From an uncultured Lachnospiraceae bacterium (GTDB taxonomy: Bacteria > Bacillota > Clostridia > Lachnospirales > Lachnospiraceae), in assembly GCA_947169935.1 (NCBI GenBank), contig CAMVRS010000012.1, positions 1 to 39,539 on the forward strand: DNA of 39,539 nt, given 5' to 3'. The position numbers were made by a program, and so were the translations under genes. The notes under the pieces are model-generated. The model worked only from the letters and a program-made list of their open reading frames with translations, was not told the origin of the DNA and did no database searches. Below are positions 1-39,539 of the stretch, piece after piece. Every line of letters begins with the position of its first letter. Within the stretch, counting starts at the first letter, position 1.

Positions 1-613
1 CTTTTGTTTGAATATTCTCACTAATTATAGATATACATTTAATCCCCAATGCCTGTATTCGTCCTCCACCTGAAGCAACTATTTTTCCATCTGAATTATA
101 CGCAACAGAATTTGTGGTAACATCAATCCCATCATTATAATTATTTCTTACAATCATAATGTGACTAGATGAATCAAACAACCAAGACGGCAACGTATAT
201 TCAGCAAGAATCTCTATAGCATGATCCATATCAACATAAAACCTATTTGAGGGCCATTTCTCTGAATAGACAGCCGATATTTCAGGGTAGTCATCTATAT
301 CCTCGGTTTTCAGTCCACCTATAACCATTCGTATAATGGGTAAACATATTATTCCAGCGAATATAAGAATACACCCCAAAATAATCAATGGTATCAAAAC
401 TCCGGATTTTGACTTACTCGTCTTCGTATAGTTTTGTATCTGAGATTGGGTTGCTTGGTTAAAATATTGCGATTGTCCAGCGTTACTATTCACATTGCCA
501 TACACTTGTTGATTCTGAGGGTTATTCATATTGGGAGCAACTATGGCACTCCCGCAATTCGTACAAAATTGAGAATCATCCGGTATTTCTTTTCCACATT
601 TTCTGCAAAACAT
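1..613 (-). CDS. Zinc-ribbon single-pass membrane protein, C-terminus cut by window edge
   Basis: The reading frame is open from an ATG at 613 to base 1, giving 204 codons with no stop, so the C-terminus lies outside the window. The N-terminus has a zinc-ribbon motif of two CxxC pairs (MFCRKCGKEI, then FCTNCGS). A Gln/Asn-rich linker and one membrane segment (about residues 70-92, VLIPLIILGCILIFAGIIC) follow, then a domain presumably outside the membrane that I do not recognise. A GGAG sits about 12 nt upstream of the ATG. The architecture (zinc_ribbon_2, linker, TM, extracytoplasmic domain) is common in Clostridia and usually of unknown function. It shares the N-terminal ribbon with the next gene and with the genes at 27317 and 29169. 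Confidence is high that this is a gene and low for any role. Confidence 0.8.
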   Translation of the reverse strand, partial: MFCRKCGKEIPDDSQFCTNCGSAIVAPNMNNPQNQQVYGNVNSNAGQSQYFNQATQSQIQNYTKTSKSKSGVLIPLIILGCILIFAGIICLPIIRMVIGGLKTEDIDDYPEISAVYSEKWPSNRFYVDMDHAIEILAEYTLPSWLFDSSSHIMIVRNNYNDGIDVTTNSVAYNSDGKIVASGGGRIQALGIKCISIISENIQTK

Positions 614-709
614 AATTCCACTCTCCATTCTTCTTTTAATCGGGTGTTAACTATATAAAGCTATAGATATTGTATTAGCATTCTCCAGATATGCAGTATC
701 TATTCAGTT

Positions 710-2638
710 TTAAAAACTGTCTATACTTGTAATTACAATATCACCATTCTTTTCTTCCATATATAACTGAATCCTCTTTTTATCTGGTTTTGTCAAACCA
801 AGCAGTTCAGATTCCAGTTCTTGTACAGCATCCGGCATGACATACATATAATAATCCAATTCCAACATATATAGGAGTGAATTTTTTCCTGCCTGCGCAT
901 AAAGATTATACTCCGTCTTGTGTTTATCCATATAATCTCCTAAATGTCTATCTGCTATATTTTGCATTGATAAACCATTATCACTTTCAAATACATCTAT
1001 CATGCCTGCCTGCGACTCCACAGATATCACAGCTTTGATTTTATTACCATCCCACACGACCTCTATAATATCATAATCCTGAAAACTCAGTTTTATAAAC
1101 ACCTGCGCTAACGAGTCAACTTTTGTTTTACATGTGTAATTATCTAAATCATCATAATCCAATGCCCAATTATATCTATTAGAAAATGATCCAAATTTCT
1201 GAAAATCAATGGAAAACCCTCTAGCAATAACATCACGAACATAATCTATATCTATTCGTTTTACAAAATCATTACCAGATAATGCACTACCATTATCTGT
1301 TATCTTTATTAAAGTATCGTAATCAAAATTACGAATTGAATCCATAAAGCTAATTGCAATATCATTTGCCTTGGTTAGTGGCAATACTCTCTCTTCCGCT
1401 TCTGTTAGCTTGCTATAATTCTTAACATTTTTCTTTTGCTCCGTCGACAAAGCATCATATTTATTCCTGATATCTTTTAATACCTGCAAGTCGCTAGAAT
1501 TTAATTTTTCAATATCTCTTATAGTATCTATGTCATTTTCGACCGATTCAATAATGGCTGCTTCAAAAGAAGATTCCGCTGCGATAAGTACTTCATAATT
1601 TGAAATCTTTTTCTTACACTTATCAGTCAATGCATCATATGATTCTCTAGCAACTTTCAGCTGCTTTTCACTATTTATTGTAATATCACCAAGATTATCT
1701 ATATTATCTTTAACATTTTTTATACTTTCTTTTTCATCTGCAGATAAAAATACATTTTTGCCGAAATAATTAATACCCTTGGATAATACTATAATTGCAA
1801 CTATAGCAATCACAGTTCCTAGTATTATCTTTTTTGTAGTTTTGCTTATTACATTATTGACAGGATCCTGACCTTTTAATATTACTTCGAGCTCTTTAAT
1901 CTGATCCGCTGAACGCCATGTTTCTTCATCTTTGTACATACACTTCGTATCAGCAGTAAACTTCCTTTCCTTAAAAAGGTCTGTTAATTGTACAACACTA
2001 TAAGGACCTTCCTTTTGCCCGCTACTTTCAATAAACCATACTGCTGGAAATTCTTTTACATTATTCTTGACTTTTTCTCTAATTCGTTCATGTACATTAT
2101 TGAATGAAATATTCTTATTTATAGCTTGTTCTACGTTAGAAGTATTTGAATTCCCCGAATGATTAATTAACCTATCCAAAAGAAGATAAAGCACCCCAGC
2201 AACCATTATAACCGTTGAGAATAATAATACAGCAAATCCACTCCCACGTGAAATATACTCTGAGTATTCAATATCATTAAACACACACAGTTTCCAAATA
2301 GAAAACGCTGTTGTTAAACCCGCAAAAATCAACATTGGAACCCTTAAGTTAAATAGTATCAACAAGCCTGTAATAGCAATAAGACCCGCTAAAATTTTGC
2401 CATCACCGCCTTCAATCAAAGCCTTTTCAATCCACAATGCTTTTACATATGGCAAAAAAAGGCTAAATATCATCAGAGCACACCCGCCCAATGCTACCCA
2501 TCTTGCTATTTTAGAACTTAATTGTGCAGAATTTCCGCTCTGTTTATTCGTCACATCAATTTCACTGAGTTTACATCCACACTTGGCACAAAAGATTGCA
2601 TCATCATTTAATTCTGCACCACACTTTAAACACTTCAT
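710..2638 (-). CDS. Large zinc-ribbon, GYF-like, multi-pass membrane protein
   Basis: A 642-residue protein with a good site (TAGGAGGATAGT) before the ATG. In order: a zinc ribbon at residues 1-25 (MKCLKCGAEL, FCAKCGCKL); three or four hydrophobic segments at about 45-155; a GYF_2/DUF4339-like segment at about 200-250 (VWFIESSGQKEGPYSVVQL and a later TW); a further TM at about 270-290. Two copies of a Firmicute surface-protein repeat of the form YDALT..-KK.-NY..L..AE follow at about 330-420 (YDALTDKCKKKISNYEVL and YDALSTEQKKNVKNYSKL). The C-terminal region of about 220 residues is unrecognised. It lies 75 nt downstream of the riboswitch-controlled HTH gene on the same strand and may be read with it, although I cannot exclude a promoter in the gap. 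Its function is unknown; an envelope-anchored or sensory role is a guess. Confidence 0.85.
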   Translation of the reverse strand: MKCLKCGAELNDDAIFCAKCGCKLSEIDVTNKQSGNSAQLSSKIARWVALGGCALMIFSLFLPYVKALWIEKALIEGGDGKILAGLIAITGLLILFNLRVPMLIFAGLTTAFSIWKLCVFNDIEYSEYISRGSGFAVLLFSTVIMVAGVLYLLLDRLINHSGNSNTSNVEQAINKNISFNNVHERIREKVKNNVKEFPAVWFIESSGQKEGPYSVVQLTDLFKERKFTADTKCMYKDEETWRSADQIKELEVILKGQDPVNNVISKTTKKIILGTVIAIVAIIVLSKGINYFGKNVFLSADEKESIKNVKDNIDNLGDITINSEKQLKVARESYDALTDKCKKKISNYEVLIAAESSFEAAIIESVENDIDTIRDIEKLNSSDLQVLKDIRNKYDALSTEQKKNVKNYSKLTEAEERVLPLTKANDIAISFMDSIRNFDYDTLIKITDNGSALSGNDFVKRIDIDYVRDVIARGFSIDFQKFGSFSNRYNWALDYDDLDNYTCKTKVDSLAQVFIKLSFQDYDIIEVVWDGNKIKAVISVESQAGMIDVFESDNGLSMQNIADRHLGDYMDKHKTEYNLYAQAGKNSLLYMLELDYYMYVMPDAVQELESELLGLTKPDKKRIQLYMEEKNGDIVITSIDSF

Positions 2639-2713
2639 ATACTATCCTCCTACGTTTCTCTATCCATTTACGCTATTTGTATACACATGACAATCTTAAT
2701 GCATTAACTCTTA

Positions 2714-2920
2714 TTACTCTTCTTTCTTCTTCCGCCAATTCCTATACTGCCCAGTCGTTATTCTGCCATCTACCGGCCGTTCCACATCAACCGGTATCGC
2801 CCAGCATGTTCCAAACTTGGTCACTCCCGGTAATATCCCATCCTCACACATCTTCTGTACCCGCCTTGTAGTCAATCCCCATTTCTCCGCAGTCTCCTGT
2901 ACTGTTGCGTATCCTTCCAT
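2714..2920 (-). CDS. Small excisionase/MerR-like helix-turn-helix protein
   Basis: A 68-residue protein starting MEGYATVQET. It matches the short excisionase-like HTH proteins common in Clostridia: a helix-turn-helix at about residues 5-30 (TVQETAEKWGLTTRRVQKMC), then a wing with the typical GVTKFGTCWAIPVDVERP. I chose the ATG at 2920 because AGAGG lies 5 nt before it; an in-frame GTG two codons upstream overlaps that site. It is the first gene after a c-di-GMP-I riboswitch and an intrinsic terminator, so its expression is probably set by transcription read-through. Relatives act as recombination directionality factors or small regulators. No integrase is visible here, so calling it a true Xis is inference. 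Confidence 0.85.
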   Translation of the reverse strand: MEGYATVQETAEKWGLTTRRVQKMCEDGILPGVTKFGTCWAIPVDVERPVDGRITTGQYRNWRKKKEE

Positions 2921-2943
2921 AAACACCTCTTTCTTTCATAAAC

Positions 2944-2970
2944 AAAAAAGCATCTGATTCTGCCAGATGC
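2944..2970 (-). terminator. Intrinsic terminator of the riboswitch expression platform
   Basis: On the minus strand, GCATCTG (2970-2964) and CAGATGC (2956-2950) form a perfect 7-bp stem with a 7-nt loop, followed at once by six T (2949-2944). It lies between the aptamer and the HTH gene's ribosome site. This is the standard layout of a transcription-control riboswitch. Confidence 0.85.
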
Positions 2971-2973
2971 TCC

Positions 2974-3048
2974 TATCCAAACTGCAACTGGCTGCCATGT
3001 TAAAGGCCCTATAGCTTTGTGTCGCAGGGTTTCCCCTGTTTTACCTAA
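2974..3048 (-). promoter_or_regulatory. Cyclic di-GMP-I (GEMM-I) riboswitch aptamer
   Basis: The minus-strand RNA shows the c-di-GMP-I signature. P2 is CAGGG (3038-3034), a GAAA tetraloop, then CCCTG (3029-3025). The conserved core GACACAAAGC (3023-3014) follows, then TATAGGGCC, and the 3' block ATGGCAGCCAGTTGC. Clostridial members typically have ACACAAAGCTA where the Vibrio type has ACGCAAAGCC. A weak, wobble-rich P1 can be drawn between TATTTAGG and TTTGGATA. The aptamer follows a consensus promoter and precedes an intrinsic terminator and an HTH gene. Whether the ligand turns the gene on or off cannot be settled by eye. Family knowledge: GEMM-I binds c-di-GMP, and examples occur in mobile elements, including a Clostridioides phage. 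Confidence 0.88.
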
Positions 3049-3081
3049 ATATGTTATTTTTATTCCACTCAACTATCTAAT

Positions 3082-3110
3082 ATTATATTCATTCGACCGC
3101 ACATTGTCAA
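3082..3110 (-). promoter_or_regulatory. Consensus sigma-A promoter for the riboswitch transcript
   Basis: On the minus strand a perfect -35 TTGACA (3110-3105), a 17-nt spacer and a perfect -10 TATAAT (3087-3082). The transcript should begin near 3075, about 25 nt before the aptamer. A fully consensus promoter implies strong constitutive initiation, leaving control to the riboswitch. Confidence 0.88.
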
Positions 3111-3122
3111 GTATTATTAGGC

Positions 3123-3150
3123 AAAAAGGGGCCGCTTTTAGGCAAGCCCC
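3123..3150 (-). terminator. Terminator at the end of the transfer operon
   Basis: Minus-strand GGGGC (3150-3146) pairs with GCCCC (3132-3128) and is followed by TTTTT (3127-3123). The hairpin includes the stop codon of the coupling-protein gene, so it closes the transfer transcript and insulates the riboswitch promoter just downstream. Confidence 0.7.
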
Positions 3151-5489
3151 ATCTGTTTTATGAAATCCTTTATCTCCTCCACATCCGAATCCTTGTTGAA
3201 CAGCCCTTTTATATCCCCTTCACCATACCCTGACATGATAAGAGGCTTTAAATATCTTACCTGCATATTGGAGAAACCGTCATTGATAAGGCTGCGTACC
3301 ACCCTGCAGCGTTCATGATATCCCGGATCTTTGCTGCTGTCTGCCTTGGGATCAGTCTTAAACTCATCCAGGCTTATCCTCTGCATCATGTTTTGTTTCT
3401 CACGGTACTTCTCGGCATTTTCATCAAGCTTCTGCCTCTCCTTTACGGATAAAACTATGTTCTCAGGCTTTGCATCCATCTTTATGGCTTCATGGTATGC
3501 CAGAGCCTCATCAACAGTGATGTGCTTTATCTCCTCTCCCATGGCTGCAAGACGCTTAGCTTCTACTCTTGCCTTATCACCGCATAAGAATACCGGTGTT
3601 ATATCCTCACGCTTTTCTTTCCTTGCTGCCTGGCGGCGCTTTGGATCATAGGGCTTGTGCTTTCGGCATAAGAGCTTTACAAAGTCCGTCCGCTCCATCC
3701 GGCACTTGGTCTGATACAGCGGCTGCGCTCCCTTTACCACGATGGCACACTCCCCGTCCTTTTTCATGGCAAAGATATCCTCTGCCGATAACAGGCTCTT
3801 CTGCATGACATCCTCAGTCTTTGAACTCGATCCCTTATGGTCTATCGAATCGGATTCACTCGCCTTATGTATCGTCTGTGTCCCGAAATGCTTTGACAGA
3901 TACTCACATGAATCCATATCGGGGGCTCCTAAAATATCTATGATCGAACAGTTACCAATAAGGTCCTTATCCATATCGAACTTCGGGAACTTACGTTTAA
4001 GCTGGATAAGGTTCTGCACGATTATCACTGCGCTCATGTTACGGCTCCTCATTGTGGATAACTTTTCCACAAATGAATCCGGCAAGGTTACATTGGCAAA
4101 CTCATCCATAAGGAAAGTCAGATGTTGCGGCAAGGTCTCATGAAGCTCCGGATCTATTGCTGTCAGATGGTACAGCTCATCAAAATACAATGAGTACACC
4201 ATTGACGGTATCCAGTCGTAATATCTCTTATCCTCACTGGTCACTATGAACAGTATCCTCTTTCCGGTGGGTGCTTCCCTGCAGGGCTTTGAATACCCGA
4301 AACTCTTTGCTATCTGTATCTCATCCTCGGATAGGAGGTCTATGACACATTCAAGCTTCATGTAGCGGCAGTGTGCATCAAGGGATGCCACTATGGATGA
4401 AGTGGTCTCAGCCGCACCGTTATAATACTTTTCAATAGCAACATATCCCGGAAAATCGGATTCCATATGCTTTTCATTCTTCCAGTAGTTCTGGGCTTTC
4501 TTTGCTATATCCAGTATCCCGCCTTCCCGGTTGTCTATGGATCCGTCCTTATTCGTATATACGCATGTGGCATCCAAAAGCTTAACAAATGTCTTCCAGT
4601 TCTGATCCTCCTTCGGATAGTAATAATGGATCAGATAGATTATACTGGTCAGCAGCACTTCAGCCGACTGCTCAAAGAACTGGTCGCTGCTCCCGTTCTC
4701 TTCGGGTGGTGTGGTGGCTTTCATAAGGATGCCTGCTATGCTCATGATATCCGATTCATTTCTTATATACTCAAACGGGTTAAAGTGTATGCTCATTGGC
4801 ATGCCGTCCTCGGATTCCACGTTCATGACCATGACCTCATATCCGTTATCTTCAAAATATTGCCCGGTCTGCTTATACAGCTCCCCCTTCGGATCCGTGA
4901 CCAGGAAGTTTCCGCAGAGCTGGGATAACATGGGTCTTGCCAGACGAAATGACTTACCGGAACCGGGAGGGCCTACCACCAGCATGTTAAGGTTGGATGT
5001 ACGCTCGTTTAAGATTGACAGATATACATCCTCCGCTATCCAGTAATTTGCCGTATTCACACTAAGCGTATGCCCCAGGTGCACATCCCCGGTATTGACC
5101 TCAACTATGTTCTTATCATCATGGTTGGCGAAGAGCTTCGTGAACTCCTTTGCATCCCCCCACTTTGCCTTTCCGAACTCCTCACCGGCAAAGGGATGCT
5201 CTATCTTTGTTATGATAACGATATATGCCATGGACCATGCCAGTACAAAGCTTAGAACGAACTTTACCGTAAAGGGTGTCACGCCTACTATGAAGTTATG
5301 CTGCTCTATGATGAAATATTCGAAATTACTGATGAACTCATCCAGGGTGTTTCCTTCCACCCATACCGCACCGATTAAGAACCCTATATAGGCACATATG
5401 ACGGTGCCTGCGCCGTATGCCAGGAGCGTTTCCTTCATGCTCCTGGTATGCTTTTTTACCGGGCTCTCCCTTGCAAATATATCTGCCAT
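3138..5489 (-). CDS. VirD4/TraG-type conjugative coupling protein (T4CP)
   Basis: 783 residues. Two N-terminal membrane segments (about 20-45 and 73-95) precede the ATPase domain. Walker A is GPPGSGKS at 173-180 and Walker B is LTFLMDE at 457-463. The context VTDPKGELY after Walker A is typical of TraG/VirD4. A charged, Lys-rich C-terminal extension of roughly 150 residues follows the ATPase core. The start has AAGAGGAGG 5 nt upstream. Coupling proteins are hexameric inner-membrane ATPases that hand the relaxase-DNA complex to the T4SS channel. It is the last gene of the transfer operon, directly after a PcfB-like gene, the usual PcfB-PcfC pairing in Gram-positive systems. Confidence 0.95.
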   Translation of the reverse strand: MADIFARESPVKKHTRSMKETLLAYGAGTVICAYIGFLIGAVWVEGNTLDEFISNFEYFIIEQHNFIVGVTPFTVKFVLSFVLAWSMAYIVIITKIEHPFAGEEFGKAKWGDAKEFTKLFANHDDKNIVEVNTGDVHLGHTLSVNTANYWIAEDVYLSILNERTSNLNMLVVGPPGSGKSFRLARPMLSQLCGNFLVTDPKGELYKQTGQYFEDNGYEVMVMNVESEDGMPMSIHFNPFEYIRNESDIMSIAGILMKATTPPEENGSSDQFFEQSAEVLLTSIIYLIHYYYPKEDQNWKTFVKLLDATCVYTNKDGSIDNREGGILDIAKKAQNYWKNEKHMESDFPGYVAIEKYYNGAAETTSSIVASLDAHCRYMKLECVIDLLSEDEIQIAKSFGYSKPCREAPTGKRILFIVTSEDKRYYDWIPSMVYSLYFDELYHLTAIDPELHETLPQHLTFLMDEFANVTLPDSFVEKLSTMRSRNMSAVIIVQNLIQLKRKFPKFDMDKDLIGNCSIIDILGAPDMDSCEYLSKHFGTQTIHKASESDSIDHKGSSSKTEDVMQKSLLSAEDIFAMKKDGECAIVVKGAQPLYQTKCRMERTDFVKLLCRKHKPYDPKRRQAARKEKREDITPVFLCGDKARVEAKRLAAMGEEIKHITVDEALAYHEAIKMDAKPENIVLSVKERQKLDENAEKYREKQNMMQRISLDEFKTDPKADSSKDPGYHERCRVVRSLINDGFSNMQVRYLKPLIMSGYGEGDIKGLFNKDSDVEEIKDFIKQMGLA

Positions 5490-5553
5490 CTGATCCTCCT
5501 CTTAGCGTTAATGCCGGGGCAGCGCAGGCCCCGGCACACATATCTCCTATCCC

Positions 5554-7008
5554 TTATCCTCTCTTTGCCGGCTTTGCTGCGGTCCGCTCAGGGCTCTGTT
5601 CCTTGCCCTTTCCTTCAATGGACTTCATGATATCCTCTCCACTGATAGTCTTTGTCCTGCCGTCAGCACTCTTATACTTATACTCGGCATCCGAGCATAT
5701 GCTCACCCTTGCCTTCTCATCATCCATGCCGATCAGCGTTATACCCTCTACAAGGCCGCCGTCCAGCTCAAGGGAGAGCTTCCTCTCCTCATCCGACATG
5801 ACACGCTCAGAGGGCACTTCCAGTGTCTTATAGAAGCTCCGCATATATCCCTGTCTCTGCTGCGCATCCTTCCTGGCCTCTTCAATAACGGCTTTTGCCT
5901 CCTCAGATATATCCTGCCCGCCTTCCTCACGGGCTGTAGTAAAATTTCTATCCGATATCCGGACATATTCCTTAAGATCATCCTCACTCTTATGTACCGT
6001 TACCTGCTGGTCTTTAAGCATCCCTGCATCTGCCAGTATCTCATTTAACATCTTATCCCAGGCATCACCTGAGACCCCCTTATCGGATACCGTCTTCAGT
6101 GCCCGGCCGCTAAGGGGATCGGATATCTCATAGAGGGAATATACCAGCCCCTTATCATCCAGCTCAAAATTCCTCTTTATTGTGAGCATCTGCCCCTCCC
6201 CGGCTTTCTGGCTGTATAAAAGCGTGCCGGATTCCGGTATGAGGGCCTTATCACGCACCGGCTTTAAGCATTCATCCACCTTACACTTCCTTACCATGCC
6301 GCAGCTCTGTGCCATTTCCATGGCACGCTCAGGATCATTTAATAGCTCCGTTCCTTCCGCCTGCTTAAGATATTCAGTGAAATCGAGCCTGTTGCCATGC
6401 TCCATCTTCTCCTTGGATTCCGATAAGAGTCCGTTGTTCTGGCTCTTTGCCTCTTCAAGGGCTTCGATCTGTTCTTTAAGCTCCTCCTTTTCCTTATCGG
6501 TCTCTGCATTATCCAGCCTGCTCTTTGTCTCATCCAGCTTTTTATCGTACTCCTTATCCTGTGCCTCTTCTCTTTCTATCCTTCTGCGCATGAAAGCTTT
6601 TATCTGCTCATCATGTATGCCGAAATCCTGGGCAGGCACAGCTACGGGGATATAGTCATCGTTTGGGTTAAGATCGGGCATTACGCAGTATCTTAAGTTG
6701 TTCTTCCTGCAGTAGTATTCGAAGGGGCTTATCATACCCTTTCCCTTTATGTCAGGATCATGAGTTATATCTATCGTCTCTTCGAATACCTCCTTTGGGA
6801 ACTCGAGTATCGGAGCCATGCCCTCGCTCACCTCCTGGATCTTCTGCCAGGAACAGCTCCCGGGCTTATCCAGCCACTTCTTATGGTTCCATTCCCCCAA
6901 TGCCTTTATGGCACTCACCATGGCTGCTATCATGGCTTTCGTTCCTTTTAAGAGGTAATATGCCCCCTTATACTCAAGATCTATCACCTGTGCTATCTCA
7001 TCTGCCAT
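5554..7008 (-). CDS. PcfB/DUF3801-like conjugation protein with long C-terminal extension
   Basis: 484 residues, with AGGAGG before the ATG. The first ~135 residues follow the plan of DUF3801/PcfB proteins: an N-terminal helix (LEYKGAYYLLKGTKAMIAAM), a middle part, then a segment like FEYYCRKNNLRYCVMPDL ending in a short basic helix (MRRRIEREEA). A highly charged coiled-coil stretch covers about 140-200. The remaining ~280 residues are not recognised and are absent from classical PcfB (around 150 residues). PcfB proteins are thought to assist the coupling protein, and the gene sits 64 nt upstream of the T4CP gene. The family call is by resemblance only and is moderate. Confidence 0.6.
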   Translation of the reverse strand: MADEIAQVIDLEYKGAYYLLKGTKAMIAAMVSAIKALGEWNHKKWLDKPGSCSWQKIQEVSEGMAPILEFPKEVFEETIDITHDPDIKGKGMISPFEYYCRKNNLRYCVMPDLNPNDDYIPVAVPAQDFGIHDEQIKAFMRRRIEREEAQDKEYDKKLDETKSRLDNAETDKEKEELKEQIEALEEAKSQNNGLLSESKEKMEHGNRLDFTEYLKQAEGTELLNDPERAMEMAQSCGMVRKCKVDECLKPVRDKALIPESGTLLYSQKAGEGQMLTIKRNFELDDKGLVYSLYEISDPLSGRALKTVSDKGVSGDAWDKMLNEILADAGMLKDQQVTVHKSEDDLKEYVRISDRNFTTAREEGGQDISEEAKAVIEEARKDAQQRQGYMRSFYKTLEVPSERVMSDEERKLSLELDGGLVEGITLIGMDDEKARVSICSDAEYKYKSADGRTKTISGEDIMKSIEGKGKEQSPERTAAKPAKRG

Positions 7009-7083
7009 CTTTTGATCCTCCTTTGTTCTGTTATCGTTTTAAAGTTCATCTTATCCTTTTGCCTCATCAGGATATCCCTCATG

Positions 7084-8139
7084 TCAGAGCCCGGCCGCGT
7101 TCATGATGGCACTGATGACCACCGTTATCAGTACCACGATAAACGTAAGGGTTAAGAACATCGTGATAAGGTGCGGCAGCATAAGGCTTGCCAGAGTATA
7201 TACGACGCTCTTTATGTGCGACATGGGGTTTAGCAACTCCGTTATCACCCTGACCACTCCGCTGTTGCCGTCATTTAATGCATCACCCGTAGACTTATCA
7301 GATCCTATCCCCCGCTCTATCTCTGCCTTGGCCCTTAACATGTTTGATACGGCTGCCTTGTTCGCCGCCATCCTGGTCTCCCTGGATATGGGCTTTTTTG
7401 TCGGCTCCCTGGTGCCGCTCATGGCGGGATCCATCTTCTTTACGGTCTTTACATCCGTTCCCGGTCGGTCCATGGAAGATGCATCATCACCGTTATCAGC
7501 ATCATATGCGCTGTTCTGTGCCTGGGACACTGTACTGTTATCGGAACTGAAACCTCCGGTGCCGGATATATTCCCGCTATCTCCCATGCCGGGGATATTC
7601 CCCATGGTACCGTTTGCTGATACTCCCGAGCTCACTGCACTGCTCTGGGATGCACCGCCCTTCTTACCCGGGATGATCAGCGGTGCGGGCTTACGCATGA
7701 TAAGGCTCTTTACCTGCTTTTTGATCCTATCAGGCTTATATCCCTTATGCCCCGGGTTCTTATATCCTCTCACCCCCCTCTGTGATCTTCGGCCGTCTCT
7801 GCGCTGTCCGTAGCCCTGGGCATATCTCTGACCATAACCCTGAGCGGATCCCTGAGCGAATCCTCTTTCGCGGCTGCCGGCTTCATGTGTGCCTGCCTTT
7901 GATCCTCTCCTGCCTGTCCCGGTCTGCTTATCCTGCTTAAGAAACTCAAGTGACTGCGGCAGCATCCCATGTCTTTCGTGCTCATAATGAAAATCCCGGC
8001 CGTCATCTTCATCATCATCCCGGCCTTTTTCAACAAAGCGCGTCACTTCACCTGCCGCAAAGCCGATCTTCGGATCCCTGAACGTGATCCCTTCAACAAA
8101 CTTTGCTCCATCATCTTTAAACCCCATATCCGCCTCCAT
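7084..8139 (-). CDS. Basic cytoplasmic protein with C-terminal membrane tail (T4SS-associated)
   Basis: 351 residues, overlapping the 3' end of virB4 by 23 nt, which suggests translational coupling. The first ~95 residues are acidic/charged. Next is a Gly/Gln/Tyr/Arg-rich tract with repeats (YGQRYAQGYGQRRDGRR), then a basic segment, a Ser/Gly-rich linker and a final hydrophobic stretch (about 315-348) forming one or two membrane helices. The protein ends right after the membrane segment. In related Firmicute elements the gene after virB4 often encodes a membrane-anchored peptidoglycan hydrolase with this cytoplasmic-basic-TM layout. Here no hydrolase domain follows, so it is either a different protein or one lacking its catalytic half. 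I do not recognise a defined family. Confidence 0.7.
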   Translation of the reverse strand: MEADMGFKDDGAKFVEGITFRDPKIGFAAGEVTRFVEKGRDDDEDDGRDFHYEHERHGMLPQSLEFLKQDKQTGTGRRGSKAGTHEAGSRERGFAQGSAQGYGQRYAQGYGQRRDGRRSQRGVRGYKNPGHKGYKPDRIKKQVKSLIMRKPAPLIIPGKKGGASQSSAVSSGVSANGTMGNIPGMGDSGNISGTGGFSSDNSTVSQAQNSAYDADNGDDASSMDRPGTDVKTVKKMDPAMSGTREPTKKPISRETRMAANKAAVSNMLRAKAEIERGIGSDKSTGDALNDGNSGVVRVITELLNPMSHIKSVVYTLASLMLPHLITMFLTLTFIVVLITVVISAIMNAAGL

Positions 8140-10609
8140 CCGTATTTACGAGTGCATATATCTCCGAATCCTTGCTCATCCTCATATCAAAGGGTACGGT
8201 CACGCTGCCCATCTTAAGGAGCCCGGTGCCGCTCTCCGCATCATCCACGTAGTTGAACATGGCAGGTGAGATACCCGGCAGGAACTCCATGAGCCTCTTC
8301 TTATCCACTGATGACTGTGAGAGAAGTGCAAAGTATTCGGTATTTGACAGTATGGCCGATAGCTTGCCTGCAGACTCCTCGTTTAAAAGATCCGACATGT
8401 TCTGGGTTATGCCGTTTAATATCCCGCTCATCTTCCTTATCTCTTTCCAGAGCTTTAATACGAAGTTCGCCACCTGATCCACTGCCAGCAGTTCATGGAA
8501 CTCATCGATATAAAGATGCGTCCACCTGCCAGCTTTTGCATTGACCTTTATCTTGCTGCGCAGTGTCTCCATCATTATCAGCATGCTGGTGATGCGCAGG
8601 TTATCCTTAAGCCCTGCTATATCAAACGCTATCAGCCTGTTGGTAAGATCCACGTTGGTCCTGTGGTTGAAAAGGTTGAGCGATCCGTTTACAAATATCT
8701 CCATGGCTGCTGCAAGGTGGTCAGCAAGATCGGTGCCTTCATCACACAGATGCTGGTATACATCCTGCAGGGTGGGTGAGTACGCCCTTATCTGTTCTTC
8801 CTTTGAAAGGTTCTCGCATAAGTTGATCTCTGCCACTTCCGCTTTCATGAACTCGGGCACCTCATACTCCGCCTGCTTTTCGGTCTCGCCGTTAAGTCTC
8901 TTTCTCATGCTGTAGTTGGCTGAATACACCTTATCTATCACACGGTCCACCACACCCTGCTCCTCGGGATCCATGTCACGCTTAAGGAGAGATGAGATGA
9001 GCGTTAAGATAAAGTCCGCCTTCTCGGATATGATCTCACGGAGGCCCGCATAGTCCACTCCTTCAAAATCCACATCCATGGGATTAAGATAGAACTCCTT
9101 GGTGGAATCGAAGCATATGACGGTGCCGTTCATCTTCCCGACCACCTGCCCGTACTCCGACTGGGGATCGACTATCAGTATCTGGTCCGTAGGGTTATTG
9201 AGATACATCGATATCATCTCACTCTTTGAGAACACGCTCTTTCCGGATCCTGACTGGCCCAGTATCATGCCGTTATGGTTCTTAAGCTTCTTCTTATCGG
9301 CAAATATGGCGTTCTGTGACAGCTGGTTTATTCCGTAGTACACACCGTTCTCATCGTTTAATTCCTGCGTCTTAAACGGCATGAACATCGCAAGGCAGCT
9401 GGATGATAAGTTCACCACCCTCTTAAACTCCTGGGCGCCGTATATGAGTGCGGAGTTAAGGCCTTCCTTCTGCATGGAAAAGCAGCTCTTAAGCTCAAGG
9501 TTCTTAAGTGATGCCACGTTCTTAAGCTTCTCCCTTATCCTTAGGAGCTCCTCCTTTGTATCTGCCAGAAACAGTACGAAGATGGAGCTGTTAAAATAGT
9601 GTTCATCCAGGGTATCCAGCTCCTTAATGAACTTATCCAGCTTTTCCTTTTCGTTTAAAAGTTTCTGCGATGCATCAGCCAGGTAATCGTTATGGTTTCG
9701 GTTCCTCTGCTTCTCGTTTTCTATCTTCATGCCCACAGCCATGTACTTGCGTGCCACTTCCTGCTTGAAAGCCGCTATCTCCAACAGCTCGTTATTTACC
9801 GTTACATAGCTGGTGCAGTTAAGCTTTGAGAGTGCCGTCACGATATCCGACTCAAGGACCTTGGGATATTTATCTATATACATGACCATCCCGTAGCTTT
9901 CGTTCAGAACGAAATAGTCATTATCGAACTCAACCGCTGCAGGGGATATGATGTTAAGAAAATCCGCTCCGGCGGCTATGGCATCCGCATACTTAAACTT
10001 GTATCCGCTGTTAAGCCCCGTATGGGTGAAGTTATATATGAGCTGCATCCTCTCATCTATGGTGAGCGTCTTCATGGACGAGCCCTGCATGCCGCTAAGG
10101 CCCAGGCCTACAAAAGCCGATCTTATGGCGCCCTCTATCGACATATATGCTGCCTTTGCATCCTTCATATCCTCCGCTTTTACGGTGAGCGTCAGATAGA
10201 TGCTCTGATAGAGCCCCTGCTTTGCATCGGAGATCTTATCCCCGATGATTCGGTTAAAGCAGTCCCTTAACCTGTCATCCTCATCACCGTGCTTTCTGTA
10301 GAGTATCCTCTCATTAAAGCCGCCCTCATCAACATGTTCATTGGCTATAGAGTATGAGAACCTGCAGGGGATGCCCTTTAAGACCTTTGAAAAGCTCACT
10401 ATTATAGCTTTCTGTTCTTCATCGGTCACCCCGGCAAAATTGATATCGCTCAGCATATATGTCTTTGAATACTTACCGCCCGGCAGAGCGAATATCCCGC
10501 TCTCATCTATGGCCTCGACCGGAAAGATATCCTGTACGCTGGTGATTTCCTCCTTTACCGGAGCATCATATATCTTTGTGGTTTCATATTTCGTTTTGAT
10601 CAGAGACAT
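8117..10609 (-). CDS. VirB4-like T4SS ATPase
   Basis: 830 residues. The N-terminal VirB4/CagE domain covers about 1-420, with the family-typical block EFDNDYFVLNESYGMVMYID near 227-246. The ATPase domain has Walker A GQSGSGKS at 451-458 and Walker B LYIDEFHE at 699-706, with VDPQSEYG after Walker A as in TraC/TrsE/VirB4 proteins. VirB4 is the one universal T4SS motor, membrane-associated and needed for channel assembly and transport. It overlaps the gene before it by 26 nt and the gene after it by 23 nt, indicating a tightly coupled operon. Confidence 0.95.
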   Translation of the reverse strand: MSLIKTKYETTKIYDAPVKEEITSVQDIFPVEAIDESGIFALPGGKYSKTYMLSDINFAGVTDEEQKAIIVSFSKVLKGIPCRFSYSIANEHVDEGGFNERILYRKHGDEDDRLRDCFNRIIGDKISDAKQGLYQSIYLTLTVKAEDMKDAKAAYMSIEGAIRSAFVGLGLSGMQGSSMKTLTIDERMQLIYNFTHTGLNSGYKFKYADAIAAGADFLNIISPAAVEFDNDYFVLNESYGMVMYIDKYPKVLESDIVTALSKLNCTSYVTVNNELLEIAAFKQEVARKYMAVGMKIENEKQRNRNHNDYLADASQKLLNEKEKLDKFIKELDTLDEHYFNSSIFVLFLADTKEELLRIREKLKNVASLKNLELKSCFSMQKEGLNSALIYGAQEFKRVVNLSSSCLAMFMPFKTQELNDENGVYYGINQLSQNAIFADKKKLKNHNGMILGQSGSGKSVFSKSEMISMYLNNPTDQILIVDPQSEYGQVVGKMNGTVICFDSTKEFYLNPMDVDFEGVDYAGLREIISEKADFILTLISSLLKRDMDPEEQGVVDRVIDKVYSANYSMRKRLNGETEKQAEYEVPEFMKAEVAEINLCENLSKEEQIRAYSPTLQDVYQHLCDEGTDLADHLAAAMEIFVNGSLNLFNHRTNVDLTNRLIAFDIAGLKDNLRITSMLIMMETLRSKIKVNAKAGRWTHLYIDEFHELLAVDQVANFVLKLWKEIRKMSGILNGITQNMSDLLNEESAGKLSAILSNTEYFALLSQSSVDKKRLMEFLPGISPAMFNYVDDAESGTGLLKMGSVTVPFDMRMSKDSEIYALVNTDGGGYGV

Positions 10610-11669
10610 CTGTTTTCCTCCTAAGTATCAGATCCATGGTCTTTATGCTCACGTTCCTTAGGTTGCGGTACGTAAACATCCCAAAAGTCGTCTGTGATAA
10701 AAAGCTCTCCCTCTGTGCCCCGAACACCGGTGCCAGTAAAAAGCCAGCATCCGAATAAGCCTTTGTAACCTTTTTCGTAAGATCCTGCATGTTTCCTTCC
10801 GTGGTGCATATGAAAGAGAGCTGTCCCGATATGTTCATAAAAGGTATGACGCTGTCATCTCCTATCTCAGCCGAATACCTCTTTTCAAGGGTCCTTATAT
10901 AGTCAGCCCTGTCCTCATCACTTATCCCCACAATGTCAAACGACATATATACACGGCAGCCATCCTCTCTCAATACCGAAAAGATATCTGCGGCAAGTGT
11001 AGGGGGATATTCCATAAAGAAGAAGCTTTTGGCATATCTGTCATCCATGCATAGATGTGCCCTCTCCTCTTTTATCTGCGGTGCCATCTCCTTGAGCAGA
11101 TCCTTCTTTGACTTTATAAAGGCCTTATGATCGAACTTATCACACTCCCCCTTAAGATGGGCCGTGATGACATCCGCTGCTTCATCAAAGCTTAATGCCT
11201 CTATGCCGATAAGCTCCTTAAGTACTTTTTCATCCTCCTCGAACTGCTCCTGGATGAGCTTATATACATCACCTTCCGCTGTAAGTGTGATGAAATACTC
11301 ATCATCTTCCTCCCTGCCGCATATGCAGTGTGTGATGCGCATCTTCGACTTTATCCTGCCAACAGCGTCCACGGCTTTATCAACACCTCCGTTCACCTTA
11401 TAGATCCTTATCCATCTGTTTCCGTCAAAACGGAAGGCTCCGGCAGGATCGAAGAATATGAGGCCCATACTCTTTAATGTCCTTTTTGGTGCAGGTATCA
11501 GGAGCTTGTTTGCCTCCTTTATCACACGCTTCCTTATCTTTTCAGCTTTCCTCTGCGCTTTTTTCTCTGCCTTCTTCTGCGCACGCTCCGCTTTCTTCTT
11601 TTCCCTGAGCGCTGCCTTCTCCTCTCTGCTCAACTTTTCTTTCTTTCTGGTCTTTTCCTTGTTTTTCAT
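10584..11669 (-). CDS. VirB4 N-terminal-domain paralogue lacking the ATPase
   Basis: 361 residues. The first ~50 residues are extremely Lys/Glu-rich (KEKLSREEKAALREKKKAER) and probably a long charged helix. The rest resembles the N-terminal half of VirB4: HLCMDDRYAKSFFFMEYPPT, then a short domain with ISDEDRADYIRTLEKRYSAE, near the place where VirB4 has its 'YFVLNESYGMVMYIDKYP' block. It ends with FLLAPVFGAQRESFLSQTTF, close in style to the pre-ATPase part of VirB4, and no Walker motifs follow. It overlaps the true virB4 start by 26 nt. It could be a structural subunit derived from VirB4 by duplication. The homology is judged by eye and needs a profile search. Confidence 0.7.
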   Translation of the reverse strand: MKNKEKTRKKEKLSREEKAALREKKKAERAQKKAEKKAQRKAEKIRKRVIKEANKLLIPAPKRTLKSMGLIFFDPAGAFRFDGNRWIRIYKVNGGVDKAVDAVGRIKSKMRITHCICGREEDDEYFITLTAEGDVYKLIQEQFEEDEKVLKELIGIEALSFDEAADVITAHLKGECDKFDHKAFIKSKKDLLKEMAPQIKEERAHLCMDDRYAKSFFFMEYPPTLAADIFSVLREDGCRVYMSFDIVGISDEDRADYIRTLEKRYSAEIGDDSVIPFMNISGQLSFICTTEGNMQDLTKKVTKAYSDAGFLLAPVFGAQRESFLSQTTFGMFTYRNLRNVSIKTMDLILRRKTDVSDQNEI

Positions 11670-11704
11670 GATCCCTCCTTATCTTTTGTCTGCCTCCGGC
11701 GCAT

Positions 11705-11878
11705 TTACTGTCCATCCGGAGAGCCGAAACACAGCTTAAGTATCAAATGCCCGGCCACTGATGCGGCTACTGTGATCAGAAAGAGCATGCTCATGATGAG
11801 CTCCACGGCAGACATGCCTTCCGATATCCCTGCTCCTAAAGCTGACTGCTTATACATATTTGTGATCCTCTTATCCAT
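11705..11878 (-). CDS. 57-residue prepilin-like single-pass membrane protein
   Basis: Translated from an ATG at 11878 with AAAGGAGG upstream; 57 residues ending before TAA at 11705. A 21-residue basic/polar leader ends in Gly, followed by MSAVEL and a hydrophobic run of about 20 residues (IMSMLFLITVAASVAGHLIL). Gly at -1 and Glu at +5 before the hydrophobic helix is the type IV/Flp prepilin rule (G|xxxxE), and 50-60 residues is the normal Flp pilin size. A CpaF-family ATPase is encoded at 19681. It may equally be a VirB2- or VirB3-like T4SS subunit. The coding call is firm; the prepilin call is tentative. Confidence 0.7.
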   Translation of the reverse strand: MDKRITNMYKQSALGAGISEGMSAVELIMSMLFLITVAASVAGHLILKLCFGSPDGQ

Positions 11879-12077
11879 CCGCATCCTCCTTTCGCTGGAC
11901 TGCCTGAAACTTTCCTTCGAAATATATGTAGGACAGGAATGATGCTATTCCGTAACACGCGGGGTGATATAAGTGACTCTTTTCGTTATCACGTGTCCGT
12001 GGTAAAATTAACGTAGTGCTTAAAATAAGCTTTGGGAAACACAGATGATGAGGCTGCCTTGACATGTCGCACAGCAA
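11871..12077 (-). pseudogene. Possible 3' remnant of a transfer gene at the cargo junction
   Basis: A frame ends at TAA 11873-11871, sharing ATGGATAA with the start of the prepilin-like gene, as in coupled operon genes. Its last ~35 residues look like real protein (a short hydrophobic run, then YIYFEGKFQAVQRKEDADG), but upstream the frame becomes Pro/Arg-rich and unlike protein, with no ribosome site near an ATG. I read this as the tail of a transfer gene whose 5' part was lost or displaced when the plus-strand cargo block was inserted. The evidence is only composition and the overlap, so confidence is low. Confidence 0.35.
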
Positions 12078-12306
12078 ACATACAAAAAAAGGTTATTCGA
12101 TACATATAGAAAAATGGCACCGATCGGCAAAGCAGTATATCAATACGTGCAGTATCTGTGGCTGCAGGGGATATGATCCTGTTATAGAGGATAAGGATTT
12201 TAAAGATCATGTTACGCGTGCTGAACTGATCCGTACTCTTCCAAGGATGGAAACCGATGAATATGGCAGGTGCTGCGATTGTGCAAGGATACAGGATGGT
12301 CACTGA
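12064..12306 (+). CDS. Small conserved CxxC-pair protein
   Basis: 80 residues. Two cysteine clusters (CSICGCRG near residue 30 and RCCDCARI near 70) could bind one zinc ion. The N-terminus MSHSKHTKKGYSIHIEKWHR resembles a widespread clostridial hypothetical family whose members carry a 'WHRSA.Q..NTC..CG' core. The ribosome site (GATGAGG about 10 nt before the ATG) is weak. It opens the plus-strand cargo block and is followed without a gap by a tiny frame and the HD-GYP gene. Function unknown; a zinc-binding accessory protein is the only supportable statement. Confidence 0.6.
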   Translation: MSHSKHTKKGYSIHIEKWHRSAKQYINTCSICGCRGYDPVIEDKDFKDHVTRAELIRTLPRMETDEYGRCCDCARIQDGH

Positions 12307-12391
12307 TCGTATGCAGCAGCTTATAGAACAGACTGCAGCGATCATATATATAGTTGGTATGAAGGAAAGCATTCCTTTAGAAAGAGCTTAA
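12296..12391 (+). CDS. Possible 31-residue peptide between CxxC protein and HD-GYP gene
   Basis: An ATG inside the end of the previous gene opens a 31-codon frame (MVTDRMQQLIEQTAAIIYIV...) that stops at 12391, two bases before the HD-GYP start. AAGGA lies just upstream, and the composition is protein-like. It may serve only to couple translation of the HD-GYP gene, whose own ribosome site is poor. There is no recognised family. Confidence 0.3.
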   Translation: MVTDRMQQLIEQTAAIIYIVGMKESIPLERA

Positions 12392-12393
12392 CT

Positions 12394-13770
12394 ATGGAAA
12401 CATTCTTTTTTGTGGCAAAGAAAATCATTCAATGTTGTTTTATAGCATATTTTACTGTTTTCTTTTATCTCTCATTAAAAAAATGCTTTCTCAAAGATAA
12501 AAGTAAGGTTAAGCTATTCGTTTTATCTCTGATCACAGGTCCATTTCTGTCATATATTGAGGCGTGCTGTCTTTCATCTTGTATAGTGAGGGTGATAAAT
12601 CCAGAGATGTTCTTTAATATAAACAATAAGAGAGCATCCGCAGAAAAATATATTTTTGTATTATGCCTTATTATTGCTGTCGCATTCCTGTTGATAAATC
12701 TTTTATATGCATGGCTGCTGGGAAAATGGCTTGAGACAGGCACAAAATCATCGGTTGTATATCTGTATCTGATGTTCAACACGCTGGCTATAATGCTGCA
12801 GACACCTACGGGCACAGGTATGATGTTCTCCGTTCCATATCTCAGAGATATCGTTGACATTGCCGGGAACCTGTCCCTGCTTTTGGCAGCGTGGCTGTTT
12901 TACCGCCATGACATAAGAATGTTTTCTAAAATAGCGCGTACGGATATAAAGGTGGATTGGAGATTATTTAACATCCCACCGGCAGTTTTTATTCTGCTGT
13001 ATACATTTTATGTTGCAGAACTCGGAATTGCTGTTGATCCGGAAGGTGTTTATCCGGTAGGTGATGATCTGGTACTCGCAATTTATATTTTTTCGACAAT
13101 TATAATGTACCTTTTCATATGGGCATTTTATGTGATCATTAAAAACTTATCAGCAACGAATGAAGCTATCAAGGCAAAGGATGAAGTAAAAACGCTCTCC
13201 GTTGAGGTCATGGAAGCTCTTGCTCATACGATAGATGCAAAGGATGAATATACAAGAGGTCATTCCGTAAGAGTTGCAAAATACTCAAGAATGATGGCTG
13301 AGCGGCTCGGACTTTCCCCTGAAGAATGTGAAAATGTATATTATATGGCACTTTTGCATGATATCGGAAAGATCGGCGTACCAAATGAGATCATAAACAG
13401 CAAGGATAAATTGACGGATGAAGAGTATACTGTTATCAAGACACATCCCGGACTTGGTTATGATATCCTGGCAGAGATAAAGAGTCGCCCAGATCTATCG
13501 ATAGGTGCGAGATGGCATCATGAAAGGTTTGATGGTAAGGGATATCCCGATGGCAAGAAAGGCGATGAGATACCCTTTTACGCAAGGATCATAGCTGTTG
13601 CGGACAGCTATGATGCTATGACATCCAACCGAAGCTACCGTGACTATCTGCCACAGGAAAAGGTCCGGTCTGAGATCAAAAATAATATGGGGACTCAGTT
13701 TGATCCCGATGTTGCAAGATGTATGCTTGCGATCATCGATGAAGATAAAGAATATGAGCTACATGAATAA
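12394..13770 (+). CDS. Membrane-bound HD-GYP domain protein, probable c-di-GMP phosphodiesterase
   Basis: 458 residues. About seven membrane helices fill residues 1-250, then a linker helix leads into a complete HD-GYP domain (about 270-450). The catalytic HD pair is in HDIGK at 322-326, the GYP triplet is at 383-385 (FDGKGYPDG), and the usual HP (THPGLGYDIL), HH (RWHHERF) and DSYDAMTSNR..YR motifs are present. HD-GYP enzymes hydrolyse c-di-GMP to pGpG and/or GMP using two or three metal ions. All expected ligand motifs are present, so activity is likely. The N-terminal sensor is not one I recognise. It is the only visible c-di-GMP enzyme in the window, which also contains a c-di-GMP riboswitch about 10 kb away. 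Confidence 0.93.
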   Translation: METFFFVAKKIIQCCFIAYFTVFFYLSLKKCFLKDKSKVKLFVLSLITGPFLSYIEACCLSSCIVRVINPEMFFNINNKRASAEKYIFVLCLIIAVAFLLINLLYAWLLGKWLETGTKSSVVYLYLMFNTLAIMLQTPTGTGMMFSVPYLRDIVDIAGNLSLLLAAWLFYRHDIRMFSKIARTDIKVDWRLFNIPPAVFILLYTFYVAELGIAVDPEGVYPVGDDLVLAIYIFSTIIMYLFIWAFYVIIKNLSATNEAIKAKDEVKTLSVEVMEALAHTIDAKDEYTRGHSVRVAKYSRMMAERLGLSPEECENVYYMALLHDIGKIGVPNEIINSKDKLTDEEYTVIKTHPGLGYDILAEIKSRPDLSIGARWHHERFDGKGYPDGKKGDEIPFYARIIAVADSYDAMTSNRSYRDYLPQEKVRSEIKNNMGTQFDPDVARCMLAIIDEDKEYELHE

Positions 13771-13810
13771 TGATAGCCAATTAATTCTTTAAATGTATGA
13801 ATGGAGATAT

Positions 13811-13924
13811 ATGAGTCAGTTTCTGATGGACCCGAAAGTACTGTCGTGGGGAGACTCTTATAATATATATGACTGTTCAGGACAAATTAAATACCATGTA
13901 CAAGCAGCCATATTTTCGATATGA
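13811..13924 (+). pseudogene. Truncated LURP-one-related (YxjI-like) gene fragment
   Basis: A normal start (GGAGATAT before ATG) opens a 37-codon frame reading MSQFLMDPKVLSWGDSYNIY, then DCSGQIKYHVQAAIFSI, and stopping. This matches the N-terminal pattern of the LURP-one-related/YxjI family (FLM..K..S.GD.F.I.D..G...Y.V....FS), whose members are about 160-200 residues. No continuation was found in the following 120 bases, so the gene has lost its 3' part. Confidence 0.5.
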
Positions 13925-14048
13925 CGCCTGCTGGTATTTCTCAATTAATGAGATAATTGTGTATATTAGGTCATACGGACTTTAGTATTATCTATATATT
14001 AAATCGGCTAAACAGAATTGAACTATATGAATAAACAGGAGGATGATC

Positions 14049-14408
14049 ATGTCAGAAATTAAAAGAGTTGAAATAGATGAGTTTTGGGCGGATTCCACCA
14101 TCATAGAAGCTGGTGACCATGTCTATGTAGGATACTGCATGGCAAACGAGGGAAAATCTATTGATGAGCAGATGCACGGAGCAATAGACGTATTGGAGAG
14201 TCGTCTGAATAAGGTGGGCCTGACGTTGGAATCAGTTGTGAAGATGGATTGTCTTTTCAAAGACATAAATGATCTCAATGCACTTCCAGCTGTGCTGAAA
14301 GAACGCTTTAAGGGTAAGTACCCCACAAGAAAAGCATATACATCTGATTTTATAAGAGAGGGCATCAGATTCCAGATAGATGCCATAGCATATAAAGCTA
14401 AAGAATGA
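14049..14408 (+). CDS. RidA (YjgF/YER057c/UK114) family protein
   Basis: 119 residues from the ATG at 14049, which has AGGAGG 6 nt upstream; an in-frame ATG at 14043 abuts that site. The fold signatures are clear: the D.vyvGycmAneGksideQm segment, ESRLNKVGLTLESVVKMDCLFKDINDL, and a final IRFQIDAIAYKAKE. RidA proteins form trimers and hydrolyse reactive enamine/imine intermediates such as 2-aminoacrylate. The canonical C-terminal Arg before the VEI strand is not obvious (REGIRFQID), so the exact activity is uncertain. It is cargo in a plus-strand block with unrelated neighbours. Confidence 0.9.
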   Translation: MSEIKRVEIDEFWADSTIIEAGDHVYVGYCMANEGKSIDEQMHGAIDVLESRLNKVGLTLESVVKMDCLFKDINDLNALPAVLKERFKGKYPTRKAYTSDFIREGIRFQIDAIAYKAKE

Positions 14409-14452
14409 TAGTTATCTCGAAAAATATCTTTGAATTTAATGGAGGATGAGGG

Positions 14453-15580
14453 ATGGGATTGTTTGAAAATCTTTTTGGAAACAAGCAAGAAGATAATGGG
14501 CTTGTAGTAGATCTGATTGATAATGGATTTGTAATCAATGATACACAGTTCCCATTTCCTGTCAGAGCATCAGAATTGGTAAAAGTGTTGGGAATACCCC
14601 GGGTTATAGATCGTCAAATAGATGATGGTTTGAGATGTAAATACTGTGAAAAATATGGATTTGACGAGAAGTCATATCAACCCTTGCTATATTATTGGGA
14701 TGAATATGGATTATTAGCATATACGCATGATCATGAGACTATTCATAATTTCACGATCAGTCTTCATCCTTCAAATTATCCAATTAAAATGCCCGATAAG
14801 TTTTTTACCGGAAAACTTCTGTCGCATGGCAATCCTTGGCATGAAGAGGTGATCAAGCAAAGGGGAGGTTCTCTTCAGTACGACAAGTGTTATGCAACGG
14901 TTCATTCATGGGGAAACTATAAAAAAGAGAAAAATATAGGGCATCTGGAATACAAATCCAGGAGCGATGAGCTTGACTTCTTTGATCTTTCTGATGAAGC
15001 AAGGAAAATATTGAGTTTTGTTTCTGGGGAAAATGTCGGCAAACAAGAATTTGTTATGGAAGAATCAGATATCTATATTATGGATAAATACTGGGATAGC
15101 TATATAGGCGGATCTGATGACAGCATGACGCTTATGGATTATTTGGCAGACAAGAAGAGTAAAAATATATCTTTGACAGAAATATTCACCGAACTCGGGT
15201 TTAATCAAGATGACTTCGATTTTAGAAATCCCGGAAAGGATATAACGGTAACATTAAAAAATGGAATGAATTTGGAGTTTCACTATGCAATACAAGTTAT
15301 CTGTGATCTGACAGCAATCTTACTCGAATGTAAGAAGAACAAATCAGTTAATCTACAAGAGTTAAGTGGCGGAACGCTCGAAAAGGATAAAGTTGTTATA
15401 AGATTATCTTCGTCTGAAAAGGAAGAAAAGATAATTCATGATGTGCTTACCGATTTTTGTAAGAATCCTATGGAATACAATTTGAGTGAGATGTGTTCAA
15501 AAGATGACATGAAAGAAATGGGGATAATCAAAGTTTTTGAGGGTTTGCCAAAGTTTTTGAGGGTCTATCGTGAGGGATAG
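14453..15580 (+). CDS. Immunity-like hypothetical protein whose C-terminus is replaced by an IS insertion
   Basis: 375 residues, with GGAGGATGAGGG before the ATG. It starts MGLFENLFGNK and continues with a domain (VDLIDNGFVINDTQFPFPVRASELVKVLG) resembling proteins that accompany polymorphic toxins in Firmicutes; the family name is not certain. Residues 1-356 are native. The last 19 (GIIKVFEGLPKFLRVYREG) are encoded by the left end of the insertion sequence. Removing the IS and one target-site copy gives a native ending ASLCEKLKNEYTIAR and a 371-residue protein. The protein may stay functional because only the last 15 residues changed. No partner toxin gene is adjacent. Confidence 0.8.
   Translation: MGLFENLFGNKQEDNGLVVDLIDNGFVINDTQFPFPVRASELVKVLGIPRVIDRQIDDGLRCKYCEKYGFDEKSYQPLLYYWDEYGLLAYTHDHETIHNFTISLHPSNYPIKMPDKFFTGKLLSHGNPWHEEVIKQRGGSLQYDKCYATVHSWGNYKKEKNIGHLEYKSRSDELDFFDLSDEARKILSFVSGENVGKQEFVMEESDIYIMDKYWDSYIGGSDDSMTLMDYLADKKSKNISLTEIFTELGFNQDDFDFRNPGKDITVTLKNGMNLEFHYAIQVICDLTAILLECKKNKSVNLQELSGGTLEKDKVVIRLSSSEKEEKIIHDVLTDFCKNPMEYNLSEMCSKDDMKEMGIIKVFEGLPKFLRVYREG
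15514..15521. repeat. Left 8-bp target-site duplication of the ISL3 element
   Basis: AGAAATGG directly precedes the left terminal repeat and recurs exactly after the right one at 17583. Eight bases is the usual duplication size for the ISL3 family. Confidence 0.9.
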
Positions 15581-15680
15581 GCCCTTTTAGAGTGGGTGAT
15601 CGTGAGGGTTAAATTTGAGGGGCAGAGTTGAGGGGCGAATTTGAGGGGCAAACTTGAGGGTCTGATGATTCAGACCCTCA
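15522..15680. repeat. Left terminal and subterminal TGAGGG array of the IS
   Basis: At least eight copies of TGAGGG(G), mostly as TTTGAGGG or CGTGAGGG, lie within the first 160 bp in one orientation. The array ends in a perfect 11-bp hairpin, TGAGGGTCTGA-TGAT-TCAGACCCTCA (15655-15680). The repeats mirror those at the right end and are probably transposase-binding sites. Confidence 0.8.
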
Positions 15681-15691
15681 GCACTGAAAAT

Positions 15692-15889
15692 TTACAGGAT
15701 TTTGGGATAATCTATACCGTGATCTTCAAGAATTGCTTGTAGCTTTTGAATGTATTCGTATTGGTTCTGGATTTCTATCCAGTTACCGTGACAGGTTTCA
15801 TCAGCCTCTTCTACTTCCTGTAGCATAATCTGGTATTCAGTCCATTTCATACATTTATGATCTTTGCTAAAAGCACAATAATTTAACAT
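15692..15889 (-). CDS. 65-residue passenger protein of the ISL3 element
   Basis: Starts MLNYCAFSKDHKCMKWTEYQ and ends HGIDYPKIL. AGGAGG overlaps the stop region of the transposase gene, so it is probably translated from the same mRNA. The sequence is acidic and helical in its second half, and no family is recognised. Its place inside the inverted repeats makes it part of the element. A regulatory role in transposition is possible but unsupported. Confidence 0.6.
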   Translation of the reverse strand: MLNYCAFSKDHKCMKWTEYQIMLQEVEEADETCHGNWIEIQNQYEYIQKLQAILEDHGIDYPKIL

Positions 15890-15901
15890 TTGTTTGTCCT
15901 C

Positions 15902-17311
15902 CTAAAAATCTTCTTCTTCGTAATAAGATACAGGGTTATAGTCTGATACTCCGTTTAGAGCTGGAGCGGATCTTGTTGAGTATAAAAAGCGGTTGCGGAA
16001 GTGTTCAAAATTTCTAAAGCCTCTGCCCAGGCGTTTAAGATCTTTTATCTTCCTGTTAATTGATTCTATTGGGCCATTAGATAGTCGACTGTCGTAGATT
16101 TTTCCATTTCCGATTTTTTCGACCATTATGAATGAATTGATTATGGGATCCTCATATTTAATCAGAAGTGAGGCATAATCGCGGAAAATTTCATGCCTGG
16201 AACTTCCGAATTCTTTTATAAGGACAGATAATTCATGCCTTGCGGCATGAGGATTCCCACTGTTGCGGGAATTGAATTGTATGTATTTTTCCTTTAGTTC
16301 CCTGAAGTCTCTAAGGTTCGGATCTATCCGGAAAAGTGCATCTTCATAATCGTATGTATTCATAAGGCGGTGGAAATGCTGATCCATACGAAGATCATGA
16401 TGGTAATGGATATTTGACTGGTTTGTAAGGATAAGCCATCTGTATTTCTGGAGAATATAGACTTCATCTGAAACAGGAAGAGAAACGGGTTCATGCCGCT
16501 CCAGGGAAAGCTTATCCTGTAGTTCACGATCACGTTGCCGATACTTTTTAAGAAGCTGTCGGATATGATTGTCGATCAGGTGAATTATCCACTGGATCAC
16601 ATGAAAGGAATCGACTACGGGAATGGCATTTGGAAAATACTTTTCAACGTAAGCGATATATGGTTTATACATATCAGATATCAGATATTTTACAGCAGCA
16701 CGTTCTTCTATAGGGATGTCTGAAAAGTATGGCTCTGTGACATTGCTTCTCCGGCTGCGCAACAGATCTATCGGATCACCAGTGTGGAAATCTTGTATGA
16801 CTAATGCGTATTTACAATAATCATCCATGTCAATACATACTTCATCGATGGAAATGGCATCTGACAAAGGAAGACGGTCAAGTTTAACATACCGGTCGAA
16901 GACTTCATGCGCATGTGAATCTGATACATGAAACTTTTTGGCAATAGAGACAGATGTTTCCATTAGATCCTTGTAAGCCATTACAATGAGCATATCGGTA
17001 GCGTTAGATGTCCGTCTGCTCTTGTTGACAAACTTAAAGCTTTCACTGATATCATAGAGACATTCTGGATTAGTGCAACGCCATCTTCTTTGCTTCAGTA
17101 TGATAATGAGAGCATAGTTATCCTGAAGGATGGGGTGATTGATCTTTCTTTTTTTCAAGCCTCTCGAATACATCCTGTAACCACAGTTAGGGCAGTAATG
17201 CGCCACAGGGGAAGTTTCAAGAGTGATGGTTTTGGTTTGTCCTTGAATCTGGGTTTCGGTAATACGTAGTTCACCATCTTCAAGGTCTAGCAAATCTGTG
17301 ATATTATTCAT
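15902..17311 (-). CDS. tnp: ISL3-family transposase
   Basis: 469 residues. The N-terminal zinc-finger region contains CPNCGYRMYSRG and a second Cys pair (RRWRCTNPEC), then an HTH-like segment (ETSVSIAKKFHVSDSHAHEV). The DDE domain begins with SIDEVCID (first Asp), then YLISDMYKPYIAYVEKYFPN (second Asp) followed by VVDSFHVIQW, and the final catalytic Glu is in SNGPIESINRKIKDLKR. This is the standard ISL3 layout and length. AAGGAGG precedes the ATG. No frameshift or stop interrupts it, so the enzyme is probably active. Confidence 0.96.
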   Translation of the reverse strand: MNNITDLLDLEDGELRITETQIQGQTKTITLETSPVAHYCPNCGYRMYSRGLKKRKINHPILQDNYALIIILKQRRWRCTNPECLYDISESFKFVNKSRRTSNATDMLIVMAYKDLMETSVSIAKKFHVSDSHAHEVFDRYVKLDRLPLSDAISIDEVCIDMDDYCKYALVIQDFHTGDPIDLLRSRRSNVTEPYFSDIPIEERAAVKYLISDMYKPYIAYVEKYFPNAIPVVDSFHVIQWIIHLIDNHIRQLLKKYRQRDRELQDKLSLERHEPVSLPVSDEVYILQKYRWLILTNQSNIHYHHDLRMDQHFHRLMNTYDYEDALFRIDPNLRDFRELKEKYIQFNSRNSGNPHAARHELSVLIKEFGSSRHEIFRDYASLLIKYEDPIINSFIMVEKIGNGKIYDSRLSNGPIESINRKIKDLKRLGRGFRNFEHFRNRFLYSTRSAPALNGVSDYNPVSYYEEEDF

Positions 17312-17385
17312 ATATCCTCCTTTTCTTGTATATTTTCCGCAATAAAATCATACGGTAAAGGAGAATGAAGGACAACGAAACCTTC

Positions 17386-17427
17386 AAAAAACAGGATTAT
17401 TCAACAAAGTGAGTTGAATAATCCTGT
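17386..17427 (-). terminator. Terminator upstream of the transposase gene, inside the IS right end
   Basis: A perfect 15-bp stem (ACAGGATTATTCAAC at 17391-17405 and GTTGAATAATCCTGT at 17413-17427) with a 7-nt loop. In the minus direction six T follow (17391-17386). It would stop transcription entering from outside before it reaches the transposase gene 75 bp further on. Confidence 0.8.
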
Positions 17428-17478
17428 TTGCTGTAAAATATCATTATTGCCGGTTTTCGGCGTGGCTATCTAAACCAG

Positions 17479-17582
17479 CCCCTCAAACCAAACCCTCAAA
17501 CTAGACCCTCAAGTTTGCCCCTCACAATACTCCCTCATGAAAGACCCTCACGAAAACTGCCCCTCAAAAACTTTGATTACCC
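17479..17582. repeat. Right subterminal TGAGGG array and inverted repeat of the IS
   Basis: Seven copies of CCCTCA/CCCCTCA, the complement of TGAGGG(G), at irregular 10-20 bp spacing, ending in the right terminal repeat. They are in inverted orientation relative to the left array, as expected for binding sites read inward from both ends. Confidence 0.8.
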
Positions 17583-17590
17583 AGAAATGG
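17583..17590. repeat. Right 8-bp target-site duplication
   Basis: AGAAATGG, identical to the copy at 15514-15521. Confidence 0.9.
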
Positions 17591-17637
17591 CTTCTCTTTG
17601 TGAGAAACTTAAAAACGAATATACTATCGCCAGATAA
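17583..17637 (+). pseudogene. Displaced 3' end of the gene interrupted by the IS
   Basis: After the duplicated AGAAATGG the bases continue the frame of the 14453 gene as ASLCEKLKNEYTIAR and TAA (17635-17637). Fusing across the IS with one copy of the duplication restores the frame exactly, so this is the original C-terminal coding end. Confidence 0.85.
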
Positions 17638-17733
17638 TGGATAACAGAATTAGATTATTATCTTTAACATAACTTGCTAAGCGTCAAGAAAGAACTATGC
17701 TATTTATTAATGGGAAAGGGTGGTTTATAAATC

Positions 17734-18390
17734 ATGAAGAAAACAGCATTCTTTTTAGTGGGTGATTATTGGCATCATAGAGATACTATAGAACCTCTGC
17801 AAGATATTCTTTTCCCAAAGGAGGAATGGGAAGTAGTATTTACGGAGAAGCCGGAAGAATTATTAGAGATGAATGATGCTCCGAATCTGATCATATCCTT
17901 TAAGGATCCTATTGAAAATGATCAGATACCTACTCCGATATGGTGTGATGAAAATTGGACGAAGTATTTGTTTAAGTGCATTCATGAAAACAGTACTGGC
18001 GTATTATTTGTCCATGCAGCTGTGACAGATCTTGATGATAAGCATCCTATTGTAAAGGATCTGATACAGTCGGTGTTTGTCGGACATCCACAGGCGTGTC
18101 GTGTAAGCTTTATGCCTATTAATGATCATATAATTCTAAAGGACATAGACGTTTTTACATTTCCTGAGAATGATGAGCATTATATGATGAATATGGTCGA
18201 ACAGCCTAAGGTAGAAATTATTGCAAAGACTGTGTCTGAACATAATTCACAGCCAGGGATGTGGGTTCGAGAAATAGGAAGAGGAAGAGTATGTTGTGTT
18301 ACTCCCGGACATACTACGAAAAACCTGACGTGTGATGGTTATATACGAGTATTACAAAATGCAATTAAATGGTGTATAAGAGAGATATAA
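17734..18390 (+). CDS. ThuA-like (class I glutamine amidotransferase-like) protein
   Basis: 218 residues. It begins KKTAFFLVGDYWHHRDTIEP, as ThuA-family proteins open with a Rossmann-like strand and a conserved His. LFVHAAVTDLDDKHPIVKDL and FVGHP follow, then the C-terminal WVREIGRGRVCCVTPGHTT matches the family's 'W....GkGRVf...lGH'. A run of purines (GGGAAAGGGTGG) precedes the ATG. ThuA proteins are linked to sugar (trehalose or 3-keto-sugar) metabolism, but the biochemical role is unsettled. No sugar genes are nearby, so its substrate cannot be inferred. Confidence 0.8.
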   Translation: MKKTAFFLVGDYWHHRDTIEPLQDILFPKEEWEVVFTEKPEELLEMNDAPNLIISFKDPIENDQIPTPIWCDENWTKYLFKCIHENSTGVLFVHAAVTDLDDKHPIVKDLIQSVFVGHPQACRVSFMPINDHIILKDIDVFTFPENDEHYMMNMVEQPKVEIIAKTVSEHNSQPGMWVREIGRGRVCCVTPGHTTKNLTCDGYIRVLQNAIKWCIREI

Positions 18391-18442
18391 GCAAAGAATT
18401 TATCTTTTAATATAATTCAATTAAGAAAAGGTGTATTTTTCA

Positions 18443-18787
18443 ATGGGTGTCACTAAAAAACGCAGAAGGGCCATTACGGTAGACGGCCGTGCTTTTGTCT
18501 GGTACATTGCTAAAGATGATGAAAGTGATCATTCGATCCTTAACATTATATCAAGCGACAAGAAAATCATCTGCTCAGTTCCGATCGATACCCCGGCGGC
18601 TTACATTATCAGTAAAGGTAACGAGTTTCAGGGATATAAGACCAGCGGGACATGGGAACGATACATTCTGCCACTTTTTATCCCGGCGATGATCACACCG
18701 GGATTCGTTTCAGAAGTGATCCGGTTGATAACGAATGGTGATAAATTGCAGCAGGTTTCATGGGACCAGAATAAGTACCCGGTCTGA
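18443..18787 (+). CDS. Small conserved hypothetical protein
   Basis: 114 residues from the ATG at 18443, with AAAAGGTG 10 nt upstream; an in-frame GTG at 18431 is less likely. The start (MGVTKKRRRAITVDGRAFVW) and the ending 'PGFVSEVIRLITNG' resemble a clostridial family of small beta-rich proteins that begin with a basic stretch and 'V.G..Y.W.V'. I know no function for it. It is the last gene of the plus-strand cargo block, followed by a strong terminator. Confidence 0.6.
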   Translation: MGVTKKRRRAITVDGRAFVWYIAKDDESDHSILNIISSDKKIICSVPIDTPAAYIISKGNEFQGYKTSGTWERYILPLFIPAMITPGFVSEVIRLITNGDKLQQVSWDQNKYPV

Positions 18788-18847
18788 TCTCTGCCATCCA
18801 GCTATAACATCTCCATGTTCCATCATAAACATACTCATAAAATACCA

Positions 18848-18880
18848 CCCCGGATCGCAGTCTGCCATCCGGGGTTTTCT
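18848..18880 (+). terminator. Terminator closing the plus-strand cargo block
   Basis: CCCCGGAT (18848-18855) pairs with ATCCGGGG (18867-18874), followed by TTTTCT. The 8-bp GC-rich stem stops plus-strand transcription before the convergent transfer genes. Confidence 0.85.
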
Positions 18881-18904
18881 ATATGATCGATATCCTTATA
18901 CTCT

Positions 18905-19684
18905 TCATTTTTTGTAGAATTCCATCTCTACATATGCAGTCCTTGTATATCTCACACCATCTTTTGTATATTTAACGACCGCTGTAAAGATTGACGGATA
19001 ACGCCTTCCCTCTTCTGTTTCCGATAAGCTGTATGAACAGGAAGATCCGATCAGTTCATCATACTCCATATCTCCCAGGAGGATATCGGTAATGCTGCAG
19101 TCTTCATTGAACTCATAGCTGTCTTCCCCGGTATCATCATGCTTATCCTCATCATATGCCGCATCCGTCAGATCCGCATCAAAACCCGATGCCCGTCTTA
19201 AGAGTTCAAAGAACTCTGCCATATCGCTGCAGTCATGATAACTGAAGCCGAAGGCATCATCAAAACTTATCTTTATGACACCCTTATCATCAAAGCCGTT
19301 CTCCGTGATGCACTGTGTATAATCTGCCGTAACATCCGTCCGCTCATCAAGGTCCACATCCGAAAGATAATAGCTCGTATATCTGATGACCGGTGCCGCA
19401 CTCTTATCATCTGCCCATTCACTCAGGATCTTTTCTATCTGAACGCAGGTATTGGAACTGACCGTCTTATCCGACTCGGCTTTATCATAGCCGTTTCCGG
19501 CTATTACTGCAGGCACTGTCTCTGCGCTATCCGCTTCACTGCCGATATATGCGCTCATACCAGCTTCTTCCTTAAGCCTGTCCTTTTCATCCTTTTCCAT
19601 CAGATGTCTTAAGATGAGTGCTGTTATTATCGTAATGGTGCTGCATATGACTATCGCCCTTACGATATCCGGTTCTATCTTCAT
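18905..19684 (-). CDS. N-terminally anchored acidic extracytoplasmic protein
   Basis: 259 residues. One membrane segment near the N-terminus (about 9-26, AIVICSTITIITALILRHLM) is followed by a large acidic domain rich in Asp/Glu that should face outside. The C-terminus has beta-like character (YTKDGVRYTRTAYVEMEFYKK). The start codon overlaps the end of the CpaF gene (19681-19684), so the two are coupled. That position suggests a part of the secretion or pilus machinery, perhaps a pseudopilin- or TadE/F-like subunit, but no motif proves it. It is the last minus-strand gene before the cargo block. Confidence 0.7.
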   Translation of the reverse strand: MKIEPDIVRAIVICSTITIITALILRHLMEKDEKDRLKEEAGMSAYIGSEADSAETVPAVIAGNGYDKAESDKTVSSNTCVQIEKILSEWADDKSAAPVIRYTSYYLSDVDLDERTDVTADYTQCITENGFDDKGVIKISFDDAFGFSYHDCSDMAEFFELLRRASGFDADLTDAAYDEDKHDDTGEDSYEFNEDCSITDILLGDMEYDELIGSSCSYSLSETEEGRRYPSIFTAVVKYTKDGVRYTRTAYVEMEFYKK

Positions 19685-20922
19685 ATCTCCTCCTTCCTGT
19701 AGATCTCATTGAACCTAAGCCTCCTGCTCCTTTCATCAAAACCGCTCACTTCCAAGATCTCATCTATCGAAAAGTTGCTCATATGTATCAGTGCGAACGG
19801 AGTGCATGTCAGCATCTCGCATAAGGTCTCCATGGGATAGTCGGATATATATCTCGCGCACTGTGCCAGTCTTATGACACTGCCGGCAGCATCATTTGCA
19901 TGTATGGTACCGAAGAACCTGGCACCGGTACTCATTGCCGTTGTGAACACATACAGTGCTTCACCGCCCTTTATCTCGCCTATGATGAAGTTGTCGATAT
20001 CCTGCAGAAGTCCCAGCCTCAGTTCATCCTCCAGTGAAAAGTCCGTAATCAAATCACGCTTTCTCACGGTCATGGTATGCTCAAACTGTATCTGGGGATG
20101 TACGTTTGAATACAGCTCATCCGATTCCTGTGATACCAGCACCGATTCGGAATATGGTATGCAGTCGATCATGTTATTTAGGAGCGTTGACTTTCCCGAT
20201 CCCCCGCGTCCCGATATAAGAAATCCGTATCCTGCTCCTATCCTGTCCTTAAGGTATGTTATGATATCCTTATCGAGCATGCCGTTCTCGATAAGATAGT
20301 CCCAGGAGAGCTTGTTCTTTGGCATCTTTCGGATGTGGATGTTATTGCGCTCCGTGGATGTGATGCATGCCTGCTGAAGGTCGATGCGCAGGTAAAAATC
20401 CTTTACCCCCTTACGGTCTGTACAGTGCGACAGGGCATATTCATCGGTGCGCCCCAGCCTGTGGATGCGCTGGATGCGGCTGAACCAGTCCTTATAATCC
20501 GCCTGGTCAAAGAATGAGCATTTAGCCACATACCTCTTTCCGTTGGCCTTGATCACTATATGATCGTAATCCAGCACCTTTATATCCGATACTTCCTTTG
20601 CCTCTATCAGCGGCGTTAATACGTAATATCCGAACACGCACTGCTTGAACATCTCAAGGAGCTTTTTCTCCTCCTCTTCCGATATCCCTTTAAAGCGCTC
20701 CCTTATGAAGTCCTTTGCCCTATCCATGAGCATGATGAAATCCTGCTCTGTACCGGTTATGCACTTGGTCACCAGTGCAGGGTTTAAGTCACAGATATTG
20801 GCTTTTATCTGTATGAACTTGGCATTAAGCTCCTTGTCCGAAAAGATGGAACAGACCGGATAGAAATCCGATACCAGCCTTATCTCCCCTTTTGATCTTT
20901 TTTCATATTTAAGTTCACTCAT
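19681..20922 (-). CDS. CpaF/TadA/VirB11-family secretion ATPase
   Basis: 413 residues from the ATG at 20922, which has AAAGGAG 8 nt upstream; an upstream in-frame start is not supported. Walker A is GRGGSGKS at 238-245. The Asp-box region and the hallmark GEIKGGEALYVFTTAMSTG and FFGTIHANDAAGSVIRL follow, as in CpaF/TadA. Such hexameric ATPases power Tad pilus assembly or, as VirB11, a T4SS. Most Gram-positive conjugation systems lack VirB11, so this gene between a relaxase and T4SS genes is notable. It lies 42 nt after the relaxase gene. Confidence 0.92.
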   Translation of the reverse strand: MSELKYEKRSKGEIRLVSDFYPVCSIFSDKELNAKFIQIKANICDLNPALVTKCITGTEQDFIMLMDRAKDFIRERFKGISEEEEKKLLEMFKQCVFGYYVLTPLIEAKEVSDIKVLDYDHIVIKANGKRYVAKCSFFDQADYKDWFSRIQRIHRLGRTDEYALSHCTDRKGVKDFYLRIDLQQACITSTERNNIHIRKMPKNKLSWDYLIENGMLDKDIITYLKDRIGAGYGFLISGRGGSGKSTLLNNMIDCIPYSESVLVSQESDELYSNVHPQIQFEHTMTVRKRDLITDFSLEDELRLGLLQDIDNFIIGEIKGGEALYVFTTAMSTGARFFGTIHANDAAGSVIRLAQCARYISDYPMETLCEMLTCTPFALIHMSNFSIDEILEVSGFDERSRRLRFNEIYRKEEI

Positions 20923-20964
20923 GTGCAGTCTCCTTTCTGTCATATATGTGGTACACGGATATCC

Positions 20965-22821
20965 TTAATCCGCACTCTTCCTCTTTGCCTTCTTCGTATT
21001 CTCCTCTTTCTGTTTTGCGACGTATGCTTCTGCCTCATCCTTCTTATCGAAGGTATGGCACTTATAGAACCCGTACTGTGCCTTGAGCTCGGACACTGTC
21101 TGGTTGAACTCCCTTATGGTCATATCCGATGAAGATATCTCATTTACCTGATGTCCTTCTGAATCAAATATGGTCACTACCGCTCTCTCAGTGCGCTTTC
21201 CGTCTATCACATCGGGTGTTATCACCACCCTCAGATATCCGCCGTCCGCCCCGTCTGCAGCCACATACTTTATGCTGCTCTCGAACACGCCGTGTTTATA
21301 AGCATTGTTCCTTGCCTTTGACAGGCCGATGGCATCATAGAGGGAAACATATTCCATGATCCCCTGCTTGAGCTCGTTTTCCTTAAAGCGGTATATCGTC
21401 TTATACTCATCCGAAAGCTCCTTTGACTGTGCTGCGGCATAGAGCAGCTGGTTCTCCTGATCCTCAAAATATGCCGATACTTCCAGCACCGTCTTACCAT
21501 AGCCTTTTTCCAGTCTCTCACAGAGGGCTTTATACTCCCGGTAGGAAGGAAGATACTCATAGTATTCTGCAAACTCATACAGATATGCCTTGCCGGCATG
21601 TTTCTTTATCTCCTTATAGAGCTTTATGATCGGCTGATAAGCCTTAAGATTATTCTTTACGGCCTTCTTATCCTCCGCTATCTGTTTCTGGCGCAGGATG
21701 ATGTTATCCAGGGCATCCTGGGCACTCCTTGAGTGCGGGGCATATACTTTTATCAGCTCATGCACTTCAGCCGTCCTCTGGAACTCATCCGCCATCCTCT
21801 GTATCTGCCAGTTGGATCTCTTCCTCTCCCTCCAGGGATTGCCTCCCAGTTTCAGTGAGCTTATGCATTCCTTTTTCTCTTCCTCCGTCATGTCGGAATA
21901 TCTCTTTAGCGGCAGTGTCTTTACATAGAGATATTCCGGGATGCCCCTGTGCATGATATGATCCGATACCTCGCTGCGTATGAGCTCTTCCCTTTTGGTG
22001 AGTATCCGGTCCCGTATCATCTCTATGGTGTACATGCTGCCCAGGCGGTGGCTCCTTACGGCTTTTGTCATGCCGTCCGCCTTAAGGCTTAAGTGCTTTC
22101 CGCAGTTTACCCTTATACCCTGGGCTTTAAGGTCATGCAGAAACTCATCAAAGTCTTCAGACCGTTCTATGGCTTCATCCACTGCCTGGCGCAGCATCCT
22201 CATGCGCACACCAAAGGCTTTTTTATCCTTCTCTTTATCCTTTACCCACTCCGTGTTGGGAGTAAATCCATACTTATCGGCCAGGCGGTTTAATGCCGGC
22301 TCCAGCACCCTGCTCATGAAATGCTTATCCATATGGATCTTTTTACCGTTAAGACCTACGGTATTGACTATGAAATGGATATGGAGGTTCTCCGTATTGG
22401 TATGGACAGCATATACTGCCTGGTTATCCGTAAATACCTCTTCCAGAAGATCGTTTAAGAGCATCATGAGCTTCCCGGCGTTCTTCTTATCGGATTCCTC
22501 CTCATCAAGGGATACTATGCCGTGCAGCGCCACCCTTCCGCCCATCTTTGCGTGGAACTGTTTTACCTGCATCATCTCGTTCGTTGCATTCTTGATATCC
22601 GAAATCAGCCTGCATCCTACATAAAGGCCTTCGAGCGTCTTTACATCATTGGTCACATAAGACAGCTCCCTGCCTATCTGGGCTCCTCCATCCCCCAGTG
22701 TCTCATCACACTTCTCACTGTTGGTTATATAATCGATGGAATCATGGATCTGTGCCCCGGCTCCCCTGCCCATCGATCCGTCTTTTATGTTCCATATCTT
22801 TATCACTATGCCTTTTGCCAT
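20965..22821 (-). CDS. MOBP-type relaxase (Relaxase/VirD2 family)
   Basis: 618 residues from the ATG at 22821, with GGAGG 5 nt upstream; the frame extends further but without a ribosome site. Motif I is DSIDYITNSEKC with the probable nicking Tyr31. The metal-binding histidines are H130, H137 and H139 in HTNTENLHIHFIVNTVG. Long helical C-terminal parts follow, and the end is Lys-rich. Relaxases of this class nick one strand at oriT, stay bound to the 5' end through Tyr and are secreted through the T4SS. Upstream lie SpoVG genes and downstream CpaF. The likely nic site is the candidate oriT near 32.63 kb. Confidence 0.93.
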   Translation of the reverse strand: MAKGIVIKIWNIKDGSMGRGAGAQIHDSIDYITNSEKCDETLGDGGAQIGRELSYVTNDVKTLEGLYVGCRLISDIKNATNEMMQVKQFHAKMGGRVALHGIVSLDEEESDKKNAGKLMMLLNDLLEEVFTDNQAVYAVHTNTENLHIHFIVNTVGLNGKKIHMDKHFMSRVLEPALNRLADKYGFTPNTEWVKDKEKDKKAFGVRMRMLRQAVDEAIERSEDFDEFLHDLKAQGIRVNCGKHLSLKADGMTKAVRSHRLGSMYTIEMIRDRILTKREELIRSEVSDHIMHRGIPEYLYVKTLPLKRYSDMTEEEKKECISSLKLGGNPWRERKRSNWQIQRMADEFQRTAEVHELIKVYAPHSRSAQDALDNIILRQKQIAEDKKAVKNNLKAYQPIIKLYKEIKKHAGKAYLYEFAEYYEYLPSYREYKALCERLEKGYGKTVLEVSAYFEDQENQLLYAAAQSKELSDEYKTIYRFKENELKQGIMEYVSLYDAIGLSKARNNAYKHGVFESSIKYVAADGADGGYLRVVITPDVIDGKRTERAVVTIFDSEGHQVNEISSSDMTIREFNQTVSELKAQYGFYKCHTFDKKDEAEAYVAKQKEENTKKAKRKSAD

Positions 22822-22868
22822 ATATACCTCCATAAAGCCGCAGGGCCGCCATCTGGCAGCCCCGCATT

Positions 22869-23126
22869 TTATCCTAGCTCCTCGTACTTGGCGAGTACCT
22901 GCATGTTTATGTCCTCCCTCAGATCCTTCGTCATCGGGAAACATACATCCTTATATTCCCCGTCTGAGTTCTTCCATGAGGGGTAGGCAACGAACAGATC
23001 CCCGGTCTTTGATCTCATTACTTTGATCCCGGATACAACGAACATGCCCTCAAATGTAATGGAGCCGGAGGCCAGGAACTTATCATCCCCTTCTCTCTTC
23101 TTAAGCCTGACTTCACTTATCTGCAT
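22869..23126 (-). CDS. spoVG: SpoVG-family nucleic-acid-binding protein
   Basis: 85 residues, the normal SpoVG length. It has the conserved start ISEVRLKK and the core FVVSGIKVMRSKTGDLFVAY with CFPMTKDLRE near the C-terminus. AAGGAGG precedes the ATG. SpoVG binds DNA and RNA and regulates many processes in Firmicutes. Element-borne copies are common near relaxase genes, possibly acting on transfer or replication. The adjacent upstream gene is a second, longer SpoVG. Confidence 0.93.
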   Translation of the reverse strand: MQISEVRLKKREGDDKFLASGSITFEGMFVVSGIKVMRSKTGDLFVAYPSWKNSDGEYKDVCFPMTKDLREDINMQVLAKYEELG

Positions 23127-23137
23127 ATGGCGCCTCC

Positions 23138-23689
23138 TTACTTCTTATGCCCCTTGCGGGGTTTTGCACTCTCTTCGGATGCTCCTTCTGCAGGTGCATC
23201 TTCCGCAGGCTGATCAGCCTTCTTTTCGGCATCCTGCCCGCCTGCCCCCTCTGCCGGTGTATCAAACGGCTTTTCCTCTTTCACTGCCGTCGTCGGTCCC
23301 ACCGCGGGTTTCTCTGCCGGCTTTGACATGCTCTGCGTCTGAGCCTGCGCCTGTCCCTGATCGGCAAAGGGATCCTCACAGATGCCGTCATCCATTGCCT
23401 GGCTTATGCCGGCAGCCTCGATCGCTGCTATATCCAGCATGTGATTGTATTCATTTATGACAGCATCGGTTATCTTACGGTACAGATCATGGTTAAGCGG
23501 GTATGCTATATCCTTATACTCACCGTTGGCACACTGTCTTGAGGGGAATGCGACGAACACGCCGCCGTCAGTCCGCTCCATCACTCGCATGCCGCGTACC
23601 GCGAACTGGTTATCCAGTGCGATGCTGCCTACGCCTTTGAGATTGCCTTTATCTTCCATAAGTGTGAGTCTTACAGCTGTTACTTCCAT
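23138..23689 (-). CDS. Second SpoVG-family protein with a disordered acidic tail
   Basis: 183 residues. Residues 1-85 are SpoVG-like (VTAVRLTLMED, FAVRGMRVMERTDGGVFVAF, IAYPLNHDLYRKITDAVI). The last ~85 residues are low-complexity Ala/Glu/Pro/Lys, ending in the basic KPRKGHKK, and are probably disordered. It shares only the fold-level pattern with the 85-residue neighbour. AAAGGAG lies upstream and the gap to the next gene is 11 nt. The tail could mediate protein contacts; this is inference. Confidence 0.9.
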   Translation of the reverse strand: MEVTAVRLTLMEDKGNLKGVGSIALDNQFAVRGMRVMERTDGGVFVAFPSRQCANGEYKDIAYPLNHDLYRKITDAVINEYNHMLDIAAIEAAGISQAMDDGICEDPFADQGQAQAQTQSMSKPAEKPAVGPTTAVKEEKPFDTPAEGAGGQDAEKKADQPAEDAPAEGASEESAKPRKGHKK

Positions 23690-23709
23690 ATCCTTTATCT
23701 CCTTTTCTT

Positions 23710-24753
23710 TTATCTTCTGTGGCGGGGTCTTGCAGCCTCCGCATTAACATTTTCCTCCCTGACCGGGCTTACTGCCCCGTATGTACCGGTTTTCTCGGAT
23801 ACCATTGATACCTTCTGCTCTCTTGCACACTCATCTGCCAGTGACAGGGTCTTTGTCTTTGCATCGTACTTATATACGTTGTCGGAGAGCCGTTCTTCCG
23901 GAGCCACCTGCATCTGGTTAACTTCCCTTACCATCTTTGTAAGGACATCTACATCCATATCCGGCTTGCACGGTACGGCGATAGTCTCGTGTATAGAAGA
24001 CGGAAGGATATACAGATCAGCGCCTACCTTTTCGGAGAGTCTTTCAAGGGCATCCGAATATACCAATGTCGCAGCCCCGTTCGTCTTTCTCTCATTTGTG
24101 ATCACATACATCATCTCATTGGGTCCGATCTCAGGCATTATATCCTCAGCCCATTCTCCCATCATCTCCCTTATGAGCTCGCCCATCCCTTTTACCTGTG
24201 CAGGCATGAGCTCGTTACTGTTCTTTACAGCACACTCATGGAGTTCCCCGGGAGTGATATCCCACTGTTTCATATGCTTATCCGTGATCAGGATAGTCCC
24301 GATCTGTTCCCCTGCACTGCCAAGATATACCTTATAGACAATGGCAAGGTCTTCGGTCATCTTATGGGGGACAGTCTTAAGCATGTCTGCGTTCTTCTCC
24401 GCGTTTACCAGTGACATGATCACATGCGATCTGATAAAGTCCGGATCACTGAAGTTTTTTGCAACATCCACGATACCTATATCAGGAGTCGCATGCTCCA
24501 TCTCGATCTGTGCGAGCTTCTCAAGGACTACTTCCATCTCCATGCCCTGATCCTTATAGGTCTCATAGAATGATTCCAGATAGATAGTAGGGCTTATGTT
24601 GCTGTCCTTTGTCTGGATCGTAAGGCCGTGAAGGAGCATACCGTTGTTCTTCCTCACTTCATTGACCGATACTTTTGCATCTGCAAACTCTTCCGGCAGG
24701 TGATCCTTGATGTGATCTGCCACATGCTGCTTAAATTCATCAAAATCAAGCAT
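23710..24753 (-). CDS. DUF5688 family protein
   Basis: 347 residues. The start MLDFDEFKQHVADHIKDHLP, the following VNEVRKNNGMLLHGLTI, the SPTIYLESFYETYK segment and the LYILPSSIHETIAVP block are the usual signature of DUF5688, a family found on many Firmicute mobile elements. It has no catalytic motif known to me and no membrane segment. The ATG overlaps the stop of the small gene before it. Function unknown; the conserved placement near antirestriction and relaxase genes suggests a role after transfer. Confidence 0.85.
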   Translation of the reverse strand: MLDFDEFKQHVADHIKDHLPEEFADAKVSVNEVRKNNGMLLHGLTIQTKDSNISPTIYLESFYETYKDQGMEMEVVLEKLAQIEMEHATPDIGIVDVAKNFSDPDFIRSHVIMSLVNAEKNADMLKTVPHKMTEDLAIVYKVYLGSAGEQIGTILITDKHMKQWDITPGELHECAVKNSNELMPAQVKGMGELIREMMGEWAEDIMPEIGPNEMMYVITNERKTNGAATLVYSDALERLSEKVGADLYILPSSIHETIAVPCKPDMDVDVLTKMVREVNQMQVAPEERLSDNVYKYDAKTKTLSLADECAREQKVSMVSEKTGTYGAVSPVREENVNAEAARPRHRR

Positions 24754-24892
24754 CGTTCTTATCCTCCTTTTCCTCTTTCTCCTTCTTTTCTTTCAGGAGC
24801 TTAACCATTCCCCCGGCAGCTGCCCTTACCTGGGCATCTTCCGTGAAGTTTCCTTCAAACTCCACTACCGTGTTCTCAAAAGAATAATCCAT
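24746..24892 (-). CDS. 48-residue charged protein upstream of DUF5688
   Basis: Translated from an ATG at 24892 with GAAGGAGG upstream. It reads MDYSFENTVVEFEGNFTEDA, then a Gly-Met segment, then a Lys/Glu-only tail (KEKKEKEEKEDKNDA). Its stop overlaps the DUF5688 ATG by 8 nt. The strong ribosome site and the overlap support a real gene. No family recognised. Confidence 0.65.
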   Translation of the reverse strand: MDYSFENTVVEFEGNFTEDAQVRAAAGGMVKLLKEKKEKEEKEDKNDA

Positions 24893-24977
24893 CTCTTCTA
24901 CCTCCTTCGTTATTGCGGATCTTATCCTTCATCCGTTATGTAGCTTATGTCTGTTCCAAATCCGTAATATTTCCCTG

Positions 24978-25952
24978 CTATCTTTTTTTATGGGGTACTG
25001 CAGTATAGACAGCGGTATCCTCCGACACCTTTGGCAGCGGCATTTCTTCAGCTGTATCCACCCTGTCACTGTGAAGAGCCTTTATCTTTTCCTCTATGGA
25101 TGCCGATATGCTGTCTGCAGTATGCTTGATGATATCCAGGTTCTCCTTAAGCTCGCTCATCTCCTTATCCTTACTCCACCCTGATATATATCCGAAGGAA
25201 TACTCGGATGTATCGAGTCCCATCATCTGGCTCACCCAGTATGCAACGCTCTCCGCCTGTACCTCCTTTGTCTGCCGGTCCCACTTATCCTCTTTGCTGC
25301 CATGCTTAAGCGTTGCATGTGCTATCTCATGTATCATCGTCTTTATCATCTGCAGCTGCGGGAGCCTCTCATCTATCACTATCTTTTCCGACGACGGTGA
25401 GTAATATCCGTTCGCACCGCTGTCTATCACTTCAAAAGTTACCGGCACCGGGCTGATCTCCATGAGTATCTGCTTCATCTCGTCAAAGGAATCAACATCT
25501 CTTTCCAGGCGCTCGGTGAGTGTCGGTATCGGATCACCGCTGGTCTGGGATACATCAAATACATACACCGGTCTGAACGTCTGATACTCCCTCATGACAG
25601 TCTCCGTTTTCTGATGACCGTCAGCATCAAGCACCGCCCGGTTATTCTCATCAAATACCTCTTCCTCCACTTCGGTCTTTCCCTTTATCGGTGCCAGGAT
25701 CATTATCCCGTGCTCACCCTTATTGACCGTTCTGTTAAAATCCGTCTGCCATTTCCTGAAACCGCACACAAGGCTGGCCTGTGGCAGCTGGCTGACAATG
25801 AGAATGCTGTTATTGATGGAGTACCTGGGGAACCTTGACATGGCTGAGATATATTCCCGGTATTTCTCCGATGAAAAGATCTCCCTCACCCCGTCCTCCA
25901 GCTTTTTCTGGATGGCACTCATCTTTTCTTCTCTTGTCTGTTTTTGGGCCAT
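24978..25952 (-). CDS. ArdC-like antirestriction protein with metallopeptidase domain
   Basis: 324 residues. The N-terminal ArdC single-strand-DNA-binding domain (about 15-135) has YSINNSILIVSQLPQASLV, GFRKWQ and a later FRPVYVFDVSQT. The C-terminal zinc metallopeptidase-like domain has HEIAH at 208-212 and a probable third ligand Glu in EVQAESVAYWV. ArdC-type proteins protect incoming plasmid DNA against restriction. The stop follows an A-run (A7 at 24989-24983), and the -1 frame continues with protein-like codons for 19 residues, so a frameshift is possible. It lies between a deoxyribosyltransferase-like gene and a 48-residue gene. Confidence 0.88.
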   Translation of the reverse strand: MAQKQTREEKMSAIQKKLEDGVREIFSSEKYREYISAMSRFPRYSINNSILIVSQLPQASLVCGFRKWQTDFNRTVNKGEHGIMILAPIKGKTEVEEEVFDENNRAVLDADGHQKTETVMREYQTFRPVYVFDVSQTSGDPIPTLTERLERDVDSFDEMKQILMEISPVPVTFEVIDSGANGYYSPSSEKIVIDERLPQLQMIKTMIHEIAHATLKHGSKEDKWDRQTKEVQAESVAYWVSQMMGLDTSEYSFGYISGWSKDKEMSELKENLDIIKHTADSISASIEEKIKALHSDRVDTAEEMPLPKVSEDTAVYTAVPHKKR

Positions 25953-25982
25953 ACGATCACTTCCTTTCCGCTGTGGTATCTG

Positions 25983-26318
25983 CTATTCACCGCATTCCAG
26001 CACACCCTCCAGCGTTGTCGGTATCACCTTTGAATGCTTCGCAAGGGAGATATCCGCTTTCACATCATCATTGATCTTCTTTCCGCACACCACAAGGAAT
26101 CTGGCGCGTCTCAAAAGATCCTCCGACATCTCACGGCGTTTCTTCTCAGCATCCGGATCATCATCTGCTATGATGCCGCTAAAGACCAGCACAGGGCACA
26201 GCGGCAGATATCCTGCCTTTACAAGTTCACTGCAGTACTTCCTTGCCTGGTCCTCTGCATCCACTCTGTTCTTACTCCATGCTGCCGTCACATATGCTCT
26301 GGGTATAGTCCTGCTCAT
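25983..26318 (-). CDS. DUF7768/DUF4406-like nucleoside deoxyribosyltransferase-fold protein
   Basis: 111 residues. The start (TIPRAYVTAAWSKNRVDAED), then GYLPLCPVLVFSGII, and a later LVVCGKKINDDVKADISLAK follow the plan of small deoxyribosyltransferase-fold proteins of phages and plasmids: 'Y.saP...n...A..yc..l...G..P..ph..f'. GGAGGAG precedes the ATG. The enzymatic role is unproven. It sits between ArdC and an unknown gene in the same transcript. Confidence 0.6.
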   Translation of the reverse strand: MSRTIPRAYVTAAWSKNRVDAEDQARKYCSELVKAGYLPLCPVLVFSGIIADDDPDAEKKRREMSEDLLRRARFLVVCGKKINDDVKADISLAKHSKVIPTTLEGVLECGE

Positions 26319-26333
26319 CTCATTCTCCTCCTG

Positions 26334-26744
26334 TCACATCTCGTATGCCGTATACTTCCGGCCGTTAACAACAAGCCAGATCAGGCGGCTTAAAAACGCT
26401 TTCTTCGCAAGCTCATAATCTTTTCCGCTTAACATATGCGGGCCGTCCTTATCCCACTTTACGATGACTGCCGATCCGATATAATACCTGCCCTCACCAA
26501 TCTTTAATACCTTCTCACCGTTAAAGACAGCCACATAAGCAGTACCTCCGATATTATCCGCAAGACCGGTATCAGACATGCGTTTTAAGATATCGTATGT
26601 CTCATCAGGATCTATCCGCCTGTACTCACCGTTGGTAGCTATGACTAATGCTCCCATATCCGACTCTCCTTCCTCATCCACATGTACAACTGATGCCCCG
26701 TCTGTAACAGGATCCAATGCTATGTTGATCTCTAAATCCTTCAT
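26334..26744 (-). CDS. Hypothetical protein of the establishment block
   Basis: 136 residues, with GGAGGAAAAAGG before the ATG. The first half is acidic with beta-like character (VTDGASVVHVDEEGESDMGA); the C-terminal half ends in a Lys/Tyr-rich helix (WLVVNGRKYTAYEM). No family or motif is recognised. It is 15 nt upstream of the deoxyribosyltransferase-like gene and shares its strand and base composition, so it probably belongs to the same operon. Confidence 0.6.
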   Translation of the reverse strand: MKDLEINIALDPVTDGASVVHVDEEGESDMGALVIATNGEYRRIDPDETYDILKRMSDTGLADNIGGTAYVAVFNGEKVLKIGEGRYYIGSAVIVKWDKDGPHMLSGKDYELAKKAFLSRLIWLVVNGRKYTAYEM

Positions 26745-26804
26745 CCTTTTTCCTCCGTTTTTTATTAAATATTGTTATCTGTTTCTTTGTGTGTAATGCT
26801 GTGA

Positions 26805-27092
26805 TCACTTCCCTGCAGCGCTTAATCTGTTGTATTCGATCATCTGATCAACAAGCTCACACATGTTCTTATCAAAGGCTTCCGTTACCGTTATGATCAT
26901 GCCGATGATATCTAAAAACTCACCGTCGCTGCTCTTTGGATGATTTACATGATCCTTCGAATACTCGTCATACAGATGATCCAGAATGTCGATGCCATTT
27001 ATCCTGGCACAGCGCAGATACGTTTTCTGCCCCTCAGAGAATCCGATCCCGCTATGCTCTGCATCTTCGATCTTCTTTTCAAACTTGTACAT
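26805..27092 (-). CDS. Small helical hypothetical protein
   Basis: 95 residues from the ATG at 27092 (MYKFEKKIEDAEHSGIGFSE), chosen because AAAGGAGGAGG lies just upstream; the frame runs 12 codons further without a ribosome site. The sequence looks all-helical. I recognise no family. It is the most upstream gene of the minus-strand block that runs to the relaxase. The region before it (27093-27316) has a hairpin and a poly-A run but no clear promoter. Confidence 0.6.
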   Translation of the reverse strand: MYKFEKKIEDAEHSGIGFSEGQKTYLRCARINGIDILDHLYDEYSKDHVNHPKSSDGEFLDIIGMIITVTEAFDKNMCELVDQMIEYNRLSAAGK

Positions 27093-27316
27093 GTCCTCCT
27101 CCTTTCCGCTGCTTCCTTTTCCTCTCATTAAGTTAGTGGGACATGTAACGCGCTAATCCGAAATGTGGGGAATACCGGTCTCTGATGATCCCGGTAGGGG
27201 CCACAATGTGTCATATCGAGCATGAAAAAAAAAAAAATCGTCATGAATAAGGATGTTCGTTGCCAAAATGTGAGATAGAATTATTAAAAATCTATACTTT
27301 ATGGGAGAGTCCTATT

Positions 27317-28000
27317 ATGTTTTGTAAAAAATGTGGAAGTGAACTTGACGAAGGATCTTTATTCTGTAATAAGTGCGGAACCCCTGTGAATGATAACGCC
27401 AGTGGAAATCAAGACGCTAAACCATCTGCTTCTGTATTGAATACTGATAGTATAGCATTATCTAAGAAAAACCTGTTACTAATAGGAATGGGAGCAATCC
27501 TTTTGTTATCAGTGCTTTCCGGAGTTTTTAAACTATATGTTTATGAAGGCTCATGGAGCGATGAAGGTCTGAGCCTTTGGGATATCGGCAAGGAATTAAT
27601 GGGCTCTACTAATACCGGAAGAAACGTAGCCGTTCTTTTGGGACTTGCTGGATGGGTAGGAGGAATATGGTTTACAATAGATTATTTCGGAAACTTCATA
27701 AAGGAAAAAAAGGATCCAAAAAAGTTTTCTACTGATGCAATAATCGCAGGTGTGTGTCAAGCTGCATCAGTTTTCATTACCGGAACGGCATCATCTTATT
27801 TGCACGTAGGTGCATTAGGGTGGATTATTATAGTTGCTTCATTACTAAATGCAACTGTTCTGGCATTAATGTATAATGATACTATTAAGAAAGATATTAA
27901 ACCCTTTGCAGATGATAAAAAAATAAAAGTGTGTCCACACTGCAAAGCGGATGTTCCATTCGGAAGCAAATGTCCTAAATGCGGTAAGTTCCTATACTAA
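27317..28000 (+). CDS. Double zinc-ribbon membrane protein
   Basis: 227 residues from the ATG at 27317, with GGGAGAG upstream. A zinc ribbon at the N-terminus (FCKKCGSELDEGSLFCNKCG) and another at the extreme C-terminus (CPHCKADVPFGSKCPKCG) flank four or so membrane segments (about 53-75, 105-130, 142-165, 170-190). Both ribbons should be cytoplasmic. It resembles the many zinc-ribbon membrane proteins of Clostridia and has no known function. It is one of two plus-strand genes within the minus-strand block, AT-richer than its neighbours, with its own terminator. Confidence 0.85.
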   Translation: MFCKKCGSELDEGSLFCNKCGTPVNDNASGNQDAKPSASVLNTDSIALSKKNLLLIGMGAILLLSVLSGVFKLYVYEGSWSDEGLSLWDIGKELMGSTNTGRNVAVLLGLAGWVGGIWFTIDYFGNFIKEKKDPKKFSTDAIIAGVCQAASVFITGTASSYLHVGALGWIIIVASLLNATVLALMYNDTIKKDIKPFADDKKIKVCPHCKADVPFGSKCPKCGKFLY

Positions 28001-28023
28001 TAAGATTCTTTCTTAAAAGAATC

Positions 28024-28057
28024 ATCCCCCTTTTCAAACATGAAAGGGGGGATTTTC
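28024..28057 (+). terminator. Terminator after the double zinc-ribbon gene
   Basis: ATCCCCCTTTTCA (28024-28036) pairs with TGAAAGGGGGGAT (28041-28053), 13 bp with one wobble, followed by TTTTC. Confidence 0.85.
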
Positions 28058-28254
28058 TATCTTAGTATCGCCATTTTAAGCTCCACCATCTGGTAAATAT
28101 ATTAAATTCCAAATTATGCGTTTTACGCTATATACATCCCACAATAATTTATTTATAATGTGTTATAATTATATAGGTTATTGTGCTATATAACAGCCCT
28201 ATGTAAATGTATTATGTTATAGATGTATATACCATTGAGAAGGAGATCAATAAT

Positions 28255-28539
28255 ATGGACGTGTCGTATGTCATGAAGGAAATCGAACTAAATCCACTGG
28301 ATCCCAAACGCTATGATGCTGCGGTAAAGCTGTTAGTAGCCATAGCATCATCAGAGCCTGATTTTAAAGATTCTAAAGCTTATTTAAATGAAATTTATAG
28401 TAATATAGAGAACGACGAAAAGATAGCAATCTCATTATTGGATGCAATCAAGGCAGCGAAATCGCACGTTCAGAAAGAAATTAACAACAGAATTATAGAC
28501 GAACATTTGTTGGCTTACAAGATAAATACCCAAGCATAA
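28255..28539 (+). CDS. Small helical hypothetical protein
   Basis: 94 residues from the ATG at 28255 with GAAGGAG upstream; earlier in-frame starts have no ribosome site. The sequence (MDVSYVMKEIELNPLDPKRY, AVKLLVAIASSEPDF) is mostly helical and resembles a tetratricopeptide-like hairpin pair. No family assigned. A TATAAT at 28154-28159, 17 nt after TATACA, could be its promoter, and a second TATAAT follows 10 bp later. Confidence 0.6.
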   Translation: MDVSYVMKEIELNPLDPKRYDAAVKLLVAIASSEPDFKDSKAYLNEIYSNIENDEKIAISLLDAIKAAKSHVQKEINNRIIDEHLLAYKINTQA

Positions 28540-28607
28540 TTCAATTAGTACCAATTTATTATTTGCCAAGGATGAAAACAGCAATAAATTATCATTACAA
28601 ATAAATA

Positions 28608-28711
28608 CAGGATACAGTTTTAAGATATCCGTTAAAGAGATATACCAACTACATTATATCATCAACTATTTACACCAACGCTCTTTAACGTTATATCTTA
28701 TCCGTATCCTG
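28608..28711. repeat. Long imperfect inverted repeat, arms about 31 nt
   Basis: The left arm at 28608-28639 and the right arm at 28681-28711 share CAGGATAC.G..TAAGATAT..-CGTTAAAGAG when read from each end, with a 41-nt AT-rich loop. It lies in a 237-base gap between the 94-residue gene and the HU terminator and does not look like a simple terminator, having no T-run. Possible explanations are a regulatory RNA, a protein-binding site or a relic of a small mobile element. Confidence 0.7.
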
Positions 28712-28732
28712 ATATTTGCTGTAACATGCCAT

Positions 28733-28764
28733 AAGAAAAGGCTGCCCAGATATACCACGCAGCC
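28733..28764 (-). terminator. Terminator of the HU gene
   Basis: On the minus strand GGCTGC (28764-28759) pairs with GCAGCC (28745-28740), followed by TTTTCTT. It lies 13 nt after the HU stop codon. Confidence 0.8.
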
Positions 28765-28776
28765 ATAAAACATATA

Positions 28777-29061
28777 TTATTTCTTATTGCCGTTTACAAG
28801 ATCCTTAAGAGCCTTGCCTGCTTTGAACTTGGGAACAGTTGCAGCAGGGATCTTGATAGCTTCGCCGGTAGCGGGATTCTTACCCTTGCGGGCTGCTCTC
28901 TTGGAAGTCTCGAAAGTACCAAAGCCTACCAGCTGTACTTTACCCTTCTTCTTAAGCTCCTTGGATACTGCGTTAGTGAAAGCCTTGAGTGCCTTATCAG
29001 CATCGGTCTTTGAAAGTCCGGCTTCCTTTGCCATAACATCAACTAATTCTGCACGATTCAT
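28777..29061 (-). CDS. hup: HU-family DNA-binding protein
   Basis: 94 residues, the normal HU length. It begins MNRAELVDVMAKEAGLSKTD and has the beta-arm signature GFGTFETSKRAARKGKNP ahead of KIPAATVPKFKAGKALKDLV. AAGGAGGAG precedes the ATG. HU bends and compacts DNA as a dimer and assists recombination, replication and transposition. The gene has its own promoter and terminator. It could be element-encoded, since many conjugative elements carry an HU; the window does not show whether the host has another. Confidence 0.96.
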   Translation of the reverse strand: MNRAELVDVMAKEAGLSKTDADKALKAFTNAVSKELKKKGKVQLVGFGTFETSKRAARKGKNPATGEAIKIPAATVPKFKAGKALKDLVNGNKK

Positions 29062-29117
29062 TTTTTCTCTCCTCCTTAGTAATCTTTACTCAAAAACAAT
29101 GAGTATGCAGTAAGAGA

Positions 29118-29146
29118 ATATTAACACAAAAACGTGCGGGATTCAA
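29118..29146 (-). promoter_or_regulatory. Sigma-A promoter of the HU gene
   Basis: Minus-strand TTGAAT (29146-29141), a 17-nt spacer and TAATAT (29123-29118), about 57 nt before the HU start codon. Each hexamer matches the consensus at five or four positions with ideal spacing. Confidence 0.75.
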
Positions 29147-29168
29147 GAAATATCAGCTTTTTCTCCGT

Positions 29169-29723
29169 CTATAGCGTCCAATCCTGTGCTTCAATTCCCA
29201 AGAATTTCTTGTCTCTGAATCCAATGCAGATACCATGCTCCTCATTGCATTTGCAGTCACCGTAAAATGAAATTTCCGGATAGACAAAACCATCGTTTGA
29301 TCGCCACACCTTTGTCACGTTTATAGCAATGGCATATATATTTAATTCTTCTTCCAGATTATCTACCTTGATTTCTTCATCTGCCCAGCATGAGTATTCT
29401 TCCTCACAATATTCAATGATCTTCTCTGCATAGTCTTCAATCTTTACGTTCTCTATAAACCAGTTCAACACTTCAATTTCTTCTTTACTAAGATCAAAAG
29501 CTCCTTTTTTGTGCTCTCCATTTTCGTCATATTTATTATCTCCGGTACTGAAAACCTTCACTTTTTTCGGTTTTCCAAACATGCTGATAGTAATAACGTC
29601 ATTGTTTTTTAAGTTCTGGATCTTTGCATGATCTTCCGCAGACTCAAACCGCTTTCCGCATTCTACGCAAAAGTTTGCTTCTCCCATTCTTTTTGCACCG
29701 CAATTACGGCAGAACTTATCCAT
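29169..29723 (-). CDS. Zinc-ribbon protein with DUF6985-like domain
   Basis: 184 residues from the ATG at 29723 with GGAGGAAG upstream. An N-terminal zinc ribbon (KFCRNCGAKRMGEANFCVEC) is followed by a beta-rich acidic domain ending FYGDCKCNEEHGICIGFRD, the typical C-terminal pattern of DUF6985 ('..DC.W..EHG.g....'). There is no membrane segment, unlike the other zinc-ribbon proteins in the window. DUF6985 proteins often occur near polymorphic toxins as possible immunity proteins, but no toxin is adjacent here. Confidence 0.75.
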   Translation of the reverse strand: MDKFCRNCGAKRMGEANFCVECGKRFESAEDHAKIQNLKNNDVITISMFGKPKKVKVFSTGDNKYDENGEHKKGAFDLSKEEIEVLNWFIENVKIEDYAEKIIEYCEEEYSCWADEEIKVDNLEEELNIYAIAINVTKVWRSNDGFVYPEISFYGDCKCNEEHGICIGFRDKKFLGIEAQDWTL

Positions 29724-29872
29724 TTTTCTTCCTCCAAACACCGGCTCGTAATCTCAGGATCCTATCATACTCATCTGTAACAATAAGATCCTTTCTTACG
29801 TTTTATCTGTATTTATCTTAAATTCTACCATAGACATATAATAATGAAAAGGGACATTCATGCTGGTTTTTA

Positions 29873-30442
29873 TTACCTCCGTTTCCTGCTCCTCGTAGTA
29901 ACATGATCCTCTGCAGCATGCGCAGCATCGATATTTATTTTTGTATGATCATCTTGAAGTTCCAGAGCTTTCATTGGCATTATACCTTTTTCCTTGAAGC
30001 TGAAATACTTACTGTTATCTCCACCGACAATGATATGATCCACGAGCGGTATCCCCATGATCTCACATACGCTTACCATCCTGTCGGTTATCTTTGCATC
30101 ATCCTTACTCGGGACTATATTGGAACTCGGATGATTATGCAGCATGAGTATACTTGCGGCATTGGAAAGTATCGCAGTTTTCATTATCTCTCTGGGATTT
30201 ACCATGGCTCCATCAAGTGTACCTATGCTGCATATGCTGCAGTTGATAGGACAGCCGTCAGTTCTTAAGTTAATGATGCATATCACTTCCCGATCCATCT
30301 TACACAGAAACTCTCCCAGCAGCTCAACAGCATCCCCGGGAGTTTTTACCGGTTTCCTGCTCATGAGGGGTGCATCCTTAACCAAACGTATCGATACCAT
30401 ATCCAGCTGAGATTCACGAACTTCCTTTGTTCCCGCCATCAT
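29873..30442 (-). CDS. RadC-family JAB/MPN-domain protein
   Basis: 189 residues, a JAB domain without the N-terminal helix-hairpin-helix of chromosomal RadC. The JAMM-type metal site is visible: LHNHPSSNIVPSKDD with H102, H104 and D115, preceded by the RadC core 'CSIGTLDGAMVNPREIMKTA' and followed by DHIIVGGDNSKYFSFKEKG. Mobile-element RadC proteins are common near antirestriction genes; their biochemical role is unknown. Its 5' end overlaps the 42-codon gene before it by 29 nt, in a MobC-peptide-RadC cluster. Confidence 0.92.
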   Translation of the reverse strand: MMAGTKEVRESQLDMVSIRLVKDAPLMSRKPVKTPGDAVELLGEFLCKMDREVICIINLRTDGCPINCSICSIGTLDGAMVNPREIMKTAILSNAASILMLHNHPSSNIVPSKDDAKITDRMVSVCEIMGIPLVDHIIVGGDNSKYFSFKEKGIMPMKALELQDDHTKINIDAAHAAEDHVTTRSRKRR

Positions 30443-30542
30443 CCGCCTCCAGTATTATATTTATCATAAATTCCCCATCATGATCATCATTAACAAGATC
30501 CACGATCTCATCCATGGTATATTCCTTATCCGTTGTCTCCAC
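30414..30542 (-). CDS. 42-residue acidic peptide with GTG start
   Basis: A GTG at 30542 preceded by AAGGAGGGATAAG opens a 42-codon frame (VETTDKEYTMDEIVDLVNDD, then HDGEFMINIILEADDGG). I prefer it to the upstream in-frame ATG, which overlaps the previous gene and lacks a ribosome site. Its end overlaps the start of the RadC gene by 29 nt and its start is 2 nt from the MobC-like stop, typical of a coupled operon. No family recognised. Confidence 0.55.
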   Translation of the reverse strand: METTDKEYTMDEIVDLVNDDHDGEFMINIILEADDGGNKGSS

Positions 30543-30543
30543 C

Positions 30544-30834
30544 TTATCCCTCCTTAAACCGTCCTGAAAGGATATCCTTGATATCCGACATTTTCTGCAT
30601 GATGATAAGTCTGTCCTCATCGGAAAGATCTTCTTTCATGGCTATCACCTTAAGATCTCTTTCTATGCTCTCAAGGGAGTGTATCAGCTCCCGGTATTTT
30701 AGTACCGGGGGCCTGATATCACGTCTGCCGTTAAGCAGGTACTTAAGATATTGTGATCTTGTCATACCTGCTTTATCCCGCGCTTTATCAAATCTTTCCA
30801 CTTCTTCATCCGGCAGGCTCAAAAACAGCCTCAT
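30544..30834 (-). CDS. MobC-like relaxosome accessory protein (ribbon-helix-helix)
   Basis: 96 residues. It begins with a ribbon-helix-helix fold (MRLFLSLPDEEVERFDKARD, then KAGMTRSQYLKYLLNGRRD) and continues with the MobC pattern PPVLKYRELIHSLESIERDL and IAMKEDLSDEDR. MobC proteins bind oriT next to the nic site, open the strands and recruit the relaxase. AAGGAG precedes the ATG. It is the second gene from the candidate oriT at 32.63 kb, as expected for a relaxosome gene, though the relaxase itself lies 8 kb further on. Confidence 0.75.
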   Translation of the reverse strand: MRLFLSLPDEEVERFDKARDKAGMTRSQYLKYLLNGRRDIRPPVLKYRELIHSLESIERDLKVIAMKEDLSDEDRLIIMQKMSDIKDILSGRFKEG

Positions 30835-30853
30835 CTCTTAATCTCCTTATTGG

Positions 30854-32260
30854 CTACTCTTCATCATCACCTTCAGGCATCGAAAATCCGTCATCTGGAA
30901 GGTCCACTGTACCTGATCCTGTATTTTCCACAAAGTCGGGCTTTTTAGGCGCTGCCGTAGTATTACCATTATCATCCCCGATATTTTTCGTTTCAGTAGA
31001 CGATGCTTTCTCTTCCTTATTATTATCATCTTTATTATCTGCCTTATCGCCCTTATATCCGAACTCGCTTACCGGAAGTCCGGCAGCCTGGCGGAGCTCA
31101 TTGAACTCATCTATCGGCACCAGCTGGAATTTGGTCTGACGCCCGTTATATTCTGCCGTAATATACCACTTGCCTTCTATAAGCTCCTGTGCAAAGTCGT
31201 ATTTCATCTTAAACTCACTGGGACTTGCGAACTGGTTAAGAAAATCTATCGTATTCTCGTAGGTAGTGCAGATATCCGGATCCTCCAATAACGCTATAAG
31301 ATAATCCGCATTTATACAGTACTGCCCGGCATAATTAAGAAGACGCTCGATGTTCGTACCATGATATGGAGAGACCATCGCATACATCATCAGCTTTTCC
31401 TGATTCGTTATCCTGTCGAGCTGCATCAGCTTGTTTACCGAGATATACCTGTTCTTTAAGATCCTGTCCCTTTCCTTCTGCCTCTCGGTCTGATAATCGT
31501 AATGTCCCGGGAACAGCTGGCCTACTTTTGACTCTATCTCCTTAACCTCCTGATTATCCCTGACTCTCTTCTTAAAGAATCCTTTGGTCGCAACAGTCTT
31601 CATCAGGCGCAGGAAATAGTTATCCTGTGTAAGCTCATGACCGGGTTCAAAACTCTTATCTTCTTTTTTATCAGTCGGAGTTTCTTCATAAAAAGAATCC
31701 AGTTCGCCGCCGTATCTGGCAACACACTTATCAACATCCAGTAACGTCTCGGGTTCAATAAGAAATGCTTCATCTATGCTGTCCTTCTTAGGTCCGACTT
31801 TTATGCTGCTGGAGACGAGTACTTTCCTTCCCATTTCCGCCCTGAGCGCACTGGCTTTCATCTCATCGATCTTTGCCATGAGATTGGAGATATGCTCTTC
31901 CTGGTGTTCGATCTTCTCAATATAACCCTTTTTCTCCGTAGTAAGCTTTTCAACCTCATTTTTGAGGCGGACATTCTCGATCTTGATCTTGTGTATGGCA
32001 TCATTCTGCCAGGGTACAACGAGTCTTTTAAACTCATCGATGTCCTTGTTAAGATCCTCAACGTCATATTCTATCCTGTCATCCTTGATAGTAAGATATG
32101 CCGGTGATTCTGAGATCCACTTCCTTCTCCTCTGCAATGCCGATGAATTTACCGCCTCCCTCATCTCTTCATCAAGCGCCTTCATATCATCCGTTCCGGC
32201 GGCAATGAATTCATAGACATCACAGTAGTCCAGTACTTGTTTCAGTTTTTCAGTATTCAT
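30854..32260 (-). CDS. Coiled-coil hypothetical protein next to the oriT region
   Basis: 468 residues, with AAGAAAGGAG before the ATG. Residues about 75-145 form a long coiled coil (VRLKNEVEKLTTEKKGYIEK, IEHQEEHISNLMAKIDEMKA). A helical middle domain (about 220-380) contains VNKLMQLDRITNQEKLMMYA. The last ~75 residues are low-complexity Asp/Asn/Lys. I do not recognise the family and see no ATPase or nuclease motif. As the first gene downstream of the repeat-rich gene-free region, it may bind there or take part in DNA processing, but that is inference from position. Confidence 0.75.
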   Translation of the reverse strand: MNTEKLKQVLDYCDVYEFIAAGTDDMKALDEEMREAVNSSALQRRRKWISESPAYLTIKDDRIEYDVEDLNKDIDEFKRLVVPWQNDAIHKIKIENVRLKNEVEKLTTEKKGYIEKIEHQEEHISNLMAKIDEMKASALRAEMGRKVLVSSSIKVGPKKDSIDEAFLIEPETLLDVDKCVARYGGELDSFYEETPTDKKEDKSFEPGHELTQDNYFLRLMKTVATKGFFKKRVRDNQEVKEIESKVGQLFPGHYDYQTERQKERDRILKNRYISVNKLMQLDRITNQEKLMMYAMVSPYHGTNIERLLNYAGQYCINADYLIALLEDPDICTTYENTIDFLNQFASPSEFKMKYDFAQELIEGKWYITAEYNGRQTKFQLVPIDEFNELRQAAGLPVSEFGYKGDKADNKDDNNKEEKASSTETKNIGDDNGNTTAAPKKPDFVENTGSGTVDLPDDGFSMPEGDDEE

Positions 32261-32386
32261 AGTTTAGAATCTCCTTTCTTGTTCTTTACCTATATGTAGT
32301 ACCTAAAAGACTTTAATCCGTACAGTTCCAGAGAAAAAAATATACTTTTTTTCAACCCGGTCTTATTCGAAAGACAGAAATACCAT

Positions 32387-32402
32387 TTATCGGCCCCGAT
32401 AA
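32387..32402. repeat. Palindrome copy 1, TTATCGGCCCCGATAA
   Basis: A 7-bp inverted repeat (TTATCGG/CCGATAA) around CC, directly followed by a second perfect palindrome TTACCGGTAA (32403-32412). Related copies occur at 32436 and 32540. Probably a binding site for a dimeric protein. Confidence 0.8.
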
Positions 32403-32435
32403 TTACCGGTAACGTATTTATAGGAAAAATCACCC

Positions 32436-32481
32436 GATTATCGACCCCGATAATCCTGAAATGCCTGTAAATACTGGGTTT
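32436..32481. repeat. 46-bp direct repeat A with palindrome copy 2
   Basis: It begins with GATTATCG-ACCC-CGATAATC, a perfect 8-bp inverted repeat, then TGAAATGCCTGTAAATACTG and GGTTT. It recurs as repeat B 104 bp later with about 80 percent identity by eye. Confidence 0.75.
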
Positions 32482-32539
32482 CAGAGCCCAAAAATTTTTG
32501 AAAAATGATGATTTGGGAGATGTTTTTTCAGATTTCTCA

Positions 32540-32586
32540 GATTATCGGCCCCGATGATGGTCTGAAGGCCTGAAAACACTGGATTT
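32540..32586. repeat. 47-bp direct repeat B with palindrome copy 3
   Basis: GATTATCGGCCCCGATGATG, then TCTGAAGGCCTGAAAACACT and GGATTT. The palindrome has one arm changed so that G-T pairs replace A-T. The centres of palindromes 1, 2 and 3 are about 51 and 104 bp apart, close to whole helical turns. Confidence 0.75.
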
Positions 32587-32623
32587 GTCACACCCGGGTA
32601 AAATCAGCGGATCACAAGAAAAA

Positions 32624-32660
32624 AGGATAACAGGATACGCCTATAGTTGCAGGCAACTTT
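32624..32660 (-). other. Candidate origin of transfer (oriT) with RP4/MOBP-like nic site
   Basis: On the minus strand, a hairpin AGTTGC-CT-GCAACT (32658-32645) is followed 7 nt later by TATCCTG|T (32637-32630). The MOBP/RP4 nic consensus is YATCCTG|Y, with an inverted repeat about 8 nt 5' of the core. The nick would fall between 32631 and 32630 on the minus strand. It lies upstream of a MobC-like gene on an element whose relaxase is MOBP. It was identified by pattern only. A second hairpin, CAGGG-CGTA-CCCTG, is at 32693-32706. Confidence 0.5.
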
Positions 32661-32721
32661 ACGCAGAAACCGGCTACCCACGGCATCCGGATCAGGGCGT
32701 ACCCTGTAACCTTAACATAAA

Positions 32722-32750
32722 GAAAGGGCGGCGTCATTTTGACGTCACCC
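32722..32750 (-). terminator. Terminator after the 401-residue gene, overlapping TGACGTCA repeats
   Basis: Minus-strand GGGTGACGTCA (32750-32740) pairs with TGACGCCGCCC (32736-32726), with a wobble and a mismatch, followed by TTTCTTT. It would end transcripts of the orphan gene before the oriT region. Confidence 0.6.
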
Positions 32751-32782
32751 ATTTTATTACTTGACGTCATATTGACGTCATA
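32730..32782. repeat. TGACGTCA palindrome cluster, including an 11-bp tandem repeat
   Basis: TGACGTCA occurs at 32740, 32762 and 32773, with a variant GGCGTCA at 32730. The last two lie in two exact tandem copies of TTGACGTCATA (32761-32782). Spacings of 22 and 11 bp place the palindromes on one helix face. The cluster ends 14 bp before the stop codon of the 401-residue gene. Confidence 0.8.
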
Positions 32783-32795
32783 TAATCATTCAAAC

Positions 32796-33998
32796 TTAAT
32801 GGTATATATCATATAATACAAGAAGTGTAGCATAATATAAATCCTCCAGGGTAGAAAGATAAGTAAACGATGGTGTGGTAAAAACAAGATCGTTTACATT
32901 CTTTCTTCCGTAGTCTCTTGGGATAATATAACACGCGCTATAAATAAACAAACACATCCAAAATGTCAGTTCATCTTCTGAGCAATTCAATAAATCAAGA
33001 TTTTCTATCATCCAATCGAACGGTGTTATGATTGTTATATCATTCTTAATCTTATTATCCCTGCAATATATGTATTCATCTATAAAACCCACCAAGTTCG
33101 TCCTTTTCCCCGTTAAATTATTAACATCTTCACAAATGCCGGCAGAAGGAAAAATTCTTGTATTAATACCATTCACTTCAATACTTGGATACAGTTTAGC
33201 TCTATGGAAGTATTTTCCGCCTTCGTAAAGCAAATCTTTTTTTGATACCAAATGAAGTTTCTTTATATCTTCCTTGAAATATGTTAAATAAGTATCTTCC
33301 CAATCTGTTTCGAACTTTAATACAGGGATATCACACAAGCCCATTATTGCATCCTGTGTTTCAGCGCTATTATTTAAATAATCTGTATACATTGAACGAA
33401 CATGCTTATGAAGTGGAGCAATCTGTCTTGCTATCTGGCACAAAACAAATAATTGTTTGTTATCTTCATAAGCTATACAAAAGCGTTTTGCTTCAGTCAT
33501 TGCAGTTGAACTAATATGTATATTCCTTTCGTTTGATAGCTTTTCTTGCGGTACATCATTCTTAATCCTCTTTGAATTATCTTTATCATTTGAAGTTTTT
33601 TTCTCTGAAATCCCTATAATATAATCACGAAACAAATCACACATAGTCTTTGGTAGCGATTGAAAATCAGTTTTCAATCCATATTTACCTATTTCATCAA
33701 TAAGATTCTGCTGCATATGTTCTGGCAGGTTTTCAAACAGTCTAAAAAAGGCGTCTTCATTAAAATGACTCTTCATGAATAACGCGTCTTTTTTGGGAAG
33801 AGCTCTTTCTCCTGAGAAAACCTTCTCAGCCTTTCTTCTATCAGATTCTTTTTGAAAAGGGCAGTTTTCATCTACATCTTCTCCGTCCGCCACAGCTATC
33901 TTCGCAAAGAAATCCAGCATGAAATCACCTACAGTTCCATTATTCATAAGATATGACTTACATATTGATAAATAGGCAGAAAAAGTGAGACTTATCAT
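32796..33998 (-). CDS. Orphan 400-residue hypothetical protein
   Basis: About 400 residues (MISLTFSAYLSICKSYLMNN...). Of three close ATGs (34007, 34004, 33998) I prefer 33998 because AGAGGAG lies 9 nt upstream, against 0 and 3 nt for the others. The N-terminal ~130 residues are helical (VGDFMLDFFAKIAVADGEDV, PEHMQQNLIDEIGKYG). A Lys/Asn-rich linker follows, then a mixed C-terminal domain ending in hydrophobic Tyr/Leu-rich helices. I recognise no family. It is AT-rich, divergent from the DUF4417 operon across four iterons, and followed by TGACGTCA repeats, so a regulator or DNA-processing role is conceivable but not shown. Confidence 0.7.
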   Translation of the reverse strand: MISLTFSAYLSICKSYLMNNGTVGDFMLDFFAKIAVADGEDVDENCPFQKESDRRKAEKVFSGERALPKKDALFMKSHFNEDAFFRLFENLPEHMQQNLIDEIGKYGLKTDFQSLPKTMCDLFRDYIIGISEKKTSNDKDNSKRIKNDVPQEKLSNERNIHISSTAMTEAKRFCIAYEDNKQLFVLCQIARQIAPLHKHVRSMYTDYLNNSAETQDAIMGLCDIPVLKFETDWEDTYLTYFKEDIKKLHLVSKKDLLYEGGKYFHRAKLYPSIEVNGINTRIFPSAGICEDVNNLTGKRTNLVGFIDEYIYCRDNKIKNDITIITPFDWMIENLDLLNCSEDELTFWMCLFIYSACYIIPRDYGRKNVNDLVFTTPSFTYLSTLEDLYYATLLVLYDIYH

Positions 33999-34022
33999 CT
34001 TCATCATCTCCTCTACAGATTA

Positions 34023-34059
34023 TGTACGCAAATGTACGCTCATGTACGCTGGTGTACGT
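34023..34059. repeat. Four 10-bp-phased TGTACGC iterons between divergent genes
   Basis: TGTACGC at 34023, 34033 and 34043 and TGTACGT at 34053, each exactly 10 bp apart, so the same face of the helix is presented four times. They sit between the start codons of the orphan gene (33998) and the DUF4417 gene (34128), ideal for a shared operator. Confidence 0.88.
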
Positions 34060-34127
34060 TTCTAAAAATACAATCTTGCTACGATTCTACCATAAAACAG
34101 CTTATCCAGCAAAAAGGAGGAAAAAAA

Positions 34128-34850
34128 ATGAAAAACATAATAAATCAGGAAATCCGTAATGGGTGCAGAGATATCTGGAATGCTTTTATGGTAGAAGGAG
34201 CTACCATGACAACAAACGATATTCCAATTAGCCCATCAACTGCATTATCCCCGCCCATAGGATTGATAACTTACGACGATGCCAGGGCACTTGTGACAAA
34301 ACATAGGCGGTTAGGAAACGATGATTTCCATATAGATAAATATGTCTGTTGGTATATTGATGATTACAAATTCGACAATTCAGAAGGAGTCTGGCAGAAA
34401 CCATATAAAGCTCTTGATGTTTTAAAACACTTTTCAGGAATAATCACCCCTGATTGGAGCATTTATGCTGATTTTCCAATTCCTTTAAAACAATATAACA
34501 TCTACCGGATGCATGCATTCGGATATTGGTACGGTGTCATACTTGGACGGAATGTAATAAATAATGTTCGTTGGGGGACAGAAGAAACATTTTCATATTG
34601 CTTTGATGGTATTCCTAACGGAAGCATGGTTGCTATTGGATGCATTGCAAGCAATCTACGTGACCGATACAATTATTATCTCTTCAAATTAGGATTAGAA
34701 GAGATGATACGAAGAATAAATCCCCCTACCATTATTATCTATGGATCTATTCCACAAGAAATTAAAGACTATCTGGCTATCAAACATATTGATTTCATCG
34801 TATTCCCAGGAAAACGTTCACTAAGGAAGGAGGGACATTTAAATGAGTAA
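34128..34850 (+). CDS. DUF4417 family protein
   Basis: 240 residues from the ATG at 34128 with AAAGGAGG upstream; an in-frame extension upstream runs through the iterons and is rejected. The DUF4417 pattern is clear: CWYIDDYKFDNS...W, a block ending ITPDWSIYADFPIPLKQYN, WGTEETFSYCFDGIPNGSMV and a final ...TIIIYGSIPQEIKDY. The family is common on phages and plasmids and its function is not known. It overlaps the HNH nuclease gene by 8 nt, so the two are co-translated. Confidence 0.88.
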   Translation: MKNIINQEIRNGCRDIWNAFMVEGATMTTNDIPISPSTALSPPIGLITYDDARALVTKHRRLGNDDFHIDKYVCWYIDDYKFDNSEGVWQKPYKALDVLKHFSGIITPDWSIYADFPIPLKQYNIYRMHAFGYWYGVILGRNVINNVRWGTEETFSYCFDGIPNGSMVAIGCIASNLRDRYNYYLFKLGLEEMIRRINPPTIIIYGSIPQEIKDYLAIKHIDFIVFPGKRSLRKEGHLNE

Positions 34851-35394
34851 ACCTACAAGCGGGCATTTTAAAAACACTGTAGGATTTAAAATGCATCCTT
34901 CATATGACCTCTCCCTTCGCGAAGCTAAAATAGAAAAACAGATGGAGGAGGAGAAGATAGTTCCACATCCTACAAAAAAGAAACAGATGAGTTCAGCAAA
35001 GAAAAAGAAATTGAGAGGTAAAATACTGAATCGTACCATCACGCAAAAAGAATATAAGGATCTTGAATGGAACCGACGATTATCGCGACGCCGGAATAAG
35101 GGGATTGATTTATTTTGGAACCATGAAAAACAGCGATTAAATGCAGGATTACCTGGAACACGGCACTGGACAGAAGAACAAAAAAGAGATATTCTTAACA
35201 GTAGACGGCCTTCTTTTAAAGGAAAGAAGTTAAAAAGTCATCACGTATACAGTGTTAAAGATTATCCTCATCTGGCTAACAGAGAAAATTTCATATATCC
35301 CGCCACAGATAATGAACACTTTAACGGATGGCATGGTGGCAATTACTCTAAAAGCCTTCCGGGTAGACAGATCAAGCCAATCAAGGACTTTTAA
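34843..35394 (+). CDS. HNH/GHH-type nuclease-like protein, toxin candidate
   Basis: 183 residues. A basic N-terminal part (KKKQMSSAKKKKLRGKILNR) is followed by a C-terminal nuclease-like domain: RRPSFKGKKLKSHHVYSVKD, then ..YP-LAN--NFIYPAT--EHF and WHGGNYSKS. This corresponds to the 'HH..s...yP.lA.d..N...l....H...HgGn' pattern of HNH/GHH domains that end many polymorphic toxins. The paired HH, the central Asn and the final His are present. There is no signal peptide or delivery domain, so it would act inside the cell. The next gene, 11 nt downstream, may encode its antidote. Confidence 0.7.
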   Translation: MSKPTSGHFKNTVGFKMHPSYDLSLREAKIEKQMEEEKIVPHPTKKKQMSSAKKKKLRGKILNRTITQKEYKDLEWNRRLSRRRNKGIDLFWNHEKQRLNAGLPGTRHWTEEQKRDILNSRRPSFKGKKLKSHHVYSVKDYPHLANRENFIYPATDNEHFNGWHGGNYSKSLPGRQIKPIKDF

Positions 35395-35405
35395 GGAGGA
35401 ATATT

Positions 35406-35735
35406 ATGATATATAATGATACTGTAGGAATAAAGCTTAAATCAACTGAATCATTAGCTCAATCAGTAAAGATAATTCGTAAATATATACCATTATCAAT
35501 ATCAGACATTCAAAATAGAATAGGATCCGAATCATTTCTATTCTCATGTGAATGTACTGATGAAAAGGGATTGGGGCTAATTATAAAGCTATATAATCAA
35601 CTTACAAAAACCGGTTCCGTGTTAGACGTATATGATGGAGACAACATATCATCCATTGACATTATCAAAAATATGAAAGGAAGCGTTAAAGAAACGAGGC
35701 TCTCATTTGGTGACCTTGATGATGATGAAATATAA
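35406..35735 (+). CDS. Small acidic protein, putative immunity/antitoxin partner
   Basis: 109 residues, with AAGGAGG before the ATG. It looks like an alpha/beta fold (VGIKLKSTESLAQSVKIIRK, then ISDIQNRIGSESFLFSC) and is strongly acidic at the end (SFGDLDDDEI). It is the third gene of the operon, immediately after the HNH nuclease-like gene. Small acidic proteins in this place are often nuclease inhibitors. No sequence family is recognised, so the role is inferred only from position and charge. Confidence 0.65.
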   Translation: MIYNDTVGIKLKSTESLAQSVKIIRKYIPLSISDIQNRIGSESFLFSCECTDEKGLGLIIKLYNQLTKTGSVLDVYDGDNISSIDIIKNMKGSVKETRLSFGDLDDDEI

Positions 35736-35760
35736 TGCTCCTTAAATCAACTTTCGCAGA

Positions 35761-35796
35761 ATTTAAAACACAGCTATTTTCAGCTGTGTTTTAAAT
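35761..35796. terminator. Bidirectional terminator between the HNH operon and hsdR
   Basis: A perfect 15-bp stem, ATTTAAAACACAGCT (35761-35775) with AGCTGTGTTTTAAAT (35782-35796), and a 6-nt loop. The A/T-rich outer pairs give a T-run in both directions, serving the convergent genes. Confidence 0.85.
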
Positions 35797-35871
35797 CCCG
35801 GCAGAACTACTAAAGATTATCCGCACATTTGCATCATAAAATGGATATCTTATATTCTTTAATACTGATAT

Positions 35872-38800
35872 TCATACGTTATTATCAGTCCACAATTCAC
35901 ATTGCTGCATTACAGTCTCAAGTGCATCATCCATTCCCTCCGGTGGGTACTTATACTTCTTAAGTAGTTTTTTTATCATCATACGCATTTTTGCTCTTGC
36001 ATCATCTCTCTTTTGCCAATCTATTGTTCTGTTTTGTCGAAGCGTTTCCGTTAACTCTTTGGTGAGCGCAACCAGTTCAGTATTATTATAAAAGTCCTTA
36101 ATTGCCTCCGGCTTCGTTATAGCATCATAAAATGCAAGTTCTTCGTCCGAAAGCCCCATATTATTACCTGACTGTTTACTCTTTTGGATATCCTTGGCCA
36201 TTTTCATCAGCTCATCAATCACCTGCTGATTTGTAATAAGCCCATTCAGATACTGATTCATAAGTCTGTGTATCATCTCACTAAATTTCTGGGACTTAAC
36301 CAGATTCGTCCTCTTATATACCGTCACCTGCTCCTCAATAAGCTTTTTTAAAAGCTTAACCGCAAGGTTCTTCTGCTTCATCCTTGATATCTCTTCCAAA
36401 AACTGAGGATCAAAGAGCGAAAACTCCTCTTTTACACCATCAAAAAGATTGATTACACCATCGCTCTTGATACTCTGCTTAAGTAGTGCATTGATGCGTT
36501 CATTCATTTCTTTCAGTGACAGCTTGCTCTTTCCACCATCCACAAGAATACGCCCTGCCATAACCCGAACCGCTTCAAAAAATGCTGCTTCCATTCGCTC
36601 CCTTTCTGAAGTAAGGGAAGAACATAGCGATAAAGCCTGATTCAAAAGGAAGGCCTCCTTAATATAGGTCTTTAAAAGTACTTCTTTATCAGGTGCTGCC
36701 ACATAGTTTACTGCTCCGGTAATAGCCTTCGCACGCTCAAGATCTGTCCCCTTCATAAAACCGCTGTAATCATATTCATGCAAAAGATCTTTACATACCT
36801 CCAGTTTTTCCTGAAACTTCGGATATGCCACCTTTGCAATATCCGTATCCCCGTAATTCTTCTTATCACGGGTTGTGTAATCATTCATAGCCTGCTTCAG
36901 GGCGGTTGCAATACCGACATAATCAATCACAAGACCGCCTTCCTTGTCCTGGAACACCCTGTTTACCCTTGCAATGGCCTGCATCAGATTATGCCCGGAC
37001 ATTGGCTTATAGACATACATCGTCGCAAGTGAAGGTACATCAAAGCCGGTGAGCCACATATCCACAACAATAACAATTTTTAGGGGGCTGTCATTATCCT
37101 TAAACTTCTTCGCCAGCTCATTACGGTGAGTTTTATTACCAATGATTTCTCTCCATTCTTCAGGATCCTTATTGCTCTCCGTCATAACAACAGCTACCTT
37201 CTCCGTCCATGAAGGTCTTAGTTCAAGGATACGATGATAAATGTCTAATGCGATTCCACGGGAATACGCCACAATCATAGCTTTCCCGGTAAGTAGATTC
37301 TGCCTGTAATTCTCATAATGATCCAAAATATCATTGACAAGGGAATCGATAGTCTGCGGATTTCCCAATATAGCTTCCATCTTTCCAAGAGTTTGCTTGC
37401 TCTTTTGGATCACAGCCTCATCAGCTTGATCCGTCGCCTCAATCATATCATATTCTTGGTCGATAAGTTTAATGGTCTCTTCATCCAAGTTAAGCTTTAC
37501 AACACGGCTCTCATAGTATACTGGTCTTGTAGCTCCGTCCTCAACAGCTTGTGTCATGTCATAGACATCAATATAATCACCAAACACCGCCCTTGTATTA
37601 TGATCCTTAGATGCTACCGGTGTACCAGTAAACCCAATAAAAGTAGCATTCGGCAAACAATCACGAATGATACGGGCAGTTCCGATAACTCGTTTTGCTT
37701 CCTGTTCACCGTCTTCATTAGTAACCATCTTTATTCGTTCCGAAAGACCATACTGACTCCTATGCGCTTCATCAGCCATAACAATGATGTTTCTTCTCTC
37801 AGACAATGCCGTATCCGATTCTTCAAACTTCTGCATTGTTGTAAAGATAATACCATTGGCATTGCGCGAATTAAGCCAATTCATAAGATGTTCTCTGCTG
37901 GTAGCATGTTCCGGCTTCTGGCGCAAAAAATCACTGCAACGCGCAAACTGAGAAAACAACTGATCATCCAGATCATTTCTGTCCGTAATAACAACAATAG
38001 TTGGACTTTCCAGTGCCTGTTGTAACAGATGCGCATAAAAGACCATAGATAAAGATTTGCCAGAACCCTGCGTATGCCAGAATACACCACCTTTACCATC
38101 ACCGCCTTCAGAAGCAGCTTTAACAGTGCTCTCTATCGCTTTCTTTACCGCAAAGTACTGGTGGTATGCAGCAAGAATCTTATATGAGTTGATACCTTCA
38201 ACATTAAAACAGATAAAGTTCTTTATAATATCTAAAAGGCGCTCCCGCTCAAACATCCCCTCGAAAAAGGTATCAAACTGAGCATACTGGGTGTTTTCCT
38301 TATCGCCATCTTTTGTCTTCCACTCCATGTATCGGTCTTCCCCGGAAGTGATGGTACCGGCTTTAGATTTAGCCATATCACTCATGACGCAGATGGCGTT
38401 ATAATAAAACATTGATGGAATATCATGCATATAGTTACGAATCTGAAGAAAACCTTCGGAAGCATCCGTTTCCTCTCTGGATGGAGATTTCAACTCTATA
38501 AGAACAAGCGGAAGGCCATTTACAAACAACAATATATCTGGACGCCTATTGCTGTTTTCTACATACGTCCATTGGTTGGCTACGATAAAGGAGTTATTAT
38601 CTACATCCTTATAATCGGCAATATAAGCGATATCTGATCGTACTTCTCCTTTTTCATGATAGCTGACTTCTATACCGTTCTGTAGGTAATTCATGAATAC
38701 TGTATTCTTCTGAACCATTGTGCCATTTTCAAAATTTTTGAGCTTATACAGCGCATCATCAATGGCCGCTTCTGGTAAAGTCGGATTCAGACGATGAATT

Positions 38801-38937
38801 GATTCCAATAGAATATCATCATAAAGGGGGCTCTTATAGTCCCTTTCCACGTCAGGGCCATAGACATGCTGATAGCCCATGTTTTGAAATAATTCTATAA
38901 GAGAGTTTTCGTAATCAGCTTCAATGAATCCCGGCAT
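35872..38937 (-). CDS. hsdR: Type I restriction enzyme R subunit (HsdR)
   Basis: 1021 residues from the ATG at 38937 with AAGGAGG 7 nt upstream. The N-terminal nuclease domain has the PD-ExK site: D134 in RRPDILLF and E148/K150 in LVLIELKSP. The motor domain has Walker A TQGSGKS at 289-295, then DRNDLDDQLF, the DEAH box in VMADEAHRSQYG and FTGTPVAS. The helicase C-terminal part includes DMWLTGFDVPSL and QAIARVNRVF. HsdR translocates DNA and cuts it as part of the R2M2S complex. hsdM and hsdS are not in the window. The kinase gene directly upstream is in the same transcript. Confidence 0.97.
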   Translation of the reverse strand: MPGFIEADYENSLIELFQNMGYQHVYGPDVERDYKSPLYDDILLESIHRLNPTLPEAAIDDALYKLKNFENGTMVQKNTVFMNYLQNGIEVSYHEKGEVRSDIAYIADYKDVDNNSFIVANQWTYVENSNRRPDILLFVNGLPLVLIELKSPSREETDASEGFLQIRNYMHDIPSMFYYNAICVMSDMAKSKAGTITSGEDRYMEWKTKDGDKENTQYAQFDTFFEGMFERERLLDIIKNFICFNVEGINSYKILAAYHQYFAVKKAIESTVKAASEGGDGKGGVFWHTQGSGKSLSMVFYAHLLQQALESPTIVVITDRNDLDDQLFSQFARCSDFLRQKPEHATSREHLMNWLNSRNANGIIFTTMQKFEESDTALSERRNIIVMADEAHRSQYGLSERIKMVTNEDGEQEAKRVIGTARIIRDCLPNATFIGFTGTPVASKDHNTRAVFGDYIDVYDMTQAVEDGATRPVYYESRVVKLNLDEETIKLIDQEYDMIEATDQADEAVIQKSKQTLGKMEAILGNPQTIDSLVNDILDHYENYRQNLLTGKAMIVAYSRGIALDIYHRILELRPSWTEKVAVVMTESNKDPEEWREIIGNKTHRNELAKKFKDNDSPLKIVIVVDMWLTGFDVPSLATMYVYKPMSGHNLMQAIARVNRVFQDKEGGLVIDYVGIATALKQAMNDYTTRDKKNYGDTDIAKVAYPKFQEKLEVCKDLLHEYDYSGFMKGTDLERAKAITGAVNYVAAPDKEVLLKTYIKEAFLLNQALSLCSSLTSERERMEAAFFEAVRVMAGRILVDGGKSKLSLKEMNERINALLKQSIKSDGVINLFDGVKEEFSLFDPQFLEEISRMKQKNLAVKLLKKLIEEQVTVYKRTNLVKSQKFSEMIHRLMNQYLNGLITNQQVIDELMKMAKDIQKSKQSGNNMGLSDEELAFYDAITKPEAIKDFYNNTELVALTKELTETLRQNRTIDWQKRDDARAKMRMMIKKLLKKYKYPPEGMDDALETVMQQCELWTDNNV

Positions 38938-38938
38938 A

Positions 38939-39472
38939 TCATTGCCTCCTTGCAACAGATATATTTTTTCTCACAAAACTAGCAACTTCTTTTATAGTCA
39001 TACTATCCGTGTTGATTCTTATGGCATCCAAATAATTCTTTTTCAAGTATAATGTTGCTTCGTCGTAATATGTTTTAACAAGATCAGCATTCCTACCAGC
39101 TTGATTTTTAATTCTTTCATACAGTATTTCTTTCGAAGTGCATAGAATAATATGAATCGTTTCTGTTTTACCTTTAAAGTACTTTATCAACTTATCCCTA
39201 CAGTAATCTGTTATTAAAGCTATCGGTATTATTAATACTCTCTTATCATCCTGCTTTAGTCTATTTTCCAGCTCAAAAGCAAATGCATCTATATTGCATT
39301 GTTTATCTTCCGGATAACACTTACCAAATAATAGATCTAGTGGATTTTCCACTTCAACATTTTTTATAAACTCATCAAAATCAATTACGTCAGCCTCTTT
39401 AGATCCGTTTGCCAGTTCATTAGCAACAGCCGTTTTCCCCGCGCCAAATGTTCCATCTATCCAAACAATCAT
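38939..39472 (-). CDS. P-loop kinase-like protein (AAA_33/TmrB type) upstream of hsdR
   Basis: 177 residues from the ATG at 39472, with GAGG 6 nt upstream. Walker A is GTFGAGKT at 7-14 in MIVWIDGTFGAGKTAVANEL, close to TmrB-like and zeta-like P-loop kinases. The body has VIDFDEFIK, a strand IIPIALITD, a later HIILCTSKEILYERI (typical of these kinases) and a basic lid region (KNQAGRNADLV). The substrate is unknown; candidates include small molecules, nucleotides or tunicamycin-like drugs. Its stop is 2 nt from the hsdR start, so the two are coupled. Confidence 0.8.
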   Translation of the reverse strand: MIVWIDGTFGAGKTAVANELANGSKEADVIDFDEFIKNVEVENPLDLLFGKCYPEDKQCNIDAFAFELENRLKQDDKRVLIIPIALITDYCRDKLIKYFKGKTETIHIILCTSKEILYERIKNQAGRNADLVKTYYDEATLYLKKNYLDAIRINTDSMTIKEVASFVRKNISVARRQ

Positions 39473-39539
39473 TCTATACCTCATATAAACGATAATTTAT
39501 TTCAGCAGGCACAAGCTATTTATTGTGATATGTTTATAG

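Follow-up and report, generated by a model that had tools for sequence, protein, structure and literature searches.

A GEMM-I riboswitch and a putative c-di-GMP-repressed HTH/zinc-ribbon operon in a conjugative element of Lachnospiraceae

In the genome of an uncultured Lachnospiraceae bacterium, we found a c-di-GMP-I (GEMM-I) riboswitch followed by genes for a small winged-helix protein (HTH) and a zinc-ribbon membrane protein. These elements probably constitute a c-di-GMP-repressed envelope operon, which is carried as cargo by a conjugative element. The window, by which we mean the whole stretch of DNA analysed (39,539 nucleotides), is the entire contig C12 of this genome (306 contigs, 4.21 Mb). 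The relevant features are summarized in Table 1.

Table 1. Features at the riboswitch locus of the window
Feature	Position	Strand	Evidence
traG/virD4-type coupling protein, 783 aa	3138..5489	-	NCBIfam NF045973 CD1115 family, 279 bits (cut-off 250); Pfam PF02534
Terminator-like hairpin overlapping the traG end	3128..3150	-	GGGGCTTGCCTAAAAGCGGCCCC then TTTTT, -12.0 kcal/mol
Sigma-A type promoter TTGACA-17-TATAAT	3082..3110	-	Exact match
c-di-GMP-I (GEMM-I) aptamer	2980..3055	-	RF01051, 54.7 bits, E 3.8e-08
Aptamer 3' strand GCCAGUUGC, predicted 5' half of the antiterminator	2984..2992	-	Pairs with 2970-2962
5' terminator arm GCAUCUGGC, also predicted to be the 3' half of the antiterminator	2962..2970	-	
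Intrinsic terminator of the riboswitch, GAGCATCTGGCAGAATCAGATGCTT with T-run	2944..2972	-	-12.0 kcal/mol
HTH gene, winged-helix, 68 codons and stop	2714..2920	-	HTH_17 below the Pfam cut-off; AlphaFold model
Second gene of the putative operon: membrane protein of 642 aa with GYF_2 and a zinc ribbon at its N-terminus	710..2638	-	PF13240, PF14237
Further protein, first 204 residues, starting with a zinc ribbon (by eye); gene cut by the contig end	1..613	-	

According to our proposal, RNA polymerase would start at the consensus promoter and transcribe the GEMM-I leader. At low c-di-GMP levels, the aptamer strand GCCAGUUGC would pair with GCAUCUGGC, the terminator would come too late and the genes for the HTH and the zinc-ribbon/GYF membrane protein would be transcribed in this antiterminated state. 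At high c-di-GMP levels, the ligand-bound aptamer would retain its 3' strand, so that GCAUCUGGC could fold into the terminator and the operon would be off. The unit would be of the same kind as the GEMM-I-HTH operons found elsewhere in the genus, placed here in the slot between traG and virB2.

Aptamer, promoter and predicted expression platform

The initial annotation had postulated a GEMM-I riboswitch at this locus, and the covariance-model search confirmed this claim. RF01051 was the only Rfam family matched within the window, and the match covered the full length of the model (positions 1-87 of 87) with 54.7 bits at a gathering score of 35. With such a match the assignment to this riboswitch class is convincing. 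The aptamer keeps the G at model position 11, the CAAA and the C of GUUGC, and these residues should correspond to the ligand-contacting G20, A47 and C92 of Vc2. G20 of Vc2 distinguishes c-di-GMP from cGAMP types. The strand GCCAGUUGC presumably includes the ligand-contacting C of Vc2, and binding of c-di-GMP by the window aptamer appears probable. At the base of the first hairpin, a U-A replaces the consensus C-G, which is a compensated change. This change is common to the window aptamer and the HTH-linked aptamers of C42 (same genome) and G017, and it is also present in three aptamers that have no HTH link (L111, L112, L114). Four other aptamers (L020, L040, L076, L108) carry an A instead of the G at the ligand-facing position (AGCAAA), presumably the change of the cGAMP-type GEMM-Ib; L040 is an HTH locus with an EAL gene behind.

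The promoter had been described as perfect, and TTGACA-17-TATAAT was indeed found without any mismatch. It was the sole match at up to one mismatch, a level at which 0.52 matches are expected and at least one was present in 39 of 100 shuffles. Scanning of positions 500-3300 yielded 14 promoter-like sites (13.0 expected), among which this site was the only one with 12 of 12 matching bases, and two terminator-like sites (0.7 expected). The best promoter-like sites preceding the GEMM-I of C42, G017, G011 and G001 and those of G071, G153, G162 and G335 also have 17-nt spacers and 10-12 of 12 matching bases, these values being raw scores without chance control. The remaining structural predictions for this locus held as well: the intrinsic terminator is a hairpin with a T-run at -12.0 kcal/mol, and the HTH gene consists of 68 codons and a stop.

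The duplex of GCCAGUUGC and GCAUCUGGC was calculated at -14.5 kcal/mol, compared with -9.0 kcal/mol (sd 2.7) for shuffled sequences, 9 of 300 being as good. It is predicted to be mutually exclusive with the terminator and to use the aptamer strand. When folding of the growing transcript was modeled, the antiterminator GCCAG:CUGGC had a probability of about 1 in transcripts of 96-104 nt, and the terminator predominated (0.99) at 108 nt and more. Since the terminator wins in the full transcript, the ON state requires kinetic trapping. Enforcing the hand-drawn aptamer pairs while the terminator was incomplete cost 5.1 kcal/mol, which, we infer, tight ligand binding can pay. Because ligand and antiterminator compete for the same aptamer strand, c-di-GMP should terminate transcription, and the expression platform of the window is predicted to be an OFF switch.

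The genes behind the terminator were searched for signs of separate transcription. The HTH gene and the 642-aa gene are 75 nt apart, and neither a terminator nor a promoter-like site was found between them in the scan of positions 500-3300. This finding supports the suggestion of the initial annotation that the riboswitch controls the zinc-ribbon/GYF protein behind the HTH, and the two genes are probably cotranscribed. It also bears on the opposite sign of regulation, in which c-di-GMP raises expression or turns off an HTH repressor, so that surface genes with promoters of their own are derepressed. As a rule, c-di-GMP raises adhesion genes, and in G017 a hairpin with T-run and a TATAAT lie in the 244 nt that separate the HTH gene from a Big_2 gene (seen by eye; the hairpin was not listed by the terminator rule of the script), so that the HTH could be a separate unit there. 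In the window, however, the short gap lacking such sites and the pairing logic, which predicts termination with ligand, speak against this sign, and we regard it as unlikely.

Relatives of the 642-aa protein were found in only three other genomes of the 35 in the genus, and these are partial and weak. The G+C content is 0.33 at positions 1-2000 of the window, compared with 0.47-0.50 at positions 4001-12000. These genes might be an inert passenger captured from a chromosome together with a leader that has lost its response. The window aptamer has the lowest score among the five GEMM-I of its genome (54.7 vs. 55.6-62.0 bits), and the same contig carries an ISL3-family transposase and a low-G+C insert. 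On the other hand, the stem change is compensated and promoter, terminator and open frames are intact. Loss of function seems very improbable to us.

To compare expression platforms, we assembled a set of 74 GEMM-I by hand (42 of the 45 genus GEMM-I together with four from HTH loci outside the genus and 28 from family loci with high scores); the tandem pair of G020:C126 and a second site of G025:C23 were excluded, and the family loci L075 and L088 were dropped. The tandem pair (L110, G020:C126:9833-9906 and 10104-10177) has about 200 nt between its two GEMM-I. A terminator was present by the rule of the script in 53 of the 74. In this group, a pairing of -10 kcal/mol or better was obtained between the aptamer 3' strand and the 5' arm of the terminator in 21 cases, but for the 3' arm, which served as control, in only 4. 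The comparison is biased towards the 5' arm, for which a few flanking bases were included in the scoring, unlike for the 3' arm. Shuffled arms were beaten by more than 1.5 sd in 17 of the 53.

The terminator GCATCTGG was found again at eight loci. Among the 12 GEMM-I-HTH loci, an antiterminator of -10 kcal/mol or better was predicted for seven but not for four (G001, G004, G071, G162); G335 was left out of the scoring, as it has no terminator by the rule of the script, though a hairpin with T-run is visible. For G153, the aptamer strand CCAGCUGC and the terminator arm GCAUCGCUGG preserve the pairing with different letters, and the control 3' arm pairs almost equally well (-11.6 kcal/mol). A different type of terminator, CCACTTTGC..GCAAAGTGG or close to it, follows eight GEMM-I that are linked by eye to prepilin genes (L105, L106, L107, L109, L016, L020, L027, L030); its 5' arm looks complementary to the GGCAAAG core of the aptamer.

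Recurrence of the GEMM-I-HTH unit and the genes behind it

The genome of the window contains five GEMM-I and two copies of the HTH gene, both of which lie directly behind a GEMM-I. With an HTH profile of 17 rows, we found 25 places in 17 of the 35 genus genomes. Eight of them lie 55-87 nt behind a same-strand GEMM-I of the genus set: C12 and C42 of the own genome, G001:C5, G004:C70, G011:C115, G012:C32 (twice) and G017:C72. All eight are among the 12 best HTH matches (at least 98.5 bits), a ranking raised by the fact that five of them were rows of the profile. The other 17 places are unlinked, four of them (G001:C39, G005, G015, G023) being among the 12 best and 13 being weaker. We also considered a degenerate GEMM-I hidden before the HTH of these four, but no RF01051 match was detected at E values up to 1. 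The GEMM-I counts are lower bounds, as candidates were scored in part; the genus has at least 45 GEMM-I in about 108 Mb. Given 45 GEMM-I in a sequence space of this size, chance does not explain why 8 of the 25 places lie within 87 nt of one.

Outside the genus, GEMM-I-HTH pairs were found in G071, G153, G162 and G335. An Rfam scan of 31 HTH loci gave five positives, including the two of the own genome, and the G335 pair was established from the coordinates of its GEMM-I and HTH. Altogether, this amounts to at least 12 loci in 10 genomes and five genera, a lower bound for the 397 family genomes that refers to the matches listed. The loci C12, C42, G017, G011 and G012 are related, and loci sharing descent are not independent observations.

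The genes behind the units differ. Pfam searches identified a Big_2 protein of 1463 aa (G017), a Flg_new/Big_2/beta-helix protein of 1229 aa (G011), EAL/MotA_ExbB and SpaA proteins (G162) and a WYL protein (G071). Neither of the proteins that follow in C42, one a small membrane protein and the other lipoprotein-like (827 aa), has a Pfam match, and the same holds for the 626-aa protein of G335. By eye, G012 has two GEMM-I-HTH operons with 6 kb between them. The first contains a zinc-ribbon membrane protein of 152 aa, followed by a protein of 1324 aa that looks secreted, and the last protein of the second, with 1149 aa, also looks secreted. Inspection by eye also revealed an ABC transporter in G153, an 864-aa unknown protein in G004 and no gene close behind the HTH in G001. 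GEMM-I without HTH precede zinc-ribbon proteins in C189 of the own genome and in G014:C112 (both by eye), and in C57 of the own genome the protein behind such a GEMM-I looks secreted and has at least 1116 aa; in G020:C51 such a GEMM-I has a zinc-ribbon protein as a later gene (by eye). The shared theme is the cell envelope, in agreement with published GEMM-I regulons, and it does not extend to every locus: G071, G004, G335 and G001 do not fit.

The same GEMM-I-HTH pair thus heads surface-protein operons in relatives, which argues for a portable piece of the c-di-GMP network rather than for an excision switch, and the unit of the window looks like such a portable piece of the host network. A more far-reaching version, which we put forward only tentatively, is that promoter, GEMM-I and winged-helix regulator form one mobile cassette heading varied surface-protein or cargo operons, and that one such cassette was taken up by a conjugative element, the cargo of which would then be expressed only at low host c-di-GMP.

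The conjugative element and the role of the HTH protein

The gene upstream of the riboswitch-headed cargo is the T4SS gene traG. At an E value of 1e-50 or better, TraG occurs in only one of the 35 genus genomes, namely the own one. We retrieved 32 loci with TraG relatives from other contigs, mostly of Lachnospiraceae, with identities of up to 84%. The highest identity was reached in L116-L118, which belong to CD1115-family (VirD4-like) elements and share the gene order just upstream of traG, and the genes behind traG vary between L116-L119. A virB2-like gene lies downstream of traG in 23 of the 32 loci, at a distance of 74-208 bp in 13 and of 1.1-5.9 kb in 10, with four approximate distances for which the traG end was extrapolated by about 450 bp (L137-L139, L144). 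In L138 a trbL-like match precedes the virB2-like match. No virB2-like gene was found in the other nine loci, eight of which extend less than 1.9 kb beyond traG. In L142, a group II intron (4313-6916, plus strand) ends 2 nt before a traG match beginning at residue 204 and may interrupt traG.

This variable gap indicates that the slot takes cargo and that traG is not the end of the operon; judged by gene order, the traG-virB2 gap in relatives is a cargo slot. The unit had been placed directly after the terminator of the T4SS operon. A hairpin with T-run does exist at the traG end, although it is absent from the list of the stricter terminator scan, but the operon does not end there, since virB2 follows in relatives.

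As far as they were fetched, none of the 32 related traG loci holds a GEMM-I at gathering score, whereas the window has one, and we rejected the idea that the riboswitch is a conserved part of the conjugation system. In the 10 wide traG-virB2 gaps, neither HTH nor GEMM-I was found. A tblastn search (E 1e-3) detected an HTH relative in two of the 32 loci, which are cut at the flank or the contig end. In these two, L129 and L141 (L038/L141), the HTH is 58-59% identical and lies about 7.8 kb downstream of traG without a GEMM-I, which suggests some tie of the HTH family to such elements.

The window probably continues into contig C191 of the same genome. C191 has a virB2-like and a trbL-like match starting at 1595 and 1827, respectively. 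Near its start, ahead of virB2, lies a frame containing NIQTK, which are also the final residues of the cut gene of the window, and a protein of 309 aa encoded ahead of virB2 has, by eye, a zinc ribbon. The contig ends have no exact overlap, and the likely join is suggested by the short shared tail and the gene order. None of the 16 matches of PF00589/PF00239 in the own genome is on C12 or C191; an integrase is possible on a third contig, the element being incomplete here. The search for plasmid relatives of TraG gave 1195 records, none of which covers 80% of the query and all of which are below 60% identity. Defence cargo was considered and dropped: neither the HTH nor the 642-aa protein was matched by PADLOC, and the C191 zinc-ribbon protein gave weak matches (17.4 and 13.5 bits).

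Further genes were observed on the window contig. An HD-GYP protein (12394-13770, plus strand; PF13487, motifs HDIGK and HHE..GYP) is likely to be a c-di-GMP phosphodiesterase and could push the cell towards low c-di-GMP. Its gene lies within the conjugation region, in a low-G+C stretch (12-18 kb) with reversed GC skew, and no relatives were found in the 32 traG loci (tblastn E 1e-3). The same stretch contains the ISL3-family transposase (15902-17311, minus strand; NF033550, 190 bits) near a ThuA gene. Another zinc-ribbon protein without GEMM-I is encoded at 27260-28000 (plus strand; PF13240).

The initial annotation had also suggested that the riboswitch serves excision or transfer control, with c-di-GMP setting the level of an Xis-like protein and thereby excision of the element or T4SS regulation. 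The properties of the HTH protein leave room for this reading. It matches HTH_17 at E 2e-05 (25.2 bits, slightly below the Pfam cut-off of 27) and the PHROG excisionase family phrog_2655 at E 2.1e-06, although a generic HTH family scored better (1.8e-07); for the HTH of G153, the excisionase family ranks best (7.8e-11). In a single-sequence AlphaFold model (mean pLDDT 78.5), the HTH possibly has an Xis-like fold. Foldseek returned nothing at E 0.001 or better, the best matches being Xis of phage Pukovnik (0.13) and the transcription factor BldC (0.58); these matches are weak, and the likely fold (two helices, two strands and a C-terminal helix) may be shared with both. A search for solved structures by sequence gave five chance-level matches (E 0.54 or more), and the six phage records with this HTH are all below 60% identity. 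The HTH gene is situated between T4SS genes, HTH relatives lie beyond the T4SS genes of the two related elements, and in G335:C7 (L098) about 120 nt separate the end of a serine recombinase gene (PF00239/PF07508) from the GEMM-I-HTH unit behind it.

Sequence and fold do not tell an excisionase from a transcription factor, but the context favours a local regulator. No recombinase match is on C12 or C191, and the related traG loci have no GEMM-I and an HTH relative in only two cases. By eye, in the stretches read, G335 is the only locus with a recombinase adjoining the GEMM-I-HTH unit, and a T4SS gene is present at none of the other loci; this includes the second HTH copy of the own genome, which has no conjugation gene in the surrounding stretch. 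Taking context, integrase search and fold together, we rejected the excisionase reading and keep it as a rival that has little probability. The HTH heads operons with differing proteins behind, which suggests autoregulation, and we consider local (auto)regulation of the envelope operon its most likely function.

Related systems and biological meaning

GEMM-I riboswitches are known, as are OFF switches of this class, members on mobile elements (prophages of C. difficile, PMC7699646) and riboswitch-controlled operons with DNA-binding regulators (PMC6200980, PMC11477304). For C. difficile, premature termination is described as the mode of action of most type I c-di-GMP riboswitches (PMC7699646). 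The flgB operon and other GEMM-I of this organism involve the same aptamer family, and the ligand is expected to terminate transcription prematurely, as predicted for the window (PMC7699646, PMC6200980 and PMC11477304). The window differs in its gene content, the first gene encoding a lone winged-helix protein that is followed by zinc-ribbon membrane proteins within a conjugative element. Cdi1_4 and Cdi1_5, which reside in the prophages phiCD630-1 and -2, are likewise GEMM-I on mobile elements; as described in PMC7699646, the downstream transcript was lower at high c-di-GMP, although an earlier report noted there had found both insensitive. Downstream of these two riboswitches lie antitoxin RNAs that belong to type I toxin-antitoxin pairs, whereas the window has a putative protein-coding cargo operon in a T4SS locus. 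The cmrRST operon of C. difficile is also headed by a c-di-GMP riboswitch and contains DNA-binding regulators (PMC6200980 and PMC11477304), but it involves a c-di-GMP-II aptamer and response regulators instead of a GEMM-I and a small winged-helix HTH. Among the open-access titles and abstract openings listed, a partial selection, none reported a conjugative element with a GEMM-I in its cargo, or a GEMM-I combined with such an HTH.

For the element family, the traG-virB2 gap provides a defined site for cargo searches, and the role of the HTH, as autoregulator of surface operons or otherwise, is directly testable. If our proposal is true, Lachnospiraceae have a recurring unit of GEMM-I and winged-helix protein before adhesin-like and zinc-ribbon operons, and RNA-based control by a host second messenger would extend into the cargo of conjugative elements.
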